Assembly: GCA_023666945.1 (NCBI GenBank)
Contig: JAMPAY010000004.1
Span: forward strand, 62,001-126,000
Reading direction: 5' to 3'
Length of the DNA stretch: 64,000 bases
From: Paludibacter sp.
GTDB lineage: Bacteria > Bacteroidota > Bacteroidia > Bacteroidales > Paludibacteraceae
The translations under genes were made by a program, and so were the position numbers. Below the pieces are notes generated by a model, which worked only from the letters and a program-made list of their open reading frames with translations, did no database searches and had not been told where the DNA came from. Below, one piece after another: positions 1 through 64,000 of this stretch (positions are counted from its first letter, which is position 1; the number at the start of each line of letters is the position of its first letter).

Positions 1-1119
1 ATCAACACCGATGTTGATGCGCGGTGAAATCATTCGTGTGAAACCATCGGATTGTTTGGTCGGTTGCACGGCTGTATTGTAAATATTTTCAAGCCTTTCC
101 ACTATGGTATCGCCTAACGCCTGACTATTGAAGTTACCATCGGCATCGATATATTCGGAATATACTATTTCGCCAACGCCATCGTATGTTCCGTTGATAT
201 CGTAGTTGTATTCGCGTCCTTTGTACCAATTGATGAAACCAAGGTCGGTGACAGAAGCGGTAATTTGCAGCATTTCGATGGGTTTGTAGGTGACACCGAG
301 GTCGATTGCAGCACCGAGTCCCTGCGGTTTGAGCAGGTTGAGAATATCCATATTCATCTCCCAGTTGGTATTGCTCATATCATCGGGTGCGATAGAAGCG
401 GGGTATTGGTTGAGTGGTGCTGCCATCATCATTGCTCCGTTGCCGCGTAGGTTCCATTCTTCGGATGAGGCATTGAGTGCCAATGCTTTGTTGGTCATGC
501 CCATAAACATGCTTCCGTAGAGGAATTTGATTTTACCTCCGACTGCCCAATGTTCGTTGATTTGGTGAGAGTAACCGAGTCCTAATTCGGTATAGAGTGA
601 GAGTTCGGCTCGCAATTGTTTTAAGTCGAACGTATTGATACCTCCGTTAAGATCGTGCATACCACCTCCCAATGCGAAATTGAAGAGTCCTTTGGGCAAT
701 GCCGCTCCACCATTGAGGCGTTCGTTGAGCGTGAAATGGAAATAACCTGCATCCTTTATGCGGAATCCGAACGAGAGTAGGTTGGCCTGTGCATCGGCAT
801 CGATGAGTGTGCTCTTGTGGAGGTGCTTGAAGAACTGCTGCGTGTTGGTTTGCGGATTGAGAAACCACATGGTCTGTCCGTTTTGCGTGTATAAGACATC
901 ACGCATTGAGAGTGAGTTGTTGCCCACCCATGCCGACGAATAGCCGATGAGCGGCAGGCTGAGATACATATTGCTGATAGGTTGTAACGCCGGGTTAATG
1001 TAATGCCGCATGGGGCTGTTCTCAAGAAAATAGAGCGTATTGACCTGTTGTGCTTGCGCAGTGAGGCATAGGGTACCCATGATGAGCGCAAGGATTGATT
1101 TTTTGAAGATATGTTTCAT
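1..1119 (-). CDS. DUF5723 family protein, 3' end outside window
   Basis: This is the N-terminal 373 residues of a reading frame that runs off the left edge. Translation from 1119 starts with a clear signal peptide (MKHIFKKSILALIMG, then a hydrophobic run ending near AQAQ). The mature part is rich in the alternating aromatic and polar residues of an outer-membrane beta-barrel. The wording of the N-terminal half (Asn-Pro-Ala-Leu after the signal, then repeated LSFGF and FNFALGGG-like strands) matches DUF5723 proteins of Bacteroidota, whose function is unknown. An in-frame ATG at 1134 could be used instead, but 1119 gives the better signal peptide. It lies 8-23 bases after the lipoprotein gene and is probably co-transcribed with it. 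Confidence 0.75.
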   Translation of the reverse strand, partial: MKHIFKKSILALIMGTLCLTAQAQQVNTLYFLENSPMRHYINPALQPISNMYLSLPLIGYSSAWVGNNSLSMRDVLYTQNGQTMWFLNPQTNTQQFFKHLHKSTLIDADAQANLLSFGFRIKDAGYFHFTLNERLNGGAALPKGLFNFALGGGMHDLNGGINTFDLKQLRAELSLYTELGLGYSHQINEHWAVGGKIKFLYGSMFMGMTNKALALNASSEEWNLRGNGAMMMAAPLNQYPASIAPDDMSNTNWEMNMDILNLLKPQGLGAAIDLGVTYKPIEMLQITASVTDLGFINWYKGREYNYDINGTYDGVGEIVYSEYIDADGNFNSQALGDTIVERLENIYNTAVQPTKQSDGFTRMISPRINIGVD

Positions 1120-1141
1120 ATCGATGTTGTTCATGAGGGTA

Positions 1142-2911
1142 TTATTCTTTGTCGAAATCGAGATTGAGTACGGCGTTTACATTGGCAGCGATACCGATTT
1201 TGATCTTCAAGCGTGAGGAATCCAAAATACGTACAGAGGCGGTATTGTCTCCTAAGAAAGCATCGTAAACAATGGTACGGAGTGCTGCCAATTTGTCTAA
1301 TTCGTCTTGTTCGATATTGATAACCAATGTGGAGATACCCGGTTCTAAGATAACTCGATTTTCCACTTTTGTGGGACCTGCAATGTTTAGGGTATTGTCT
1401 TCTTCCTGCAGGCGGAAATTGATAATATTGTCATCTTTATCCAAGAATGTGAAGGTGCTGCGGATATCGAATGGTAACCAGTTTTCTGCTTTGAGCAGAA
1501 TCTTTAGTTGTGCAGTGTGTAGTGTATCGATAATATCGACGGTAGCCAATAACGAATCGAGCGACAATTCGTCCATTTGTATGTCTTTGATAGAATCGGC
1601 ATAGGCTATTTCCACTCCCGGATTGAAGATGAACGGTATGAGTGTAATGGCTTCGACATCGATATTCGTATTTTTATCCAATCGGTGTTGTTGCAGGTGG
1701 TCGGGATGATTTTGGTTGATAACGATTTCATACTTATAGCCGACAATATCGGGTCGGATAGCGAACATCTCATCTAAATTACCGTTTTGTGGCGTTTCGT
1801 TAAGCGTGTAGGTGTTGGTGACAGTAGTGCCTATAGGTGTATTGGTAGGATGCACATAGTTGGGCATTGCCCAAATGTATGTGTGTGCACCGTCGAAAGT
1901 GGCATAGCGTGTTTCATCATCTTCCCAAGAATGGACGTAGAGATAGTCCATGTTCAGCACCAACGGGCATCCCACACCGGTTTTGACATTCAGTTGTATG
2001 GAAGGTTCTGCCAATTGCAGTTTCATTTTTTTTATGGTATTCCAATCTTCCCATTCGTCGGCAATGTAGATAGTGTCGGCATCGCGCATGAAATGGGAGG
2101 GTTTGAACCATCCCCATACGGCATTGTAATCGAGAAAACGTACTATGAAATTGTAACTGATGCAAGCATCCGTACTGACGTTGATAGTGGCGTTAGGTAC
2201 AATGGTGAAACGAATACGAAAATCCAATTGGTTTACAACGTTCGTAACCCCCGGAGATTGCGTTTTGTCTTTCATCAGATTGATGGAAAAGTTGTTTACA
2301 TCGATGGGAATAAGCGTATTGAAATCGTATCCGTTGATAGGTACTTCTATGGTTTGCTTTGCTTGCAGACGTATGTTTTGGTCGGGTATGATTTCCAATT
2401 TGCGAATATCGGCATATTGTAAATCGAAATTGCTTGCAGAGAATGCAGAACTAAAACTGGCAGCGTCTATCCAAATACTATCCAAGCGTTCTTCATCGAA
2501 GATAGTATTGATGTTGTTGAGTTGTAGTGTGATGGGGAATTCTAAAATGTATTCTTTTCCTGCCTCCAATTTGCTGTGTTGCGGATACTGTTCGTTTATG
2601 TTGAATCTTTGGGAGGCATTGCCGGTATAGTCTGCTATATTAATAGGGTGGAAATTACGCTGTATGAGGAAAGTATCGCGGTAGAGCAGCACTCCGTCTT
2701 CTCTTACTTCTATGTAGTCTTGTACTTCACCTCCCAAGAAATCGCCTATAGTGGCAGATAATTCGCCAATGGGCATGGCAAGTCCCAACTCAATTTGTGC
2801 AGCGGGATCGATGTTTTTCAGATCGACGTCCGCTTTGCAGCCAAACAGAAACAATACGCTTACACTAAGCGCACTGAACAGAATGCTGCCGAGCAGTGTA
2901 TTCTTTTTCAT
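1142..2911 (-). CDS. Uncharacterised lipoprotein of about 589 residues
   Basis: The N-terminus from the ATG at 2911 is a lipoprotein signal: MKKN, a hydrophobic stretch, and a lipobox ending LFGC, so Cys is the lipidated first residue. A start 45 bases further upstream is open, but it would put 15 polar residues before the signal and is less likely. The mature part is acidic, rich in Asp, Asn and Ile, with no motif that I recognise; it looks like a beta-rich surface or periplasmic protein. The next gene in the same direction is the DUF5723 barrel protein 8 bases or so downstream, so the two may form a cell-envelope pair. Function unknown. Confidence 0.7.
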   Translation of the reverse strand: MKKNTLLGSILFSALSVSVLFLFGCKADVDLKNIDPAAQIELGLAMPIGELSATIGDFLGGEVQDYIEVREDGVLLYRDTFLIQRNFHPINIADYTGNASQRFNINEQYPQHSKLEAGKEYILEFPITLQLNNINTIFDEERLDSIWIDAASFSSAFSASNFDLQYADIRKLEIIPDQNIRLQAKQTIEVPINGYDFNTLIPIDVNNFSINLMKDKTQSPGVTNVVNQLDFRIRFTIVPNATINVSTDACISYNFIVRFLDYNAVWGWFKPSHFMRDADTIYIADEWEDWNTIKKMKLQLAEPSIQLNVKTGVGCPLVLNMDYLYVHSWEDDETRYATFDGAHTYIWAMPNYVHPTNTPIGTTVTNTYTLNETPQNGNLDEMFAIRPDIVGYKYEIVINQNHPDHLQQHRLDKNTNIDVEAITLIPFIFNPGVEIAYADSIKDIQMDELSLDSLLATVDIIDTLHTAQLKILLKAENWLPFDIRSTFTFLDKDDNIINFRLQEEDNTLNIAGPTKVENRVILEPGISTLVINIEQDELDKLAALRTIVYDAFLGDNTASVRILDSSRLKIKIGIAANVNAVLNLDFDKE

Positions 2912-3041
2912 AAAAATAAATGTATGATATTGTATAACTTTCCGTATTCTTTGCAAAGGTATAAAAATATATGTTAAGTTGCAAACGTGTATTACAGTTT
3001 TATGCTTTCGAACGCTACTTTGTCAGTATTGATGATGTAGG

Positions 3042-4439
3042 TTATTCGAAGTTTATTAAATATACTTGTTTGCCGGCACGTGTAAGTGCCGTGTATAGCC
3101 AACGATAATAGTCGGTACCTAATTGTTCTTCGCTGATGTTCCCTTGGTCGATAAACACACGTTGCCATTGTCCTCCTTGTGCCTTGTGGCAAGTTACTGC
3201 ATATGCGTGTTTTACTTGGAGCGCATTATAGTAGGGGTTTTCCATTATTTTTTTCCATAACTCTTTGCGTGAACGAATTTCGGGATAGTCTTCAGCAATA
3301 CGATTGACTAAAGTGTTTTGCAGTTGGTAGTTGGCTTCGGGCGAGTCGGTAGATAAGGTATCAAGCCATAAGGTAACATCTATATCCCAATCGTAATCAA
3401 CGGCATGCAAGCAGGCGTCTGCAAAACGAAAGCCATACATTTCTCGGAAATGTCTCAGGCGTGTTATCTCAAACATATCACCATTGGCAAGAAAATCGAT
3501 GCCTTCGTATTGTTTTGTCCAAAAATAGTTGTTGCGTGTAACCATAATTCGGTCACCTCCTGAGATTTCGTCTTCCTTCCATAGTATACGTGCGCGAATG
3601 CCTTGGTTGTAAAGATTCATGCGGCGGTTGGTTCGGGTTATAACAATCACTTCTTCTTCTCCAGCTTCCCGATAGGCGCGTTCCAATTCTTCGAGCATAT
3701 CGGTTCCCGATAGTTTATGGATGTCATTAAAGTCATCCGTGTGAAATTCGGGTAACGAATGTATGTTGCCTGCTGCTATTTGTTCGCGCAGTAAAGTGGC
3801 ATTGTGTAGTATACCGCTATCATGTGCTTGTCGGGCTACTTGTGTAAGTGTATGACTGCTTACGTTGAGTCCGTATCCTTGCAGGTATTCTTCATTGAGT
3901 GCAGGACTGATGGTCTGTCCCACGGGGGGTAACTGTGCATCATCGCCAATAAGCAGTAGGGTACAGTTGTAACCTGAATAGACATACTCTATGAGGTCGT
4001 TCAGTAGTTGCCCCGTACCAAAATTGCGTTGCTCGCTTCCATTGCTATTGGCAATCATTGAAGCCTCATCTACAATAAAGAGGGTATCGCGGTAGGTATT
4101 ATAGGAGATGCCGAAAGAATCTTCTCCCATGCTTCGTTGCCGATAGATACGCTTGTGGATAGTATATGCGGGAAAACCGGAATAAGCCGAGATTACTTTG
4201 GCGGCCCTTCCTGTGGGTGCTAATAAGACTGTTTTTTGTTGCAATGCATTAAGGGCTCTCACCATGCCGGCAATGATGCTTGTTTTGCCTGTACCTGCAT
4301 AGCCGCGGAGCAAGAAAAGGCGATTGTCATCGACGGCGGTCAGAAAAGTACCGAGTTTGACCAATAACTCTTCTTGTTGTTCGTTTGGAATGTAAGGAAG
4401 CTGTTGGCGTATTCGGTTGATAATGAAATCGGTTAGCAT
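3042..4439 (-). CDS. RecD/Dda-like ATP-dependent DNA helicase (AAA, UvrD_C_2)
   Basis: A 465-residue superfamily 1 helicase. It has a Walker A motif GYAGTGKTS at residues 46-54, a Walker B IVDEASM at about residue 115, a glutamine-containing GDDAQLPPVG motif, and near the C-terminus the TCHKAQGGQW segment typical of UvrD_C_2 domains in RecD and phage T4 Dda relatives. Proteins of this size and layout are stand-alone 5'-3' helicases rather than RecBCD subunits; no recB or recC lies nearby. The exact DNA repair or replication role is not known. It is divergent from the SRP RNA, with about 75 bases between them. Confidence 0.85.
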   Translation of the reverse strand: MLTDFIINRIRQQLPYIPNEQQEELLVKLGTFLTAVDDNRLFLLRGYAGTGKTSIIAGMVRALNALQQKTVLLAPTGRAAKVISAYSGFPAYTIHKRIYRQRSMGEDSFGISYNTYRDTLFIVDEASMIANSNGSEQRNFGTGQLLNDLIEYVYSGYNCTLLLIGDDAQLPPVGQTISPALNEEYLQGYGLNVSSHTLTQVARQAHDSGILHNATLLREQIAAGNIHSLPEFHTDDFNDIHKLSGTDMLEELERAYREAGEEEVIVITRTNRRMNLYNQGIRARILWKEDEISGGDRIMVTRNNYFWTKQYEGIDFLANGDMFEITRLRHFREMYGFRFADACLHAVDYDWDIDVTLWLDTLSTDSPEANYQLQNTLVNRIAEDYPEIRSRKELWKKIMENPYYNALQVKHAYAVTCHKAQGGQWQRVFIDQGNISEEQLGTDYYRWLYTALTRAGKQVYLINFE

Positions 4440-4478
4440 TGTTGAAGCGTATGAGTTGCGTAAAAGGCGTTTTTTTAT

Positions 4479-4509
4479 TTGTGTATTCCGAAAAGTTGTT
4501 GTACTTTTG
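4479..4509 (+). promoter_or_regulatory. Bacteroidota-type promoter of the SRP RNA
   Basis: TTG at 4479-4481 is followed after exactly 20 bases by TACTTTTG (4502-4509), which fits the TTG-N19-21-TAnnTTTG pattern of the primary sigma factor of Bacteroidota. The RNA begins a few bases downstream. Confidence 0.8.
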
Positions 4510-4515
4510 CAGTCG

Positions 4516-4610
4516 GGTAAGTCCTACACGACCAGCTCCCTTTGAATTCCCCCAGGTCTTGACCGAAGCAAGGGTAGAAGGTTGTAGCGGTGCGATGTAG
4601 TAAGCTTACC
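4516..4610 (+). ncRNA. ffs: Signal recognition particle RNA (4.5S, small bacterial type)
   Basis: About 95 bases. The ends pair (GGTAAG at 4516-4521 with CTTACC at 4605-4610). The apical domain contains the SRP signature: CCCAGG on one side and GAAGCAAGGG on the other, closing on GGT-CTTG-ACC at about 4555-4564, which corresponds to the Ffh-binding asymmetric and symmetric loops. A Bacteroidota promoter lies just upstream and a run of nine T just downstream. The RNA binds the Ffh GTPase and targets membrane proteins to the translocon. The tetraloop appears to be CUUG rather than the more common GGAA. Confidence 0.85.
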
Positions 4611-4620
4611 TTTTTTTTTA
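4605..4620 (+). terminator. T-run terminator of SRP RNA
   Basis: Nine consecutive T (4611-4619) directly follow the closing helix of the SRP RNA, so the RNA's own end stem serves as terminator hairpin. The convergent subtilase gene ends at 4644. Confidence 0.7.
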
Positions 4621-4643
4621 TTTTATCTACTGTCGTATTTTGC

Positions 4644-6176
4644 TTAGTAAAATAGTATTTTCTGTGTGTCGACGCCATTCTTCAGGATGTAAAAACCCGG
4701 TGTCAAATTGTTGATGCAATCGCCCATGTACTGCCCTTGTAGGTTATATATAAGCGTTGCTTTATGATTGCCGAAGAATGTTTTGTCGGTAGGAGTATCG
4801 GGTAGGGAACTGGGTTCGCCCGTGTAGGCGTACCAAGCATCAGGAATACCATAGCCGAGGCAGTCGTCCGGTCTATCGGTTTGTGAGGCAGATTGTATAA
4901 TGCGTTCGATGAGTTGCATATTGCTGAGTTGGGGCAGTGCGTTCCAAAGGCAAGCAGTCATTCCGGCAATTATAGGGGTAGCGAATGAAGTGCCGTTGCT
5001 ATAACTGTAGTCGCCTGTTGTCGGGTTTACTATCGCAGCGTTCGACCCTAAAGCGCACACATCGGGTTTTATGCGTTGGTCGGCTGCAGGTCCGAAAGAA
5101 GAGAAGGGGCTTTGCTGTAGTTCGTTATTGACACTTCCTACACTGAGTATGCTGTCGGCATCGGCAGGAGCGGTCAGATAGTGCCATGCCTTGTTTCCTT
5201 CGTTTCCCATGGCAATACATACGATTATGCCTTTGCGTGCGGCAATAGTGGCAGCACGAGAGTTTCGGAGTGTTCTGCCGTCCATATCAGCGTAAGTATA
5301 ATCGGTGGATACATCATCAAAACCGTAGGCATAGCCTAAAGATGATGTAATGATGTCGGCTCCCAAACTGTCAGCCAGTTCAAAGGCTGCCACTTGTGCA
5401 TCCATTTCGCGCAGACTCTCGGTGTTATCGTCTTCTGTACGGAATAGGTAATAAGAAGCCTCGGGGGAGGCACCTGTGAAATGATTGTCTGCTGCCGCCA
5501 TACATGATAATACCATTGTGCCGTGTGTGCCTTGTCGGTAAACATCATTGCCGGGGGCTACAAAGTCATACGTGGCAAGTATGCGGGGGCGTACGGAGTT
5601 GAAGCAATCCAATTGGTCGGCATTGTAGAAACCGTTATCTACAACAGCAATATGTATGCCTGCGCCTTTGAATCCTTCGTTGTGCAATGCCGTGAGGTGT
5701 AACATAGCTGTCTGCAATGCGGCATTGCCATAATCGGGTATATCGTTTGTCGCAAGTGGAAGTTTATGTTTGGAGACAGTGGTTGCAGGTTTATCTGTTT
5801 GTGTACGTTGTACATGGTCGACAAAGTCTAAACTACGCAACCGATTGATGAGGGTATTGTCTGCTATGTAAACGGTTGCTCCGTTGTGCCATCGTGAAGT
5901 ATGCAATAGTTGTACCCCCAATCTGCAAATCGAATCGGTGTAGACACGGCTGACGGGCAGGTCAAGCGAATCGATAGGTATATGATGCTTCTCTCTTCTC
6001 TCTAATGCTCTTGGCGAAAGAAATTGTTCGGGGTGTGCCATGTCTCCCGCTGTTCCTACTTTGTCTTTGAACGCAATCCACCATGTGTCGGCATAAGCGT
6101 ACAATGTACAACTGAGTACTAACACAATACAGCCCAATCGATGTAGGCGGGTGTGATGAAGCGTATGCTTATTCAT
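4644..6176 (-). CDS. Secreted S8 (subtilisin-like) serine protease with T9SS sorting domain
   Basis: 510 residues. An N-terminal hydrophobic signal (residues about 12-30) is followed by a prodomain-like region and the subtilase catalytic domain. The triad is visible: Asp180 in AVVDNG, His218 in GTHGT and Ser397 in NGTSFATP. The last 45 residues (YNLQGQ, LTPGFYILKNG and a final KILFY) match the type IX secretion system C-terminal domain, so the protein is expected to cross the outer membrane and be surface-attached or released after cleavage of that tail. It starts 39 bases after cdsA on the same strand and is probably in its operon. Substrate unknown. Confidence 0.88.
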   Translation of the reverse strand: MNKHTLHHTRLHRLGCIVLVLSCTLYAYADTWWIAFKDKVGTAGDMAHPEQFLSPRALERREKHHIPIDSLDLPVSRVYTDSICRLGVQLLHTSRWHNGATVYIADNTLINRLRSLDFVDHVQRTQTDKPATTVSKHKLPLATNDIPDYGNAALQTAMLHLTALHNEGFKGAGIHIAVVDNGFYNADQLDCFNSVRPRILATYDFVAPGNDVYRQGTHGTMVLSCMAAADNHFTGASPEASYYLFRTEDDNTESLREMDAQVAAFELADSLGADIITSSLGYAYGFDDVSTDYTYADMDGRTLRNSRAATIAARKGIIVCIAMGNEGNKAWHYLTAPADADSILSVGSVNNELQQSPFSSFGPAADQRIKPDVCALGSNAAIVNPTTGDYSYSNGTSFATPIIAGMTACLWNALPQLSNMQLIERIIQSASQTDRPDDCLGYGIPDAWYAYTGEPSSLPDTPTDKTFFGNHKATLIYNLQGQYMGDCINNLTPGFYILKNGVDTQKILFY

Positions 6177-6215
6177 GTGCGAAAAGCGATAGTTTGGTTG
6201 CGAAAGAGCCGACTG

Positions 6216-7031
6216 TTATAGTAGTGCAAGTTGAAGGGAAAGAGTAAGCGCAATACTTGCTAACAGGACACTATCGAAGCGGTCAAGAAATCCTCCGTGA
6301 CCAGGTAACACGTTGCCGGAGTCTTTTATGCCCAATGTACGTTTGAGCAGACTTTCCATCAAATCGCCCAATGTACCGGCTATCACTACCACCAACGACA
6401 ACACAATGGCTGTAATCGGCGAAAACTCCAAACCTGTAAACTTCCATGGGTCGGCAAGAAAAATCCAACCGACCAACATACCGCATACAATACCGCCTGC
6501 CAATCCCTCCCACGTTTTGCCGGGAGAAACGCGGGGAATCATCTTGTGTTTTCCTATCAACGAACCAACACAATAGGCTCCCGTATCGTTCAACCAAATG
6601 ATAACAAACAAAGCCAAGAGGAGCATGGGCGAATATGCAAAAAGGTCGTTCATCAGTGCAATAGGATATGCCACCATGGCTTGCCCCATGAGTAAGTTGC
6701 CCCAATTGCTGATCGGGTTCTCCGATTTACGGAACAACTCCGCTACCATAAGCAGTACGAGCAATCCTATATAGGCTATAGCAAGCATAGAACTTTGTGC
6801 CGGGAATTTGCACTGCAACCAAGAGGTAAGGAAGAGGCATCCTGCCAATATCATACCGCTTATGGTTATGAATTTATCGGCATGTGTAATATGATGAAAT
6901 TCGCGGACGGCAAAAATACTAATCAATAGGAATACTATACCATAGTAATAAGGGTTGAACAAAAGGCAGGATGTAATAACCAAGGCTACATAGAGAGCCC
7001 CGAATATGGTTCGCTTGAGGAAATTGGACAT
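6216..7031 (-). CDS. cdsA: Phosphatidate cytidylyltransferase
   Basis: 271 residues from the ATG at 7031. Makes CDP-diacylglycerol from CTP and phosphatidic acid at the inner membrane, the branch point for phosphatidylethanolamine and phosphatidylglycerol synthesis. About seven hydrophobic segments are visible. The C-terminal family signature is intact: KRTLGIKD, then PGHGG, then LDRFDS. The frame stays open further upstream but that part only overlaps the degraded acetyltransferase gene, so the 7031 start (MSNFLKRT) is chosen. Followed closely by the subtilase gene and preceded by the acetyltransferase pseudogene. Confidence 0.93.
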   Translation of the reverse strand: MSNFLKRTIFGALYVALVITSCLLFNPYYYGIVFLLISIFAVREFHHITHADKFITISGMILAGCLFLTSWLQCKFPAQSSMLAIAYIGLLVLLMVAELFRKSENPISNWGNLLMGQAMVAYPIALMNDLFAYSPMLLLALFVIIWLNDTGAYCVGSLIGKHKMIPRVSPGKTWEGLAGGIVCGMLVGWIFLADPWKFTGLEFSPITAIVLSLVVVIAGTLGDLMESLLKRTLGIKDSGNVLPGHGGFLDRFDSVLLASIALTLSLQLALL

Positions 7032-7120
7032 GATTAACAACGTGTTATAACCATAAGGTTGGTATACTAATGTTACTTGCTGCAAAGATACACTCTTTTT
7101 CCCATACCTACAAGTAGTGC

Positions 7121-7683
7121 TTATAGGTTCTTTATCCATTTGGCAGGCACACCTCCTACCACTGTGCGCGGCGCAACATCTTTGGTAACCACTGCCCCTG
7201 CGGCGACGATAGCACCTTCGCCTATGGTGACTCCTTGCAATACTGTTACATTTGCTCCTAACCACACATTGTCTTCTATTCGAATAGGTTTGAAAGTCAT
7301 ATCTCCACGATGTTCAGGGGCAAAGGCATGGTTGATGGTACACAAGGTAGCGTTGTGCCCGATCAGACAATCGTTGCCAATAAATATACCGCCTTGGTCT
7401 TGGAATTTGCAGCCCATGTTGATAAAAGTACGTTCTCCGACATAGGTATTCTTACCACAGTCCGTATAAAAAGGCGGAAACATACCCACCACTCGGGTAC
7501 ATCGTGTCCCCAAAGCAATGCCAACAACGCCCGCAACGCATCGGGCGCGTGGTAAGTGTTGTTGATTTCTGTGGTTAGTTGCAACGCTTCTTGCGATAGA
7601 GCATGCATTAAGAGATGAGCCTCCGAACCATTTTCTACAGGCAACTGTGCTGCTATATGATTACGGAAATCTTCTATTGTCTT
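7121..7683 (-). pseudogene. Broken sugar O-acetyltransferase (hexapeptide-repeat, maltose/nodulation-type)
   Basis: Two reading frames together make one protein of the maltose/galactoside acetyltransferase group. The upstream frame encodes the N-terminal part (GSEAHLLMHALSQEA, then residues up to about 7500). The downstream frame (7121-7513) encodes the left-handed beta-helix with FPPFYTDCGKNT, CKFQDQGG, the catalytic-type His in TINHAF, and the C-terminal VVGGVPAKWIK. The switch lies around 7490-7505 and needs one extra base or two fewer. No ATG opens the upstream frame; the codon at 7681-7683 is AAG just where an ATG would give an MTIEDF-like start. Two independent lesions favour a pseudogene over a sequencing error. 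Confidence 0.75.
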
Positions 7684-7722
7684 AAATGTTTGCTATTAAA
7701 ATGGATTATACGATATGTTTGG

Positions 7723-7753
7723 CAAAATTAGCGAATTAGTTTGTAAAATTCAA
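7723..7753 (-). promoter_or_regulatory. Promoter of the acetyltransferase-pseudogene/cdsA/subtilase operon
   Basis: On the minus strand TTG (7751-7753) is followed after 20 bases by TAATTTTG (7723-7730), the Bacteroidota promoter pattern. It lies about 40 bases ahead of the broken acetyltransferase and is the only good promoter match seen before cdsA. Confidence 0.6.
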
Positions 7754-8586
7754 GAATCGGTGTAGAAAAGTTGATTTTTTTTAGTGTTCTGTGTTGCAGT
7801 AAGGCAGAAATTTACAACCGTTGCTATGAGGCTAATTGTTTGTATGTAATAGCAATGCAAAATTAGTTAATCTGTGGAGACTTCGGTCTTTTTGGGGGTA
7901 TTGCAAGTTGAAAGTAGGCTTTTTATTTGATTTTTATAGGAAAGGGGCCCTGGTTGGGTGACCCCCCATTCCAAAGCCAATAGAAAGTCTTTGTGAATAA
8001 ACAAATTATATAAAGAACCTCAGAACTTTTTCGCACTTCGGTTCTGAAAATACAGATTGCACATATACATCTCCTCCAAACTTACTGTCAGTTATGGGGC
8101 AGATAGGTTCTGTTTTTACTATCTGTTTATTCGCTATTTTTCCCTCTATTGGAGGAATGGACAGAAATAAATCTTTTTCTGTTGTAGGGCATATATAGTT
8201 CACAACTATCCGATAGCTCTTGTTATGGAAGATATGTTGTTATCAATCAGTATAATAAGATATTTGATAGTGTAGAGACTACACAACCATTTTTTGCTAT
8301 TTATCATCAGAATGAAGGAAATTTTTTGTTCTATGTTGTTGTAATGTTTGGCTGCAATTATATGTAGTAACACTTATCAGGGTTAGCAAGTAATTCTAAT
8401 GCGGATGATGTGGTTTATTTTGTTTTTAGTTATTATGTGTTCAAGAGCGTAGAATATAATGAAACGATTCTTTAACTTATTGCTTTCTTCCATCGGCAAG
8501 TTATGTAAAAATCAATCAAAATATGAAATTAAGTTTATGCCGTAGGTATCCATTGATCAAGTTGCCTCTCTGCACAACGGATCATT
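7754..8586. other. AT-rich stretch without an intact gene
   Basis: No convincing gene is present. A 65-codon minus-strand frame at 8006-8203 starts with ATG but has no recognisable homologue. On the plus strand, about 8190-8490 reads as coding-like peptide interrupted by stops at about 8362 (residues such as YVVINQYNKIFDSVE, then DDVVYFVFSYYVFKSVEY). I read this as decayed gene material rather than a functional gene. Confidence 0.4.
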
Positions 8587-8841
8587 TCAGGAGTAATATA
8601 TTTGTGCATCTTTTACATTGTGATTATAACCAATCACAGAAATAAAACACCTATTCTTGGGTGCTTCTCCATTGAAGTTTTTTTGTATAATATTGTCAAT
8701 TACTTTGTTTACTGCGCGTGAAGCAAATACGGTTGCAGACTCATTGCCTTCATAATCGTTAAGCATAGAACCAGATTGATCCAATAGAATCATCAATAGA
8801 CCTGGAGTTGCAGAACTCCATTGTTTTTCATTTTGTGCCAT
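8587..8841 (-). pseudogene. N-terminal remnant of a VWA-domain protein
   Basis: 84 residues that begin like a von Willebrand factor A protein of the TerY-like group: a hydrophobic strand LLMILLDQSGSM with the metal-binding DxSGS, then an amphipathic helix and the strand CFISVIGYNHNV. The frame stops about one third of the way into a normal VWA domain (usually about 200 residues), before the other metal-site residues. A second frame continues for 25 codons after the stop (MHKYITPEM) and then also stops. No kinase or phosphatase partner, as found in TerY-type systems, is present. Most likely a decayed defence or stress gene. Confidence 0.6.
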
Positions 8842-8954
8842 AATAGTTTGTTTTAATGGTTATTATATCTATATTTAACACTATATTAGTGTATGACTTG
8901 ACTTATTTATGTAAAACTTATGCTTGCCTATAAAATATCATCATAGGAATACGT

Positions 8955-8987
8955 AAAAAAAGCGTGAAGTTCACCTGTTCTTCACGC
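8955..8987 (-). terminator. Rho-independent terminator of the 6S-like RNA
   Basis: An 8-bp perfect stem GCGTGAAG/CTTCACGC (8962-8969 with 8980-8987, 10-base loop) is followed on the minus strand by seven T (8961-8955). It terminates leftward transcription immediately after the structured rod. Confidence 0.85.
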
Positions 8988-9175
8988 TACTCAAGGGCTT
9001 CGCAATCCCTGCTTACAGTAGAAAAACAAACGAAGTCCACGCTGAATATATACAAAACCACACACGTAAGTGCGTGGTACGATAATACATACCCGAGGAC
9101 GATTCGTTGTTATTGTTAGGACTGTAAGCAAAAAGTTGCGAAGTTTTTGAGTAATCGCAACAACGTTCAACAAAC
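8955..9175 (-). ncRNA. ssrS: Candidate 6S RNA (Bacteroidales type)
   Basis: On the minus strand 8990-9151 folds into one long rod. The closing stem pairs CTCAA/TTGAG, then CTTCGCAA/TTGCGAAG, then TGCTTACAGT/ACTGTAAGCA, with U-G pairs between the last two. A largely unpaired central bubble follows (12 and 9 bases), then AACGAA..GTCC with GGAC..TTCGTT, and a terminal 8-bp hairpin CCACGCAC/GTGTGTGG with loop TTAC. A terminator follows at once. A rod with a central bubble mimicking an open promoter is the hallmark of 6S RNA, which holds RNA polymerase in stationary phase. The 5' end is not fixed because I see no clear TAnnTTTG box; 9175 is an estimate. Confidence 0.6.
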
Positions 9176-9701
9176 GCCTTTCTATTATGTCTTGCCGAAA
9201 AAATGCTATAATCGAAAGAGTACTTGTCCTTGAATTTTCATATTGTTCGGCATCATTTCCACCCCAAAGAAACATAATCCCTCCAGCGTGGAATACTCCA
9301 ACCCTAATTGTAATTGGTTTGATAAATATACAACCAAACTACGGATTGACTTTATAAAGATACAATGTTTTTTATAAATACACAAGAAGTCTTTTCTGAA
9401 ACACATTCCACTCTCAACTACAGTCATTATCAAAAAAGTATACATTTTTGTCAAAATAACACTCTTTTAATATAATGAACAATAAGTTTCTTTTATAATA
9501 AACAAATTGCTTATACCTTGTGTCGATTGTATATGTTTTTTTTTTACGAAACCATTACGATATCATAGTGAGACCTCGACGAGGTTTCGTCGAATTTCCA
9601 TTTTGTTAAAATCGACTGGTTTCTCCGATTACTAATAGCCCTCTTGCGTAATTCAACATTCTGTTTTCGTTGCAGGCGCTCGGATAGCCTCATCTTTCTA
9701 T
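9176..9701. other. Non-coding region between 6S-like RNA and rlmN
   Basis: No gene supported. An 82-codon minus-strand frame (9206-9454) ends in a strand-like QGQVLFRL that could be the tail of an outer-membrane protein, but it has no proper beginning. The stretch 9570-9606 carries a 37-base motif repeated at 62894-62930 (see separate entry). Confidence 0.4.
9570..9606 (+). repeat. Dispersed 37-base repeat, copy A
   Basis: Begins GAGACC and ends CATTTTGT; 30 of 37 bases match 62894-62930 without gaps. In this copy CGACGA and TCGTCG form a 6-bp hairpin with loop GGTT. Function unknown; both copies lie in intergenic DNA. Confidence 0.5.
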
Positions 9702-9724
9702 TTTCGCGTATAGAATGTTTTTTG

Positions 9725-9732
9725 TACTTTTG
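9725..9732 (+). promoter_or_regulatory. Likely -7 box for rlmN
   Basis: TACTTTTG, 22 bases ahead of the rlmN start codon. The -33 position has TTT rather than TTG, so it is weaker than the other promoters listed. Confidence 0.55.
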
Positions 9733-9754
9733 CAGATAGATATACACATACATT

Positions 9755-10792
9755 ATGGAAGCATTATTAGGTAAAACATTGGTAGAACTGCAGGCCGTTG
9801 CGCTCTCTGTTGGGTTGCCCAAATTTACAGGAAAACAACTTTCGGAATGGATTTACCGAAAGCGTGTTACATCGTTTGAGCAAATGACCAACATCTCTGC
9901 AAAAGGGCGACAGGTATTGGCGGCACAATATACAATAGGGCGTGTAGCACCTATTGCAGAGGCAGTATCAGTCGATGGCACAAAAAAATATCTGTTTCCG
10001 GTGTCGGGGGGAGTGGTGGAGTCGGTGTATATACCCGATGGAGAGCGGGCGACACTGTGTGTGAGTACACAAGCGGGCTGTCGTATGGGCTGCAAGTTTT
10101 GTATGACGGGAACATTGGGGTTCAAAGGACAACTCTCAGTGACCGAAATACTGAATCAGATATTTTCCATTCCCGATGCCGAACGACTCACCAATCTCGT
10201 TTATATGGGCGAGGGCGAACCTTGCGATAATATAGATAATGTACTGCGCAGTTTGCAGATTATGACATCGTCTGATGCGTGTGCTTGGAGTCCGCACCGT
10301 ATCACAGTATCTTCTGTAGGCAAGATGCCCGGACTGCATCGTTTTTTGGAAGAATGCGAATGTCATTTGGCGATAAGCCTGCATAATCCGTTTCCCTCCG
10401 AACGCGCTCAGTTGATGCCGGCTGAACGCGCATGCTCCATTACGCAGGTGCTTGATATTATACGGCAGTATGATTTTCGTCATCAACGGCGGGTGTCGTT
10501 TGAATATATTCTTTTCAAAGATAAAAACGATACGTTGCGGCATGTTAATCAGTTGCGTCGTTTGCTGCAAGATATTCCCTGCCGAGTCAATCTGATTCGT
10601 TTTCATGAAGACCCGCAGCAGGCACGAATGCCGGATGTACTCCATGGCTCCACGATGGAGCAAGCCGAATGGGTACGCGACTATCTGACGGCGAATAATA
10701 TCACCACCACCATACGTCGTTCAAGAGGGGAAGATATATTGGCGGCATGCGGAATGTTGGTCAATGCACTGCAACAAAGTTCGGTCCAATGA
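9755..10792 (+). CDS. rlmN: 23S rRNA (adenine2503-C2)-methyltransferase (dual-specificity RlmN)
   Basis: 345 residues, full length. A radical-SAM enzyme that methylates C2 of A2503 in 23S rRNA and A37 of some tRNAs, using a mechanism with a methyl-cysteine intermediate. The 4Fe-4S cluster motif CxxxCxxC is seen in GCRMGCKFCMTG, and the SAM-binding GEGEP lies downstream. The catalytic cysteine pair includes the Cys in ILAACGML near the C-terminus. Its TGA overlaps the ATG of the next gene (ATGA), which indicates translational coupling. Confidence 0.93.
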   Translation: MEALLGKTLVELQAVALSVGLPKFTGKQLSEWIYRKRVTSFEQMTNISAKGRQVLAAQYTIGRVAPIAEAVSVDGTKKYLFPVSGGVVESVYIPDGERATLCVSTQAGCRMGCKFCMTGTLGFKGQLSVTEILNQIFSIPDAERLTNLVYMGEGEPCDNIDNVLRSLQIMTSSDACAWSPHRITVSSVGKMPGLHRFLEECECHLAISLHNPFPSERAQLMPAERACSITQVLDIIRQYDFRHQRRVSFEYILFKDKNDTLRHVNQLRRLLQDIPCRVNLIRFHEDPQQARMPDVLHGSTMEQAEWVRDYLTANNITTTIRRSRGEDILAACGMLVNALQQSSVQ

Positions 10793-11724
10793 AATGTCGG
10801 TTGCTCTATATTGCCTTCTTAATATTGGGTTGTTGCTATGTGGCAGGACAGACTACGTTGCGTATTGTCGGTTACAATGTAGAGAACTTGTTCGATACAC
10901 GCCACGATTCGCTCAAGCAAGATACCGAGTTTACTCCCGATGGAGAGCGACGTTGGAACTACACCCGCTATCAAAACAAATTGCAACAGATAGCACGGGT
11001 AGTGGCGAATATAGGCGAATGGAATGTTCCTGCTTTAGTAGGATTGTGTGAAGTAGAGAACAAGCAATGTTTGGAAGACTTGTGCAAGGGTGCTTTGCGT
11101 AATTATCAATATCGGTATATTCACCAAGATAGTCCTGATGTGCGAGGTATAGATTGTGCTCTACTATACGATGCAAAACAGTTCAAGCCTATAAAGCAAC
11201 ACTTTATTCCCATAGAGTTGGAAGGACGCCCTACACGTGATATTGTCTATGCTGCAGGAATAGTGGGAAATACCGATACGTTGCATGTGTTTCTCTGTCA
11301 TTTCCCTTCACAAAGAGGAGGCGCATCAAGCACTGCTTCGCGTCGGCAAATCGCGTTGCAGACTTTGCAAGACGCCTTAGATACGTTATTTACCGAACAT
11401 CCGGAGGCTCTCGTTGTAGTAATGGGCGATTTTAATGCCGAGGCTGCAGACAATTTGAAGGGTATGTACAACAAGATGCTTCCTTTTGAAGAAAAAGGGT
11501 GTGGTACTTACAAATATCAGGGGGTATGGAAATGTTTGGACCAGTTTTATGTAAGTCCTTGCTTGCGGAATTTGTCAGAAGCATTTATTTACGATGCCTC
11601 TTGGCTGCAAGAGGACGATACCCATTTCTTGGGGACTCGTCCAAGGCGAACCTATCAAGGCTTTCGTTATCAAGAGTCCGGCTATTCCGATCATTTGCCT
11701 ATCTATATGAATATACATTTTTAA
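10789..11724 (+). CDS. Secreted endonuclease/exonuclease/phosphatase family protein
   Basis: 311 residues from the ATG at 10789, which overlaps the rlmN stop by 4 bases. A signal peptide (MKCRLLYIAFLILGCC, possibly lipidated) is followed by an EEP-fold domain with NVENLFD, the metal-binding Glu in CEVENKQ, GDFN and the C-terminal SDHLPI. The family cleaves phosphodiesters in nucleic acids, phosphoinositides or sphingomyelin; the substrate here cannot be told. Exported location is inferred from the signal. Same strand and close spacing suggest an operon with rlmN and the aldo/keto reductase. Confidence 0.85.
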   Translation: MKCRLLYIAFLILGCCYVAGQTTLRIVGYNVENLFDTRHDSLKQDTEFTPDGERRWNYTRYQNKLQQIARVVANIGEWNVPALVGLCEVENKQCLEDLCKGALRNYQYRYIHQDSPDVRGIDCALLYDAKQFKPIKQHFIPIELEGRPTRDIVYAAGIVGNTDTLHVFLCHFPSQRGGASSTASRRQIALQTLQDALDTLFTEHPEALVVVMGDFNAEAADNLKGMYNKMLPFEEKGCGTYKYQGVWKCLDQFYVSPCLRNLSEAFIYDASWLQEDDTHFLGTRPRRTYQGFRYQESGYSDHLPIYMNIHF

Positions 11725-11740
11725 TACATAAACAATATCT

Positions 11741-12697
11741 ATGGAACTTAAAGGTATTTATACTGCGGCTTCAACCCGTTATGAGCATGCCGACCGCCTT
11801 TATACTCGTTGTGGCAAGAGTGGTGTGTTGTTACCCAAAGTAAGTTTGGGTTTTTGGCATAACTTTGGAGGTAATGATGCTTACGAACGTAGTCGCTCTA
11901 TTACTCATTATGCGTTTGATAACGGCATTACGCATTTCGATTTGGCAAACAACTATGGTCCTCCTTATGGTTCTGCCGAAGAAACAATGGGACGCTTGAT
12001 GGACGATGATTTCCGTCCGTATCGCGACGAACTGTTTATATCAAGCAAGGCGGGCTACGATATGTGGGAAGGTCCTTATGGCGAATGGGGTTCAAGGAAA
12101 TACCTCATGGCAAGTATCAACCAAAGTTTGCGACGGATGCACTTAGAGTACGTAGATTTATTCTATTCGCATCGTTTCGACCCACATACACCTATCGAAG
12201 AAACATTGCAAGCCTTGGTAGATATTGTTAGGTCAGGTAAAGCACTTTATGTAGGTATCTCCAATTGGCCCTTGCAACCGCTCGTGCAGGCGGAGCAATA
12301 TCTGCGTGAACGCGATGTGCCGTTGCTCATCTATCAAGGGCGACTGAATATGCTCAACCGAGAACCTATAGAAGAGGGAATCTTGGATTTCTGCAAAGAG
12401 AAGGGTATTGGTTTTATTGCCTATTCGCCCTTGGCACAGGGTCTGCTTACCGACCGTTATCTGAATGGTATTCCTACCGATTCGCGTATGGCGCAAGAGA
12501 AATTTCTGCGTTCCGAACGTCTTACACCGGAGATGCTCTCTTATATCCGTCAGTTGCAGATAGAGGGTCAGCAACATGGTAGAACTACGGCTCAGGAGGC
12601 ACTGGCATGGGTGTTGGCGCAAGAGGGTGTGACATCTGTATTGGTTGGGGCCAGTAGCGTTGCGCAATTAGCCGACAATATGCATGTATTAGGCTAA
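11741..12697 (+). CDS. Aldo/keto reductase (YghZ/GPR type), C-terminus shortened
   Basis: 318 residues. NADPH-dependent reductase of the AKR14 / glyceraldehyde-3-phosphate reductase group. The catalytic tetrad is visible: Asp in FDLANN, Tyr in NNYGPPYG, Lys in SSKAGY and His in YSHRFD. The segment WGSRKYLMASINQSLRRM is typical of YghZ. Family members usually run 20-30 residues beyond LADNMHVLG with a final helix; here the stop comes at once, 5 bases before the convergent AT-rich helicase gene ends. The tail may have been lost when that gene arrived. The barrel itself is complete, so activity is plausible. Confidence 0.88.
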   Translation: MELKGIYTAASTRYEHADRLYTRCGKSGVLLPKVSLGFWHNFGGNDAYERSRSITHYAFDNGITHFDLANNYGPPYGSAEETMGRLMDDDFRPYRDELFISSKAGYDMWEGPYGEWGSRKYLMASINQSLRRMHLEYVDLFYSHRFDPHTPIEETLQALVDIVRSGKALYVGISNWPLQPLVQAEQYLRERDVPLLIYQGRLNMLNREPIEEGILDFCKEKGIGFIAYSPLAQGLLTDRYLNGIPTDSRMAQEKFLRSERLTPEMLSYIRQLQIEGQQHGRTTAQEALAWVLAQEGVTSVLVGASSVAQLADNMHVLG

Positions 12698-12702
12698 AGA
12701 GA

Positions 12703-15513
12703 TTATAATTGGTGATTAATAATCTGTTGACATTGAATGGGTGATAACATATTGTTACATCCGGATTTGTCATGTTTATAGTTGGTACAACCTAAAAAAT
12801 AACCAGTTTTTCCAAGTTTTACGATAAGATAACCATCTTTACATTTGTCGCATTTTAGAATAGGCAAGTTCCCTCCGCTTAAATCATTAGTCATAAAATC
12901 ACATATTTCAGGTTCATTAGCGCATAGCCAAAGATGTAATCCATAAGAGGATTTATAACGTAATTGCATGGGGTAACCGCATATTGGACAACGCTTTATA
13001 TTGGTCGCAACTTTAATATGCGAGTGATGTAGTTGACCATGCACTATAATGTTTGGATTATCGTGTATCAATTCTGTTATAAATTCAGAGGGATGTTCTT
13101 CTGGAACAACAAGATATACGCGATTTTTTGTACGTGTCAAGGCTACATAAAACAACCTTCGTTCTTCTGCATATTCGATAGAATGATCATCTTTTACAAC
13201 ATATTTTAGAACAGGATCATCTTGTATTTTTGCAGGAAAACCATATGATTCATTACGTGCATTTATGATAATAACATTGTCATAGCCAAGTCCTTTCGCC
13301 CGATGGATTGTTAGAAATTCTAATACGGCGTGTGGGTGCTTTTGGGAGCGTACATTACCACTTTTTTCATCATATAAGAAATCATTGGATTTACATAGAT
13401 TATAGGCGTCAAAACCAAATCGACCTAATAATAGAATAGAGGCTTTCGGATTTTCTGCAAAAATGTTGTCTAGTATATTTTCTACGGTTTTGCCTATTAG
13501 GTAATACTTGCCACCCTTGCCTTGATATTTTTTACGATCAAATTCTTCAGGATATGTTTCTATAATAATTGGATTATTGATATGTTTGGTTGATATAAGT
13601 GCCTTATGTAATTGTGTCGTGTTTTTCTGAATAAATTGACCTGCAATATCAATAACTTCTTGAGCATTACGATAAGTTTTTGTAATTTTCAATTCGAGAC
13701 CATATCCCATTGTTTTCTTAAATTGAGTAAAGAGTGTGATATCGGAGCCTGCATACGCATAAATAGATTGCCAATCGTCACCAACAGCAATAATTTTAGC
13801 GTCACAGATTTTACTTAATTCTTTACTAAGGTCAAAACGTTGCCGCGAAATATCTTGATATTCATCAATAATGATATATTTGAATTGCAGGTTTAGTTTT
13901 TCTTTTTCTTGTTCTTTTAAGATTCTTACAGAATCGTTTAGCATATCTTCAAAGTCAATGGCATGCCGTTCTTTTAGGCGTTTGGAATACTCATAATAAC
14001 ATTGTTCGCATAACGCTAAAAATAATTTGCTACGTTCATTAGAGGTTTGGGCTTCAAATCGATGAAAATCATCAATAGTATAGTTATTTACTTTGAAATT
14101 TTGGATGAAAGTACATACAAGACTTACTAATCGTAGTATATATTTATTTTCTTCTGTTTGTACAATTTTTGTGAATACCTCTTCCGATGAACGCTGATTA
14201 AGTACAAATCCATGTTCAATAAGTTGTTGACGAAGATGTGATAGAAAATTATTACCATCTTTGTAACACGAAAATGTATAGATAAGGTCGGTTTTATGTT
14301 GTCTATGAAGACAAATCTTGTTATTAATTGCTTTTTTGTATTTATTCAGTTCGTCTTGTGTGTATCTGGCATTTTTTCCATCCTCAGAAATTCCAAAATG
14401 TTCAATATAGGCAATTTTATTTCCTTGTTTGATGGTAAAATCAGGTGTATATTGTTTATGAGAGTTGGGAATATGATATGGATAGGGGGCCTCATATTCG
14501 TAGTCTATCTGATTTAGATAGAGGAAATTTGCTAATTGCACTTCTTGCCCAGACCGTAATGTCTCATGAGTAATTGTGATATGCTTTCCTGTTCGTTTGT
14601 CAATAATGTTCTGTGTATATTCTTTTATATTTCCTCTTAGTGTACTGAAATCGGCTTTTGAAAGATAGTTGAAAAAATCGTTGAGATTATCTCCTTCAAA
14701 AGGAGCATCGAAATAAGAGCCGAAAAATAGGATGAGTTTGTTGACTAATTCCGGTTGTTGCAGAATATTACCTTTAAGATAATTGTTAACTACATGAAAT
14801 AGAAAACCGTTATCTACTATGTTTTTCTTTGTATTATCTTGTTTGTGTAAAATGGTATAGCCCGTTTTATGGAAAGTAGTAATCGGACAAGGAATTTTTA
14901 ATGTTTTATTGATTCTCTGCTGTAATTCACCAACGGCTTTGTTGGTGAATGATATTACTAATATCTGTTCAGGTAAAATACCTTGTTTTTCAATTAAGTA
15001 TTTAACTTTAGCAGCGATAGTGGTAGTCTTTCCTGTTCCAGCACCAGCAACTACTAATGTATAATCTTCATCAGATAATACGACATGACGTTGTTCTGCA
15101 TCAAGTAAGATATTGGGGTCAATGGCGTTTAAGATGGTATCTAAATATATTTTATCAGACAACATGTGTCGTCGAATAAAGGAGGCATTATGTGTATAAA
15201 TTAGTTGATTCTTATCAAGTTTTGCTAAATCAGATATATGATTTAGGAATGAATGAATAGTGAGAATATCAATATGATGAGTGTCACAATAGAAAGATAA
15301 GGTTTGTGTATTGGCAAGGTTATGAAAAATAGCCGCTGTATTTTTTGCATTATTGTAAAGTGTAGTATATTCTTTACGTGAAATATATTTGTCTGTTTGC
15401 AACAAAGAATTGAGTTGGTTTTCAAAATCAATAACTACTTGATATTCTTCAGGAATATAACTATTGGATGAAGTCGTATGTCTTAAATTAAATAATTTAT
15501 TGAACCAGGACAT
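12703..15513 (-). CDS. UvrD-family helicase with embedded nuclease-like domain and C-terminal zinc fingers
   Basis: 936 residues, superfamily 1A. Walker A VAGAGTGKTTT at about 155-165, a Walker B/II box IIIDEYQDIS, and TRTKNRVYLVVPEEH near the end of the helicase core. Between the core halves (about residues 330-440) is an insert with YTPDFTI (Asp358) and YIEHFGI (Glu371), the pattern of the PD-(D/E)XK-like insertion seen in helicase IV (HelD)-type proteins. The C-terminus has two Cys4 units (CPICGYP..CANE..C; CDKCKDG..GC) like topoisomerase I zinc ribbons. Clearly more AT-rich than its neighbours, so probably acquired; a DNA repair or antiphage role is possible. Confidence 0.85.
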   Translation of the reverse strand: MSWFNKLFNLRHTTSSNSYIPEEYQVVIDFENQLNSLLQTDKYISRKEYTTLYNNAKNTAAIFHNLANTQTLSFYCDTHHIDILTIHSFLNHISDLAKLDKNQLIYTHNASFIRRHMLSDKIYLDTILNAIDPNILLDAEQRHVVLSDEDYTLVVAGAGTGKTTTIAAKVKYLIEKQGILPEQILVISFTNKAVGELQQRINKTLKIPCPITTFHKTGYTILHKQDNTKKNIVDNGFLFHVVNNYLKGNILQQPELVNKLILFFGSYFDAPFEGDNLNDFFNYLSKADFSTLRGNIKEYTQNIIDKRTGKHITITHETLRSGQEVQLANFLYLNQIDYEYEAPYPYHIPNSHKQYTPDFTIKQGNKIAYIEHFGISEDGKNARYTQDELNKYKKAINNKICLHRQHKTDLIYTFSCYKDGNNFLSHLRQQLIEHGFVLNQRSSEEVFTKIVQTEENKYILRLVSLVCTFIQNFKVNNYTIDDFHRFEAQTSNERSKLFLALCEQCYYEYSKRLKERHAIDFEDMLNDSVRILKEQEKEKLNLQFKYIIIDEYQDISRQRFDLSKELSKICDAKIIAVGDDWQSIYAYAGSDITLFTQFKKTMGYGLELKITKTYRNAQEVIDIAGQFIQKNTTQLHKALISTKHINNPIIIETYPEEFDRKKYQGKGGKYYLIGKTVENILDNIFAENPKASILLLGRFGFDAYNLCKSNDFLYDEKSGNVRSQKHPHAVLEFLTIHRAKGLGYDNVIIINARNESYGFPAKIQDDPVLKYVVKDDHSIEYAEERRLFYVALTRTKNRVYLVVPEEHPSEFITELIHDNPNIIVHGQLHHSHIKVATNIKRCPICGYPMQLRYKSSYGLHLWLCANEPEICDFMTNDLSGGNLPILKCDKCKDGYLIVKLGKTGYFLGCTNYKHDKSGCNNMLSPIQCQQIINHQL

Positions 15514-15568
15514 ATGTATCTCTTTATCAATGTATCAATGTTGTGAGTTCAAATGATAGAATTCAGAA

Positions 15569-15599
15569 CAAAGATATAGCAATTTTTTGAATTATACAA
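15569..15599 (-). promoter_or_regulatory. Promoter of the helicase gene
   Basis: Minus strand TTG (15597-15599), 20 bases, TATCTTTG (15569-15576); 56 bases ahead of the helicase start. Confidence 0.7.
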
Positions 15600-15618
15600 C
15601 TATAGAGAAAACTAATAA

Positions 15619-15693
15619 ATTATACCCTAATAGCACCAACTCCTCTACTAACATTCTGTTTTAGTAGAGGAGTTGGTGCTATTAGGGTATAAT
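15619..15693 (-). terminator. Perfect 33-bp hairpin between meaB and the helicase gene
   Basis: Arms 15619-15651 and 15661-15693 are perfectly complementary, with a 9-base loop (CATTCTGTT). It begins 9 bases after the meaB stop codon, so it can end meaB transcription, but a perfect 33-bp stem is far longer than needed and it lacks a strong T-run. It may be a fold-back mobile-element relic or a boundary of the inserted helicase gene. Confidence 0.6.
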
Positions 15694-15701
15694 GCCTTGG
15701 C

Positions 15702-16793
15702 TTATTGTTGTTTTTTGAAATATTGGTCTAACAAATCGTTGGCAGCCACAAATGAACTGAGGCGGTTGGCAAGTACTTGTTGTTCGGCTTCTTCCAATTG
15801 CTTGGCAATGGTTTCGTTGTTATAGAAATTACCCAACAACTGTGCATTGATAGTTTCGTACATCCAATACTTTGCCTGCTTGTTACGTTTGTAAGTGAAA
15901 TATCCGTTTTTGAGCGTAAATGCCACATAGTCTTCGATCATTTGCCAAACGTCAGCAATACCTGTTTTCTCAACCGAAGAACATGTAACTGCCGTAGGTG
16001 TCCAACCCGATTGTGGCGGTGGAAAGAGCATAAGCGCATTCTTAAATTGCGTTTTTGCGACCTGTGCTTTCTCAATGTTATTACCATCGCACTTATTGAT
16101 AGCAATACCATCTGCCATTTCCATGATGCCACGTTTGATACCCTGTAGTTCATCTCCTGTTCCCGTTACTTGCAAGAGCAGGAAGAAATCGACCATAGAG
16201 TGGGCTGCGGTTTCCGATTGTCCTACTCCCACTGTTTCAACGAATACAGTATCGTAACCTGCTGCTTCGCATAGCACAATGGTTTCGCGTGTTTTTCGCG
16301 CTACTCCTCCTAACGAACCAGCAGAAGGAGAAGGGCGTATAAACGCATTCTTGGCGGCAGACAATTCTGCCATGCGGGTCTTGTCACCGAGAATACTACC
16401 TTTAGAACGTTCGGAACTTGGGTCGATAGCCAATACCGCCAATTTCTTTCCTTTGGCGATGAGTTCCATGCCTAAAGCCTCAATGAACGTAGATTTACCT
16501 GCTCCGGGAACTCCCGTTATGCCTACCCGCACCGCATTGCCTGCGTGCGGAAGGCATACTTCGATAAGTTGTTGCGCTATTTGTTGGTCTTGTGGCAAAT
16601 TGCTTTCCACCAACGTTACCGCCTGACTGAGTATGGAGATATCACCGCGTAGTATGCCAGCGACATATTCATCGGTGGTAAGTACTCGTTTCTTACGTCG
16701 GAATGTGGTGTACGGATTCACAGCGGGCAGGGCGTCTACTCCCTCGTTGACGGTGAGTCCTTTGTAGCGTTGGTCGTTCTCGGGATGCGTCAT
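15702..16793 (-). CDS. meaB: Methylmalonyl-CoA mutase-associated GTPase MeaB
   Basis: 363 residues. G3E-type P-loop GTPase that chaperones adenosylcobalamin-dependent methylmalonyl-CoA mutase, protecting and reloading its cofactor. Walker A GVPGAGKST, the switch region ETVGVGQSE, and the base-recognition NKCDG are present. The mutase genes themselves are not in this window. It starts 12 bases after the DUF1573 gene, at the end of a spoT-like/DUF1573/meaB run. Previously annotated as ArgK in many genomes; an arginine-transport role is not supported. Confidence 0.92.
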   Translation of the reverse strand: MTHPENDQRYKGLTVNEGVDALPAVNPYTTFRRKKRVLTTDEYVAGILRGDISILSQAVTLVESNLPQDQQIAQQLIEVCLPHAGNAVRVGITGVPGAGKSTFIEALGMELIAKGKKLAVLAIDPSSERSKGSILGDKTRMAELSAAKNAFIRPSPSAGSLGGVARKTRETIVLCEAAGYDTVFVETVGVGQSETAAHSMVDFFLLLQVTGTGDELQGIKRGIMEMADGIAINKCDGNNIEKAQVAKTQFKNALMLFPPPQSGWTPTAVTCSSVEKTGIADVWQMIEDYVAFTLKNGYFTYKRNKQAKYWMYETINAQLLGNFYNNETIAKQLEEAEQQVLANRLSSFVAANDLLDQYFKKQQ

Positions 16794-16805
16794 GTCGGTG
16801 TTATG

Positions 16806-17903
16806 TTATTCTTCAACAGTCCAAATAATTGTCAAGCGTATTTTTGACGTAGCGGGGTCGTTGGTTATGATTTCTATTTGACGACGGTATACGCCCGCTT
16901 TAAGATTGGATTGGGGTAACAATTCTATTTTGAGTTCGGTACTTTTGCCGCCTTTAAGTATTGTTTTGGCTACGGTTGCTTTAATGGTTTGCGGGTTGTT
17001 GTTGATGATACGACGAATCTCCAAGGGGTTTTCTCCTGCATTTTTGATGACTGCTTTGGCTACCGGCATGTGGTTGCCCGCCTTTACTGTTCCCAAGTTG
17101 ATGTCTTTGGTGGATATTTCGACTATAGGTGCCTGTTGGCGTTGTGCGACAGTGAGTTTAGAGAAGTCTTCTTCTATTGTTGCCGTGAGCGTAATTTTGT
17201 ATTCGTCGGATATTACGCGTTTGCCATTGACCATGATGTAGAGGTAGTGTGCAACGGGTCCCCATTCTTTGCACTTGTCGGTATCGAAATTGACATTGAG
17301 TGTTCCAACCTCGTTAGGTTTCAATGTTTTGAGAGAGGGTACTGCCGTAAGGAACAAATCTTTGTCGTTTTGCAGAATCTCTACAGTGATGTCGTGGTCG
17401 GTGAGGTTGGTGTATTCGATAGAGCGTGTCAGGTTGTTGCCTTTTGTAATGGTGCCAAATGCCATGGTATTTTGTTTGAGGCTGAGTTCTCCCATTTTGA
17501 TGCTGTATTTATCGACGGGTTTGGCTTGTCGTGGAATAACTTCGCCTTGAATGTATAGTTTGGCAGTAGGGTTGGTAGCATTGGATGTAACCGTAATGGT
17601 TTTGCGGAATTTTCCGGGTCGTCCGTTAGGGTTGTAGGTTACGGTGATGGCTCCTGTTTGTCCCGGTTCGATAGGTGTGCGTGTCCATGTAGGTGTTGTG
17701 CAACCGCAGGATGCTCGTACATTGCTGAGCACCAATGGTTCCATACCTTCGTTTTTGAATTCAAAGATAGTGCTTACACGTCCGTCTTCTTCGTTGATTT
17801 GTCCGAAATTATGTTCTGTTTTTTGGAACGTAATGACGGGTTGTTGTGCCATTGCCCACATTGCCAAACCGAGCAGTGTGCTTAACATAAACGTCTTTTT
17901 CAT
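16806..17903 (-). CDS. DUF1573 (ASH-like) exported protein
   Basis: 365 residues with a signal peptide (MKKTFMLSTLLGLAMWAMA). Three immunoglobulin-like ASH units follow: the first carries the DUF1573 hallmark ASCGCTTP after FKNEGMEPLVL, and the third contains NAGENPLEIRRI. Such proteins are common in Bacteroidota and are thought to be periplasmic or outer-membrane-associated, with no established role. Lies 30 bases downstream of the RelA/SpoT gene and 12 bases upstream of meaB. Confidence 0.85.
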   Translation of the reverse strand: MKKTFMLSTLLGLAMWAMAQQPVITFQKTEHNFGQINEEDGRVSTIFEFKNEGMEPLVLSNVRASCGCTTPTWTRTPIEPGQTGAITVTYNPNGRPGKFRKTITVTSNATNPTAKLYIQGEVIPRQAKPVDKYSIKMGELSLKQNTMAFGTITKGNNLTRSIEYTNLTDHDITVEILQNDKDLFLTAVPSLKTLKPNEVGTLNVNFDTDKCKEWGPVAHYLYIMVNGKRVISDEYKITLTATIEEDFSKLTVAQRQQAPIVEISTKDINLGTVKAGNHMPVAKAVIKNAGENPLEIRRIINNNPQTIKATVAKTILKGGKSTELKIELLPQSNLKAGVYRRQIEIITNDPATSKIRLTIIWTVEE

Positions 17904-17933
17904 TGTTTTTGATAGTTTATAGGTTTGTTATAT

Positions 17934-20240
17934 TTAGTTTTCTATTCGTTGTACGGATTTAATTTCTTGTATTTTTCGTAAAGCGTTGCATACTTCCCAT
18001 ATTTCTTGTGTATCGTGCACTTGCAATTGTAGTTTTCCGTTGAATATACCTCCGTCGGCATTGAAGCGGATGTCGTGCATGTTGATTTTGAATTCAGCAG
18101 AAATGATTTGCAGAATTTGCATGACAGTTCCCATTTTGTCGATTCCTTTTATTTCGATGGTTTCGACAAAGGTTCGTTCTCGATGCATGCTCCATGTAGC
18201 CGAATAGATGTTGTTTCCGTAACTTGATTTGAGTTTATCGGCAATTGGGCAGTGTCGTTTGTGAATCATGATGATGCCACGTTCGTCGAGATAGCCTAAA
18301 ACCTCATCGCCGGGTATGGGGTGGCAACAGGGAGATATTTGGAACTCGGTATCCATATTTGCTTCGGTCAGCGTAATATGGTGTTGTTTTTTATTGTCGT
18401 TGTTAGCGGTAGCAGCGTTGTTTGGTTCGTTGTTTTCTTCGTTATCGGCAGTGGAAGAGGCGAAAGGATAGGTGAGATAACGCAGCCAGTTGTTTTTCTT
18501 TTTTGGTTGTACGACTTTGGACATTTCGGCAATATCGATGCGTCCTTTTCCTATTTGCAACATGAGTTGTGCGGGTTGTTGCAAATTGTAGTAGCGTATC
18601 ATACGGTGCAGTGCCCGGTCGTATTGGTCAGCCATACCGATATGATTGAGTTCGGCTCGGAAGATTTGTTCTCCGTGGTGTATGAGTTTAACTCTTTCCT
18701 TTTGGAAATAGTTTTTGAGTCCGGTTTGCGCCTTTGCCGTGATGGCATATTCGAGCCATTCGGGTTGTGGGTGTTGTGTATTGGATGTGATGATTTCTAC
18801 TTGGTCGCCTCCTTGTAGTTGATAACTGAGCGGTACGAGTTTGTGGTTGACTTTAGCGCCCATGCAGTGTTCTCCTATTTGTGTGTGTAGCATGAAAGCG
18901 AAGTCGAGTGCGGTAGCCCCTTGTGGGAGTGTTTTGATTTCTCCTTTTGGTGTAAAGACGAATATTTCGGATGCAAAGAGGTTGAGTTTGAATGTATCGA
19001 GGAAGTCGATTGCGTCGGGTTGTGGGTGTTGTAGTAGTTCTTTAATGGTTTTGAGCCATTTATCGAGTTCGGTTTCGTCGGATTCTCCGAGTTTGTATTT
19101 CCAATGTGCCGCCAATCCTTTTTCGGCGATTTCGTGCATTCGTGTGGTTCGTATTTGGACTTCGACCCATTGTCCGTTTTGTCCCATGACGGTTACGTGT
19201 AGTGCTTCGTATCCGTTTGCTTTGGGTGTTGAGATCCAGTCGCGTATTCGTTCGGGGTGTGGTTTGTAGATTTCGGTGAGTGCAGAGTAAATCATCCAAC
19301 ATTGGTCTTTTTCGCTCATGGAGGTGTTGGGTGTGAAAATGATTCGTACGGCGAGTAGGTCGTAGACATCTTCGAATGGGATGTGTTTGGTCTGCATTTT
19401 TTTCCAGATGGAGTATTCGGATTTGATTCTTGCCGTGAGTGTGAACTCGTAGCCCATATTGTCGAGTTTTTCGTGTATGGGTTCGGCGAAGTCTTTGAAG
19501 AACTCCATTTGTTGTGCATTGCTTTGTGCCAGTTTGTTTTTCAGGTCGGCATATATTTCGGGGTGTTCGTATTTGAAGCTGAGGTTTTCGAGTTCTGTTT
19601 TGATGGGGAAGAGTCCTAATCGTAGTGCGAGTGGTGCGTAGATGTATTGTGTTTCTCCTGCGATTTTGTATTGTTTTTCGAGTGGTTGGAACTCGAGTGT
19701 TCTCATGTTGTGTAGTCTGTCGGCGATTTTGATGAGTATGACTCTGATATCGTCGGACATGGTGAGTAGCAGTTTACGGAAGTTTTCGGCTTGTACGGAT
19801 GCTTGTTCTCCGAAGACTCCTCCTGCTATTTTAGTGAGTCCGTCAACAATGCTTGCTATTTTGTGTCCGAAGAGGTTTTCTATGTCTTCGGTGGTGTATT
19901 CGGTGTCTTCGACAACGTCGTGTAGGAGTGCTGCGCAGATGGATGTGCTTCCCAATCCGATTTCTTTGACTACGATTCGTGCTACGGCGATGGGGTGCAT
20001 GATGTATGGTTCTCCGGAGCGTCGTCGTATGCCTTTGTGTGCTTGTTTGGCGAAGTGGAAGGCTTTTGTGATGATGTCTGTTTTTTGACGGTGTAGGGTG
20101 TGTTTGTAGTCATCCAACAGGGCATCGAACTCTTGTTGTATGCTTATTTCTTCTTGTGTTGTGAGGTCGCTTTCTGTCATAGACGGGTAGTGTTGTATTG
20201 TGTTGTCGTAGTATGTGGTGTATGCAGGTATTTGCGACAA
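17934..20240 (-). CDS. rel: Bifunctional (p)ppGpp synthetase/hydrolase, RelA/SpoT family
   Basis: 768 residues with the long-RSH layout. The HD hydrolase domain has His82 and HDVVEDT at residues 107-113, so hydrolysis should be intact. The synthetase domain follows (IKSEYSIWKKM and EDVYDLLAVRII), then a TGS domain (IFVFTPKGEIKTLP, about residue 430) and an ACT domain at the C-terminus. Controls the stringent response to amino-acid or fatty-acid starvation. A 500-base leader precedes it. The synthetase half should be compared with a second RSH elsewhere in the genome before calling it SpoT or Rel. Confidence 0.9.
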   Translation of the reverse strand: MSQIPAYTTYYDNTIQHYPSMTESDLTTQEEISIQQEFDALLDDYKHTLHRQKTDIITKAFHFAKQAHKGIRRRSGEPYIMHPIAVARIVVKEIGLGSTSICAALLHDVVEDTEYTTEDIENLFGHKIASIVDGLTKIAGGVFGEQASVQAENFRKLLLTMSDDIRVILIKIADRLHNMRTLEFQPLEKQYKIAGETQYIYAPLALRLGLFPIKTELENLSFKYEHPEIYADLKNKLAQSNAQQMEFFKDFAEPIHEKLDNMGYEFTLTARIKSEYSIWKKMQTKHIPFEDVYDLLAVRIIFTPNTSMSEKDQCWMIYSALTEIYKPHPERIRDWISTPKANGYEALHVTVMGQNGQWVEVQIRTTRMHEIAEKGLAAHWKYKLGESDETELDKWLKTIKELLQHPQPDAIDFLDTFKLNLFASEIFVFTPKGEIKTLPQGATALDFAFMLHTQIGEHCMGAKVNHKLVPLSYQLQGGDQVEIITSNTQHPQPEWLEYAITAKAQTGLKNYFQKERVKLIHHGEQIFRAELNHIGMADQYDRALHRMIRYYNLQQPAQLMLQIGKGRIDIAEMSKVVQPKKKNNWLRYLTYPFASSTADNEENNEPNNAATANNDNKKQHHITLTEANMDTEFQISPCCHPIPGDEVLGYLDERGIIMIHKRHCPIADKLKSSYGNNIYSATWSMHRERTFVETIEIKGIDKMGTVMQILQIISAEFKINMHDIRFNADGGIFNGKLQLQVHDTQEIWEVCNALRKIQEIKSVQRIEN

Positions 20241-20725
20241 GGTTTTGCAAAGTTAAGGATTTATGTTGGTATTGGCAAGTATTTGTTTTATTTTTTGGTA
20301 GGTTGTATGTGTCTGGAGTGTATTCGGGTGGTGTCAGTCGGTTGTTTGTATTTTGACATTTTGCTATTTGGTGTGATGTGGTGAAATGGTTGTTATGGGG
20401 TAGTGTGATGTTGTGTGTGTGTTAGGTATGCGGTTGTTGCCGGATGGTCGGGGTGGTGTCGGGTGGTTGTCGGGTAGTTGGTTGCTCCATGTTACTTTAA
20501 TGTTACTTTAATGTTACTTTATTTTTATGTTATTTGGGTCTATATGTTGGGTGGATTTTGTGGTGGAGAAGTGGGTTGTGGTTGTTGAAAATAGGGTAAA
20601 GGGTTGATTTCGGGGTGTTTATTTAGTGGTTTCGGATGCAGGAAAATCGTTGTTTTTGTTGCGAAAATGGCAAAAACGGGGTGTAAGCAGAAAGTGCATT
20701 CTGTATATGTTTATGGCAAATTTTG
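20241..20725. other. Long non-coding leader upstream of the RSH gene
   Basis: About 485 bases without a gene, unusually rich in G and T on the plus strand. It holds three perfect tandem 11-base repeats at 20489-20521. No clear TAnnTTTG box was found on the minus strand close to the RSH start. Confidence 0.45.
20489..20521. repeat. Three tandem 11-base repeats (ATGTTACTTTA)
   Basis: Exact copies at 20489-20499, 20500-20510 and 20511-20521, followed by a degenerate fourth (TTTTTATGTTATTT). Located in the leader about 250 bases before the RSH start; could be a protein-binding array or a slippage tract. Confidence 0.8.
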
Positions 20726-20748
20726 CTTACAAAATGTTATTTTGTAAG
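20726..20748 (-). terminator. Hairpin after the LptF/LptG permease gene
   Basis: CTTACAAAAT / ATTTTGTAAG, a perfect 10-bp stem with loop GTT, 4 bases after the permease stop codon. It is followed on the minus strand by only a weak T-rich tract, so efficiency is uncertain. Confidence 0.55.
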
Positions 20749-20752
20749 TGTT

Positions 20753-22252
20753 TTAGGGTTGCTTGTTCAGGCGTTGTGTTTTGATGTTTTGTAGCAATCG
20801 TCGTGTTTGTTGTCGGAGTTTGTCCCACTGTTTGATCCATGCTTCGGGATTGAGCAGTGCGGAGTCGGTAGCGGCTTTGTATGTGAGGAAGATTCCGATG
20901 GGTAGGAGCACTGCACTGCTGAGCCACATTCCTGCCCATACGGGCCAGAATCCTTCTCGTGCCATTTTGAATCCGGTGTTATCAATGATGTAGTAGATGA
21001 TGAACATGATGACTGAGATGACGACGGGTGCTCCGAGTCCTCCTTTTCGTATGATTGCTCCGAGTGGTGCTCCGATGAAGAAGAAGATGAGGCATGCGAA
21101 AGCGAGTGTGAATTTTCGGTGTAGTTCGATGGCGTGTTTTCGTATGTATCGTTGTGCATCGTCGAGAAGGAGTGCGTTGTATTCGATTTGGTCGCTTTGT
21201 GTGCGGGCTTTTTCGTATGCGGTGGTGAGTGCTCTTTCTTTGGCACTGACTGATAGGTTGTTGTATATGCTATCGATGTTGTATAGATTTCGTTCTTGGT
21301 TGGTGATGGGTGTGAGTTGTCTGTTTTCCATTCGTTCTCTGCCGAAGAATTTGGTGCTGACCATTTCGTTGCTTTGTTCTCTTGCTTTGGATGATGCGAT
21401 GATGTTGACGGAGTCGATGGATTGTATGAGTTCGACAACGTTTTTTGAGACGTGTTGGTCTCGTAGTACGGATTCGTCGTATCGATTGAATTCGGTATCG
21501 AAATCGATGAGCATTTGTTTTTGTGTGAATGATTCTCGTCGATAGGGAACTCTGTTTTTGGCATTTGCGCCGCTTTGTTGTTGGTTGAGGTTTTCGAAAG
21601 ATTCTCCGTGGTAGAGTTGTAGGAGTAGGTATTTGTTGTCGTCGGTGAAATAGATTCGTCCGGAGTCGGCGACCATAACTTTGGCGTTTTGGAATCCGCC
21701 GCTGTAGTCGTAAATCATGAGGTCGCAGAGTAGTCCGGATTTGGTATTTTTGTGTCGTACGTAGATATTGTATCCGCTGATTCCGTCGTAAAATTCTCCT
21801 GTAGGTATTTCGAGTTCGGGTGATTTTTGTCGGAGTGAGAAGATGAGCGTCCAGAGTTTGACTTGTGAGACGGGTAGTATGTAGTTGGAGAAAAAGAATG
21901 CTCCGACGCAAATGAATGCGATGGAAATGGTGAGCGGTCGCATGATTCGGAAGAGTGAGACTCCTGCTGATTTCATGGCTGTGAGTTCGAATTTTTCTCC
22001 CATGTTTCCGAACGTCATGAGCGATGCGAGTAGTATGGCGAGTGGTAGTGCGAGTGGCACTACGGAGACGGTTGCATAGATGAAGAATTCGGCGAGTACG
22101 GAGATTCCGACCCCTTTTCCGACAAGGTCTTTGACATGCATCCATAGGAACTGCATGAGCAGAATGAAGATGCATATCATGAACGTCATCAGGAAAAGCC
22201 CGAGGAAGTTCTTGAGCATGTAGAGGTCGAGTTTTTTGATAGGGTTTCGCAT
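20753..22252 (-). CDS. LptF/LptG family lipopolysaccharide export permease
   Basis: 499 residues of the YjgP/YjgQ family: three N-terminal membrane helices (residues about 12-120), a long periplasmic beta-rich region (about 130-385), and three C-terminal helices including ACLIFFFIGAPLGAIIRKGG. LptF and LptG form the inner-membrane part of the LptB2FGC transporter that lifts LPS from the inner membrane to the periplasmic bridge. The protein is longer than the E. coli pair because of the periplasmic part, as is usual in Bacteroidota. Its LptF or LptG identity cannot be settled here. Confidence 0.88.
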   Translation of the reverse strand: MRNPIKKLDLYMLKNFLGLFLMTFMICIFILLMQFLWMHVKDLVGKGVGISVLAEFFIYATVSVVPLALPLAILLASLMTFGNMGEKFELTAMKSAGVSLFRIMRPLTISIAFICVGAFFFSNYILPVSQVKLWTLIFSLRQKSPELEIPTGEFYDGISGYNIYVRHKNTKSGLLCDLMIYDYSGGFQNAKVMVADSGRIYFTDDNKYLLLQLYHGESFENLNQQQSGANAKNRVPYRRESFTQKQMLIDFDTEFNRYDESVLRDQHVSKNVVELIQSIDSVNIIASSKAREQSNEMVSTKFFGRERMENRQLTPITNQERNLYNIDSIYNNLSVSAKERALTTAYEKARTQSDQIEYNALLLDDAQRYIRKHAIELHRKFTLAFACLIFFFIGAPLGAIIRKGGLGAPVVISVIMFIIYYIIDNTGFKMAREGFWPVWAGMWLSSAVLLPIGIFLTYKAATDSALLNPEAWIKQWDKLRQQTRRLLQNIKTQRLNKQP

Positions 22253-22327
22253 CAGGGAATAGTGGCGTCGTCTCTTGTCGTTATTGTTATCGGATAAGAG
22301 TTCGTAGTATGTGTTAGTTGTAGTCGG

Positions 22328-22810
22328 TTATCCCTTAAGGTTGTCGCTTACGAATGATAGCGGCAACATGCTTTTTGCGCTTGGGAAGACGTAGACGGCT
22401 TCGGTTCCGTAGAGTATGATGCTGATGTCGTGTTGGAATCGGTGTTCGGTTTCGAGCAGAACTTGCCGGCATGCTCCGCAAGGTGCAGCAGGAATTTGTG
22501 TGAATGCTCCGTTAGTGAATCCTGCGACAGCGATGGCCTCGACGGGTGTATTAGGGCATTGTGCATTGGCATAGAACATGACGGTACGTTCGGCACATAG
22601 TCCGCTTGGGTATGCAGCGTTTTCTTGGTTTGCTCCGCAAAAAATTTGTCCGTCGGTAAGTTGCAAAGCCGCTCCTACCGCAAAATGTGAATAGGGATTG
22701 TAAGAGTTTTGTGTACTTTTTTTGGCTTTCTCCACGAGTTGTTTCCATTGTTCGGGGAGTTCGTCAAAACGATACACCTGCACTTTGGCAGTAATATCGA
22801 ATTCTTTCAT
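22328..22810 (-). CDS. cdd: Cytidine deaminase
   Basis: 160 residues from the ATG at 22810. Converts cytidine and deoxycytidine to uridine and deoxyuridine in pyrimidine salvage. The zinc site is of the tetrameric type with three cysteines: CAE in SGLCAERT and PCGACRQVL. The frame extends upstream past 22850, but the promoter box at 22850-22857 shows that this part is not translated. A copy of the hairpin repeat lies further upstream. Confidence 0.93.
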   Translation of the reverse strand: MKEFDITAKVQVYRFDELPEQWKQLVEKAKKSTQNSYNPYSHFAVGAALQLTDGQIFCGANQENAAYPSGLCAERTVMFYANAQCPNTPVEAIAVAGFTNGAFTQIPAAPCGACRQVLLETEHRFQHDISIILYGTEAVYVFPSAKSMLPLSFVSDNLKG

Positions 22811-22849
22811 ATTCCGATGTTTTTTCGATTGTGTTTTTCGAAAATCGGG

Positions 22850-22880
22850 CAAAGATACGAAATATGTTTGGAATATGCAA
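22850..22880 (-). promoter_or_regulatory. Promoter of cdd
   Basis: Minus strand TTG (22878-22880), 20 bases, TATCTTTG (22850-22857), 40 bases ahead of the chosen cdd start. Confidence 0.75.
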
Positions 22881-22934
22881 GTGGGTGTGGGAAAAAAGCA
22901 GGTCGACCGCATCAAAAATATTAAGGTATTGACT

Positions 22935-23049
22935 CGTCGTCGTTTGCTCACCGAAAGAAATGTCGTGCGACATTTGGCGGTTCGCATCGACTCCTCGCAA
23001 CAATTGAAACACTATGTTGGTTTCAATTGTTGGATTATATATACATTAA
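22935..23049 (-). repeat. Dispersed hairpin repeat, copy 1
   Basis: About 115 bases, nearly identical to 61436-61548. On the minus strand it begins with a 13-bp hairpin (loop identical in both copies), then a conserved stretch that includes AATGTCG/CGACATT and ends TTTGCTCAC-like on the plus strand. Weaker similarity continues outward (GGAATC, ATTGGGAGTG, TTTCGCTCGGTT) to about 23085. The conserved stretch is open on the minus strand (MFQLLRGVDANRQ), but I regard that as spurious. Confidence 0.75.
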
Positions 23050-23123
23050 CTTGAAGGAATCTATTGGGAGTGGTTTCGCTCGGTTTTTGGTTTTGTTTAG
23101 TGCGTGCGAGGGATGGTGTTGTG

Positions 23124-23166
23124 CATACGATTACGGGCGAAACAATGTTTCGCCCGTAATCGTATG
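23124..23166. terminator. Perfect 21-bp palindromic hairpin after the lipoprotein gene
   Basis: Arms 23124-23144 and 23146-23166 are exact complements around one central base, with GGGCGAAAC in each arm. It starts 25 bases after the lipoprotein stop codon. Probably a terminator of the pepT-gcvT-lipoprotein transcript, although no long T-run follows. Confidence 0.6.
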
Positions 23167-23190
23167 GTTTAATTTGTTTTGTACTATTGT

Positions 23191-23580
23191 TTAGTTGGCA
23201 GTTCGTGTGTATTGACATGCAAGGTTGTTGCCTGTATAGGTGAGCAGGATGATGAGTTTGATGTTATCGATTTGCTGCTCATACATCATGCTGTTTCCCA
23301 TGTCGGACGTGATGCTGAAAGCGGATTGACCGAGTTGTGTTTTGTATGCTTCGAAATGTGCTGTCGGGCAGTCGTAATCGAAGAAAGAGAGTTGTTCCAT
23401 TCCGTATGCGTTGTTATAGTGCACGTTCTCCAATTCGTAGTTGTAGGCGGGGAAATCTTGCAAGAATGCATATTGTTTGGTGACATCGGCCCATTTTCGT
23501 GTTTTGAGGACTTCTTGTTCTTGTTTGTTGCAACCGATGCACGCAATAGCGCAGAGGCAGCAGAGAATGAATTTTTTCAT
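23191..23580 (-). CDS. Small uncharacterised lipoprotein
   Basis: 129 residues from the ATG at 23580. MKKFILCCLCAIACIGC is a lipoprotein signal with the lipobox ending IGC. The mature part is mixed alpha/beta with many Tyr and Gln (YEQQIDNIKLIILLTYTG) and no motif that I recognise. It follows gcvT by 25 bases and is probably in the same transcript, but its content gives no link to glycine metabolism. Function unknown. Confidence 0.7.
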   Translation of the reverse strand: MKKFILCCLCAIACIGCNKQEQEVLKTRKWADVTKQYAFLQDFPAYNYELENVHYNNAYGMEQLSFFDYDCPTAHFEAYKTQLGQSAFSITSDMGNSMMYEQQIDNIKLIILLTYTGNNLACQYTRTAN

Positions 23581-23605
23581 AATGGTGTGTATTGATTGGT
23601 GATTG

Positions 23606-24676
23606 TTATACGATGGTGGCGGGACAGAGTCGTTCGCGAATTTTGATAAAGACAATATTGTCTTTTTTGGCGAAAAGTGTGGGTACGTATCCCATGCCGA
23701 TGCCTGTTTTTGTTCCGGGCAGCATGATGCCTGATGTGACGTTTCCGATGTTGTTGCCGTCGGCATCGCAGATATCGTATCCGTTGCGTGGAATGGCTCG
23801 TTCTTGCATTTGGAAATGTACGAGTTTGCGTTTTACTCCTTCTGCTTTTTGCTGTTCGAGGAATGTTCGGTCGATGAAGTTTTTGCCGTCAACGAATTTG
23901 GTAATCCATCCGAGTCCCGCTTCGAGCGGTGAAGTTGTATCGTCGATGTCGTGTCCATAGAGGCAGTACCATTTTTCGAGTCGCAGACTGTCGCGTGCTC
24001 CGAGTCCGATGGGTTGCAATCCGAATTCGGCTCCAACTTGGAAGAGTGCGTCCCAGATTTGTTTGCCGTGTTGGGGAGGGAAATAGAGTTCGAATCCTCC
24101 TGCTCCGGTGTATCCTGTGTTGCTGATGATGACGGGTTGTACTCCTGCGAACGACCATTCGCGGAAAGCGTAGTAGGGTATGGATGAGAGGTCGATGTCG
24201 GTGAGCCGCTGCAATAGTTGGATTGCTTTGGGACCTTGTACGGCGAGTTGTGCCATGCGGTCGGATGCGTTTTCGAGCGTGACTCCGAATGTATTGTGTC
24301 GGTTGACCCATTCCCAATCTTTTTCGATATTGGCAGCATTAACCACGAGCAGATATTTGGTGGTGGAATATTTGTAGATGATGAGGTCGTCCACTATGCC
24401 TCCTTTCCCGTTAGGGAAGCATGTGTATTGTGCTTTTCCTGCATCGAGTCGGCTAACGTCATTGGAAGTGATATATTGCAGGAAATCGAGTGCCCGTTCT
24501 CCTTTTACCCAAAATTCGCCCATGTGGCTGACATCGAAAACTCCGACATTGTTGCGCACGCAGGCATGTTCTTCGGATATGGTGGTGTAGACGATAGGCA
24601 TGTTGTAGCCAGCAAACTCGTGCATTTGCGCACCCAGTTGTATGTGGATGTCGGTGAAAGGTGTTTGTTTCAGCAT
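23606..24676 (-). CDS. gcvT: Glycine cleavage system aminomethyltransferase (T protein)
   Basis: 356 residues. Transfers the methylene unit from the aminomethyl-lipoyl H protein to tetrahydrofolate, releasing ammonia. Family features: [10 protein letters not shown] near residue 46, the folate-site Asp in [30 protein letters not shown], and [14 protein letters not shown], with [10 protein letters not shown] near the C-terminus. Its start overlaps the pepT stop by 7 bases, so the two are co-translated. H, P and L proteins are not adjacent; lpdA at 27494 could supply the L function. Confidence 0.93.
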
Positions 24677-25884
24677 AGTGTTATGATATTAAGGATTACT
24701 TCAAAGGCTTTTTGCATGCTCTGTACGGGTAGGTATTCAAAGCGTGAGTGGAAATTTTCTCCTCCTGCAAATATGTTGGGGCAGGGCAGTCCTTCGAAGG
24801 AGAGTCTTGCTCCGTCGGTACCTCCTCGTATGGGTTTTACTTGCGGTGTTACGTCGGCCTTGATCATGGCTTGTTTTGCGAGTTCGACTACGTGCATGAC
24901 GGGTTCTATTTTTTCGCGCATGTTGTAGTATTGGTCGCGTAGTTCAACGGTAGCCGTTCCTTCTCCGTATTCGCGATTGATTTTGCGTGCAAGGTGTTCC
25001 ATTTCGGCTTTTCTGGATTCGAAATGCCGACGATCGTGGTCGCGAATGATGTAGGTGAGCGTGGTTTCTTCTACGGTTCCCTGCATACCGACAAGGTGGT
25101 AGAATCCTTCGTAATCGACGGTATGTTCGGGTGTTTCCATGCGTGGCAGCAGATTGGTGAACTGTGCAGCGATGCGCATGGAGTTAATCATTTTGTGGTA
25201 GCCGTATCCGGGGTGTACGTTGACGCCTTTGATGATGATTTTGCAAGCGGCAGCATTGAAATTTTCAAATTCGAGTTCTCCTACGGCCCCTCCGTCGATG
25301 GTATACGCCCAGTCGGCAGCAAATTGAGCCACGTCGAAATGGTCGGCTCCTTGTCCGATTTCTTCATCGGGCGTGAATCCTACGCGTATTTGTCCGTGTT
25401 TGATTTCGGGGTGTTGCAGCAGGTATTCCATGGCGGTAACTATTTCTGCGATGCCTGCTTTATCGTCGGCTCCGAGCAGTGTTTTACCATTGGTAACGAT
25501 GATGTCGTTGCCTCGGTAACGTAGGATTTCGGGGTATTTTTCGGTTTCGAGGAGTATGCCTTCTTCGGGATTGAGCAGAATATCTTCTCCGTTGTAGTTT
25601 TCCACAATGCGCGGTTTAATGTGTTTTCCGCTTGCATCGGGCGATGTATCCATGTGGGCGATGAAACCGATAACGGGTTTTTTATCGTCGGTGTTGGCAG
25701 GTAGTGTAGCCATGATGTATCCGTTATTGTCGAGGGTTACATCTTGCATGCCTATTTGTATGAGTTCGTTTTGCAGAAAACGTGCAAACTCCATTTGTCC
25801 GGGTGTGGACGGTGTCATGTTGGTTTCTTCATCGGAAGTGGTATGAAAAGAAACATAATTGAGGAAACGTTCGGTAAGATTCAT
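24670..25884 (-). CDS. pepT: Peptidase T (tripeptide aminopeptidase)
   Basis: 404 residues of the M20B metallopeptidase family; removes the N-terminal residue from tripeptides in the cytoplasm. Zinc-binding and catalytic motifs: [36 protein letters not shown] and, near the end, [12 protein letters not shown]. Length is normal for PepT (about 408). Start at 25884 has no competing ATG. Overlaps gcvT by 7 bases at its 3' end. Confidence 0.93.
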
Positions 25885-25929
25885 GCTATTGAGTGTTAAG
25901 ACGATGAATTAATTTGACTGTTGTTCGAT

Positions 25930-26883
25930 TTATATTACGCTATTCATTTTGTGATATTCTTTGTGAATGAAAGCGTTTATATTGTCGGTCACGCATCGGC
26001 ACATGTCCAATCGTCCGTCGATGGTACCTGTTCCGATATGTGGGGATAGCACTACGTTGTCAAGTGTTTTGAGTGTATTGTTGATGTGTGGTTCGTTTTC
26101 GTAAACATCTAATGCAGCCCCTGCAATGATTTGTTGTTGCAAGGCATCGGCCAGTGCCGCTTCGTCGACATGCGCCCCTCGTGCCGTGTTGATGAGCAGG
26201 GCGGAGGGTTTCATGCGTTGCAGTTGCTCTTTACCGATGAGGTGATGTACATCGGGTGTATAGGGTAGGTTGAGCGATAGGAAATCGGCTTGTGTCAAGA
26301 TTGTTTCGAAATCGACATATTGTGCCTGATAGGGTGTTTCTTTGTCAGCGGGCAAGCGGTGGCGGTTATGATAGATGATGTTCATGCCTGCGGCTACGGC
26401 GCGCCGTGCCAAAGCCTGTCCGATATTGCCCATGCCTATGATACCCAATGTTTTGCCATAGAGTGAAACTCCGAGGTTGTTCATAACTCCGAAACGAATG
26501 GGAGATTGGGGGATTCTTAATAGTCGGTCGAGTTCGGCAATGCGGTGTGCAATGGCGTGCATGAGTGCAAAAGCATGTTCGGCAGTGGGCTCGATTACAG
26601 GATCGGGTGTGTTGGTAACACGGATACCGTGTGCTTTGGCGTAGGATATGTCGATGTTGTTATAGCCGACACCGAAATTGGCAATGAGTTGTAAGCGTGG
26701 AGCGCAACGGAGCATATCGGCACTGATTTTATAGTCGAATGTTGCCACTAAGATATCGGCATCAGCGATGTGTGTACGGAGTTCTTCCTCCGTAAAATAG
26801 GGCATTTGCGGTATTGTCAGCGCATGTTCGCTTAAGGATACAAATGCACTCTGAGGCAGATGTGTGGTGAAAAGTATATTCAT
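25930..26883 (-). CDS. D-isomer 2-hydroxyacid dehydrogenase, NAD-dependent
   Basis: 317 residues from the ATG at 26883 (MNILFTTHL). A Rossmann domain with GIIGMGNIGQALA and the catalytic residues of the family: Arg in TARGAHVDE, Glu in YENEPH and His in SPHIGTGT. The family covers glyoxylate/hydroxypyruvate reductases and D-lactate or phosphoglycerate dehydrogenases; the compact form without an ACT domain favours glyoxylate or hydroxypyruvate as substrate, but this is inference. The frame stays open upstream across the promoter, so the longer start is rejected. Confidence 0.85.
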   Translation of the reverse strand: MNILFTTHLPQSAFVSLSEHALTIPQMPYFTEEELRTHIADADILVATFDYKISADMLRCAPRLQLIANFGVGYNNIDISYAKAHGIRVTNTPDPVIEPTAEHAFALMHAIAHRIAELDRLLRIPQSPIRFGVMNNLGVSLYGKTLGIIGMGNIGQALARRAVAAGMNIIYHNRHRLPADKETPYQAQYVDFETILTQADFLSLNLPYTPDVHHLIGKEQLQRMKPSALLINTARGAHVDEAALADALQQQIIAGAALDVYENEPHINNTLKTLDNVVLSPHIGTGTIDGRLDMCRCVTDNINAFIHKEYHKMNSVI

Positions 26884-26893
26884 AAAATCCTTG

Positions 26894-26924
26894 CAAAGAT
26901 AAGGTGTTTTTTGTGAATATACAA
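26894..26924 (-). promoter_or_regulatory. Promoter of the hydroxyacid dehydrogenase gene
   Basis: Minus strand TTG (26922-26924), 20 bases, TATCTTTG (26894-26901). It interleaves with the plus-strand promoter at 26911-26941. Confidence 0.75.
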
Positions 26925-26941
26925 TATTTGTAGTACTTTTG
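26911..26941 (+). promoter_or_regulatory. Promoter of the C_GCAxxG_C_C-lpdA-mnmA operon
   Basis: TTG (26911-26913), 20 bases, TACTTTTG (26934-26941). It shares 14 bases of DNA with the opposing promoter, so the two cannot easily be occupied at once. Confidence 0.75.
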
Positions 26942-27015
26942 TGCCGAAAAAGAGGGCTGTCGGGCGGTGTAATAAACCCGTATCGGTTTTCTTTTGTCAT
27001 GAACCCTATAAAACG

Positions 27016-27474
27016 ATGGAAAAAGAAGATATACTCAGGCGTGAGCAACGCGCGGAAGACTTGTTCCGCCAAGGCTTTAATTGTTCGCAGGCAGTGTTTG
27101 CGGCTTGTGCAGATTTATACGGAATAGATGAGACATTGGCGTTGCGTTTGTCGGCATCGTTTGGCGGAGGAATCGGGCGTATGCGCCAAACGTGTGGAGC
27201 GGCGTGCGGTATGTTTATGCTGACAGGTATGTACAACGGTTCTGCGACTCCGCACGATAATAAGGGGAAGATGCGTAATTATCAGACGGTTCAGCATTTG
27301 GCAGAAGAATTTCGCGCGTATAACGGTTCGCTCATATGTGCCGAACTGTTGCGTTTGGCCAAACCGGAAGGTACACCCCAACCTGAAGAACGTACGGATG
27401 CCTATTACAAGAAACGTCCTTGCATCGAAACGATTCGTTCGGCAGTAAGAATTTATTGTGAGAATCTATTGTAA
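27016..27474 (+). CDS. C_GCAxxG_C_C family protein
   Basis: 152 residues from the ATG at 27016. The family signature is visible: Cys in GFNCSQAV, GCAxxG-like TCGAACGMF, and single conserved cysteines in LICAEL and RPCIETI. These proteins are predicted redox or metal-binding proteins of unknown function, often near oxidoreductases, which fits the neighbouring lpdA gene. An earlier start at 26941 would overlap the promoter and is rejected. Confidence 0.85.
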   Translation: MEKEDILRREQRAEDLFRQGFNCSQAVFAACADLYGIDETLALRLSASFGGGIGRMRQTCGAACGMFMLTGMYNGSATPHDNKGKMRNYQTVQHLAEEFRAYNGSLICAELLRLAKPEGTPQPEERTDAYYKKRPCIETIRSAVRIYCENLL

Positions 27475-27493
27475 CCAAATATACTTGTTCTGT

Positions 27494-28864
27494 ATGTACG
27501 ATTTAGCAATTATCGGTGGCGGTCCTGCCGGTTATACGGCAGCCGAAAAGGCGGCAAAGGCAGGTTGGCAAGTGTTGCTCTTTGAGCAAACGGCATTAGG
27601 TGGCACGTGCTTGAATGTAGGGTGTATTCCTACGAAGACGTTGCTTTATGGTGCAAAAACGTATCATAACATGCTTAATGCTGCCAAGTATGGTGTAACC
27701 GCTCAGCAAGTTGGGTTTGACTATGCCCGCATGCAGCAGCGCAAGAACAAAGTGGTGCGTAAGTTGGCGGCAGGTATTCGGGCACGTTTGCAGGGGTGTA
27801 CGATTGTGTCTGCGCAGGCACAAGTGGAGCAGTATGAAGAGGGTCGTATTGCGATGACAGCCAACGGAGAACATTACGAAGCGCAACGATTGCTAATCTG
27901 CACCGGATCGGTTAATTTTGTACCTCCGATTGCGGGGGTGCAGGCGAATCCTTATGTGTGGGATTCTACGGCAGCCTTGGCGGCAACAGAGTTGCCCGCT
28001 TCGGTGGTTATTGTAGGCGGAGGCGTGATAGGTATGGAGTTTGCAACACTCTACAACGAATTGGGGGTAGATGTTACGGTGATTGAGGCGATGCCTACGG
28101 TGCTTGCCAATACGGATGCCGATATAGTTGCCGTGCTGCGTACCAACTATGAGAAGAAAGGGGTGCGCTTCCTTACGCAAACAAAGGTGACTTCCATAGA
28201 AGGGCAAGAAGTGCATTATGAACAACAAGCGGAAAACGAAGAAGTCGTAAAAGGTACGGTGTGTGCCGAACGTATTTTGGTATCGGTGGGCAGACGCGCC
28301 AACTTGGAAGGATTGGATAAATTGCCGTTGGAGATAGAACGTGGTGCCATAAGGGTAGACGAATTTATGCAGACCAACCTGAAAGGCGTATATGCTGCGG
28401 GCGATGTGACGGGCAAAATAATGTTGGCGCATGTGGCATCGCGTCAGGCGGAAGTGGCCGTAGGGAGAATGTTGAAACAGATTCCGTTGCAGCGCATTGC
28501 CTATAACGCTATTCCGTCGGTGGTGTACACCAATCCGGAGATTGCTGTAGTGGGGTTATCGGAGAGCGATCTTACGGGTAAAGATTGTGTATTGCCCATT
28601 CCTTATGACGTGCATAGTTTGCCCATGACCTATTCGGGGCGTTTTGTTGCCGAAAATGAGGGTGAAACAGGTTTGTGCAAGTTGATAACCGACAAAAAGA
28701 GCAATACGGTTTTGGGGGTGCATATGGTGGGTAATCCGTGTTCCGAATTTGTGTCAGCGGCATCGTTTGCAGTGCGAATGGGCTATACGTTGGCGGAGTT
28801 TCAGCAGGTGGTATTTCCGCATCCCACTGTATCGGAGATTATGCGTGAGTGTGTAGTGGAATGA
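27494..28864 (+). CDS. lpdA: Dihydrolipoyl dehydrogenase (E3 / L protein)
   Basis: 456 residues from the ATG at 27494. Flavoprotein that reoxidises dihydrolipoyl groups of 2-oxoacid dehydrogenases and of the glycine cleavage H protein with NAD+. Seen: FAD-binding IIGGGPAGYTAAE at the N-terminus, the redox disulfide GGTCLNVGCIPTK, NAD-binding IVGGGVIGMEFA, the second FAD motif VYAAGDVTG, and the active-site pair in FPHPTVSE near the C-terminus. Its TGA overlaps the mnmA start (ATGA). Confidence 0.92.
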   Translation: MYDLAIIGGGPAGYTAAEKAAKAGWQVLLFEQTALGGTCLNVGCIPTKTLLYGAKTYHNMLNAAKYGVTAQQVGFDYARMQQRKNKVVRKLAAGIRARLQGCTIVSAQAQVEQYEEGRIAMTANGEHYEAQRLLICTGSVNFVPPIAGVQANPYVWDSTAALAATELPASVVIVGGGVIGMEFATLYNELGVDVTVIEAMPTVLANTDADIVAVLRTNYEKKGVRFLTQTKVTSIEGQEVHYEQQAENEEVVKGTVCAERILVSVGRRANLEGLDKLPLEIERGAIRVDEFMQTNLKGVYAAGDVTGKIMLAHVASRQAEVAVGRMLKQIPLQRIAYNAIPSVVYTNPEIAVVGLSESDLTGKDCVLPIPYDVHSLPMTYSGRFVAENEGETGLCKLITDKKSNTVLGVHMVGNPCSEFVSAASFAVRMGYTLAEFQQVVFPHPTVSEIMRECVVE

Positions 28865-29994
28865 GTATGAAAGAGGGTGTTTCGGATAGGCGTGTATTGA
28901 TGGCGATGAGTGGCGGAATTGATAGTTCCGTTGCAGCCATGTTGCTTTTGGAGCAGGGGTACGAATTGGTGGGAGTGACGTTCCGTACGTACGATAGTAT
29001 TCGCGAATCGTGTATTGCCAAAGAGAAAGGATGTTGCTCCATAGAATCGATCATGGAGGCAAAGCACCTGGCGGAGCAGTTGGGTTTTGAACATCATATC
29101 TTGGATTTCAGAGATACTTTTCGTGACAATGTAATAGCCGACTTTGTCAGTGAATATATGCATGGGCGTACACCGAATCCGTGTGTGTTGTGTAATTCGC
29201 ATATAAAATGGGGTAAACTCATGGAGGCTGCCGATGCTTACAATTGTGCGTGGATAGCCACGGGGCATTATGCGCGTATTGCGCAGCGAGAGGAGCATTG
29301 GTATCTGCAGAATGCAATAGATGCAAAGAAAGACCAGACGTACTTTTTGTGGATGCTGACAGAAGAAAATCTGCAACGAACACTTTTCCCTTTGGGAGGA
29401 CTCACCAAGCAACAAGTGCGGGAAATTGCACTCCAACATGGTTTCGAGCGGTTGTCACGTAAAACGGAAAGTCAGGAAATATGCTTTGTTCCCGATAACG
29501 ATTATCGTACTTTTTTGCGTCCTTATATTGAGCATTCAGAAACGGATTGTGCCGCTCTTTCTCCCGGTAATTATGTTGATGCCGAGGGGCGTGTGTTGGG
29601 GCGACATGCGGGCTATTGCAACTATACGATAGGGCAGCGTAAGGGGTTGGGGATTGCGTTGGGCAGTCCGCGTTATGTAACCCGCATTGATGCGGCAACC
29701 AATGAAGTAACATTGGGTGAACACGACGATTTGTTGGCCGATGTTTTGCGTGCGGATGCTGTTCGTGTACGTGATGTCGGATGGTTGCAGGAGGATGCTG
29801 TGGTGCAGGCGCGGATACGTTATAAGTCGCCGGCAGTAAAAGCGCGGCTTGATTTGTCGGAATGGCAGGCAGAAGACGTAAAATCACGTTTGTCGTTGCA
29901 TTTCGAGCAGCCGGTGTGGGGAATAACACCCGGTCAGTCGGTAGTGTTGTATAAAGACGGTTTGGTTGTAGGAGGGGGTATTATCTGCTGCTGA
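28861..29994 (+). CDS. mnmA: tRNA-specific 2-thiouridylase MnmA
   Basis: 377 residues, starting at the ATG that overlaps the lpdA stop. Adds sulfur to U34 in the anticodons of Lys, Glu and Gln tRNAs. PP-loop SGGIDSSVAA near residue 20, the catalytic cysteines in NPCVLCNSHIKW and SQEICFVPDN, and YTIGQRKGLGI typical of MnmA. The insertion KEKGCCSIESIMEAKHLA carries extra cysteines and is of the kind found in Bacteroidota MnmA. Last gene of a three-gene operon. Confidence 0.92.
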   Translation: MSMKEGVSDRRVLMAMSGGIDSSVAAMLLLEQGYELVGVTFRTYDSIRESCIAKEKGCCSIESIMEAKHLAEQLGFEHHILDFRDTFRDNVIADFVSEYMHGRTPNPCVLCNSHIKWGKLMEAADAYNCAWIATGHYARIAQREEHWYLQNAIDAKKDQTYFLWMLTEENLQRTLFPLGGLTKQQVREIALQHGFERLSRKTESQEICFVPDNDYRTFLRPYIEHSETDCAALSPGNYVDAEGRVLGRHAGYCNYTIGQRKGLGIALGSPRYVTRIDAATNEVTLGEHDDLLADVLRADAVRVRDVGWLQEDAVVQARIRYKSPAVKARLDLSEWQAEDVKSRLSLHFEQPVWGITPGQSVVLYKDGLVVGGGIICC

Positions 29995-30453
29995 TGCTGT
30001 GGATAACAGCACAGCGATAAATCTGCAAGCAAATGCCATTGTTGCGGATTGATTTCTCTAATTAAAAATACTCGATTGCATTTGCTTGAAGTGCAGGTTT
30101 TTTGCGAGCGATTTGCGACATTGTCATGAGATTGTAACGAGCGATTGATCCGTTCGCTATTGTTTTTCAAAGATTTGGTGTGTATTGTTTTGTAATCTGT
30201 GAATTTGCAAAATGGTCTGTTGCTTGTTCTTTTCAGGATGAGGAAAAGGGATGTTTTTGCAGGTGCTACAAGCATTTTTTTTGCAGGATGGTGGGGGATG
30301 GTATGTGTTCTGTAAACTTTTTTATAGTAGTGGCTTATGCCGGGTTTGGCATAAGCCGGCAGGTTTTGGCAGTTGCGATGGCATATTGTTTTGGACAAAA
30401 ACGGAACTACGTTGGATAATTACGGAAAAGTTGGGGTATTTTGTAGGGTGGTC
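29995..30453. other. Intergenic region before the V-ATPase operon
   Basis: No gene seen in 460 bases. Two hairpins are present: TGCTGT/ACAGCA right after the mnmA stop (29995-30011), and a 10-bp stem GGCTTATGCC/GGCATAAGCC with loop GGGTTT at 30332-30357. Either could help end mnmA transcription, but neither has a clean T-run. Confidence 0.5.
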
Positions 30454-30484
30454 TTGTTCATTTGGTATAAGTTTTGTATCTTTG
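30454..30484 (+). promoter_or_regulatory. Promoter of the V-type ATPase operon
   Basis: TTG (30454-30456), 20 bases, TATCTTTG (30477-30484), 75 bases before the first subunit gene. It is the only good promoter match I noticed ahead of the nine-gene run. Confidence 0.75.
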
Positions 30485-30558
30485 CAACGTGGACGGAAAG
30501 GAGATTTTCTACCGTTTTGTAATGATGAAACAAGAAGAATATAAAAACTAACTACGAT

Positions 30559-31149
30559 ATGAATACATCACTTCAAGAACTCACCGACAAAATTTATGCA
30601 GAAGGTGTAGAGAAAGGAAAAGCACAGGCTCAGGAGATTGTGGCCGAAGCCGAACGTAAAGCCACAGAAATTATCGCTAAGGCTGAAGCCGAAGCCAAGG
30701 CAAAATTAGCGCAGGCTGAACACAATGCTGCCGAACTCGACAAAAATACACGTTCAGAACTGAAATTGTTTGCATCGCAGGCAGTGAGTGCGCTGAAAAC
30801 GGAAATAGCCGATTTGCTTTCCGATACATTGGCGCAGGATTCTGTTAAGGCAGCCACGGCTGACAGTGCATTTATGCAGAAAATTATTGCTTCTTTGGCA
30901 GAACAATTGGTGAAACAAGGTGAAGTTGTTGTTGAAACCAAGGATGCAGAAGCCTTGAATGCCTATTTTGCACAAAATGCAAAAGGATTGTTGGAAAAGG
31001 GTGTTGTAATCAAAGAAGTTAAGGGTATTAAAACCGAGTTTACCATTGCTCCGAAAAAAGGCGGGTACAAACTGGCTTTTGGCGATAAGGAATTGGTGGA
31101 GTACTTTAAGGAATATCTTCGTCCGCAATTGGTGAATATGTTGTTTTGA
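30559..31149 (+). CDS. ntpE: V-type ATP synthase/ATPase subunit E
   Basis: 196 residues. Peripheral-stalk subunit that holds the catalytic head against rotation. The N-terminal half (about residues 5-75) is a long Ala/Glu/Lys-rich coiled coil (EKGKAQAQEIVAEAERKAT), and the C-terminal half is a small mixed domain ending near FKEYLRPQLV, as expected for subunit E. First gene of the operon. No separate subunit G/H (its coiled-coil partner) was found in the window. Confidence 0.85.
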   Translation: MNTSLQELTDKIYAEGVEKGKAQAQEIVAEAERKATEIIAKAEAEAKAKLAQAEHNAAELDKNTRSELKLFASQAVSALKTEIADLLSDTLAQDSVKAATADSAFMQKIIASLAEQLVKQGEVVVETKDAEALNAYFAQNAKGLLEKGVVIKEVKGIKTEFTIAPKKGGYKLAFGDKELVEYFKEYLRPQLVNMLF

Positions 31150-31196
31150 TAGACGGACAGTAAGGTATCAATCTAACCAAACAACGAAAAAGAACA

Positions 31197-31892
31197 ATGC
31201 TTTACAATTATTTATTGGCAGGATTGGAAGAACTCCGATTGGGGCAACCGCAAAAAATGTCGCAGGAGGAGTTGTTGGCGGAATTGCGCACGCAACTGAC
31301 GCAAAAAGATATGCGTCTGTTGGATTTGTTGCGCATGACCAAAGATTCTCCATTGGTGCAGGAGATGCTCGATGCAAACCCCGATTTAAGAGAAGAATCA
31401 TCGCTATCGGAAGACGATTTGAAAACGCAACTTTACTATCAGTATGGTGCCAAGTGCGGGAATCGCTTTGTTCGCGATTGGTTCTTGTTTAATCTTGATT
31501 TGAATAATGTATTGGCGGCTACGGTGTGCCGACGTCATGGATTTGATGTACAGAAAGCCGTTGTCGGTAATAACGAAGTGGCACAACAGTTGCGCAAAAA
31601 CTTATCGGCCAAAGATTTCGGCTTGGCAGGTATATTGCCCGATTATGCCGATATCATGAAATTGGCGGATATTGATAATCCGCTGGAACGCGAGAAAAAT
31701 ATTGATGCTCTGCGTTGGCAATGGCTTGAAGACCATACGGTATTCTGTAATTTTGAGATAGAGAATGTATTGGCGTATTGGTTGCAGTCGGTTATTTTGC
31801 ATCGTTGGGATACGCTCACGGTTGAGAAAGGAGAAAAAGTATTTCGCGAATTGTTGGCAGAGATGAAAAAAGGAATCAAGTTGGAAATATAA
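31197..31892 (+). CDS. DUF2764 protein of the V-ATPase operon
   Basis: 231 residues, all-helical in appearance. DUF2764 genes lie between E and A in V-ATPase operons of Bacteroidota, and no gene recognisable as subunit C (the funnel that joins rotor and central stalk) is present here. Segments such as FNLDLNNVLAATVCRRHGFD and FEIENVLAYWLQSVIL resemble in pattern the repeated helices of subunit C, so a subunit-C-like role is inferred from position and helix pattern only. Starts 47 bases after ntpE. Confidence 0.75.
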   Translation: MLYNYLLAGLEELRLGQPQKMSQEELLAELRTQLTQKDMRLLDLLRMTKDSPLVQEMLDANPDLREESSLSEDDLKTQLYYQYGAKCGNRFVRDWFLFNLDLNNVLAATVCRRHGFDVQKAVVGNNEVAQQLRKNLSAKDFGLAGILPDYADIMKLADIDNPLEREKNIDALRWQWLEDHTVFCNFEIENVLAYWLQSVILHRWDTLTVEKGEKVFRELLAEMKKGIKLEI

Positions 31893-31907
31893 AAACAGAA
31901 CGATATA

Positions 31908-33665
31908 ATGACAACAGGAAAAGTAAAAGGTATAATCTCCAACCTTGTGACGGTGGGCGTAGATGGACCTGTCTCGCAAAATGAGATTTGCTATATCCAT
32001 TTGGGCGATACCCATCTGATGGCGGAAGTGATAAAGGTTACGGGAGATAATGTGTATGTGCAGGTGTTCGAATCGACCCGCGGACTGAAAGTAGGCAATA
32101 CCGTAGAGTTTACGGGGCACATGCTTGAGGTGGCATTAGGTCCCGGTTTGTTGAGCCGTAACTACGACGGATTGCAGAACGACCTTGATAAACTGACAGG
32201 TGTATTTTTGCAACGTGGCGAATACAACTTCCCGCTGGATGAAGAAAAACAATGGCACTTCAAACCTATTGCCAAGGCAGGCGATGTGGTGACTGCTGCT
32301 GCATGGCTCGGCGAGGTGGATGAAAACCATCAACCGCATAAAATCATGGTGCCTTTTGTTATGGAAGGAAACTATACGGTTAAGTCGGTAATTGCGGAGG
32401 GTGACTACACAATCAACGAAACGATTGCTGTTCTTACCGATGAGGAGGGCAACGACCATAAAGTTACGATGGTGCAGAAGTGGCCTGTAAAACGCCCCAT
32501 TACGGCATACAAATCGAAACCGCGTCCATTCAAATTGTTGGAAACAGGAGTGCGTACGATTGATACTGCCAATCCTATCGTAGAGGGCGGTACGGGTTTT
32601 ATTCCCGGACCTTTCGGAACTGGAAAAACGGTGCTGCAACATGCCATATCGAAGCAGGCGGAAGCCGATATTGTAATTATAGCGGCTTGCGGTGAACGTG
32701 CTAACGAGGTGGTGGAAATTTTCGTGGAATTCCCCGAGTTGGAAGACCCGCATACAGGACGCAAACTGATGGAACGTACCATCATTATTGCCAATACATC
32801 CAACATGCCTGTGGCAAGCCGTGAAGCATCGGTCTATACGGCTATGACCATTGCGGAATACTATCGTTCTATGGGATTGCGCGTATTGCTTATGGCTGAC
32901 TCTACTTCGCGTTGGGCACAAGCCTTGCGTGAGATGTCCAACCGTTTGGAAGAATTGCCGGGTCAGGACGCTTTCCCAATGGACTTATCGGCAACCATCG
33001 GTGCTTTCTACGCACGCGCCGGGTATGTGTATTTGAATAATGATGCAACGGGTAGTATTACCTTTATAGGTACGGTTTCACCTGCCGGCGGTAACCTGAA
33101 AGAACCGGTAACCGAGGGTACTAAAAAAGCCGCTCGTTGTTTCTATGCTTTGGAGCAGAACCGTGCCGACCGTAAACGCTATCCTGCTGTCAATCCGATC
33201 GACTCTTATTCGAAATACCTTGAATATACCGAATTTGAAGAGTATATTACAGAGCGTATCAATGGTGAATGGTTGCAGAAAGTCAATCGTATGAAAACTT
33301 TCCTGCAACGCGGTAAGGAGATACAAGAACAAATCAATATCTTGGGTGACGACGGTGTACCCGTTGATTACCATGAGGCATTCTGGAAATCGGAACTTAT
33401 CGACTTTGTCATACTGCAACAAGATGCGTTCGATAAAATTGATGCCATGTGTCCATTGGAGCGTCAGGAATATATGTTGGATTTGGTAATGGACATATGT
33501 GCGCATGATTACGATTTCGACAACTTCTTGGATGTGAATGAGTATTTTAAGAAACTTATCAACCTCTGCAAGCAGATGAACTACTCGGAATTTCATAGCG
33601 AACAATTTGAAAACTACCACAAGCAATTGGAAGAGTTACTTGCTCAGAAACAGATAAGAGCCTAA
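31908..33665 (+). CDS. ntpA: V-type ATPase catalytic subunit A
   Basis: 585 residues. Carries the catalytic nucleotide site: Walker A GPFGTGKTV at residues 234-242, the A-subunit-specific non-homologous region before it (about 115-190), and the arginine-containing DSTSRWAQALREMSNRLEE. Length and order are normal for bacterial A subunits. Its stop is only 6 bases before a DNA methyltransferase gene instead of the usual subunit B gene. Confidence 0.95.
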   Translation: MTTGKVKGIISNLVTVGVDGPVSQNEICYIHLGDTHLMAEVIKVTGDNVYVQVFESTRGLKVGNTVEFTGHMLEVALGPGLLSRNYDGLQNDLDKLTGVFLQRGEYNFPLDEEKQWHFKPIAKAGDVVTAAAWLGEVDENHQPHKIMVPFVMEGNYTVKSVIAEGDYTINETIAVLTDEEGNDHKVTMVQKWPVKRPITAYKSKPRPFKLLETGVRTIDTANPIVEGGTGFIPGPFGTGKTVLQHAISKQAEADIVIIAACGERANEVVEIFVEFPELEDPHTGRKLMERTIIIANTSNMPVASREASVYTAMTIAEYYRSMGLRVLLMADSTSRWAQALREMSNRLEELPGQDAFPMDLSATIGAFYARAGYVYLNNDATGSITFIGTVSPAGGNLKEPVTEGTKKAARCFYALEQNRADRKRYPAVNPIDSYSKYLEYTEFEEYITERINGEWLQKVNRMKTFLQRGKEIQEQINILGDDGVPVDYHEAFWKSELIDFVILQQDAFDKIDAMCPLERQEYMLDLVMDICAHDYDFDNFLDVNEYFKKLINLCKQMNYSEFHSEQFENYHKQLEELLAQKQIRA

Positions 33666-33671
33666 ATATAT

Positions 33672-35276
33672 ATGCAACAACAATCCCTTTGGGCAAATAT
33701 CGAAACACAAAATGTCAGTATACCTGAAGTCGCAAACCAACTGCAGGTGTCTATAGCAACGATACACAATTGGATAAAGGTTGGGTATCTGCATTCTGTG
33801 TGTGCGAAGACAGTAACCAAAGAGAGTGTAGATATGTTCGTTGCGCAATATATAGGGCAAACTAAGTTAGTATCAAGGGCTAATAAATTGCATAAGATAG
33901 GAGGTGAAACTGATTTTGATATAGCAACCTACCAAGGAACTGATATTTCGGTTGACTATGAATCCACGTTGTCGGATGCTTATCGTAATCAAGAGGGTAT
34001 ATTTTATACACCCGAGCATATTGTGACAGATATGTTAGAAAGTGTTTCTGTTCAGCCGGATGATACATTTTTAGAACCATGTTGTGGTAGTGGAAATTTT
34101 GTAATTGCAGCCATACATAAAGGATTCCTCCCTGAGAATATATATGCTTTTGATACGGATAAAAATGCTGTAGAGATTACTCGGCATCGGATTTATGAAC
34201 TAACAGGGTATGATAGTAAAAATATCGTATGTGCGGATTTTTTACAAATATGTCCATCCATAAATCGTAAGTTCGACTATATATATACAAACCCTCCTTG
34301 GGGAAAGAAACTGCCTAAGCATGTTCGTGACCAATATGCCGATAGTTATAACGTTGGCAATAGTAAAGATACGAGTGCCCTTTTCTTTTTTGCATGTTTG
34401 TCGGTGTTAAAAGAAAATGGAAATATGGGATTATTGTTACCAGAAGCATTTTTTAATGTAGCAGCATTTGAAACAGCGCGCCAAAAGATGCTATCACTAT
34501 CTGTTAAACGCTTGACGGATTATGGAAAGATATTTGGAGGAGTGATGACAAAAGCAATGGGGGTGGAGTTAGATAATACTATTTGTAAAAATGCTTCACA
34601 ATTAGTTACTTGTGAAATAGGGAAAAAAATAACGAAACGCACAGTACATTCATTCTTGACAATGCCTAGAAATATTTTCAATTTGGCATACACGGAACAA
34701 GCAACGAAAATTATTGAGTACATGTATGCGTTACCTCATATTACACTAAAGAATAATGCTCGTTGGGGATTAGGAATTGTAACTGGTAATAATAAAGAAA
34801 AGTGTTTGAGTATTCAACATAAAGGATATGTTCCTGTTTATAGGGGGAAAGATATTACATCAGTAGGTTTATTGTCACCGACATTATTCATTTCAGAAAC
34901 ATTAGAAGGTTGTCAGCAAGTAGCACCGATGTCCTTATATTTAGCCAATGAAAAACTTATATATAGATTCATATCTAATAAATTAGTCTTTTATTGTGAT
35001 AGAGAGCAACGCTATGTGTTAAATAGTGCTAATATGCTTGTATTAAATGAAACATTTCCTTTGACGGGGCAACAGACTGTTGATTTATTGAATAGCAAAT
35101 TTATGAATTGGTTATTTCAAATGCTATTTGGTGCAAATAAGGTATTGCGGAGCGATTTAGAACTATTGCCCATATGTATTGAGTATTTTCAAGAACATAA
35201 GAATTTTAATGAGAATGAGTACTTGAATTTTATTAATATAGAAGAAAGAAATGGAACTTACCGAATTAAAGAATAG
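33672..35276 (+). CDS. N6-adenine DNA methyltransferase with N-terminal HTH (type II-like RM)
   Basis: 534 residues. Residues about 15-40 form a MerR/excisionase-like helix-turn-helix (SIPEVANQLQVSIATIHNW). The methylase core has the SAM-binding FLEPCCGSGNF (133-143) and the catalytic NPPW (207-210) of gamma-class N6-adenine methyltransferases. The C-terminal third (about 360-530) looks like a target-recognition domain of the TaqI/type IIG kind, without a nuclease of its own. It overlaps the following PD-(D/E)XK gene by 26 bases. Both lie inside the V-ATPase operon, are visibly more AT-rich than the subunit genes, and have no evident promoter, so expression from the ATPase promoter is inferred. 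Confidence 0.87.
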   Translation: MQQQSLWANIETQNVSIPEVANQLQVSIATIHNWIKVGYLHSVCAKTVTKESVDMFVAQYIGQTKLVSRANKLHKIGGETDFDIATYQGTDISVDYESTLSDAYRNQEGIFYTPEHIVTDMLESVSVQPDDTFLEPCCGSGNFVIAAIHKGFLPENIYAFDTDKNAVEITRHRIYELTGYDSKNIVCADFLQICPSINRKFDYIYTNPPWGKKLPKHVRDQYADSYNVGNSKDTSALFFFACLSVLKENGNMGLLLPEAFFNVAAFETARQKMLSLSVKRLTDYGKIFGGVMTKAMGVELDNTICKNASQLVTCEIGKKITKRTVHSFLTMPRNIFNLAYTEQATKIIEYMYALPHITLKNNARWGLGIVTGNNKEKCLSIQHKGYVPVYRGKDITSVGLLSPTLFISETLEGCQQVAPMSLYLANEKLIYRFISNKLVFYCDREQRYVLNSANMLVLNETFPLTGQQTVDLLNSKFMNWLFQMLFGANKVLRSDLELLPICIEYFQEHKNFNENEYLNFINIEERNGTYRIKE

Positions 35277-35904
35277 GATACTACAAGCATATAAGGGAAA
35301 TCCTTTTATGAAATGTCAGATAATGAGTAGAATAGAACAGGATAAATCAATCTTCCCGTTTAATGAATATGAATTATTATTGGCAACTTTTTTGGCAAAA
35401 GGGAATATTACTTATGAAACCTATTTGGAAATAAGAGGGGAATATATAGCGAAGAATCCGAATTTATGGATATTCGAAATTTCTGCACCTCGTGGTTTTG
35501 GTGAGTCATTTGCGCAAACTTATTTATTAGGCAAATGTTCAAAATTACAACCTGCATCTAAACAATTAGATAAAAACTATCATGGTCAATACGATTTGTG
35601 GTTAGATGGAATACGTATAGAGGTAAAGGCTTCACGAGTATGTGATAGTAGAAGTGACGAACCTTTGTATAAAAAAGCATTATCATATAATACACAATGT
35701 CCTTTTTTGATGAATTTTCAGCAACTTAAACCACAATGTTGTGATGTATTTGTATGGATGGCAGTATATCGTGATAAGATATCTATATGGGTCATGAACT
35801 CAAAGGAGGTAATGGAACACAAGGATTATTCTAAAGGACAACATCGTGGTAATAATGGAAATGAAGGACAATTGCATATTACAGAAAAAACATTAAATCA
35901 TTAA
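35251..35904 (+). CDS. Putative type II restriction endonuclease (PD-(D/E)XK), probably frameshifted near its end
   Basis: 217 residues as read. Asp115 in QYDLWLDG and Glu124/Lys126 in IRIEVKAS form the PD-(D/E)XK nuclease pattern; SAPRGFGESFAQ before it is like several type II enzymes. Its start overlaps the methyltransferase, so the pair is a classic restriction-modification unit. The frame stops right after an A6 tract (35885-35890). If the tract had seven A, translation would go on for about 20 coding-like residues (NIKSLNKYRLKSDNIALAIK and a few more) to a stop at 35970-35972, 14 bases before ntpB. The enzyme may therefore be truncated, phase-variable, or misread. Recognition site unknown. 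Confidence 0.75.
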   Translation: MELTELKNRILQAYKGNPFMKCQIMSRIEQDKSIFPFNEYELLLATFLAKGNITYETYLEIRGEYIAKNPNLWIFEISAPRGFGESFAQTYLLGKCSKLQPASKQLDKNYHGQYDLWLDGIRIEVKASRVCDSRSDEPLYKKALSYNTQCPFLMNFQQLKPQCCDVFVWMAVYRDKISIWVMNSKEVMEHKDYSKGQHRGNNGNEGQLHITEKTLNH

Positions 35905-35986
35905 ACAAATATAGATTGAAAAGTGATAATATTGCATTAGCAATTAAACGTGCAGCAAGTAGAAGTAAATAAAAAACTACACAAAT

Positions 35987-37303
35987 ATGGCAAAAGCATT
36001 TCAAAAGATTTACACACAAATAACCGCCATCACCAAGGCTACTTGTTCGCTCAAGGCGCAAGGGGTGGGCAACGATGAGTTGGCTACTGTCAACGGTAAG
36101 TTGGCACAGGTGGTGAAAATTATGGGCGATGATGTTACGCTACAGGTGTTTGAGGGTACCGAGGGTATTCCTACCGATGCCGAAGTGGTTTTCTTGGGGA
36201 AAGCCCCCTCGCTGCGTGTCAGCGAGCAATTGGCAGGACGTTTCTTCAATGCCTATGGCGATCCCATTGACGGAGGACCGGAGGTGGAGGGTACGGAAGT
36301 GGAGATAGGTGGACCGTCGGTTAATCCTGTTCGCCGTAAACAACCGTCGGAACTGATTGCCACCGGTATTGCCGGTATAGACCTGAACAATACATTGGTT
36401 TCCGGACAGAAAATACCTTTCTTTGCCGATCCGGATCAGCCCTACAACCAAGTAATGGCGAATGTGGCACTACGTGCCCAAGCCGATAAAATTGTTTTGG
36501 GCGGTATGGGCTTGACCAACGATGACTATCTCTATTTTAAAAATGTATTTAGCAATGCAGGTGTGCTTGATCGTATCGTTTCTTTTGTTAATACTACCGA
36601 GAACCCACCTGTAGAACGTCTGCTTATTCCGGATATGGCACTTACGGCAGCCGAGTATTTTGCCGTAGAGAAAAACGAGAAAGTATTGGTATTGCTTACC
36701 GATATGACGCTCTATGCCGATGCGCTTGCAATCGTGAGCAACCGTATGGATCAGATTCCGTCGAAAGACTCAATGCCCGGTTCGCTTTATTCGGACTTGG
36801 CAAAGATTTATGAGAAAGCAGTACAATTCCCCGCAGGCGGATCGATAACGATTATTGCCGTTACAACTTTGTCAGGCGGTGATATTACACATGCAATCCC
36901 GGATAATACGGGTTATATTACAGAAGGACAGTTGTACTTACGTCGTGATTCGGATATCGGTAAGGTTATTGTAGACCCGTTCCGCTCCTTGTCACGACTG
37001 AAACAATTGGTTGCCGGCAAGAAAACGCGCGAAGATCATCCGCAGGTTATGAATGCTGCCGTTCGTTTGTATGCCGATGCTGCCAATGCAAAAACGAAGT
37101 TAGAGAACGGTTTCGACTTGACCAACTATGATGAACGTTGCTTGTCGTTTGCTAAAGACTATTCCGATCGTATTTTGGCTATAGATGTTAATATCAATAC
37201 TACCGAGATGTTGGATGTGGCATGGCAATTATTTGCTAAACACTTCAAGCCGGAAGAGGTGAACATCAAGCAGACATTGGTTGATAAGTATTGGGGCAAA
37301 TAA
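35987..37303 (+). CDS. ntpB: V-type ATPase regulatory subunit B
   Basis: 438 residues. Non-catalytic partner of A in the A3B3 head. It follows the B-subunit layout (TGIAGIDLNNTLVSGQKIPFF in the place where A has its P-loop) and lacks a Walker A motif, as expected. The tail PEEVNIKQTLVDKYWG is typical. Preceded by the restriction-modification pair and followed after 9 bases by ntpD. Confidence 0.94.
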   Translation: MAKAFQKIYTQITAITKATCSLKAQGVGNDELATVNGKLAQVVKIMGDDVTLQVFEGTEGIPTDAEVVFLGKAPSLRVSEQLAGRFFNAYGDPIDGGPEVEGTEVEIGGPSVNPVRRKQPSELIATGIAGIDLNNTLVSGQKIPFFADPDQPYNQVMANVALRAQADKIVLGGMGLTNDDYLYFKNVFSNAGVLDRIVSFVNTTENPPVERLLIPDMALTAAEYFAVEKNEKVLVLLTDMTLYADALAIVSNRMDQIPSKDSMPGSLYSDLAKIYEKAVQFPAGGSITIIAVTTLSGGDITHAIPDNTGYITEGQLYLRRDSDIGKVIVDPFRSLSRLKQLVAGKKTREDHPQVMNAAVRLYADAANAKTKLENGFDLTNYDERCLSFAKDYSDRILAIDVNINTTEMLDVAWQLFAKHFKPEEVNIKQTLVDKYWGK

Positions 37304-37312
37304 CGGATAAGT

Positions 37313-37930
37313 ATGGCTATTGCATTTCAATATAATAAAACATCGTTGCAAGGCTTGGAGAAGAACCTTAAAATGCGGCAACGTGCATTGCCTACCTTGA
37401 AGAACAAGGAGTCGGCGTTGCGCATGGAGGTGAAAAAGGCTAAAGACGAAATAAAGCGTCTGGATAGCGAGGTGGAGCAACGCATTGCGGCATACGATCG
37501 GATGTTGGCTTTGTGGGGGGAATTCGATACCTCTTTGCTACATGTAGACGATGTGCGCATGAGTGTCCGGAAAATTGCCGGAGTGCGTGTGCCTGTATTG
37601 GACGAAGTGATTTATTCCACCAAAGAGTTCAGTTTGTTTTCGTCTCCTAAATGGTATGCCGATGGCTTTGTGCAACTCAAAGAGTTGGCGCAGGTAGGTA
37701 TAGAGCAGGAGTTTTGCCGTGCCAAACTGCAATTGTTGGAATATGCCCGTAAGAAATCCACACAGAAGGTGAATCTGTTTGAAAAGGTGCAGATTCCCGG
37801 TTATGAGGATGCTATCCGAAAAATCAAACGCTTTATGGAAGACGAGGAGAATCTTTCCAAATCTTCGCAGAAGATAGTGAAGAGCAAACGGGAAGCCGAG
37901 GCACTTGCCGAGGATGGTACTAATTCATAA
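37313..37930 (+). CDS. ntpD: V-type ATPase subunit D (central shaft)
   Basis: 205 residues. Long N- and C-terminal helices (about 15-75 and 140-195) that form the antiparallel coiled-coil rotor shaft; KTSLQGLEKNLKMRQRALP at the start is typical of subunit D. The usual partner, subunit F, is not recognisable in this operon. Nineteen bases separate it from ntpI. Confidence 0.9.
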   Translation: MAIAFQYNKTSLQGLEKNLKMRQRALPTLKNKESALRMEVKKAKDEIKRLDSEVEQRIAAYDRMLALWGEFDTSLLHVDDVRMSVRKIAGVRVPVLDEVIYSTKEFSLFSSPKWYADGFVQLKELAQVGIEQEFCRAKLQLLEYARKKSTQKVNLFEKVQIPGYEDAIRKIKRFMEDEENLSKSSQKIVKSKREAEALAEDGTNS

Positions 37931-37949
37931 CTTATAAAGATGTAAGTGT

Positions 37950-39794
37950 ATGATAACAAAAATGAAAAAATACACCTTTTTGGTCTTTCATCAGGAGTAT
38001 GAGCAGTTTTTGCTCCGATTGAGAGAGGCCGGGGTGGTGCATATAACCGAAAAGGCGGAAGGATTGGCTGACAATCCTATGCTCAATGAGCAGATTGCCT
38101 TTTGTCAGCGTCTGCGTAAGGCACAGACGGCTGTTGCGGCGTATGTTCCGCAAGGAACTGCTTTGCTGGAAGCCCCATGTGATGCTTTGGAAAATGCAGA
38201 ACAGCGATTGACGGAATTCGATGCAATGGTGGCTGAAAAAGCACAATTGGAACAAACATTGTCGGCAGTCAGCAGAGAAGCCCAACGCATGCAGGTGTGG
38301 GGAACTTTCTCCTCGGAGAAATTGGAGCAGTTGCAGCAAAACGGTTGGAATGTGCAGTTCTTTACGTGTGCGGCAAGCAAATATGATGCCGCATGGGAAA
38401 CATTGTACAACGCTTTTGTGGTGGCCGAACAGAGTGGAAATGTATATTTTGCTACGGTTAATCCTACCAACGAGGCTTTTGCATTGGAGGCTGAAGAAGT
38501 AAAACTCAATGAGCACGACTATACGCATCTTCTGACCGATGCGGAGGGTATACAGCACCTATTGGTGGCCAAGCAGGCTAAGTTGGAGGCATGGGCTATT
38601 GCTAATCTGCAATCGCTGCAAAAGGCGGCTGAGCAACAACAACAACGCATAGATTGGACACGGGTGCAACTCAGTACAGATTCGGTGGCTGACCATTCGC
38701 TCAAACTCTTGGAAGGATTCTGTCCGGAGGAATTGTCGGTTGAACTTAATCGTCGGTTGGATGCCGATAAGATTTACTACATAGAAGAAACACCCGACGA
38801 AACCGATGCTACACCGGTCAAGTTGAAGAACAATTTCTTTGCGCGCTTGTTCGAACCCATTACGCGACTCTATTCTCTGCCGAATTATATGGAAATAGAC
38901 CCGACGGCATTCTTCGCACCGTTTTTCATGCTCTTCTTCGGATTGTGTTTGGGAGACGGAGGTTACGGTTTGTTGGTATTGTTGGCAGGCGTTTTCTTAC
39001 TATGGAAGAAACCCTCTATGAAAGATTGGGGATGGTTGGCTGTCTTTATGGGAATTTCCACCATGGTAGTGGGTATTCTGACGGGTATGTTCTTTGGTAT
39101 CGAATTAGAGAAAGTAGCCTTCCTGAAGCCTGTACGTCAGTATTTCATAACGGATAATAACTTTAAGGAAGCATGTCATGGTTATAGTCCGATGATGGTC
39201 TTTGCAATCTGTATCGGTATCTTTCAAATTCTGTTTGCCATGGGCTTCAAGGTGGTAAAGATTACTTTACAGAAGGGCTTCAAATATGCGCTTTACGACT
39301 TGGCTTGGCTCATATTTTTGGTTGACTGTATCGTAATGCTTGTTCCGATGCTCACCGGTAATCCGTTTGTGGCAGGTGTGCAATATACGTTGTATGCTAT
39401 TGCAGGGCTTTGTGCATTGCTCATATTGTTCTATTCCAATCCCGACCGCAAATTCTTGGTATTGAATATCGGTAGCGGTTTGTGGGGTACGTACAATATG
39501 GCATCGGGCTTGTTGGGCGATGTATTGTCCTATATTCGTTTGTTTGCTTTGGGTTTGGCAGGCGGTATATTGGGCAATGTGTTCAACCAATTGGCTTTAC
39601 AGGTAGGTGGCGGATTGCCCGCATGGATAGGTTGGCTGCCTATGGTGCTTATCATGGTGTTCGGACATGGACTCAATTTTGCGTTGGCACTGATTAGTTC
39701 GGTAGTACACCCATTGCGACTCACTTTTGTTGAATTTTATAAAAATGCCGGATTCGAAGGCGGGGGACAGGAATATCGTCCTTTCAAAAAATAA
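37950..39794 (+). CDS. ntpI: V-type ATPase subunit I (membrane stator, a-type)
   Basis: 614 residues. The N-terminal half is a cytoplasmic coiled-coil arm, and the C-terminal half (from about residue 310) has seven or eight membrane helices. It contains the family segments FFGLCLGDGGYGL, ASGLLGDVLSYIRLFALGLA (with the conserved half-channel Arg) and HGLNFALALISSVVHPLRL. It carries ions to and from the K ring and anchors the peripheral stalks. Length is slightly short of the family mean (about 650). Confidence 0.93.
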   Translation: MITKMKKYTFLVFHQEYEQFLLRLREAGVVHITEKAEGLADNPMLNEQIAFCQRLRKAQTAVAAYVPQGTALLEAPCDALENAEQRLTEFDAMVAEKAQLEQTLSAVSREAQRMQVWGTFSSEKLEQLQQNGWNVQFFTCAASKYDAAWETLYNAFVVAEQSGNVYFATVNPTNEAFALEAEEVKLNEHDYTHLLTDAEGIQHLLVAKQAKLEAWAIANLQSLQKAAEQQQQRIDWTRVQLSTDSVADHSLKLLEGFCPEELSVELNRRLDADKIYYIEETPDETDATPVKLKNNFFARLFEPITRLYSLPNYMEIDPTAFFAPFFMLFFGLCLGDGGYGLLVLLAGVFLLWKKPSMKDWGWLAVFMGISTMVVGILTGMFFGIELEKVAFLKPVRQYFITDNNFKEACHGYSPMMVFAICIGIFQILFAMGFKVVKITLQKGFKYALYDLAWLIFLVDCIVMLVPMLTGNPFVAGVQYTLYAIAGLCALLILFYSNPDRKFLVLNIGSGLWGTYNMASGLLGDVLSYIRLFALGLAGGILGNVFNQLALQVGGGLPAWIGWLPMVLIMVFGHGLNFALALISSVVHPLRLTFVEFYKNAGFEGGGQEYRPFKK

Positions 39795-39831
39795 TGCTTA
39801 CGACGGCAATCATTGATAATAAATAACATAA

Positions 39832-40344
<513 letters not shown>

Positions 40345-40370
40345 TCAGAGCAACAGAGGCTATATGTATG

Positions 40371-40405
40371 AGCGAGAGGCTATATGCTTCTCGCTTATTA
40401 TTTTG
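40371..40405 (+). terminator. Terminator of the V-ATPase operon
   Basis: AGCGAGAGGC / GCTTCTCGCT, a 10-bp stem with one G-U pair and a TATAT loop, then TATTATTTT. It begins 27 bases after the ntpK stop. Confidence 0.75.
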
Positions 40406-40540
40406 TATGCTCTTATTGTGTATTGCAATGTGCTAAAACTTAGCCCATAAAAGTGCTACATATAGTAATCGCTATGGTATTTTTCTGTACAATTATAGTA
40501 TAAAATGCGTAAAGATGATAGGAATCCTCGTTTTTTTAAT

Positions 40541-40548
40541 TAACTTTG
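40541..40548 (+). promoter_or_regulatory. Likely -7 box of the type I restriction operon
   Basis: TAACTTTG, 80 bases before hsdM. No TTG at the expected -33 distance, so only moderate support. Confidence 0.5.
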
Positions 40549-40628
40549 CATTGTCACTTTGAGACACGTCATAATTATAGATATTCAACACAAAACCAAA
40601 GAAACAATATATACAATATACATAGCAT

Positions 40629-42242
40629 ATGGCAAAGAAAACCACCAAAGAAACTATTTTGAATATCGATGATATTCTGTTCAAATGTCGTGATATACTG
40701 CGCAACGCGCGCAATTCAGGTTCGTTCTTTGAGAAACGCGACCTGATGCTGACTCTTATCTTTCTGCGCTTTATAGGTGAGAAATATGACGAGGGTGTAC
40801 TCGCCTTGCGCAACAAACTGATTGCCGAGGGGCTTAATCCCGACGATCCCGACATTTTTGCCGCGTTCTTCTTGGATGCTTCCTTTGCCGACGGTACCTT
40901 TCCGCTTCCCGAAGAGTCTCGCTGGAGTACACTGATTAACAAACCTGCAGCCGAACTCAATGTGGCACTCGATACCGCCCTCAAACAGATTGCTACCGAT
41001 GTGCCCGAACTGCGTGGCTGCTTCGTAGAAGGCACATTCACCACCCGCAACCTTGCGCCCAACGACATTAAGAAATTGGTGGATGAAATCAATAAGATCT
41101 CACATAAGCAGTTCGGCACACACCGCGACCTGATTGGCTATGTATACGAGTATTTCCTCAAGGAATTTGCGGTCAATGCCACCAAAGAAGAAGGGGAGTT
41201 CTACACGCCACATGATATAGTGAAACTCATAGCCACCTGCATACAGCCTTTCGAGGGGACTATCTACGACCCTTGTTGCGGTTCGGGCGGTATGTTTGTG
41301 CAGAGTACAGATATTATCAAAGCCAAGCAAGGTGACATCAGCCGCGTCAATATCTATGGTCAAGAGAAAGAACCTGCCACCTACCGCCTTGCCAAAATGA
41401 ACCTGGCATTGCGCGGTATCAGCCACAATCTGGGTGCGGAGGCAGAGAACACTTTCGCCAAAGACCTACACAAAGGTTTGTACTTCGACTATATCATGAC
41501 CAACCCACCTTTCAACCTCAAAGGATGGTATAATGATAATTTGGCAACCGACCCGCGCTGGGCGCAGTTTGCTTTACCGCCTGAGAGCAACGCCAATTAT
41601 GCATGGATATTGCATATGCTGAGCCACCTCAAACCGACATCGGGTGTGGCGGGTTTTCTGCTTGCCAACGGCGCGTTGGGCGACAATGATGGTACCGCAC
41701 CGCTCATTCGCCGACAACTATTGGAGCAAGACCGAGTAGAAGCCATCATCGTGCTGCCACGAGAGTTGTTTATCACCACGGATATCAGTGTTACGTTGTG
41801 GATACTCAACATGAACAAGCAAGGCGACAACACGCTGCGTAACCGCACAGGGGAAGTACTGTTTATGGACTTGCGCAGTTGGACAGCACCCGAATACAAC
41901 AACGCAGTGAAGAACCAACAGAAGAAGAAGTTTGCGCTGACGGATACACAGATAGAGCGTGCCGCTGCCATTTACCATACTTGGCAACAAACAGGCATTG
42001 ATGGTACACACTATGCCGAGCCTGAACTATATCGTTCTGTCGGTATCGAAGAGATTGCCCGAAACAACTACAGCCTTGTTCCAAGTCGCTATATAGAGTT
42101 TGTAGATAGAGACGCCCATATTGATTATGATACAACCCTGCGCGAAGCCGCACGATCTGTCTCCGACCTCCTCCACCGCCACGAGGACAATATCCAACAC
42201 ATCAAAGATGCTTTCAATGCTTTAGGATATGAATGCAAATAA
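40629..42242 (+). CDS. hsdM: Type I restriction-modification methyltransferase subunit M
   Basis: 537 residues. The N-terminal helical domain (HsdM_N) is followed by EFYTPHDIVKL at about 190, the SAM-binding DPCCGSGG (214-221) and the catalytic NPPF (292-295) for N6-adenine methylation. It forms M2S with HsdS, and M2R2S with HsdR at 46785. GC-richer and with different codon choice from the three genes that follow. It overlaps the next frame by 14 bases. Confidence 0.94.
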   Translation: MAKKTTKETILNIDDILFKCRDILRNARNSGSFFEKRDLMLTLIFLRFIGEKYDEGVLALRNKLIAEGLNPDDPDIFAAFFLDASFADGTFPLPEESRWSTLINKPAAELNVALDTALKQIATDVPELRGCFVEGTFTTRNLAPNDIKKLVDEINKISHKQFGTHRDLIGYVYEYFLKEFAVNATKEEGEFYTPHDIVKLIATCIQPFEGTIYDPCCGSGGMFVQSTDIIKAKQGDISRVNIYGQEKEPATYRLAKMNLALRGISHNLGAEAENTFAKDLHKGLYFDYIMTNPPFNLKGWYNDNLATDPRWAQFALPPESNANYAWILHMLSHLKPTSGVAGFLLANGALGDNDGTAPLIRRQLLEQDRVEAIIVLPRELFITTDISVTLWILNMNKQGDNTLRNRTGEVLFMDLRSWTAPEYNNAVKNQQKKKFALTDTQIERAAAIYHTWQQTGIDGTHYAEPELYRSVGIEEIARNNYSLVPSRYIEFVDRDAHIDYDTTLREAARSVSDLLHRHEDNIQHIKDAFNALGYECK

Positions 42243-43386
42243 AACAATAGCCAAAATGAGAACAGAAAAACAAATAGTTAGCGATAACTCACAATTATAT
42301 AATCGCATTGTAGCATTATTAGAACAGTCTCGTAAGACTGTCAAAACAGCAGTCAATCTATCTATGGTATATACCTATTTTGAGATAGGGCGTATGATTG
42401 TAGAGAATGAGCAGAATGGGAAAGAGCGTGCTGAGTATGGGAAGGAAACACTCAAAACCCTTTCCGTGAAACTTACGGAGAAATTCGGGAAGGGGTTCTC
42501 TGCCGATAATTTGCAAAATATGCGTAATTTCTATCGTATTTATACAACGAAACAGATTTCCGAGAAGGTGTCTCGTAAATCTTCTCGGAATGCCCAGTCT
42601 GCACCTACAAAATCTTTAGAAAAACATGCAACTATTGACAACAATTCTACGATTTCGTGCGCATCACAAGCCGAAAAAGTATTTACATTAAGTTGGTCGC
42701 ACTATTTGTTTCTAATGCGGATTAGCAACCCAGAGGAACGGAATTTTTATGAGATAGAAGCACATACGAACGATTGGTCGCTTTCGGAACTGAAACGGCA
42801 ATTCAATTCGGGGCTATACGAACGGTTGGCATTGAGTAAGAACAAGGAAGAAGTAATTGCGTTGAGCAGACAAGGGCAGATTGTAGAAAAGGCTGCCGAT
42901 ATTGTGAAAGACCCATATATTTTAGAGTTTCTTGGTTTACCCGAATTGCCAAGATATTCTGAAACCGACCTTGAAAACAAGATAATAGACCACTTGCAAA
43001 CTTTCTTGCTTGAATTAGGTAAGGGTTTCACATTTGTTGAACGGCAAGCAAGATTCACATACGATGAAGAACATTTTAGGGTTGACCTCGTATTCTACAA
43101 TCGACTTCTACGATGCTTTGTGCTTTTTGACCTCAAAATAGGAGAATTGAAACATCAAGACATTGGACAAATGCAAATGTATGTCAACTACTACGACCGC
43201 AAAGTGAAATTGGAAGATGAAAATCCTACAATTGGTATTCTGCTCTGTAAAGACAAAAAGCAGTCTATTGTGGAAATGACGCTGCCACTTGACAACACCC
43301 AGATATTTGCGAGCAAGTATATGGAAGTACTACCCAGCAAAGAAATGCTACAAGAATTATTAAAAGACAAAGAGATAATGGGATAA
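42229..43386 (+). CDS. DUF1016 / YhcG-family PD-(D/E)XK nuclease
   Basis: 385 residues if the ATG at 42229 is used; an in-frame ATG at 42256 (after the hsdM stop) is equally possible. N-terminal DUF1016_N helical domain (about 20-190, with YFEIGRMIVENEQ) and a C-terminal nuclease domain with Asp286 in RVDLVFY and Asp301-x-Lys303 in LFDLKIGEL, a PD-(D/E)XK variant. A Ser/Lys-rich linker at about 110-145 (KSSRNAQSAPTK) is unusual. YhcG genes often sit in type I RM loci; their role is not established but nuclease or recombination functions are proposed. AT-rich relative to hsdM. Confidence 0.88.
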   Translation: MNANKTIAKMRTEKQIVSDNSQLYNRIVALLEQSRKTVKTAVNLSMVYTYFEIGRMIVENEQNGKERAEYGKETLKTLSVKLTEKFGKGFSADNLQNMRNFYRIYTTKQISEKVSRKSSRNAQSAPTKSLEKHATIDNNSTISCASQAEKVFTLSWSHYLFLMRISNPEERNFYEIEAHTNDWSLSELKRQFNSGLYERLALSKNKEEVIALSRQGQIVEKAADIVKDPYILEFLGLPELPRYSETDLENKIIDHLQTFLLELGKGFTFVERQARFTYDEEHFRVDLVFYNRLLRCFVLFDLKIGELKHQDIGQMQMYVNYYDRKVKLEDENPTIGILLCKDKKQSIVEMTLPLDNTQIFASKYMEVLPSKEMLQELLKDKEIMG

Positions 43387-43439
43387 ATAATCCGTCAAAC
43401 AGAACTCATAAAAGCACAATTAGATGATAAAGAATAAGT

Positions 43440-44591
43440 ATGGAAAAGAAAGGTTGTGAAGATATGCTTTCAGAATGTACAGATAGTCATATGCAGGACA
43501 TGTGCAGGTCTTGTAATGTGCCAATCGTTAGACTGGGAGATTACATAACCCAAAGGCGTGAAAAAAATAAAGATTATCATGTACCCATTCGAGGGGTTAC
43601 GCGAGATGGATTTATTGCACCAAAACAAGATGGTGACTTGTCAATGTATAATGTATTTTATCGGTATGATTTTGTATTTAACCCTGCAAGAATGGAGATA
43701 AACTCTATTGCTCTCAATACTGAATGGGACAAAGCCATCTGTTCTTCTTTATATGAAGTGTTCTATGTTAATGATACCAGTGTTTTACTACCACAATATC
43801 TGAACTTGTATCTGAAAAGAGACGAATTTGCAAGATATTGTAAATTTGATGCTATTGGATCTGCAAGAAATTATTACAGAGTATATAATATAGCAGAAGT
43901 CTGCATCCCTCTCCCCTCCATAGAGGTGCAGCGGGAGTTGGTGGCAGTGTATGAAGGATTGAAGCATTTGGCAGAAACCAACGAAGCCATGCTCACCCCT
44001 CTCGCCCAAGCCTGCGAAGCCTTTATCGTGGACTGTAAAAAACAATACCCAACACACAAATTAGGAGAGTATATAGAGGAATGTGATGAGCGCAATACAA
44101 GTGGGGAAATTACACTATCACAAGGCATATCTAACCTAAAATATTTCCAAACACCAAAACAAGTAGCAGAGAATTCTAAATCTGATAAAATAGTTCGCAA
44201 AGGACAATTCGCATACAACCGTGCTACAACTCGTAATGGAGAGAAAATTTCTATTGCATATAGAGAAGAAGAAGATTGTACTGTTTCTTCTGCATATGGT
44301 GTATTCTACATAACGAATGAAAATAATTTGTTGCCACAATACTTAATGTTATTCTTTAAGCGTGCCGAGTTTGACCGTTTTGCAAGGTGGCGCTCAGAAG
44401 GAAGTGCGCATGAGTTCTTTACATTTGATATGATGTACAGTGTTCAAATACCACTTCCTCCAATCACAGTGCAGCAAAAAATAGTAGAGTTGTATCAGTG
44501 TTACGAGGAGTGCAAACGCATCGCCACAGAGGCAAGAGAACAACTAAAAACCATATGCCCAGCATTGGTGCAGAAGGTCACTAATTCATAA
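43440..44591 (+). CDS. hsdS: Type I restriction specificity subunit S
   Basis: 383 residues with two target-recognition domains (about 30-150 and 205-325), each followed by a similar conserved helix region: IPLPSIEVQRELVAVY and IPLPPITVQQKIVELY. Each recognition domain reads half of a bipartite DNA target. The first 25 residues contain several cysteines (CTDSHMQDMCRSC) before RLGDYI and may be non-native or a late start. No second hsdS cassette or inverted repeat is seen near by, so target switching by inversion is not indicated here. Confidence 0.9.
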   Translation: MEKKGCEDMLSECTDSHMQDMCRSCNVPIVRLGDYITQRREKNKDYHVPIRGVTRDGFIAPKQDGDLSMYNVFYRYDFVFNPARMEINSIALNTEWDKAICSSLYEVFYVNDTSVLLPQYLNLYLKRDEFARYCKFDAIGSARNYYRVYNIAEVCIPLPSIEVQRELVAVYEGLKHLAETNEAMLTPLAQACEAFIVDCKKQYPTHKLGEYIEECDERNTSGEITLSQGISNLKYFQTPKQVAENSKSDKIVRKGQFAYNRATTRNGEKISIAYREEEDCTVSSAYGVFYITNENNLLPQYLMLFFKRAEFDRFARWRSEGSAHEFFTFDMMYSVQIPLPPITVQQKIVELYQCYEECKRIATEAREQLKTICPALVQKVTNS

Positions 44592-44667
44592 TTGATGTGG
44601 TATGCATAACGAACAAAATATTTGGATTGTATATTTATTGATATTTAACTTGTAGGAGATAAAAAAT

Positions 44668-46674
44668 ATGGTAGATAATGGCAGGAAAATGATTGCGTCA
44701 TTGGCTTTATTTAGACAATTATATAGAAACGAAAGTACGGACACACTTGTCCTTTTAAGCGATTTTATAAAGTTAATTATTAAGAATCACAATTTGTATA
44801 TCTTTACCGCTTCAGACATTAGGAATCGACTCTACACAGAATATAATTTTTCTATTCCTGACACCGTTGTTGAATCTGCATTAAAAAAGTTCTGCAACAA
44901 ACAATTTGGGAATTACCGTATCAAAGAAAATGTTGTTTTTCCAAGCGAAAATACTTGCACTATCGAAGACAGCAATAATGAAATTATCAATAAACTAATC
45001 ACCTATATTGAAGATAGAAAAAATATCAATCTATCTTCTTCTGAAAAGGAAGAGATAGTACAATCTTTTTGTGAATTCATTATAGAGGACACTACACAAA
45101 TAAAATATGCCGACTATATAAGTGCGTTTTTAATTGAATGTCAAAATGATAATAATATCAGAGAACAACTTAAATCTATTAAAGAAGGGGTTATATTGTA
45201 TACAGGTATAAAATACAATGATAATATCTCAGAAGTAGGAAGTTGGAAAAACAATTTCACTATTTACCTTGAACAGGAAATGCTTTTCCATTTTGTTGGA
45301 TACAACGGAGACCTATATAAACGATTATTTGATGATTTTATTGAGTTAGTACGTGAGGTAAACAGAAAAGCAAAAACGGAAATCATCAAATTAAGGTACT
45401 TTCCAGAAGTAGAATCTAATATTAACAAATTCTTTTCTATTGCACAAAGAATTACCGATGGAAAAGAAACATTAGATCCATCGAATACGGCTATGGTCGA
45501 AATTACAAATGGGTGTGCAGATGGAACAGATGTTTTAACCAAGAAATCTCATTTTTACGATTTATTAAACAAGTCGTTGATTCAAGTATCTGATGAGATA
45601 TACATCAGTGATAAAGAAAACATCCCGTATAATATTTATACGAAAGACAAGGAAAATGAACTCATTCAAAATATACCTGATTGTAGCATTGAGTCTATCC
45701 AACAGAGCCTAACTTTTGTCAATTACATTAATATATGCAGAAAAAGTAAATGTACTAGTTTTGAACGTTCAAAATGTATATTATTAACAGGCAATAGTAC
45801 TACATTAAAAGTTGATTCCTCTCTCAAAGAAAATGGATATGTACCTTATACAACAACCCTTGATTTTATTACAAATAGAATATGGCGAAAACTGAATAAA
45901 GGGTTCGGGGATAATAAATACCCCAAATCATTTGATGTGATTACAAAAGCACAAATTGTTTTAGCATCTCATATTGCAGGCTCTGTTTCAAAAGAATTTG
46001 AAAAAATAAAACAAGATTTTGCAAATGGAAGAATTACAAAAGAGCTAGCCGCACAAACCTTAGTTAGTCTAAAAGAGCAAGTTTTGAAACCAGAAGATAT
46101 AAATTCTGAAAATACAAACCATGCTTTGATAACTATTAGTGACGCAGAAAGAGGTAAAAGAGAGTTGGAGAATCAACGCTATGAATTAAAATTAGCACGC
46201 GAAGAAAATGAAGTTATAAAAAAAGAAAAAAGACGAGAGGAAGAGAAAAACAAATTGACCGCGGATGCTTTATTCGCTACGAATAGAGAATTATTGAATG
46301 AACGCATTAACAGATTACAAATAGAACTCAATAAAAAAGAAAAAGTAGATAAAAAATGTAAGATATGGAATAAAATAATACTCATAATAAACATAGTATT
46401 GCCAATTATTTTAATCGCAATTATATGTATACTCATACGCTATTTTTCATGGGATATTATGGAGCAATGGACATATATTTTGTCCTTATTAGTTTGGGTA
46501 TTACAGTATGTGTTTTGTGTAATTATAGGGCACAGTTTCAACCCTGAAGTTGCACTTGCCAAAATAAATAAATATATCAAAGATCGATTATATCAAAAAT
46601 ACGAAGTCAAGGAAGCGGAAATAGATAGATTAAAGACTCTAACATCAGTGGAATCTACAAATAATATCATTTGA
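44668..46674 (+). CDS. Uncharacterised protein: winged-helix-like, PIN-like and coiled-coil regions with two C-terminal membrane helices
   Basis: 668 residues, not recognised as a named family. From the N-terminus: a helical region of winged-helix type (about 20-95, with FTASDIRNRLYTEYNFSIP); a middle region (about 195-410) that begins with a strand NFTIYLEQEMLF and ends CILLTGNSTTLK..YTTTLDFITNRIW, the order seen in PIN-like RNase folds though with Glu where Asp is usual; a charged coiled coil (about 490-560); and two membrane helices (about 567-592 and 602-621), then a basic tail. Very AT-rich. Its place between hsdS and hsdR suggests a defence accessory or effector; this is inference. Confidence 0.75.
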   Translation: MVDNGRKMIASLALFRQLYRNESTDTLVLLSDFIKLIIKNHNLYIFTASDIRNRLYTEYNFSIPDTVVESALKKFCNKQFGNYRIKENVVFPSENTCTIEDSNNEIINKLITYIEDRKNINLSSSEKEEIVQSFCEFIIEDTTQIKYADYISAFLIECQNDNNIREQLKSIKEGVILYTGIKYNDNISEVGSWKNNFTIYLEQEMLFHFVGYNGDLYKRLFDDFIELVREVNRKAKTEIIKLRYFPEVESNINKFFSIAQRITDGKETLDPSNTAMVEITNGCADGTDVLTKKSHFYDLLNKSLIQVSDEIYISDKENIPYNIYTKDKENELIQNIPDCSIESIQQSLTFVNYINICRKSKCTSFERSKCILLTGNSTTLKVDSSLKENGYVPYTTTLDFITNRIWRKLNKGFGDNKYPKSFDVITKAQIVLASHIAGSVSKEFEKIKQDFANGRITKELAAQTLVSLKEQVLKPEDINSENTNHALITISDAERGKRELENQRYELKLAREENEVIKKEKRREEEKNKLTADALFATNRELLNERINRLQIELNKKEKVDKKCKIWNKIILIINIVLPIILIAIICILIRYFSWDIMEQWTYILSLLVWVLQYVFCVIIGHSFNPEVALAKINKYIKDRLYQKYEVKEAEIDRLKTLTSVESTNNII

Positions 46675-46784
46675 TATTTTAATGATGATTCACCATTTTA
46701 TAAACTTCCTTTCCCTCGTTTTAGCATGTAGTTACTACCTTATGCGACCTACACCAATAAAAGTAACAAAATAAATAATAACAT

Positions 46785-49700
46785 ATGGCAAATTTAACAT
46801 CATACAACGGTCGCTACTGCGAGCAGGATTTTGAGGATGCGTTGATTCAACTCTTTGCGCAGGCAGGTTGGACATACACTTTCGGGGAGGATATTGCGCG
46901 TGAAAAGGGTACGGATGTGCTTATCACTGCCGATTTGCGGGCGTATCTGATGCGTGAATACAACGACCGTCTGACCGTAGAAGAAATAGACGAAATAATC
47001 AGCAAAATCAGCCTGATAGGTGCAGAAAGTGAGTTCGCCACTATGCATCGCATTTACATGCTGTTGGTGAATGGGTGGCAATACATACGGCAGAACGGTG
47101 AACCCATAACACTGCATCTTATTCATTTCGAGAAGCACAAGCGCAACACTTTTCGTGTGGTCAATCAAATGACCATCGACTATGTTAACAACGGTCAGCG
47201 CAAGAACCGCCGTCCCGATCTGCTGCTTTATGTGAATGGGTTGCCGCTGTGCATCATCGAACTGAAAAACCCCTCCAAAGCCAATGCGACTATTGCCGAT
47301 GCCTACGAACAGATACATACACGCTATTGGCGCGATATACCGCATCTGCTGCATTACTGCCCGCTGGCAATGATTAGCGATGGCGTCAAGACACGACTGG
47401 GGACAGTGGTCGCCCCCTATGAACATTTCTATGCATGGCGGCGGGTGGAAAACGACAGTCCCATCTCTACTATGGGCTTCGATGAGGTGGCTACTATGGT
47501 ACAAGGGGTATTCACCCCGACGCGTTTCTTGGAGATATTCCGCGACTACATCTATTTTCAAGACAGTGAGTACGATTTTGAGGAGAAAGAAATTGTGTGT
47601 CGCTATCCGCAATTCTTCGCTACGCGTCTGCTGCGTGAGAGTGTACTGCGGTCGGTGGCTGACCATAGCGGCAAAGGCGGTACCTATTTCGGGGCTACAG
47701 GATGCGGCAAGACCTTCACTATGGCTTTTCTCGCTCGCCAGTTGTCGGTTAGGTGTGCCAAACAACTCGGCTCGCCCACCATCGTGATGATAGTAGATAG
47801 AGACGATCTGCAAAAGCAAGGTGCCAAACTGTTTACCAAGTCTACCGAGTTTTTGGGATTGGGCGAAGTGCGGAAGATTGTTTCGCGCCGCGACCTGCGA
47901 CAGGAGTTGAGCCTGCGTCCTTCGGGAGGTTTCTATATCTGCACCATACAAAAGTTTTGCGACCGCAAAGAAGATATCATCGGTGTCATCTCCACGCGGA
48001 GCAACATCATCTGTTTTTCCGACGAAGCCCACCGCACACAGATAGAGAAAAGCAAGCAGATACGCTTCGACCGTGATGCCGATGAGAATATGCGTGCTTT
48101 GGTGTCCAAACCTTATGCCAAAGTGCTGCACGAAGCCTTCCCTAATGCCACTTTTGTAGGTTTCACGGGTACACCTATTGCGGAAACTTATCAGACTTTT
48201 GGCGATGAAGTGGATCGCTACACCATGGATCAGGCGGTGGCAGACGGTATCACTGTACCTATTAAGTACCACCCGCGTATAGCCAAAGTACTATTGGACG
48301 AAACCAAAGTGCGTGCCATAGAAGCCTACTATCGACGCTGTGCCGAAGAAGCCGCTACAGAAGAAGATATACAAGCCAGCAAAAAGGCAATGAGCAGCAT
48401 GGAGATTATCTTGGGCGAACCTGAACGCTTGCAACGATTGGCTGCTGACATTCATCACCATTTCACATCAGCCCTTGACGCCAACCCCACGCGTAAGCAG
48501 AAAGCCATGATTGTATGTGCCAATCGGCAAATAGCCTACAATCTGCTCTTGCAATTTCACGCACAATTCCCCGAGTGGTTTGAAGACCGCTTAAGCCCCG
48601 ATGACAACTTGCTGACGCAAGAGCAACTGAAAGAACTGCGTCCTATGCCCACCATCGCCATGGTGGCTACCGTGGGTAAGAACGATCCGACCGACATGTA
48701 CAATTATCTGGGCGGCGTAGGCAACAGCGAACGCAACGACACTTTAGACGCTTGCTTCAAGCAGGTCAATTCCAATTTCCGCATAGTGATAGTAGTGGAT
48801 ATGTGGATTACGGGGTTCGATGTGCCATGCCTGACCTACCTCTACAACGACAAACCCTTGCAGAAACATACCCTCATACAAACTATCAGTAGGGTTAATC
48901 GCAAGGATACAGGCAAAGAATATGGTTTAATTATCGATTATATCGGTATTCGCAATAATATGCTGCGGGCTATGAAAACTTACGGCGGTGGAGGTACTAC
49001 GCTGGCACCCACGGTGGACGATATAGAACAGGCGTATATGCTCTTTAAGGAGCAACTGGAAATCATAAAACGGTTGTTTCATGGCTATGACCTGACGCCT
49101 TTTCTCAACCCGCATACCGATGGTGTGGAGCGATATAGGCAACTCTCCCAAGCCGCTGAGTTTGTATTTGCCAATACGCAACAACTCAATCTGTCGGAAG
49201 AAGGCAAAAAAGCGCGTATGGTGCTCTTTAAGACCTATTTCCTTAAGATGGTACAGAGGATGCGTGCTGCGTACGATATTTGTCAGCCGTCGGATGTGTT
49301 GTCGGATATAGAAGTGTCGTTGGCACAATGCTTTATGGCTATTGCAGGTTTTGTACGCAAAATGAGTGGTACAAGCGAGCACGATACCGAGAGCATGAAT
49401 AGGCAGGTGCGGCAGATGGTGGAAGAAGCCTTGCGGTACAACAATGTAGTGAGCATACTTGATGGTGCAGATGAAGAAGATATATTCGATGCAAAATTCG
49501 AAGAAATTTTGAGCAATGTGCCTCTGCCTGCCACCAAGTTGGAACTATTGGTCAAAATGCTCAAAAAGCGCATAGCGGAGTATGGGCGTACTAATGCACT
49601 TGCAGCCAAAAAGTACCAAGAAATGCTGGAAGATACTATCAAACAATACCACGAGCGGAAGAAACATCTCGATTTGGAAGAAGCAGGCGAAACGCAAGAA

Positions 49701-50102
49701 CAAGCATCTTCCGATATTATCCGCAATGCCACTGAGCAGGCGTTGAATATACTCACCGAACTGAATGTAGACAGAGAAAGTTTCCGACAAATGGGACTCA
49801 CCTTCGAGGAAAAAGCCTTCTACGATATTCTGCTTCACTTGCGTGATGAACATAATTTTGAGTTTGGTACGGATAGCCGATATGGCAATGATAGATGCAA
49901 AGACTTGGCAAAGAAAATCAAAGAAATAATCGATACGAAGTCGGCATTCTCCGATTGGCTGAATAATCAGCGGGTGCGCGACCAACTGAAACTGGAGATT
50001 AAAATCTGCTTGGTAAGAAATGGTTATCCTCCGCAATATAGTCCTATAGTATTCCAAGAGATAATGGGACAAGTGGAGAATTACAACCTGAATATAGAAT
50101 AG
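46785..50102 (+). CDS. hsdR: Type I restriction endonuclease subunit R
   Basis: 1105 residues, full length. N-terminal PD-(D/E)XK nuclease with Pro144-Asp145 in RRPDLLLY and Glu159/Lys161 in IIELKNPS, plus a QxxxY-like element near residue 176. The SF2 translocase follows with Walker A GATGCGKT (303-310), DEAH (414-417) and a late motif ISRVNRKD. A helical C-terminal region (from about 790) should contact M2S. Composition is like hsdM and unlike the genes in between. It ends at 50102, 430 bases before fabD. Confidence 0.94.
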   Translation: MANLTSYNGRYCEQDFEDALIQLFAQAGWTYTFGEDIAREKGTDVLITADLRAYLMREYNDRLTVEEIDEIISKISLIGAESEFATMHRIYMLLVNGWQYIRQNGEPITLHLIHFEKHKRNTFRVVNQMTIDYVNNGQRKNRRPDLLLYVNGLPLCIIELKNPSKANATIADAYEQIHTRYWRDIPHLLHYCPLAMISDGVKTRLGTVVAPYEHFYAWRRVENDSPISTMGFDEVATMVQGVFTPTRFLEIFRDYIYFQDSEYDFEEKEIVCRYPQFFATRLLRESVLRSVADHSGKGGTYFGATGCGKTFTMAFLARQLSVRCAKQLGSPTIVMIVDRDDLQKQGAKLFTKSTEFLGLGEVRKIVSRRDLRQELSLRPSGGFYICTIQKFCDRKEDIIGVISTRSNIICFSDEAHRTQIEKSKQIRFDRDADENMRALVSKPYAKVLHEAFPNATFVGFTGTPIAETYQTFGDEVDRYTMDQAVADGITVPIKYHPRIAKVLLDETKVRAIEAYYRRCAEEAATEEDIQASKKAMSSMEIILGEPERLQRLAADIHHHFTSALDANPTRKQKAMIVCANRQIAYNLLLQFHAQFPEWFEDRLSPDDNLLTQEQLKELRPMPTIAMVATVGKNDPTDMYNYLGGVGNSERNDTLDACFKQVNSNFRIVIVVDMWITGFDVPCLTYLYNDKPLQKHTLIQTISRVNRKDTGKEYGLIIDYIGIRNNMLRAMKTYGGGGTTLAPTVDDIEQAYMLFKEQLEIIKRLFHGYDLTPFLNPHTDGVERYRQLSQAAEFVFANTQQLNLSEEGKKARMVLFKTYFLKMVQRMRAAYDICQPSDVLSDIEVSLAQCFMAIAGFVRKMSGTSEHDTESMNRQVRQMVEEALRYNNVVSILDGADEEDIFDAKFEEILSNVPLPATKLELLVKMLKKRIAEYGRTNALAAKKYQEMLEDTIKQYHERKKHLDLEEAGETQEQASSDIIRNATEQALNILTELNVDRESFRQMGLTFEEKAFYDILLHLRDEHNFEFGTDSRYGNDRCKDLAKKIKEIIDTKSAFSDWLNNQRVRDQLKLEIKICLVRNGYPPQYSPIVFQEIMGQVENYNLNIE

Positions 50103-50393
50103 CAACGAAGTATCTGACACAGTTGATCCATCGGCAACAAAATAGAAGATAAATTGGTGATGGGTATTGAGGAGATGATGTAAACGCTGATAATGCAATA
50201 TCTTCTTCAGATTTAGTTTTGCCAAATTTCTTATATTCAATCAATGGTTTTCTACACGTAGATGTTGGTAGGTACGATATTTCTGACAACATTATTACGG
50301 TATCGTTACGAGGTATTGAGGGGGCCTTATCGCACTTTCATTTTGTCAGCGGCGATTTCCAACGCCCTATTTTACCAATTCAAATAATTGTTG
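50103..50393. other. Intergenic DNA between the type I locus and fabD
   Basis: No gene or strong terminator seen. The stretch ACTTTCATTTTGT at about 50334-50346, preceded at some distance by ACGAG, resembles the end of the dispersed 37-base repeat but the middle does not align, so I do not count it as a copy. Confidence 0.4.
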
Positions 50394-50401
50394 TACTTTT
50401 G
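50394..50401 (+). promoter_or_regulatory. Likely -7 box of the fabD transcript
   Basis: TACTTTTG within a string almost identical to the SRP RNA promoter (TTGTTGTACTTTTGCA-like). The -33 element is poor. It lies 130 bases before fabD. Confidence 0.55.
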
Positions 50402-50530
50402 CACAAGTATTATTGATAACCTGTTTGCATACCTTTGGATAGGCGAATAGTCATGTAAGAACAACACAATGGTAAGACTATTAATGTGTTATTCTTACGT
50501 AAAGGTGTGCGGCATAAATTTTAGTGTACA

Positions 50531-51400
50531 ATGAAAGCTTATGTTTTCCCCGGTCAGGGAGCACAATTTGTAGGTATGGGTAAAGACCTGTACGATACAA
50601 ACGCAGTTGCGAAAGAGATGTTCGAGAAGGCAAATGATATTCTCGGATTCCGAATTACCGATATTATGTTCAACGGAACACCCGAAGATTTGAAGCAGAC
50701 ACGTGTAACACAACCTGCTGTTTTCTTACATTCGGTTATTGCCTCCAAAGTGTTGGCACAAGATACGCCCGATATGGTGGCAGGTCACTCCTTGGGTGAA
50801 TACAGCGCATTAGTGGCTTGCGGTGCATTGGCATTTGAAGACGCGCTCATTTTGGTTTCGAAGCGTGCACAGGCTATGCAAAAGGCTTGCGAACTCCAAC
50901 CCTCTACCATGGCGGCTATTATAGGATTGCCCGATAATGTGGTGGATGAAGCATGCGACCAAATAAAAGACCATGTAGTAGTGGCAGCCAACTACAACTG
51001 CCCCGGGCAGATTGTTGTTTCCGGCTCGATTGAAGGCGTTGAGAAGGTTTGCGAAATACTTAAAGAACAAGGAGCCAAACGCGCTTTGCGGCTCAATGTA
51101 GGCGGGGCTTTCCACTCGCCACTCATGCAACCTGCTGCCGAGGAACTGAGTGCGGCTATATTGGCTACTACTTTCAATAAGCCTGCATGTCCTATCTATC
51201 AGAATGTAAATGCTTATCCTCAAACAGATCCGGAGGCTATTCGGAAGAATCTGATTGCGCAACTCATGGCACCTGTGCATTGGACGCAGACCGTAAAGAA
51301 CATGATTCTCGACGGTGCCACCGAGTTCAGAGAATTTGGTCCGGGGGATGTGCTCAAAGGGCTTATCAGAAAGATAGACGCAACCGTAACAGTGGGCTGA
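50531..51400 (+). CDS. fabD: Malonyl-CoA:ACP transacylase
   Basis: 289 residues. Moves malonyl groups from CoA to acyl carrier protein to start fatty-acid elongation. The [10 protein letters not shown] oxyanion segment at the N-terminus, the nucleophile Ser in [10 protein letters not shown] (about residue 85) and the catalytic His in GGAFHSPLM are present. Other fab genes are not in the window. It lies 40 bases upstream of aspS. Confidence 0.94.
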
Positions 51401-51440
51401 TTCGGTAACCAACCATCACCAAAGAATAAAAGCATACATT

Positions 51441-53195
51441 ATGTATAGAACCAATACATGCGGAGAACTTCGTCTCTCCGATACAGGCAAAACGGTAACG
51501 CTTACCGGGTGGGTACAACGTATCCGCAAAATGGGCGGTATGACATTCGTCGATTTGCGCGATAGATATGGTATTACGCAATTGGCTTTCAATCAGGAAA
51601 CCAATGCGGACGTATTTGAGCAGGCAAACCGATTGGGACGAGAATATGTGTTACAGGCTACAGGCTGTGTGCGCGAACGCTATTCCAAGAATCCGCAGAT
51701 GCCTACAGGAGATATCGAATTGGAGGTGACAACGCTCAACATTCTCAATGCTGCTGCAACGCCTCCTTTCACCATTGAAGACGAAACCGACGGCGGCGAC
51801 GATTTGCGTATGAAGTATCGCTATTTGGACTTGCGTCGTCAGTGTGTACGTGCCAATCTCGAATTGCGACACAAAATGGCGTTCGAGGTACGCCGCTATC
51901 TTGACGAGCAAGGTTTCTTAGAAGTGGAAACCCCTGTATTGGTTAACTCAACTCCGGAGGGAGCACGCGACTTTGTTGTACCCTCACGCATGAACCCCGG
52001 ACAGTTCTATGCACTGCCACAGAGTCCGCAGATTCTGAAGCAGTTGCTTATGGTGAGTGGGTTCGACCGCTATTTCCAAATAGTCAAGTGTTTCCGCGAT
52101 GAAGACTTGCGTGCCGACCGACAGCCCGAGTTTACGCAAATAGACTGCGAGATGTCGTTCGTAGAGCAGGAAGATGTACTGAATATGTTTGAAGGCATGT
52201 CGCGCCACTTGTTCAAAGTAATTAAGGATATCGACCTGCCCAAGTTGCCTCGTATGACTTGGCACGATGCCATGAAGTATTATGGTTCGGATAAGCCCGA
52301 TACACGTTTCGATATGCGCTTTGTAGAACTTGACTTCATGAAAGGACATGGTTTTTCCGTCTTTGACAATGCTGCTTATGTGGGAGGTATTTGTGCCAAA
52401 GGTGCAGCAAATTACACTCGTAAGCAGATAGATGCTTTGACGGATTTTGTTCGTCGCCCGCAGATTGGTGCCAAAGGGTTGGTATATGCACGTGTGGAGG
52501 CCGATGGCAATGTAAAATCAAGTGTCGATAAGTTCTTTACGCAAGAAGTACTGCAACAGATGAAGCAGGCTTTTGCGGCAGAACCGGGTGACCTGATTTT
52601 GGTGCTGAGCGGAGAGGACGTAATGAAAACGCGTAAACAACTGTGTGAACTCCGTCTGGAGATGGGTAGTCAACTCGGTTTGCGCGATAAGAACAAGTAC
52701 AGTTGCCTATGGGTAGTTGATTTCCCGATGTACGAATGGTCGGAAGAAGAGGGACGCTTGATGGCAATGCACCATCCGTTCACGGCTCCCAAGCCCGAAG
52801 ATATACCTTTGTTGGATACCGATCCGGCATCGGTTCGTGCCAATGCTTACGATATGGTTATCAACGGTGTGGAAGTAGGTGGCGGAAGTATTCGTATACA
52901 CGATGCCGCTTTGCAGCAGAAGGTGTTTGAGATACTTGGTTTCACCCCCGAAAAGGCACAGCAGAAGTTCGGTTTCCTGATGAATGCCTTCAAGTATGGT
53001 GCGCCTCCTCACGGCGGTTTGGCTTACGGACTTGACCGTTTCGTATCGCTCTTTGCCGGATTGGATTCGATACGCGACTGCATCGCTTTCCCGAAAAATA
53101 ACCAAGGACGCGATGTTATGTTGGGCGCACCGGGACTTATAGACCAAAGCCAATTGGACGAATTGGCACTCCAAACAGTCTCCGCCCAAGAATAA
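51441..53195 (+). CDS. aspS: Aspartate--tRNA ligase
   Basis: 584 residues, bacterial class IIb type with an N-terminal OB-fold anticodon-binding domain ([20 protein letters not shown]), the catalytic domain with motif 2 ([18 protein letters not shown]) and motif 3 ([16 protein letters not shown]), and the bacteria-specific GAD insertion in between. Length is normal. Followed after 8 bases by a GIY-YIG gene, an unusual neighbour. Confidence 0.95.
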
Positions 53196-53203
53196 TTGAG
53201 TAG

Positions 53204-53875
53204 ATGGAGAAAGGATACGTTTATATATTGACTAACCCAAGTTTCCGTGAAGATTGGGTAAAGATAGGAAAGAGCAGTCGTCCTGTGAATGTCAGGTCGA
53301 AAGAATTGGATAATACGGCAGTACCGCTCCCATTTGAAATATATGCTACTATAGAGACAGTCAAGTACAATGAGGTGGAGAAACATGTACACAAGACCAT
53401 TGATCGCTTATCGGATTTGCGCGTACGGCAGAATCGCGAATTTTTCAATATAGCCCCGCAGGTTGCTCTTGATATCTTGATAGATATAGCCAAGATGATA
53501 GACGATTCCGTGATTACCAAATATAAGAATAACGCACCAATTCTCATTACTACAGAGGAGGTATCTCTACCGGAGATAAACGATGAAGAAAGAACACAGC
53601 GTCATGCCAAACCGAGATTTAAGTTTAGTATGATAGGTATAGAGATAGGCGAAATGGTGGTATTTGACCCTATTGGTTTAGAAGTTCGTGTTGCTTCAGA
53701 TAATCAGGTGGAATATAACGGACGGTTATATAAGTTATCGCCCTTTGTAGGCACATTTATGCCTGAAGAACGGAGAAATATATCGGGTGCCTATCAAGGC
53801 TCTAAGTATTTCTCCTACAAAGGACGTATTTTAGATGACATACGCAAAGAGTACGAGGAATGTAATCGGCAGTAA
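53204..53875 (+). CDS. GIY-YIG nuclease family protein (T5orf172/MUG113-like)
   Basis: 223 residues. The N-terminal 95 residues carry the degenerate GIY-YIG pattern of the T5orf172/MUG113 group: GYVYILTNPSF, then VKIGKSS, the helix NVRSKELDN, the ALP-type strand VPLPFEIYA, and EKHVHKTIDRL with the Arg and NREFF that contribute to the site. The C-terminal 110 residues show no known domain. Could be a small nuclease from a mobile element or a host DNA-repair protein. Same strand and 8 bases after aspS, 24 before ettA. Confidence 0.82.
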   Translation: MEKGYVYILTNPSFREDWVKIGKSSRPVNVRSKELDNTAVPLPFEIYATIETVKYNEVEKHVHKTIDRLSDLRVRQNREFFNIAPQVALDILIDIAKMIDDSVITKYKNNAPILITTEEVSLPEINDEERTQRHAKPRFKFSMIGIEIGEMVVFDPIGLEVRVASDNQVEYNGRLYKLSPFVGTFMPEERRNISGAYQGSKYFSYKGRILDDIRKEYEECNRQ

Positions 53876-53899
53876 TATAAATTTATAGATACTATAACT

Positions 53900-55576
53900 A
53901 TGGCAGACGATAAGAAGATTATATTTTCGATGGTGGGAGTGAGCAAATCGTTCTCACCTCAAAAGCGGGTATTAAACAACATCTACCTTAGTTTTTTCTA
54001 TGGTGCCAAGATTGGTATCATTGGTCTGAATGGTTCGGGTAAGTCCACTTTGCTCAAAATTATTGCAGGTGTAGAGAAGAACTACGAAGGCGAGGTGGTG
54101 TTCTCACCGGGCTATTCGGTGGGCTATTTGGAGCAAGAACCTAAGTTAGATCCCGAAAAGACGGTCAAACAAGTTGTGCAAGAAGGTGTACAGTCGGTGG
54201 TGGATATGTTGGCGGAATACGACCAAATAAATGCTGCTTTTGCCGAACCTGATGCCGATTTCGATAAATTGTTGGCACGGCAAGGCGAACTGCAAGAATT
54301 GCTCGACCATGCCGATGCTTGGAACCTGGACAACAAACTGGAGCGTGCCATGGACGCCCTGCGCTGTCCCGACGAGGATGCTTTGGTAAAGAACCTGAGT
54401 GGAGGTGAGCGTCGTCGTGTGGCTCTTTGTCGTTTGCTCTTACAACAGCCTGACATCTTGCTGCTTGATGAGCCTACCAACCACTTGGATGCCGAGTCGG
54501 TAGAATGGTTGGAACAGCACTTGCAGCAATACGAAGGAACTGTTATTGCCGTTACGCACGACCGCTATTTCCTTGACCATGTGGCAGGTTGGATTCTGGA
54601 GTTAGACCGTGGCGAAGGTATTCCTTGGAAAGGTAATTACTCTTCATGGTTGGAGCAGAAGACCACACGTATGGCCATGGAGGAGAAGCAGGCGAGCAAA
54701 CGTCGGAAAACCTTGGAGCGTGAGTTGGAGTGGGTACGTATGGCACCGAAAGCCCGTCAGGCAAAAGGAAAGGCGCGTTTGGCAGCGTACGACAAGATGC
54801 TGAACGAAGAACAACGCGAGAGGGAAGAGAAGTTGGAAATCTTTATTCCGAACGGACCGCGTTTGGGCAATAAAGTGGTGAATGCAGAACATGTAAGCAA
54901 AGCTTTTGGCGACAAACTATTGTTTGAAGATCTGAACTTCATGCTTCCGCCTAACGGCATAGTGGGAGTTATAGGTCCGAATGGTGCCGGTAAAACAACA
55001 CTCTTCCGTTTGATCATGGGCTTGGAACAGGCCGACGGAGGTACATTCTCTGTGGGGGAGACGGTAAAGATTGGCTATGTAGATCAGGTACACTCTAATA
55101 TAGACCCTGCAAAGTCGGTATATGAGACTATTTCGGGCGGTACGGAGTTTATACGTGTAGGCGGCAAAGAAGTGAATGCACGAGCCTATTTGAGTCGTTT
55201 CAACTTTACGGGTGCCGACCAAGAGAAGAAGTGCGGTGTATTGAGCGGTGGTGAGCGTAACCGTTTGCATTTGGCACTTACGCTAAAGAGCGAGGCTAAT
55301 GTGTTGCTCTTGGACGAACCTACCAACGATATTGACGTTAATACGTTGCGGGCATTGGAAGAGGGCTTGGAAAACTTTGCGGGTTGTGCCGTAGTAATCA
55401 GTCACGACCGCTGGTTCTTGGACCGTATTTGTACGCATATCATTGCGTTTGAAGGCGATAGTAAGGTCTTTGTATTTGAGGGAAGTTATTCCGAATACGA
55501 ACAGAACAAACGCCAACGTTTAGGCGAAGACGCCATGGCACCGAAACGTATCCGTTACAAGAAACTAATGGCCTGA
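53900..55576 (+). CDS. ettA: Energy-dependent translational throttle protein EttA (ABC-F)
   Basis: 558 residues with two ATP-binding cassettes: GLNGSGKSTLL and LSGGERRRVALCR in the first, GPNGAGKTTLFR and LSGGERNRLHLAL in the second. A charged linker between them (about 250-310) corresponds to the ABC-F P-site tRNA-interaction motif. No membrane segments. EttA binds the ribosomal E site and gates the first elongation step according to ATP/ADP ratio. Followed by a clear terminator. Confidence 0.93.
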   Translation: MADDKKIIFSMVGVSKSFSPQKRVLNNIYLSFFYGAKIGIIGLNGSGKSTLLKIIAGVEKNYEGEVVFSPGYSVGYLEQEPKLDPEKTVKQVVQEGVQSVVDMLAEYDQINAAFAEPDADFDKLLARQGELQELLDHADAWNLDNKLERAMDALRCPDEDALVKNLSGGERRRVALCRLLLQQPDILLLDEPTNHLDAESVEWLEQHLQQYEGTVIAVTHDRYFLDHVAGWILELDRGEGIPWKGNYSSWLEQKTTRMAMEEKQASKRRKTLERELEWVRMAPKARQAKGKARLAAYDKMLNEEQREREEKLEIFIPNGPRLGNKVVNAEHVSKAFGDKLLFEDLNFMLPPNGIVGVIGPNGAGKTTLFRLIMGLEQADGGTFSVGETVKIGYVDQVHSNIDPAKSVYETISGGTEFIRVGGKEVNARAYLSRFNFTGADQEKKCGVLSGGERNRLHLALTLKSEANVLLLDEPTNDIDVNTLRALEEGLENFAGCAVVISHDRWFLDRICTHIIAFEGDSKVFVFEGSYSEYEQNKRQRLGEDAMAPKRIRYKKLMA

Positions 55577-55602
55577 GCCCGGTATCTTGGTATGTAAAAC
55601 CG

Positions 55603-55640
55603 ATAAAGCCTGCCTTCTGAGAAAGCAGGCTTTATTGATT
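55603..55640 (+). terminator. Rho-independent terminator after ettA
   Basis: ATAAAGCCTGC / GCAGGCTTTAT, an 11-bp perfect stem, followed by TGATTTTAT; 26 bases after the ettA stop. May also serve the convergent TraB/GumN transcript. Confidence 0.8.
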
Positions 55641-55752
55641 TTATAGAGGGAGTGCGTATTTGGGCAGGTGAATCGCAGCAAAGAATAGGGGGGCTTGCGG
55701 TGCCATTGCAAGATATTTCTCTTTTTCCCGGTTGCTCTGTTTGTGCGGGATG

Positions 55753-56634
55753 TTATTTTCGGTTGACGGCTTTCACCTTATAGCCGGCGGCTTTCAGTTG
55801 CGCAAGCAAGCCTTTCTCTCCGCCTAAAAATACGGCATCTAAGCAGATAAAGGCATTGCCCTCGTGCAGATAGGGTGCAAGTCGTTTCACCCAAGTGAGG
55901 TTACGCCGGCAGAAGACTTGGTAGTCGGAAAAGGAGCGTGTCGACAAGTTGTCGGGCATGGATATTTCGTAGGCTATTTGTGTCAGTTGTCCCATTTTGT
56001 AGGCGGACAAGACGGCTTTTTCCAAGCGAATTTCGCGTTCGGGATATTCCACTATTTTCAGCAGTTCTTTGCATTGCCAATGAAAAGGTTCGCGTTCGAA
56101 GAGCATATAGAGGGCTTCGCCCGTATCGTCTAAGGCATGGATAGGTATGCCTTGTTGTTCGGCTATGCTCTGAAAGAATATCTCCGAACTGCGATTCTCG
56201 TCGTAGTTCATCCAACGGCGTAAGAGTTCGTTCCGATAGAGTTCGGTCAGATAGGAGGGTTGCATGCGTCCTATCTTGTCGAACCCCATTTTCAGTGTCA
56301 GTTTGAGGGCTTCGTCGATTTTGTGATACTCTTCGTCGGTGTAGAAATTCTTTAGTTGCACCGAATCGGGCAGTAGGGCGGCTTGTCGTAAAGCATGGAG
56401 TGCTTCGAAATCGTACATTGCCATTTCCGTAATTACCTTATCGCAACGTCCGAACACCTTGAACAGGTTGGGTACGCTATCGAGAAAAGCAATCTCGCAT
56501 AGTTTGTCGGTAGCAAAAAGGTATGATTTGGCTTGTGTGTTGTTGCCCGATATTTCGTATAACAATTGAGCCTGTGCGGGCAGTGCGCACGAACAGGCAA
56601 TAAGCAGCATAGATAGTAAGCGATGATGGTGCAT
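55753..56634 (-). CDS. TraB/GumN-like exported protein lacking the conserved histidines
   Basis: 293 residues with a signal peptide (LLSMLLIACSCALPAQAQ). The overall pattern is TraB/GumN/Tiki: LLYEISGNN, SYLFATDKL, VITEMAMYD near the N-terminus and FLGGEKGLLAQLKAAGYKV at the end. In the family the first is SYLFGTxH and the last GAAHLxGExG, with histidines that bind the catalytic metal; here both are replaced (ATDK and DAVF). The protein is therefore probably not an active metallopeptidase. It starts 5 bases after the TPR gene and closes the operon. Confidence 0.8.
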   Translation of the reverse strand: MHHHRLLSMLLIACSCALPAQAQLLYEISGNNTQAKSYLFATDKLCEIAFLDSVPNLFKVFGRCDKVITEMAMYDFEALHALRQAALLPDSVQLKNFYTDEEYHKIDEALKLTLKMGFDKIGRMQPSYLTELYRNELLRRWMNYDENRSSEIFFQSIAEQQGIPIHALDDTGEALYMLFEREPFHWQCKELLKIVEYPEREIRLEKAVLSAYKMGQLTQIAYEISMPDNLSTRSFSDYQVFCRRNLTWVKRLAPYLHEGNAFICLDAVFLGGEKGLLAQLKAAGYKVKAVNRK

Positions 56635-56639
56635 GGTGG

Positions 56640-58649
56640 TTATTGTAAGCGTGTAATCAGATTATAGGCTTGGTATATACCCAGTTCGCCCGCTTTGCTC
56701 AGGTCGGCTATGCCTTGGTCGGCATCGTCAATGAATATGCGTGTCAGCCCGCGGTTGAACCATGCTTCGGCAAAGTCGGGATCGGCATCAATGGCTTGGG
56801 TGTAGCAGGCAATGGCTGCAGCGAAATCTTTCTGAGCGCAGAGCATATTGGCCTTGTTATAGTAGGCAAATGCAAAGTCGGGTAGGAGTTTGACTGTTTG
56901 GTCAAGGTCGCGCAAGATGAGTTCGAAATCCATCTTGGTGTTGAGTCGGGCATCGTCTTGTTGCGCCAAGGTGGAGAGGTCTTGTGTATTGCGTTGGTAT
57001 TCCAAGTGTTTATATCGCCAATTGGCGCGACAGAAGCAGGCTATACCGAAATCGGGACGGAGCAACAAGGTCTGTGTGCAGTCGTCGATAGCGGACGAAT
57101 AGTCTTGTACCAAGGCAAACTCTATGGCCCGGGCAAAATAGAGGTCGGGCAGGTCGGGGTGGAGGTCGATTTGTTCAGAAAGGCGGTTTATGGCATCGAA
57201 GTGTGTTTCTACCAAGTCGGCAGTAAGCGACAGTTCTTGCACCGTAAAGCGTAAAGTGGAAGGGAGTACACCGCTTTTGTTGTAGTCGTCGACTGCCCAA
57301 TGTGAGTAATTGGTGCGTCGTAGCGATTGGTTTTGTGCGTAATAACTTAGTGTGATGTTGGGTTCGTTTATGACATCGGCATAGCGTTTTTGTATGGCAC
57401 CGCGGGCTTCGCTTTGGTAGACGGTTTCTTCTTGCGGGTCGGACAGGTTTTGAGCAGCCCGATTGGAGAACTCTTTTCGGCGGTCTTTGCGTGGACGATT
57501 GTCAGCCAACTGTACATCGGTGTTTACGGCATTTTGGGTGCGTTGTATTTCTTCTTTCCGATCTTCCAAGTCGCGTGCTTTTTGTTGGTAGCGGTAGGCA
57601 CTTTTTGTATCGTTGAGTGCGGTTTTGGCTTGTGCGGCGAGGTAGTAGGCGGGCAGGAAATAGGGATAGGTGCTGATGAGCAGGTCGAAGTCGGTGACGG
57701 CATCTTGCCATTGGCGCAATTGCAGATTTACCACGCCGCGCTGATAATACATCTCTATGTTATCGGGGTCGAGGTTGATGGCTGTATTGAGGTCGTCCAA
57801 AGCACGATTCCAATCGCCCAACTCGGCACGCAGGAGTCCGCGGTTGTAGTAGCATTGTGCGTTGCGCGGGTCGTATTGTACGGCTTTGTCGTAGTCGGCA
57901 AGTGCGCCTCGGTAGTTGTGGTTTTTGTAGTAGATGATACCGCGGTTGATATAGTCGCCTGCCCACTTGCTATCCAGTTCGATAGCGCGTGTAAGGTCGT
58001 TAAGTGCATCCGTTTCGTTGTTCAGGAGCATGTTTACGAGTCCTCTGGCACTCCAGTTGGCTGCGTTCTGCGAGTCGTAGCGTATGGCTTCCGTAAAACT
58101 TGCCAAGGCGCAGAGTGTATCTTTCCGAGCGATGCAGATAGTACCTTTCTCGAAGTTCAGATTGGCAGAGCGCGGTTCACGTTTGAGCAGATAGTCGATA
58201 TCTTCGGTTGCACCGTCAAAATCGTTGTTCTGTGCGCGTACATCGGCACGGAGCAGTATGTAGGTTTTGTTTTCGGGTGCGAAGATGAGTGCTTCCGTAA
58301 AATCCTTCTCTGCTTCGCCGTAACGCTGCTGCTGTCGGTAGACAAAGCCTCGGGTGTAGTAGGCCCCGGGCAGAAAAGGATTGTTGGCTATAGCATGGTC
58401 GCAGTCGGATTCTGCTCCTTTGTAGTCGCCCAATTGTATTTTGGCAATGGCACGATAGAGATAGGGCTCAGCCAACCAAGGCTTAAGTTTGATGACTTGA
58501 TTGAAGTACTGAATACTGAGTACATAGTCGTCGAAATAGAGGGCATTGCGTCCGATAGCGGTGATGCGGTCGGTATTAAGTTGTGCATGTGCTTTGGGAC
58601 ATCCCAAAGCACATGCTATCAATAATGCTATGCCTATGGCTTTCTTCAT
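56640..58649 (-). CDS. Exported tetratricopeptide-repeat protein
   Basis: 669 residues from the ATG at 58649 (a start 18 bases upstream is possible). Signal peptide MKKAIGIALLIACALGC, which may be lipidated at that Cys. At least twelve 34-residue TPR units follow (for example YLYRAIAKIQLGDYKGAESD, YYNRGLLRAELGDWNRALDD, WFNRGLTRIFIDDADQGIAD), interrupted by a low-complexity segment near residue 400-440. Probably a scaffold in the periplasm. The signal-peptide codons contain a perfect 15-bp palindrome (58585-58616). Confidence 0.85.
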   Translation of the reverse strand: MKKAIGIALLIACALGCPKAHAQLNTDRITAIGRNALYFDDYVLSIQYFNQVIKLKPWLAEPYLYRAIAKIQLGDYKGAESDCDHAIANNPFLPGAYYTRGFVYRQQQRYGEAEKDFTEALIFAPENKTYILLRADVRAQNNDFDGATEDIDYLLKREPRSANLNFEKGTICIARKDTLCALASFTEAIRYDSQNAANWSARGLVNMLLNNETDALNDLTRAIELDSKWAGDYINRGIIYYKNHNYRGALADYDKAVQYDPRNAQCYYNRGLLRAELGDWNRALDDLNTAINLDPDNIEMYYQRGVVNLQLRQWQDAVTDFDLLISTYPYFLPAYYLAAQAKTALNDTKSAYRYQQKARDLEDRKEEIQRTQNAVNTDVQLADNRPRKDRRKEFSNRAAQNLSDPQEETVYQSEARGAIQKRYADVINEPNITLSYYAQNQSLRRTNYSHWAVDDYNKSGVLPSTLRFTVQELSLTADLVETHFDAINRLSEQIDLHPDLPDLYFARAIEFALVQDYSSAIDDCTQTLLLRPDFGIACFCRANWRYKHLEYQRNTQDLSTLAQQDDARLNTKMDFELILRDLDQTVKLLPDFAFAYYNKANMLCAQKDFAAAIACYTQAIDADPDFAEAWFNRGLTRIFIDDADQGIADLSKAGELGIYQAYNLITRLQ
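58585..58616. repeat. Perfect 15-bp palindrome inside signal-peptide codons
   Basis: Arms 58585-58599 and 58602-58616 are exact complements around CA; each arm contains GTGCTTTGGG or its complement. In the mRNA of the TPR gene it would form a very stable hairpin about 35-65 bases after the start codon. Confidence 0.85.
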
Positions 58650-58703
58650 ACGTATTGGTATCTGCATGACAAATAGTGTGCCATGTGCAGACTGTGCACG
58701 CTG

Positions 58704-60920
58704 TTATTCTTGTTGTGCGGTGTCGGTAACGGTTTCTGCCACATCGGCAGGGCAAACGGCTTCGGTGGTTGCTTTGTCGTTGTGGAAGGGTGAGGGAAGT
58801 TTAGCCCAAGATAGTAAGTTGCATAACCAAAGTGTAACCACCACCACTATAACGGCAGCCACCGCCAGACACCACTTTTGCCATGCCGGCATACCTTTTT
58901 GGGCATAGGGGTCTTTCAGTTTCAGTTTGGGGAATTTGGCGATGTCGGTTAAGGTCGCGCCAAACGGTATACTGATAGTGGAGGAGGCGTTCACAGCCCA
59001 TCCGTTGGCATTGAGCAGCGGGGCAATGTTGCGCTTACGCAGTTTGAGCCATGCCATTATCATAGAGGGACCGGATATAACAAGCAAGATTGCCACAAAA
59101 GCGAGTAGCCCTTGCCACCATGTGAGGGCGGAGAAACCTTTTGCGACACTAACCAATGCCGAACCAATCATGCCTAACGCCATGCCTAATGCTGCAAATA
59201 TACCGGCAAACTTGGCTATGTCGAACGGTTGTGCGGGAGCGGGGGTTGCCGTATCGGCAGGTGTGGCGGGAAGTGCCGATAGTTTGGCGGTGGCTTCGCT
59301 CATGATAGCGGAGTCTTTGTCTGCTGCATTTTTGTTGATAAGGTCTTCCACCCATTTAGCCATGCGGCGATAGGGCGACCAAAAGGCTTGACTTATACTG
59401 ATGGGGTTCTCTACAATTTTAGTAACCACGGCATCCCAGTCGAGTCCGTCACGGTCGTAGAAAATCGCATTTTTGCCCACTCGCAAGTCGCCGGTATCTC
59501 CCACGGTCATGGCGGCTACAATCTGCAATGTGCCGGGTTTGCTTTTGGTGGTGCAGTTGCAGTAGATGAGATACATTCCGCTTGCCGCCACATTGGCATC
59601 GTGCTTGCTCATGTCGGCTACACGCATACAGAGGTGGCAGGCACGTTGGTCGATAATGAGTGTACCGGCCTGGAAGATGGCTTGTGTATGCTTGTCGCGC
59701 GCATAGAAGTCTTGCAAGGTAACAAAGTTGTGGAGCAGTTTGCCGAAGTCGCGATACAAATGGAGCAGTTTGTTTACCTCATCAATGCCGTCGGCCTCGG
59801 TGGTCAGTGCTTTGTCTTGTTCGACGAGCGAGAGCAATGCTTCTTTTCGGTTTTGTTGTTGCAGGTTGTTGATGGTTTCCGCTCCAAGCGGTTCAACCTC
59901 TGTGCCTGCTTTGGCTGCTTTCCATGCCGTGTAGTCGGCAAAGGTATTGCCTAACTCTTTCCATTCGGTTTCGTTGAGTGTTTCTTTGTCGGCAGCAATG
60001 GCTATAGTGCGGAGGGTGTCAAAAGTGCCTGCCCATGCAGGGTTAATAGCAGCGTTGAGGTTGAGTTCGGCTTTGCCGTTGATGCGGGCTATGGGGTAGG
60101 AGGCTATCTCGGCGGTCTGCTCGGCTAAGTTGGCTGCGCTTATGGCTTCGATGCGTGCCGTTTGTATGTCTAATGCGGCAGTGCTGTCGTGGCTGAATGC
60201 CGCCAGTTTGTTGCGCATAAAGAAATCTTTCATCTTTCCGTCAAGCGCGATGTAGGCTTGCAGGGCCTCTTCGGTGCGATTGCCATAGGGAAGAACGGGG
60301 GCTGTTTGTTGCCATGCCGTGTAGGCTGCCAACGATGCGTAGAGGGTTTCTATTTGTTCGGCATTTACCCCTTGTGCTCCGCTGCGGTCGGGCGTCCCTC
60401 CCGTGATAGCCAATGCGGCGGCTATGGCGGCTTTTGCTTCGGCATCATCGGTCGAGCCTTCGGTTATGACCCCATCACCGTTGAAACGTGTTTGTGCAAA
60501 GATGGCGGCACTGTTGTCGGTGTCGGCAACCGTGAGTTTGTCGTTCGTTTTGCCCAGATTCAGTGCAATCTGTTTGGCGGCATTGTAGAGTGCCTGCCCG
60601 GTGGCGTTTGTACGATTGATAGATTCGAGCGACAGTTCACCTGTGTTGTGCAGCAGAAGGTCGGCATCGCTGATTACGTCAGTGAGCCAGCGGGCAGTAC
60701 GAATGACATCGTTTACGTGGATCTTGCCGTCGGCATCGGCATCGGCATATTGTAGACTTTTGCTGTCAATCTCCAAGCCGCTGACGGGGCAAGAGAGTAC
60801 CGTCCACATCTTTTGGTCAAGTTCGCTCAGATGGCGAATGTCTTCGCCCGAATGTATGTTAACGCGGGTTGTTCCTCCTATGTTCTGGAAGTCCCATTTG
60901 TGTTTGTTGTTTTTTGCCAT
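58704..60920 (-). CDS. Uncharacterised membrane protein with EF-hand-like motifs
   Basis: 738 residues from the ATG at 60920 (MAKNNKHKWDF). No family recognised with confidence. Two calcium-loop-like strings are seen, DADADGKIHVNDV near residue 57 and FNGDGVITEGS near 145, each in the spacing of an EF-hand loop. The middle is Ala/Thr-rich and helical. Three hydrophobic segments lie near the C-terminus: two around residues 590-655 (MALGMIGSALV, LLAFVAILLVIS) and one near 695-715 (AVAAVIVVVVTLWLCNLL). It has no signal peptide, so most of the chain is probably cytoplasmic. In an operon with the TPR and TraB/GumN-like genes. Confidence 0.7.
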   Translation of the reverse strand: MAKNNKHKWDFQNIGGTTRVNIHSGEDIRHLSELDQKMWTVLSCPVSGLEIDSKSLQYADADADGKIHVNDVIRTARWLTDVISDADLLLHNTGELSLESINRTNATGQALYNAAKQIALNLGKTNDKLTVADTDNSAAIFAQTRFNGDGVITEGSTDDAEAKAAIAAALAITGGTPDRSGAQGVNAEQIETLYASLAAYTAWQQTAPVLPYGNRTEEALQAYIALDGKMKDFFMRNKLAAFSHDSTAALDIQTARIEAISAANLAEQTAEIASYPIARINGKAELNLNAAINPAWAGTFDTLRTIAIAADKETLNETEWKELGNTFADYTAWKAAKAGTEVEPLGAETINNLQQQNRKEALLSLVEQDKALTTEADGIDEVNKLLHLYRDFGKLLHNFVTLQDFYARDKHTQAIFQAGTLIIDQRACHLCMRVADMSKHDANVAASGMYLIYCNCTTKSKPGTLQIVAAMTVGDTGDLRVGKNAIFYDRDGLDWDAVVTKIVENPISISQAFWSPYRRMAKWVEDLINKNAADKDSAIMSEATAKLSALPATPADTATPAPAQPFDIAKFAGIFAALGMALGMIGSALVSVAKGFSALTWWQGLLAFVAILLVISGPSMIMAWLKLRKRNIAPLLNANGWAVNASSTISIPFGATLTDIAKFPKLKLKDPYAQKGMPAWQKWCLAVAAVIVVVVTLWLCNLLSWAKLPSPFHNDKATTEAVCPADVAETVTDTAQQE

Positions 60921-60942
60921 GGTTGGATAATGAATTTCTGAT

Positions 60943-61371
60943 TTACACTGCATGATATTGGTGTAGCGACAGGTTGTCGCTTACGATTTTAATACTGCGT
61001 ACATTGCTGAACCCCATGCCGCAGATGAAGGCCAGTTCCATATCGAAAACGCAGTCGGTTTCGTTGCTTTCGAGTACAAAATCGACACCGGTCAGGCAAC
61101 GGGTATCGCCACTGAGACGGAAAGAGGGTTCGGGATAATCTACATTGGGGTGATACAACCGACACTCGCCCACTTCGACCTGTTTGCCAATAGGGTAGTT
61201 GGCAGAACCGGCGTAGCCGATATTGATAATTTCCGTATCTAACGGAATGTTGCGGAGATGTTGCAGTATGTTCAGTGCTCCCACACCACATTCCAACACG
61301 GGAATGCCGGGCATCAACTCTTCCGCCAAACGACGTTCTTTCTGTTCGGCAACAACGATAAGTTTTGACAT
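60943..61371 (-). CDS. Short nucleoside-phosphorylase-like protein
   Basis: 142 residues. The pattern is that of the PNP/MTA-nucleosidase fold: KLIVVAEQKERRLAEEL, then ECGVGALNILQHLRN (G-x-G-x-x-A/N-like substrate loop), INIGYAGSANY, and DMELAFICG (the Met-Glu of ribose binding) near the end. Normal family members have 220-240 residues, so this is a minimal version that lacks one strand-helix block and may be specialised or degenerate. It has its own promoter, and a copy of the dispersed hairpin repeat lies directly upstream. Confidence 0.75.
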   Translation of the reverse strand: MSKLIVVAEQKERRLAEELMPGIPVLECGVGALNILQHLRNIPLDTEIINIGYAGSANYPIGKQVEVGECRLYHPNVDYPEPSFRLSGDTRCLTGVDFVLESNETDCVFDMELAFICGMGFSNVRSIKIVSDNLSLHQYHAV

Positions 61372-61397
61372 ATATTCTATAGAATGGTTTTACTGTG

Positions 61398-61428
61398 CAA
61401 AAGTACGATTTTTTTTGTAACTTTACAA
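61398..61428 (-). promoter_or_regulatory. Promoter of the phosphorylase-like four-gene operon
   Basis: Minus strand TTG (61426-61428), 20 bases, TACTTTTG (61398-61405). The -33 element lies 8 bases from the end of the hairpin repeat. Confidence 0.75.
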
Positions 61429-61435
61429 CTATGCG

Positions 61436-61548
61436 CGTCGTCGTTTGCTCACTGAAAGAAATGTCATGCGACATTTGGCGGTTCGCAACGACTCCTCTCA
61501 AACATTGAAACACTATGTTGGTTTCAATGTTTGTATTATATATCCATT
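61436..61548 (-). repeat. Dispersed hairpin repeat, copy 2
   Basis: About 113 bases, matching 22935-23049 with few differences; weaker similarity continues to about 61610. The 13-bp hairpin differs from copy 1 at several positions in both arms, always so that pairing is kept, while the 9-base loop ACTATGTTG is unchanged. Confidence 0.75.
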
Positions 61549-61693
61549 AAATGGATGGAATCGGACGATTGGGAGTGTTTTTGCTACCTTGTGAAAACAA
61601 GTTTCGCTCGGTTGGTTTGGGAGGAGGGTGTAGGTTTATGGATGTACTTTTCTTCTGTACCCAATGGTTTCGCTACGAGGAAGAAACGAGGAA

Positions 61694-62578
61694 TTATCGG
61701 TATTTTATACGGAAATAATCGAGCAAGTCTTTATAGTTGTCTTGCGCCGTGAGGCAGGTATCGGTCAGATATCCGTTGAGATGTCCCCATTCTTGGAGAC
61801 CTCGATAGTAGAAGAGCCTTAAGTCTTCCGTAATGATAAAAGGAGGAATATCGGCTTGCAGGCATTGCCAAAAGGAGAGTAACCGTCCGATACGTCCGTT
61901 GCTGTCTTGGAAAGGATGAATACGTTCGAAAGTTACATGAAAATGCAAGATGTTTTCAAAACTGACTTGCTGAAGTGCATCGTAGTCGGAAAGGAGGGTG
62001 TGCATATGTTGGTGTACCTCATCGGGCAGAACCGTTTGTTCTCCTCCTACCTCATTGGGGAGGCGTTTGTAGTCGCCTACGGCAAACCATTTTTTTGAAC
62101 AATCGGAGGTGTTGTTTTTGAGCAGTAGGTGCAAGTGTTTGATATGTGTTTCCGTAATGCGTTGCTCTGCATGGTCGATTATATAGTCGATACAACGAAA
62201 ATGGTTGATTGTTTCCATAATATCGTTGATGCGTGTATTTTCCGCAGTAATGCCTAAAGTGTTCGTTTCGAAGATATGGCGTGTTTGTTCGTGCGTTAGT
62301 CGACTTCCTTCGATATGATTGGAATTGTAGGTAAAATCGATTTGTGTACGATGATAGATGCCTCCCTGCAGTTGCATTTCTTTTTCCTCGCGCAACCGTA
62401 TAAGCAAGGGAGAGAGTTTGTTCTTTTTGCGCTGTGGTAGTGACGCATCTTGCGGGATGTTCCATGTTTTTCCCGACAAGAATGCACCGGGGATTTTCCC
62501 TGCGTTGCAATAGTTGCGCACAGTGCGGGGGCTGATGCCATGTTCTGCGGCGAAGCGGATTACTGAGATATAGTTCAT
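61694..62578 (-). CDS. Fic family protein (AMPylase-type) with N-terminal HTH
   Basis: 294 residues. Residues 1-45 form a helix-turn-helix/excisionase-like domain (FAAEHGISPRTVRNYC). The Fic core has the catalytic motif HPFQDSNGRIGR at 221-232; Ser replaces the usual Gly before Asn. The inhibitory helix motif (S/T)xxxE(G/N) is present as Ser86..Glu90-Gly91, so it is a class II, self-inhibited Fic. Fic enzymes transfer AMP or related groups to Ser/Thr/Tyr of proteins. No antitoxin gene is adjacent. Target unknown. Confidence 0.9.
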   Translation of the reverse strand: MNYISVIRFAAEHGISPRTVRNYCNAGKIPGAFLSGKTWNIPQDASLPQRKKNKLSPLLIRLREEKEMQLQGGIYHRTQIDFTYNSNHIEGSRLTHEQTRHIFETNTLGITAENTRINDIMETINHFRCIDYIIDHAEQRITETHIKHLHLLLKNNTSDCSKKWFAVGDYKRLPNEVGGEQTVLPDEVHQHMHTLLSDYDALQQVSFENILHFHVTFERIHPFQDSNGRIGRLLSFWQCLQADIPPFIITEDLRLFYYRGLQEWGHLNGYLTDTCLTAQDNYKDLLDYFRIKYR

Positions 62579-63068
62579 ATCGACTTTTTTGATGGATGCA
62601 ATGCTTTATCGGCAAGATAGCGGGTTAAATCGGCTACAAAGGTAGGATTTTTTGCCGATATCGGCAAGTTTTTGCAATGATAAATCATACACCTGCACCC
62701 AATTAAATAAAACCATTGGCAGACTCCTCAGCGTAGTGGGAGCAAAAGACAGTATGAGATATTGCAACCTATACGATCGATTTTTGATACTCGTAAGCGA
62801 TTGTATGGATATTGTCGTAAAATAATGACATATTTCTTTCTATTGTCATGATTTTCTTACGCAGCTACCCTTTTTTACGTGCAATTCTTCTACGAGACCG
62901 TAACGAGATTTCGTCGGACTTTCATTTTGTAAATCTTCATCAGTACTATACCACATTAAAAATATTTGCTCACGACACAAATGTCGGTAGCCAACCGCAC
63001 AAAAAAAAGCGACTATGCCGTATAGGAATAGTCGCTTGCCATAGATTTTTATGCCAATTATTAAATCA
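62579..63068. other. Intergenic region with repeat relic
   Basis: No gene seen. It contains copy B of the 37-base dispersed repeat (62894-62930) and otherwise AT-rich DNA. A minus-strand promoter for the Fic gene could not be placed with confidence. Confidence 0.4.
62894..62930 (+). repeat. Dispersed 37-base repeat, copy B
   Basis: GAGACC..ACGAG..TTTCGTCG..CATTTTGT; 30 of 37 identical to 9570-9606, same strand, no gaps. Confidence 0.5.
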
Positions 63069-63434
63069 TTATGGTTGCTGTTTGCTTAATTTTTCTAAAT
63101 CCTCAGATAATTCTTTGATACTCTCTAATTTTCGTTGTTTTTTCTGAACTTTTTTGTATATAACTATTCTTTATCGGCTTTTTGCATCGCAAGCCAATCT
63201 CTATTTACGACAGTTGCAATTTTTGCAACTGTCGTGTCCGGCTGTAGTTCTCCGTCCTTAAAAATATTGGCTATATGGCGACTAATTCCAGATTTATCTA
63301 CTCCAAATAACTCTGCCATAGCCTTTTGAGTAAGCCAAACAGTTTCATCTTTTACATAGGCTTGGATTTGTACTCTGAGCAGAACCATCTTCTGAGTTAA
63401 AGATGGCTATCTCTCCAAGATTTTGTTGTTCCAT
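63069..63434 (-). pseudogene. RhuM-family (DNA-binding) pseudogene
   Basis: A good promoter box and start (MEQQNLGEIAIFNSEDGS at 63434) lead into a frame that shifts near 63382. In the second frame the conserved N-terminal domain of RhuM/virulence-associated proteins is clear: VKDETVWLTQKAMAELFGV, then SRHIANIF and TVAKIATVVNR. Only about 75 residues remain of the usual 330. After the stop, a third frame encodes a Lys/Glu coiled coil (KKQRKLESIKELSEDLEK) to 63069 that could be the old C-terminus. At least two frameshifts and an internal deletion. RhuM genes often accompany type I RM and mobile loci, which fits the neighbouring hsdM. Confidence 0.65.
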
Positions 63435-63463
63435 AATGTTGTATTAATAAATAATTGACACCG

Positions 63464-63471
63464 CAAAGTTA
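63464..63471 (-). promoter_or_regulatory. -7 box ahead of the RhuM pseudogene
   Basis: Minus strand TAACTTTG, 29 bases before the ATG at 63434; no good -33 TTG. Confidence 0.5.
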
Positions 63472-63670
63472 CAGTTTCTGTGGAGAAAACATAAGTACTC
63501 TCGATAAAATAGGAAAGTTCTTGCAAAATTTATCTATTTCTTCGGATTCTTTTTTTCGAAAGTCTTATTTGTTTTTGTCGATTTTCTTCATATCTTGAAA
63601 TCCCTTTTTTAGTTCTTTTTTTTTAATATAGGCAATTCTCGTTCTTGTGGTAGGTCTTTTGGGAATTGTG

Positions 63671-63879
63671 CAAAAAAAAGGAACGTTTTTTTTGATACAC
63701 AGAGCATTTCGCAAAGGATATATTTTTGCCTATCCTCAGTTGGTCTGCTATCTGCTGAATTACAATAAAATTCTTGCAAAGATAGTACTTTTTTTGTCTT
63801 TTGCAAATACGTGTAGAGGAATTTTTCGTTGTCTTTTGGGGTGTCAAGGGTGTATCAAAAAAAACGTTCCTTTTTTTTG
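63671..63879. mobile_element. 209-bp element with perfect 30-bp terminal inverted repeats (MITE-like)
   Basis: Left end 63671-63700 and right end 63850-63879 are exact reverse complements over 30 bases: each reads inward as C, eight A, GGAACG, eight T, GATACAC. The 149 bases between hold no gene and include AGGATA/TATCCT. No target-site duplication is apparent. It lies 67 bases before the second hsdM. The region from 63472 to 63946 contains nothing else that I can identify. Confidence 0.7.
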
Positions 63880-63946
63880 GACAAGCAGAAAGGGGAAGAG
63901 GGAAAACTACAAGAAGATTATATAATAACATAAAAAGATAAGAACA

Positions 63947-64000
63947 ATGGCGACATCGACACAGCAAAAACAAGAGTTATTCAAAACGATTTGGAGTATA
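63947..64000 (+). CDS. hsdM: Second type I restriction methyltransferase subunit M, N-terminus only
   Basis: Eighteen residues before the window ends: MATSTQQKQELFKTIWSI. This is the usual start of HsdM proteins of the long type (Lys-Gln-Glu-Leu..Ile-Trp-x-Ile), different from the hsdM at 40629. The upstream MITE-like element and RhuM pseudogene fit the edge of a second type I locus. The short length limits certainty. Confidence 0.55.
   Translation, partial: MATSTQQKQELFKTIWSI

Follow-up and report, generated by a model that had tools for sequence, protein, structure and literature searches.

A predicted type II restriction-modification (R-M) pair, an N6-adenine DNA methyltransferase (M) and a PD-(D/E)XK endonuclease (R), is nested between the genes for subunits A and B of a V-ATPase operon in a draft Bacteroidales genome (G000; 28 contigs, 2.08 Mb). 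The arrangement is real and likely acquired, and the V-ATPase operon is a new address for a known habit of R-M systems, insertion into operons. We consider it probable that the pair was acquired, landed at an A-B junction that tolerates inserts and is made from the operon transcripts.

The V-ATPase operon and the nested pair

The operon occupies one strand at 30559–40344 of the window, i.e., the whole stretch of 64,000 nucleotides that was analysed, in the order E-like, DUF2764, A, [M, R], B, D, I, and K (Table 1). Support was clear for A, B, D, and DUF2764, and the matches of E (Pfam) and of I and K (NCBIfam) were below the curated cut-offs. The subunit A protein showed 89% identity to the proteins of the genomes G011 and G106; among the 120 matches listed, the named relatives were mostly 'Paludibacteraceae bacterium' MAGs, with one 'Bacteroidales bacterium', at 87–89% identity. 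The first-pass annotation had placed an R-M pair between A and B, with spacers of 6 bp on the left and 82 or 14 bp on the right. The coordinates agree with these spacers and, together with the PADLOC matches, bear out the nesting: 82 bp separate the R stop at 35904 from the B start at 35987, and 14 bp remain when the shifted-frame stop at 35972 is used.

Table 1 Features of the V-ATPase operon and the nested R-M pair (positions in the window).
Feature	Positions	Strand	Basis
Candidate Bacteroidetes-type promoter (TTG...TATCTTTG), ~75 bp before first V-ATPase gene	30454..30484	+	TAnnTTTG scan; weak
V-ATPase subunit E-like gene	30559..31149	+	Pfam vATP-synt_E, E 0.0014, below cut-off; operon position
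DUF2764 gene of V-ATPase operon	31197..31892	+	Pfam DUF2764, E 5.7e-53
V-ATPase subunit A (catalytic), intact	31908..33665	+	NCBIfam NF003220, 771 bits
Left junction, 6 bp (A end to M start)	33666..33671	+	Sequence
M, predicted N6-adenine DNA methyltransferase	33672..35276	+	Pfam, PADLOC, alignment, model
R, predicted PD-(D/E)XK restriction endonuclease, main frame, 217 aa	35251..35904	+	PADLOC, alignment, model
A-run, parting point of R frame and conserved-tail frame	35885..35890	+	Sequence, alignments
Conserved C-terminal tail of R family, -1 frame relative to main R frame	35889..35972	+	Relatives' alignments
Right junction, 14 bp, before B	35973..35986	+	Sequence
V-ATPase subunit B, intact	35987..37303	+	NCBIfam NF002555, 711 bits
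V-ATPase subunit D	37313..37930	+	NCBIfam NF002565, 223 bits
V-ATPase subunit I	37950..39794	+	NCBIfam NF004429, 251 bits, below its cut-off
V-ATPase subunit K	39895..40344	+	NCBIfam NF005124, 99 bits, below its cut-off
Terminator-like hairpin behind operon	40368..40398	+	13-pair stem

M matched the PADLOC profile PDLC03356 (MTase_II) with 558 bits over profile positions 3–532 of 545. Pfam N6_Mtase and TaqI_C both scored above cut-off, a TaqI-like specificity domain was located at residues 388–501, and the NPPW motif (N207-P208-P209-W210) was invariant across 28 aligned M proteins. M thus has the cofactor and catalytic motifs and the specificity domain of a type II R-M methyltransferase. The HTH that the first-pass annotation had ascribed to M was seen in part: the model displayed a winged-helix-like pattern at the N-terminus with low to moderate confidence (block pLDDT 63–77, residues 11–60), but the Pfam matches of this HTH-like segment (residues ~14–59; MerR, E 0.011; HTH_17, E 0.02) were below the cut-offs. 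No clear operator was found upstream of M in 29 loci; the best spaced word occurred in 5 of the 29 stretches, and 10 shuffles reached 3–4.

Palindrome avoidance in 445,883 bases of G000, compared with 400,000 bases of G011, revealed no clear recognition site of M and R. The observed/expected ratio of AGCT was 0.10 in G000 (stretches L179–L198 and the window) and 0.50 in G011, and that of AGCGCT was 0.21 and 0.83, respectively. These scarce words were not assigned to the pair because G000 carries other R-M genes. CTAG, GATC, and GGCC were low in both genomes.

The R gene overlaps M by 26 bp, an overlap kept in most relatives. Its product matched PADLOC PDLC03414 (REase_II) with 316 bits over profile positions 8–219 of 244, and the core residues D115, E124, and K126 were invariant in 30 aligned sequences. 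The best alignments of the R model were those with PD-(D/E)XK restriction and homing enzymes. R is thus a nuclease with a PD-(D/E)XK core adjacent to M, as in a type II R-M system. No Pfam or NCBIfam match was obtained for R, Foldseek alone gave its model no match below E 0.001, and a sequence search against solved structures yielded only chance-level arabinose isomerases (E 0.12).

The R gene is not complete in one frame. A C-terminal stretch past the QLHI motif was present in 27 of 28 R relatives, the 28th (L039) having been read from a wrong start, and in all 29 of a second set, where one relative ended a few residues early; the two sets have eight loci in common. Since this family tail lies in the -1 frame after the A-run of the window, R as assembled is frameshifted and is therefore a putative rather than an established working restriction enzyme. 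The frame running to 35972, which had given the first-pass annotation its 14-bp option, is, judged by the alignments, the displaced family tail. R relatives with an intact frame exist. Either the shift arose recently, or slippage bypasses it, or the assembly is in error. Seven contigs are listed for the protein cluster headed by the window's M and seven for that headed by its 217-aa R; the longest (398,843 bases) exceeds the contig of this genome (146,041 bases). These counts refer to whole clusters (2 member sequences for R and 3 for M), not all of which need carry the short R. Because the cluster is listed on a longer, different contig, a single assembly slip is an improbable source of the short form. 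We lean towards a predicted M that is active and a predicted R that is weakened or inactive.

The -7 consensus of Bacteroidetes promoters is TAnnTTTG. No such element was found on the + strand at 32203–39313, and no terminator-like site was found on the + strand at 31479–38080. These scans agree with the first-pass annotation, which had seen no promoter or terminator at the pair, but only weakly: the sigma-70 scan was at chance level (31 found against 28.5 ± 4.6 in shuffles), and the exact two-part pattern TTTG-spacer-TAnnTTTG was absent throughout 30–41 kb, even before the operon. Considering the short spacers, the + strand free of TAnnTTTG at 32203–39313, and the candidate promoter before the first gene, co-transcription of the pair with the V-ATPase operon appears plausible from the sequence.

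Other defence genes were observed in the window. A type I R-M locus (40629–50102) lies directly behind the operon and contains HsdM, a YhcG-like PDDEXK gene, a specificity subunit, a 668-aa gene (30% GC, no PADLOC match), and HsdR. On the minus strand, a UvrD-like helicase gene (12703–15513, 32% GC) matching the PADLOC RTasHel and GajB models is perhaps another acquired defence gene.

The A-B junction across the genus

Subunit A was found in 153 of 178 genus genomes (144 usable) and B in 149 (143 usable), and in 122 genomes both were on one strand of one contig. The spacing, measured alignment to alignment and hence off by some bases, was less than 100 bp in 84 of these 122 linked genomes and at least 100 bp in the other 38. 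The R-M pair accounted for only one of the 38 wide junctions. An M6-type peptidase gene occupied 20, being split into two frames in G144 and accompanied by an added lipoprotein-like gene in four (G036, G105, G148, and G178). The copy of G003 matched Peptidase_M6 and TIGR03296, and that of G035 matched TIGR03296. A short lipoprotein-like gene was present in six wide junctions; the copy of G195 matched TIGR04134 (radical SAM-associated putative lipoprotein), and in G121 the gene was followed by an ORF resembling the M6 tail. Another lipoprotein-like gene was found in two (G137 and G162), a 10.5-kb stretch of other genes in one (G008), and no convincing gene in the remaining eight. The junction peptidase is secreted-looking and ~760–810 aa long (e.g., L092:9733–12018), and its gene overlaps the A stop codon (ATGA) in several genomes.

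In 13 further genomes, A and B were unlinked. Two of these were set aside: in G145 a fragment of B comes after A, and in G091 contig ends appear to cut through an M6 insert. In the other 11, A and B were apart (G106, G108, G020, G187, G023, G019, G176, G024, G013, G104, and G099). No subunit D was seen behind B in the stretch examined in nine of the first ten of these, and the contig of G024 ends inside B. On the minus strand of L095 (G029), A and B were read in one 1017-aa frame with the end of A missing, an apparent A-B fusion or an assembly error. Outside the genus, A and B were adjacent (≤38 bp or overlapping) in all seven order-level relatives that had B.

In a FastTree analysis of A and B codons from a chosen subset, G000 was placed beside G011 with a support of 0.574. 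The junction of G011, the inferred sister, is empty (6 bp), and thus the empty A-B site that the first-pass annotation had proposed to look for in related genomes was found there, and the junction is likewise empty in most linked genomes. Accordingly, the genes on either side of the pair run in one direction and adjoin each other in relatives, the arrangement that defines an operon insertion. The species with the M6 gene and those with A and B apart were located in other parts of the tree than G000 and G011; therefore, this junction was opened on more than one occasion, with the R-M pair as the case of a single lineage. The idea that R-M genes alone open the A-B junction was dropped in view of the M6, lipoprotein-like, and other inserts and the separated A and B genes. 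Since this junction has been opened repeatedly within one genus, by the defence genes, by genes for a secreted peptidase or lipoprotein-like products, and by the moving apart of A and B, the genus is a natural setting for testing whether the adjacency of A and B is important for production of the pump.

Probable origin of the pair and search for marks of insertion

The GC contents of M (0.345) and R (0.320) were far below those of the seven V-ATPase operon genes (0.43–0.47), and so were their GC3 values (0.275 and 0.230 against 0.36–0.54), as expected from the first-pass remark that the pair is more AT-rich than its neighbours. The full-length pair was present in one of the 178 genus genomes, i.e., only the analysed one. 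Three other genus genomes had R matches that were remote or partial (52%, 45%, and, over a short stretch, 32% identity), and no A or B gene was found within the 7–8 kb examined around the remote pairs of G118 and G143. An order-level scan for R matched 4 of 393 genomes, its own among them. One scan of GTDB species genomes identified 35 loci spread over many phyla; identity was 58–69% at 31 of these, and M adjoined R at 33. No match to R was obtained in phage, plasmid, and viral-contig collections, and hence no vehicle was identified. Composition and distribution suggest that the pair was likely inserted from outside.

No direct repeat of at least 12 bp was found at the window junctions (best score 9; shuffles up to 11). 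TAAA is present at both junctions but is uninformative, since the 2.4 kb concerned contain 30 copies of it. The context of the pair was compared in 31 loci, namely the window and 30 of the 35 GTDB loci; L063, L067, L068, L069, and L073 were left out because of contig ends or partial genes. The upstream neighbour was co-directional in 21 loci, the downstream neighbour in 19, and both in 14. Both were co-directional and within 100 bp in five (four of 30 without the window): the window, L051 (tatD/ABC transporter), L053 (phosphotransferase/1028-aa gene), L065 (purH/purD), and L072 (plsY/shikimate kinase). In L048, the pair lies between a trmB-like gene and rimP with wider spacing (100 and 256 bp).

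A target repeat on both sides of the pair, the mark of a long target duplication, was absent from the window and clear only at L070 (L070:3993–6712), a Bacteroidetes MAG locus with a distant pair (M 29% and R 41% identity). This pair starts 18 bp behind the F1 atpD gene (TIGR01039, 775 bits), and behind R the 3' end of atpD is repeated perfectly over 38 bp. The repeat is a target duplication, and none of this kind was found among the other 30 loci. The atpD locus offers a second rotary-ATPase case for working out a simple R-M insertion mechanism. No atpC was recognised behind this pair among open frames of at least 40 codons. In L046, a weak, degenerate copy of the R 3' end upstream of M (L046:4214–4252) may be left over from an earlier or tandem copy.

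Explanations weighed and comparison with known systems

In the explanation that we prefer, the pair would have landed just behind the A stop codon, leaving A and B undamaged. Operon transcripts would supply both M and R, with expression of R coupled to that of M by their overlap. M is predicted to methylate adenine in a short site, and R would cut unmethylated copies, provided that the short protein can fold or that the frameshift is bypassed. By analogy with Ecl18kI-type systems, the putative N-terminal HTH may repress transcription of M. What made this junction a landing site would be its tolerance of inserts rather than any need of the pump for the pair. Several observations weigh against this explanation: no direct repeat above shuffle level was found at the window junctions, R has a frameshift in the assembly, the sigma-70 scan was at chance level, palindrome avoidance pointed to no clear recognition site, and tight nesting is a minority arrangement among the relatives (5 of 31 loci, the window included).

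The first-pass annotation had gone further and suggested that loss of the pair might harm the operon, which could stabilise the pair. Here the pair would be kept since its loss would injure the pump, and post-segregational killing by the R-M system would preserve the operon. The nesting with spacers of 6 and 14–82 bp fits this suggestion, and operon maintenance imposed by R-M is stated for PabI-type pairs in Helicobacter (PMC10273834). However, the junction changes freely in the genus, being mostly empty (84 of 122 below 100 bp), often wider, in many cases with other genes in it (38 at or above 100 bp, the window's among them), and split in 11 further genomes, and the frameshift in R would weaken killing. 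A junction found empty, filled, or split looks like a tolerated place behind a stop codon rather than a hostage site; therefore, the stabilisation claim was not sustained, and we regard it as unlikely. Still less credible is an assembly chimera, in which a pair belonging elsewhere was wrongly joined into the operon. Although the GC content changes markedly at both ends of the pair and the genome is a draft of 28 contigs, intact A and B genes flank the pair at short distances, no long junction repeat would make a mis-join likely, and the M and R clusters are listed on other contigs too, all of which makes this reading highly improbable.

It is quite possible, if somewhat short of likely, that the pair is a decaying passenger in which the frameshift inactivated R and left M as a lone adenine methyltransferase that may have a regulatory role. 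The out-of-frame family tail points this way, as does the listing of each cluster on 7 contigs, which makes one isolated assembly slip an improbable source of the short form; these counts cover clusters, however, and the short form need not be in all. The catalytic core of R is whole, and the displaced tail is stop-free and resembles intact relatives, which argues that the shift is recent or bypassed; moreover, sequencing errors and slippage are frequent at homopolymer runs. We give little credence to a broader view, that the M-R family is a minimal mobile element landing behind stop codons in housekeeping operons, including those of rotary ATPase catalytic subunits, by copying the target 3' end, with the window as an old or differently repaired case. 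If it were true, host genes would stay whole and the pair would be expressed at once.

Both proteins of the pair, which we prefer to regard as an acquired insert at a tolerant junction, match the type II M and R models of PADLOC (PDLC03356 and PDLC03414), R in its main frame without the tail. The M of Ecl18kI is a cytosine enzyme; unlike it, the window's M is a predicted adenine enzyme of TaqI-like type. In Ecl18kI-type systems, the methyltransferase uses an N-terminal HTH to shut down its own gene (PMC3874152); the window's M has a candidate HTH-like segment at its N-terminus, with no clear operator in the 29 loci.

SsuDAT1I of Streptococcus suis reportedly consists of horizontally acquired R-M genes at a site that has been found to carry various foreign genes, and this locus is said to lie between purH and purD. 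SsuDAT1I belongs to another R-M family and host, and the purH-[M-R]-purD arrangement of L065 places the family of the window at what would be the same address. An R-M insertion with a long target duplication has been described (Nobusato et al. 2000, as cited in PMC3031569); L070, with its 38-bp copy of the atpD 3' end, is alike, whereas the window is without duplication.

No R-M pair in a V-type ATPase or V-ATPase operon was found in the literature searched, most subscription journals being outside its scope. To this extent the first-pass statement that no such case has been described stands, but R-M pairs inserted in metabolic operons, with the idea of stabilisation, are in print for the PabI family of Helicobacter and Campylobacter (PMC10273834), and for these two reasons we speak of a new address for a known habit. 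The PabI-family pairs resemble the pair of the window in being a two-gene R-M unit in an unrelated operon, with patchy spread and a stabilisation idea attached. They differ in R, a restriction glycosylase with the HALF PIPE fold rather than a PD-(D/E)XK nuclease, in a 4-bp duplication reported for one insertion, where none can be claimed for the window, and in their host operons, which serve glutamate and histidine metabolism instead of encoding a V-ATPase (PMC10273834).
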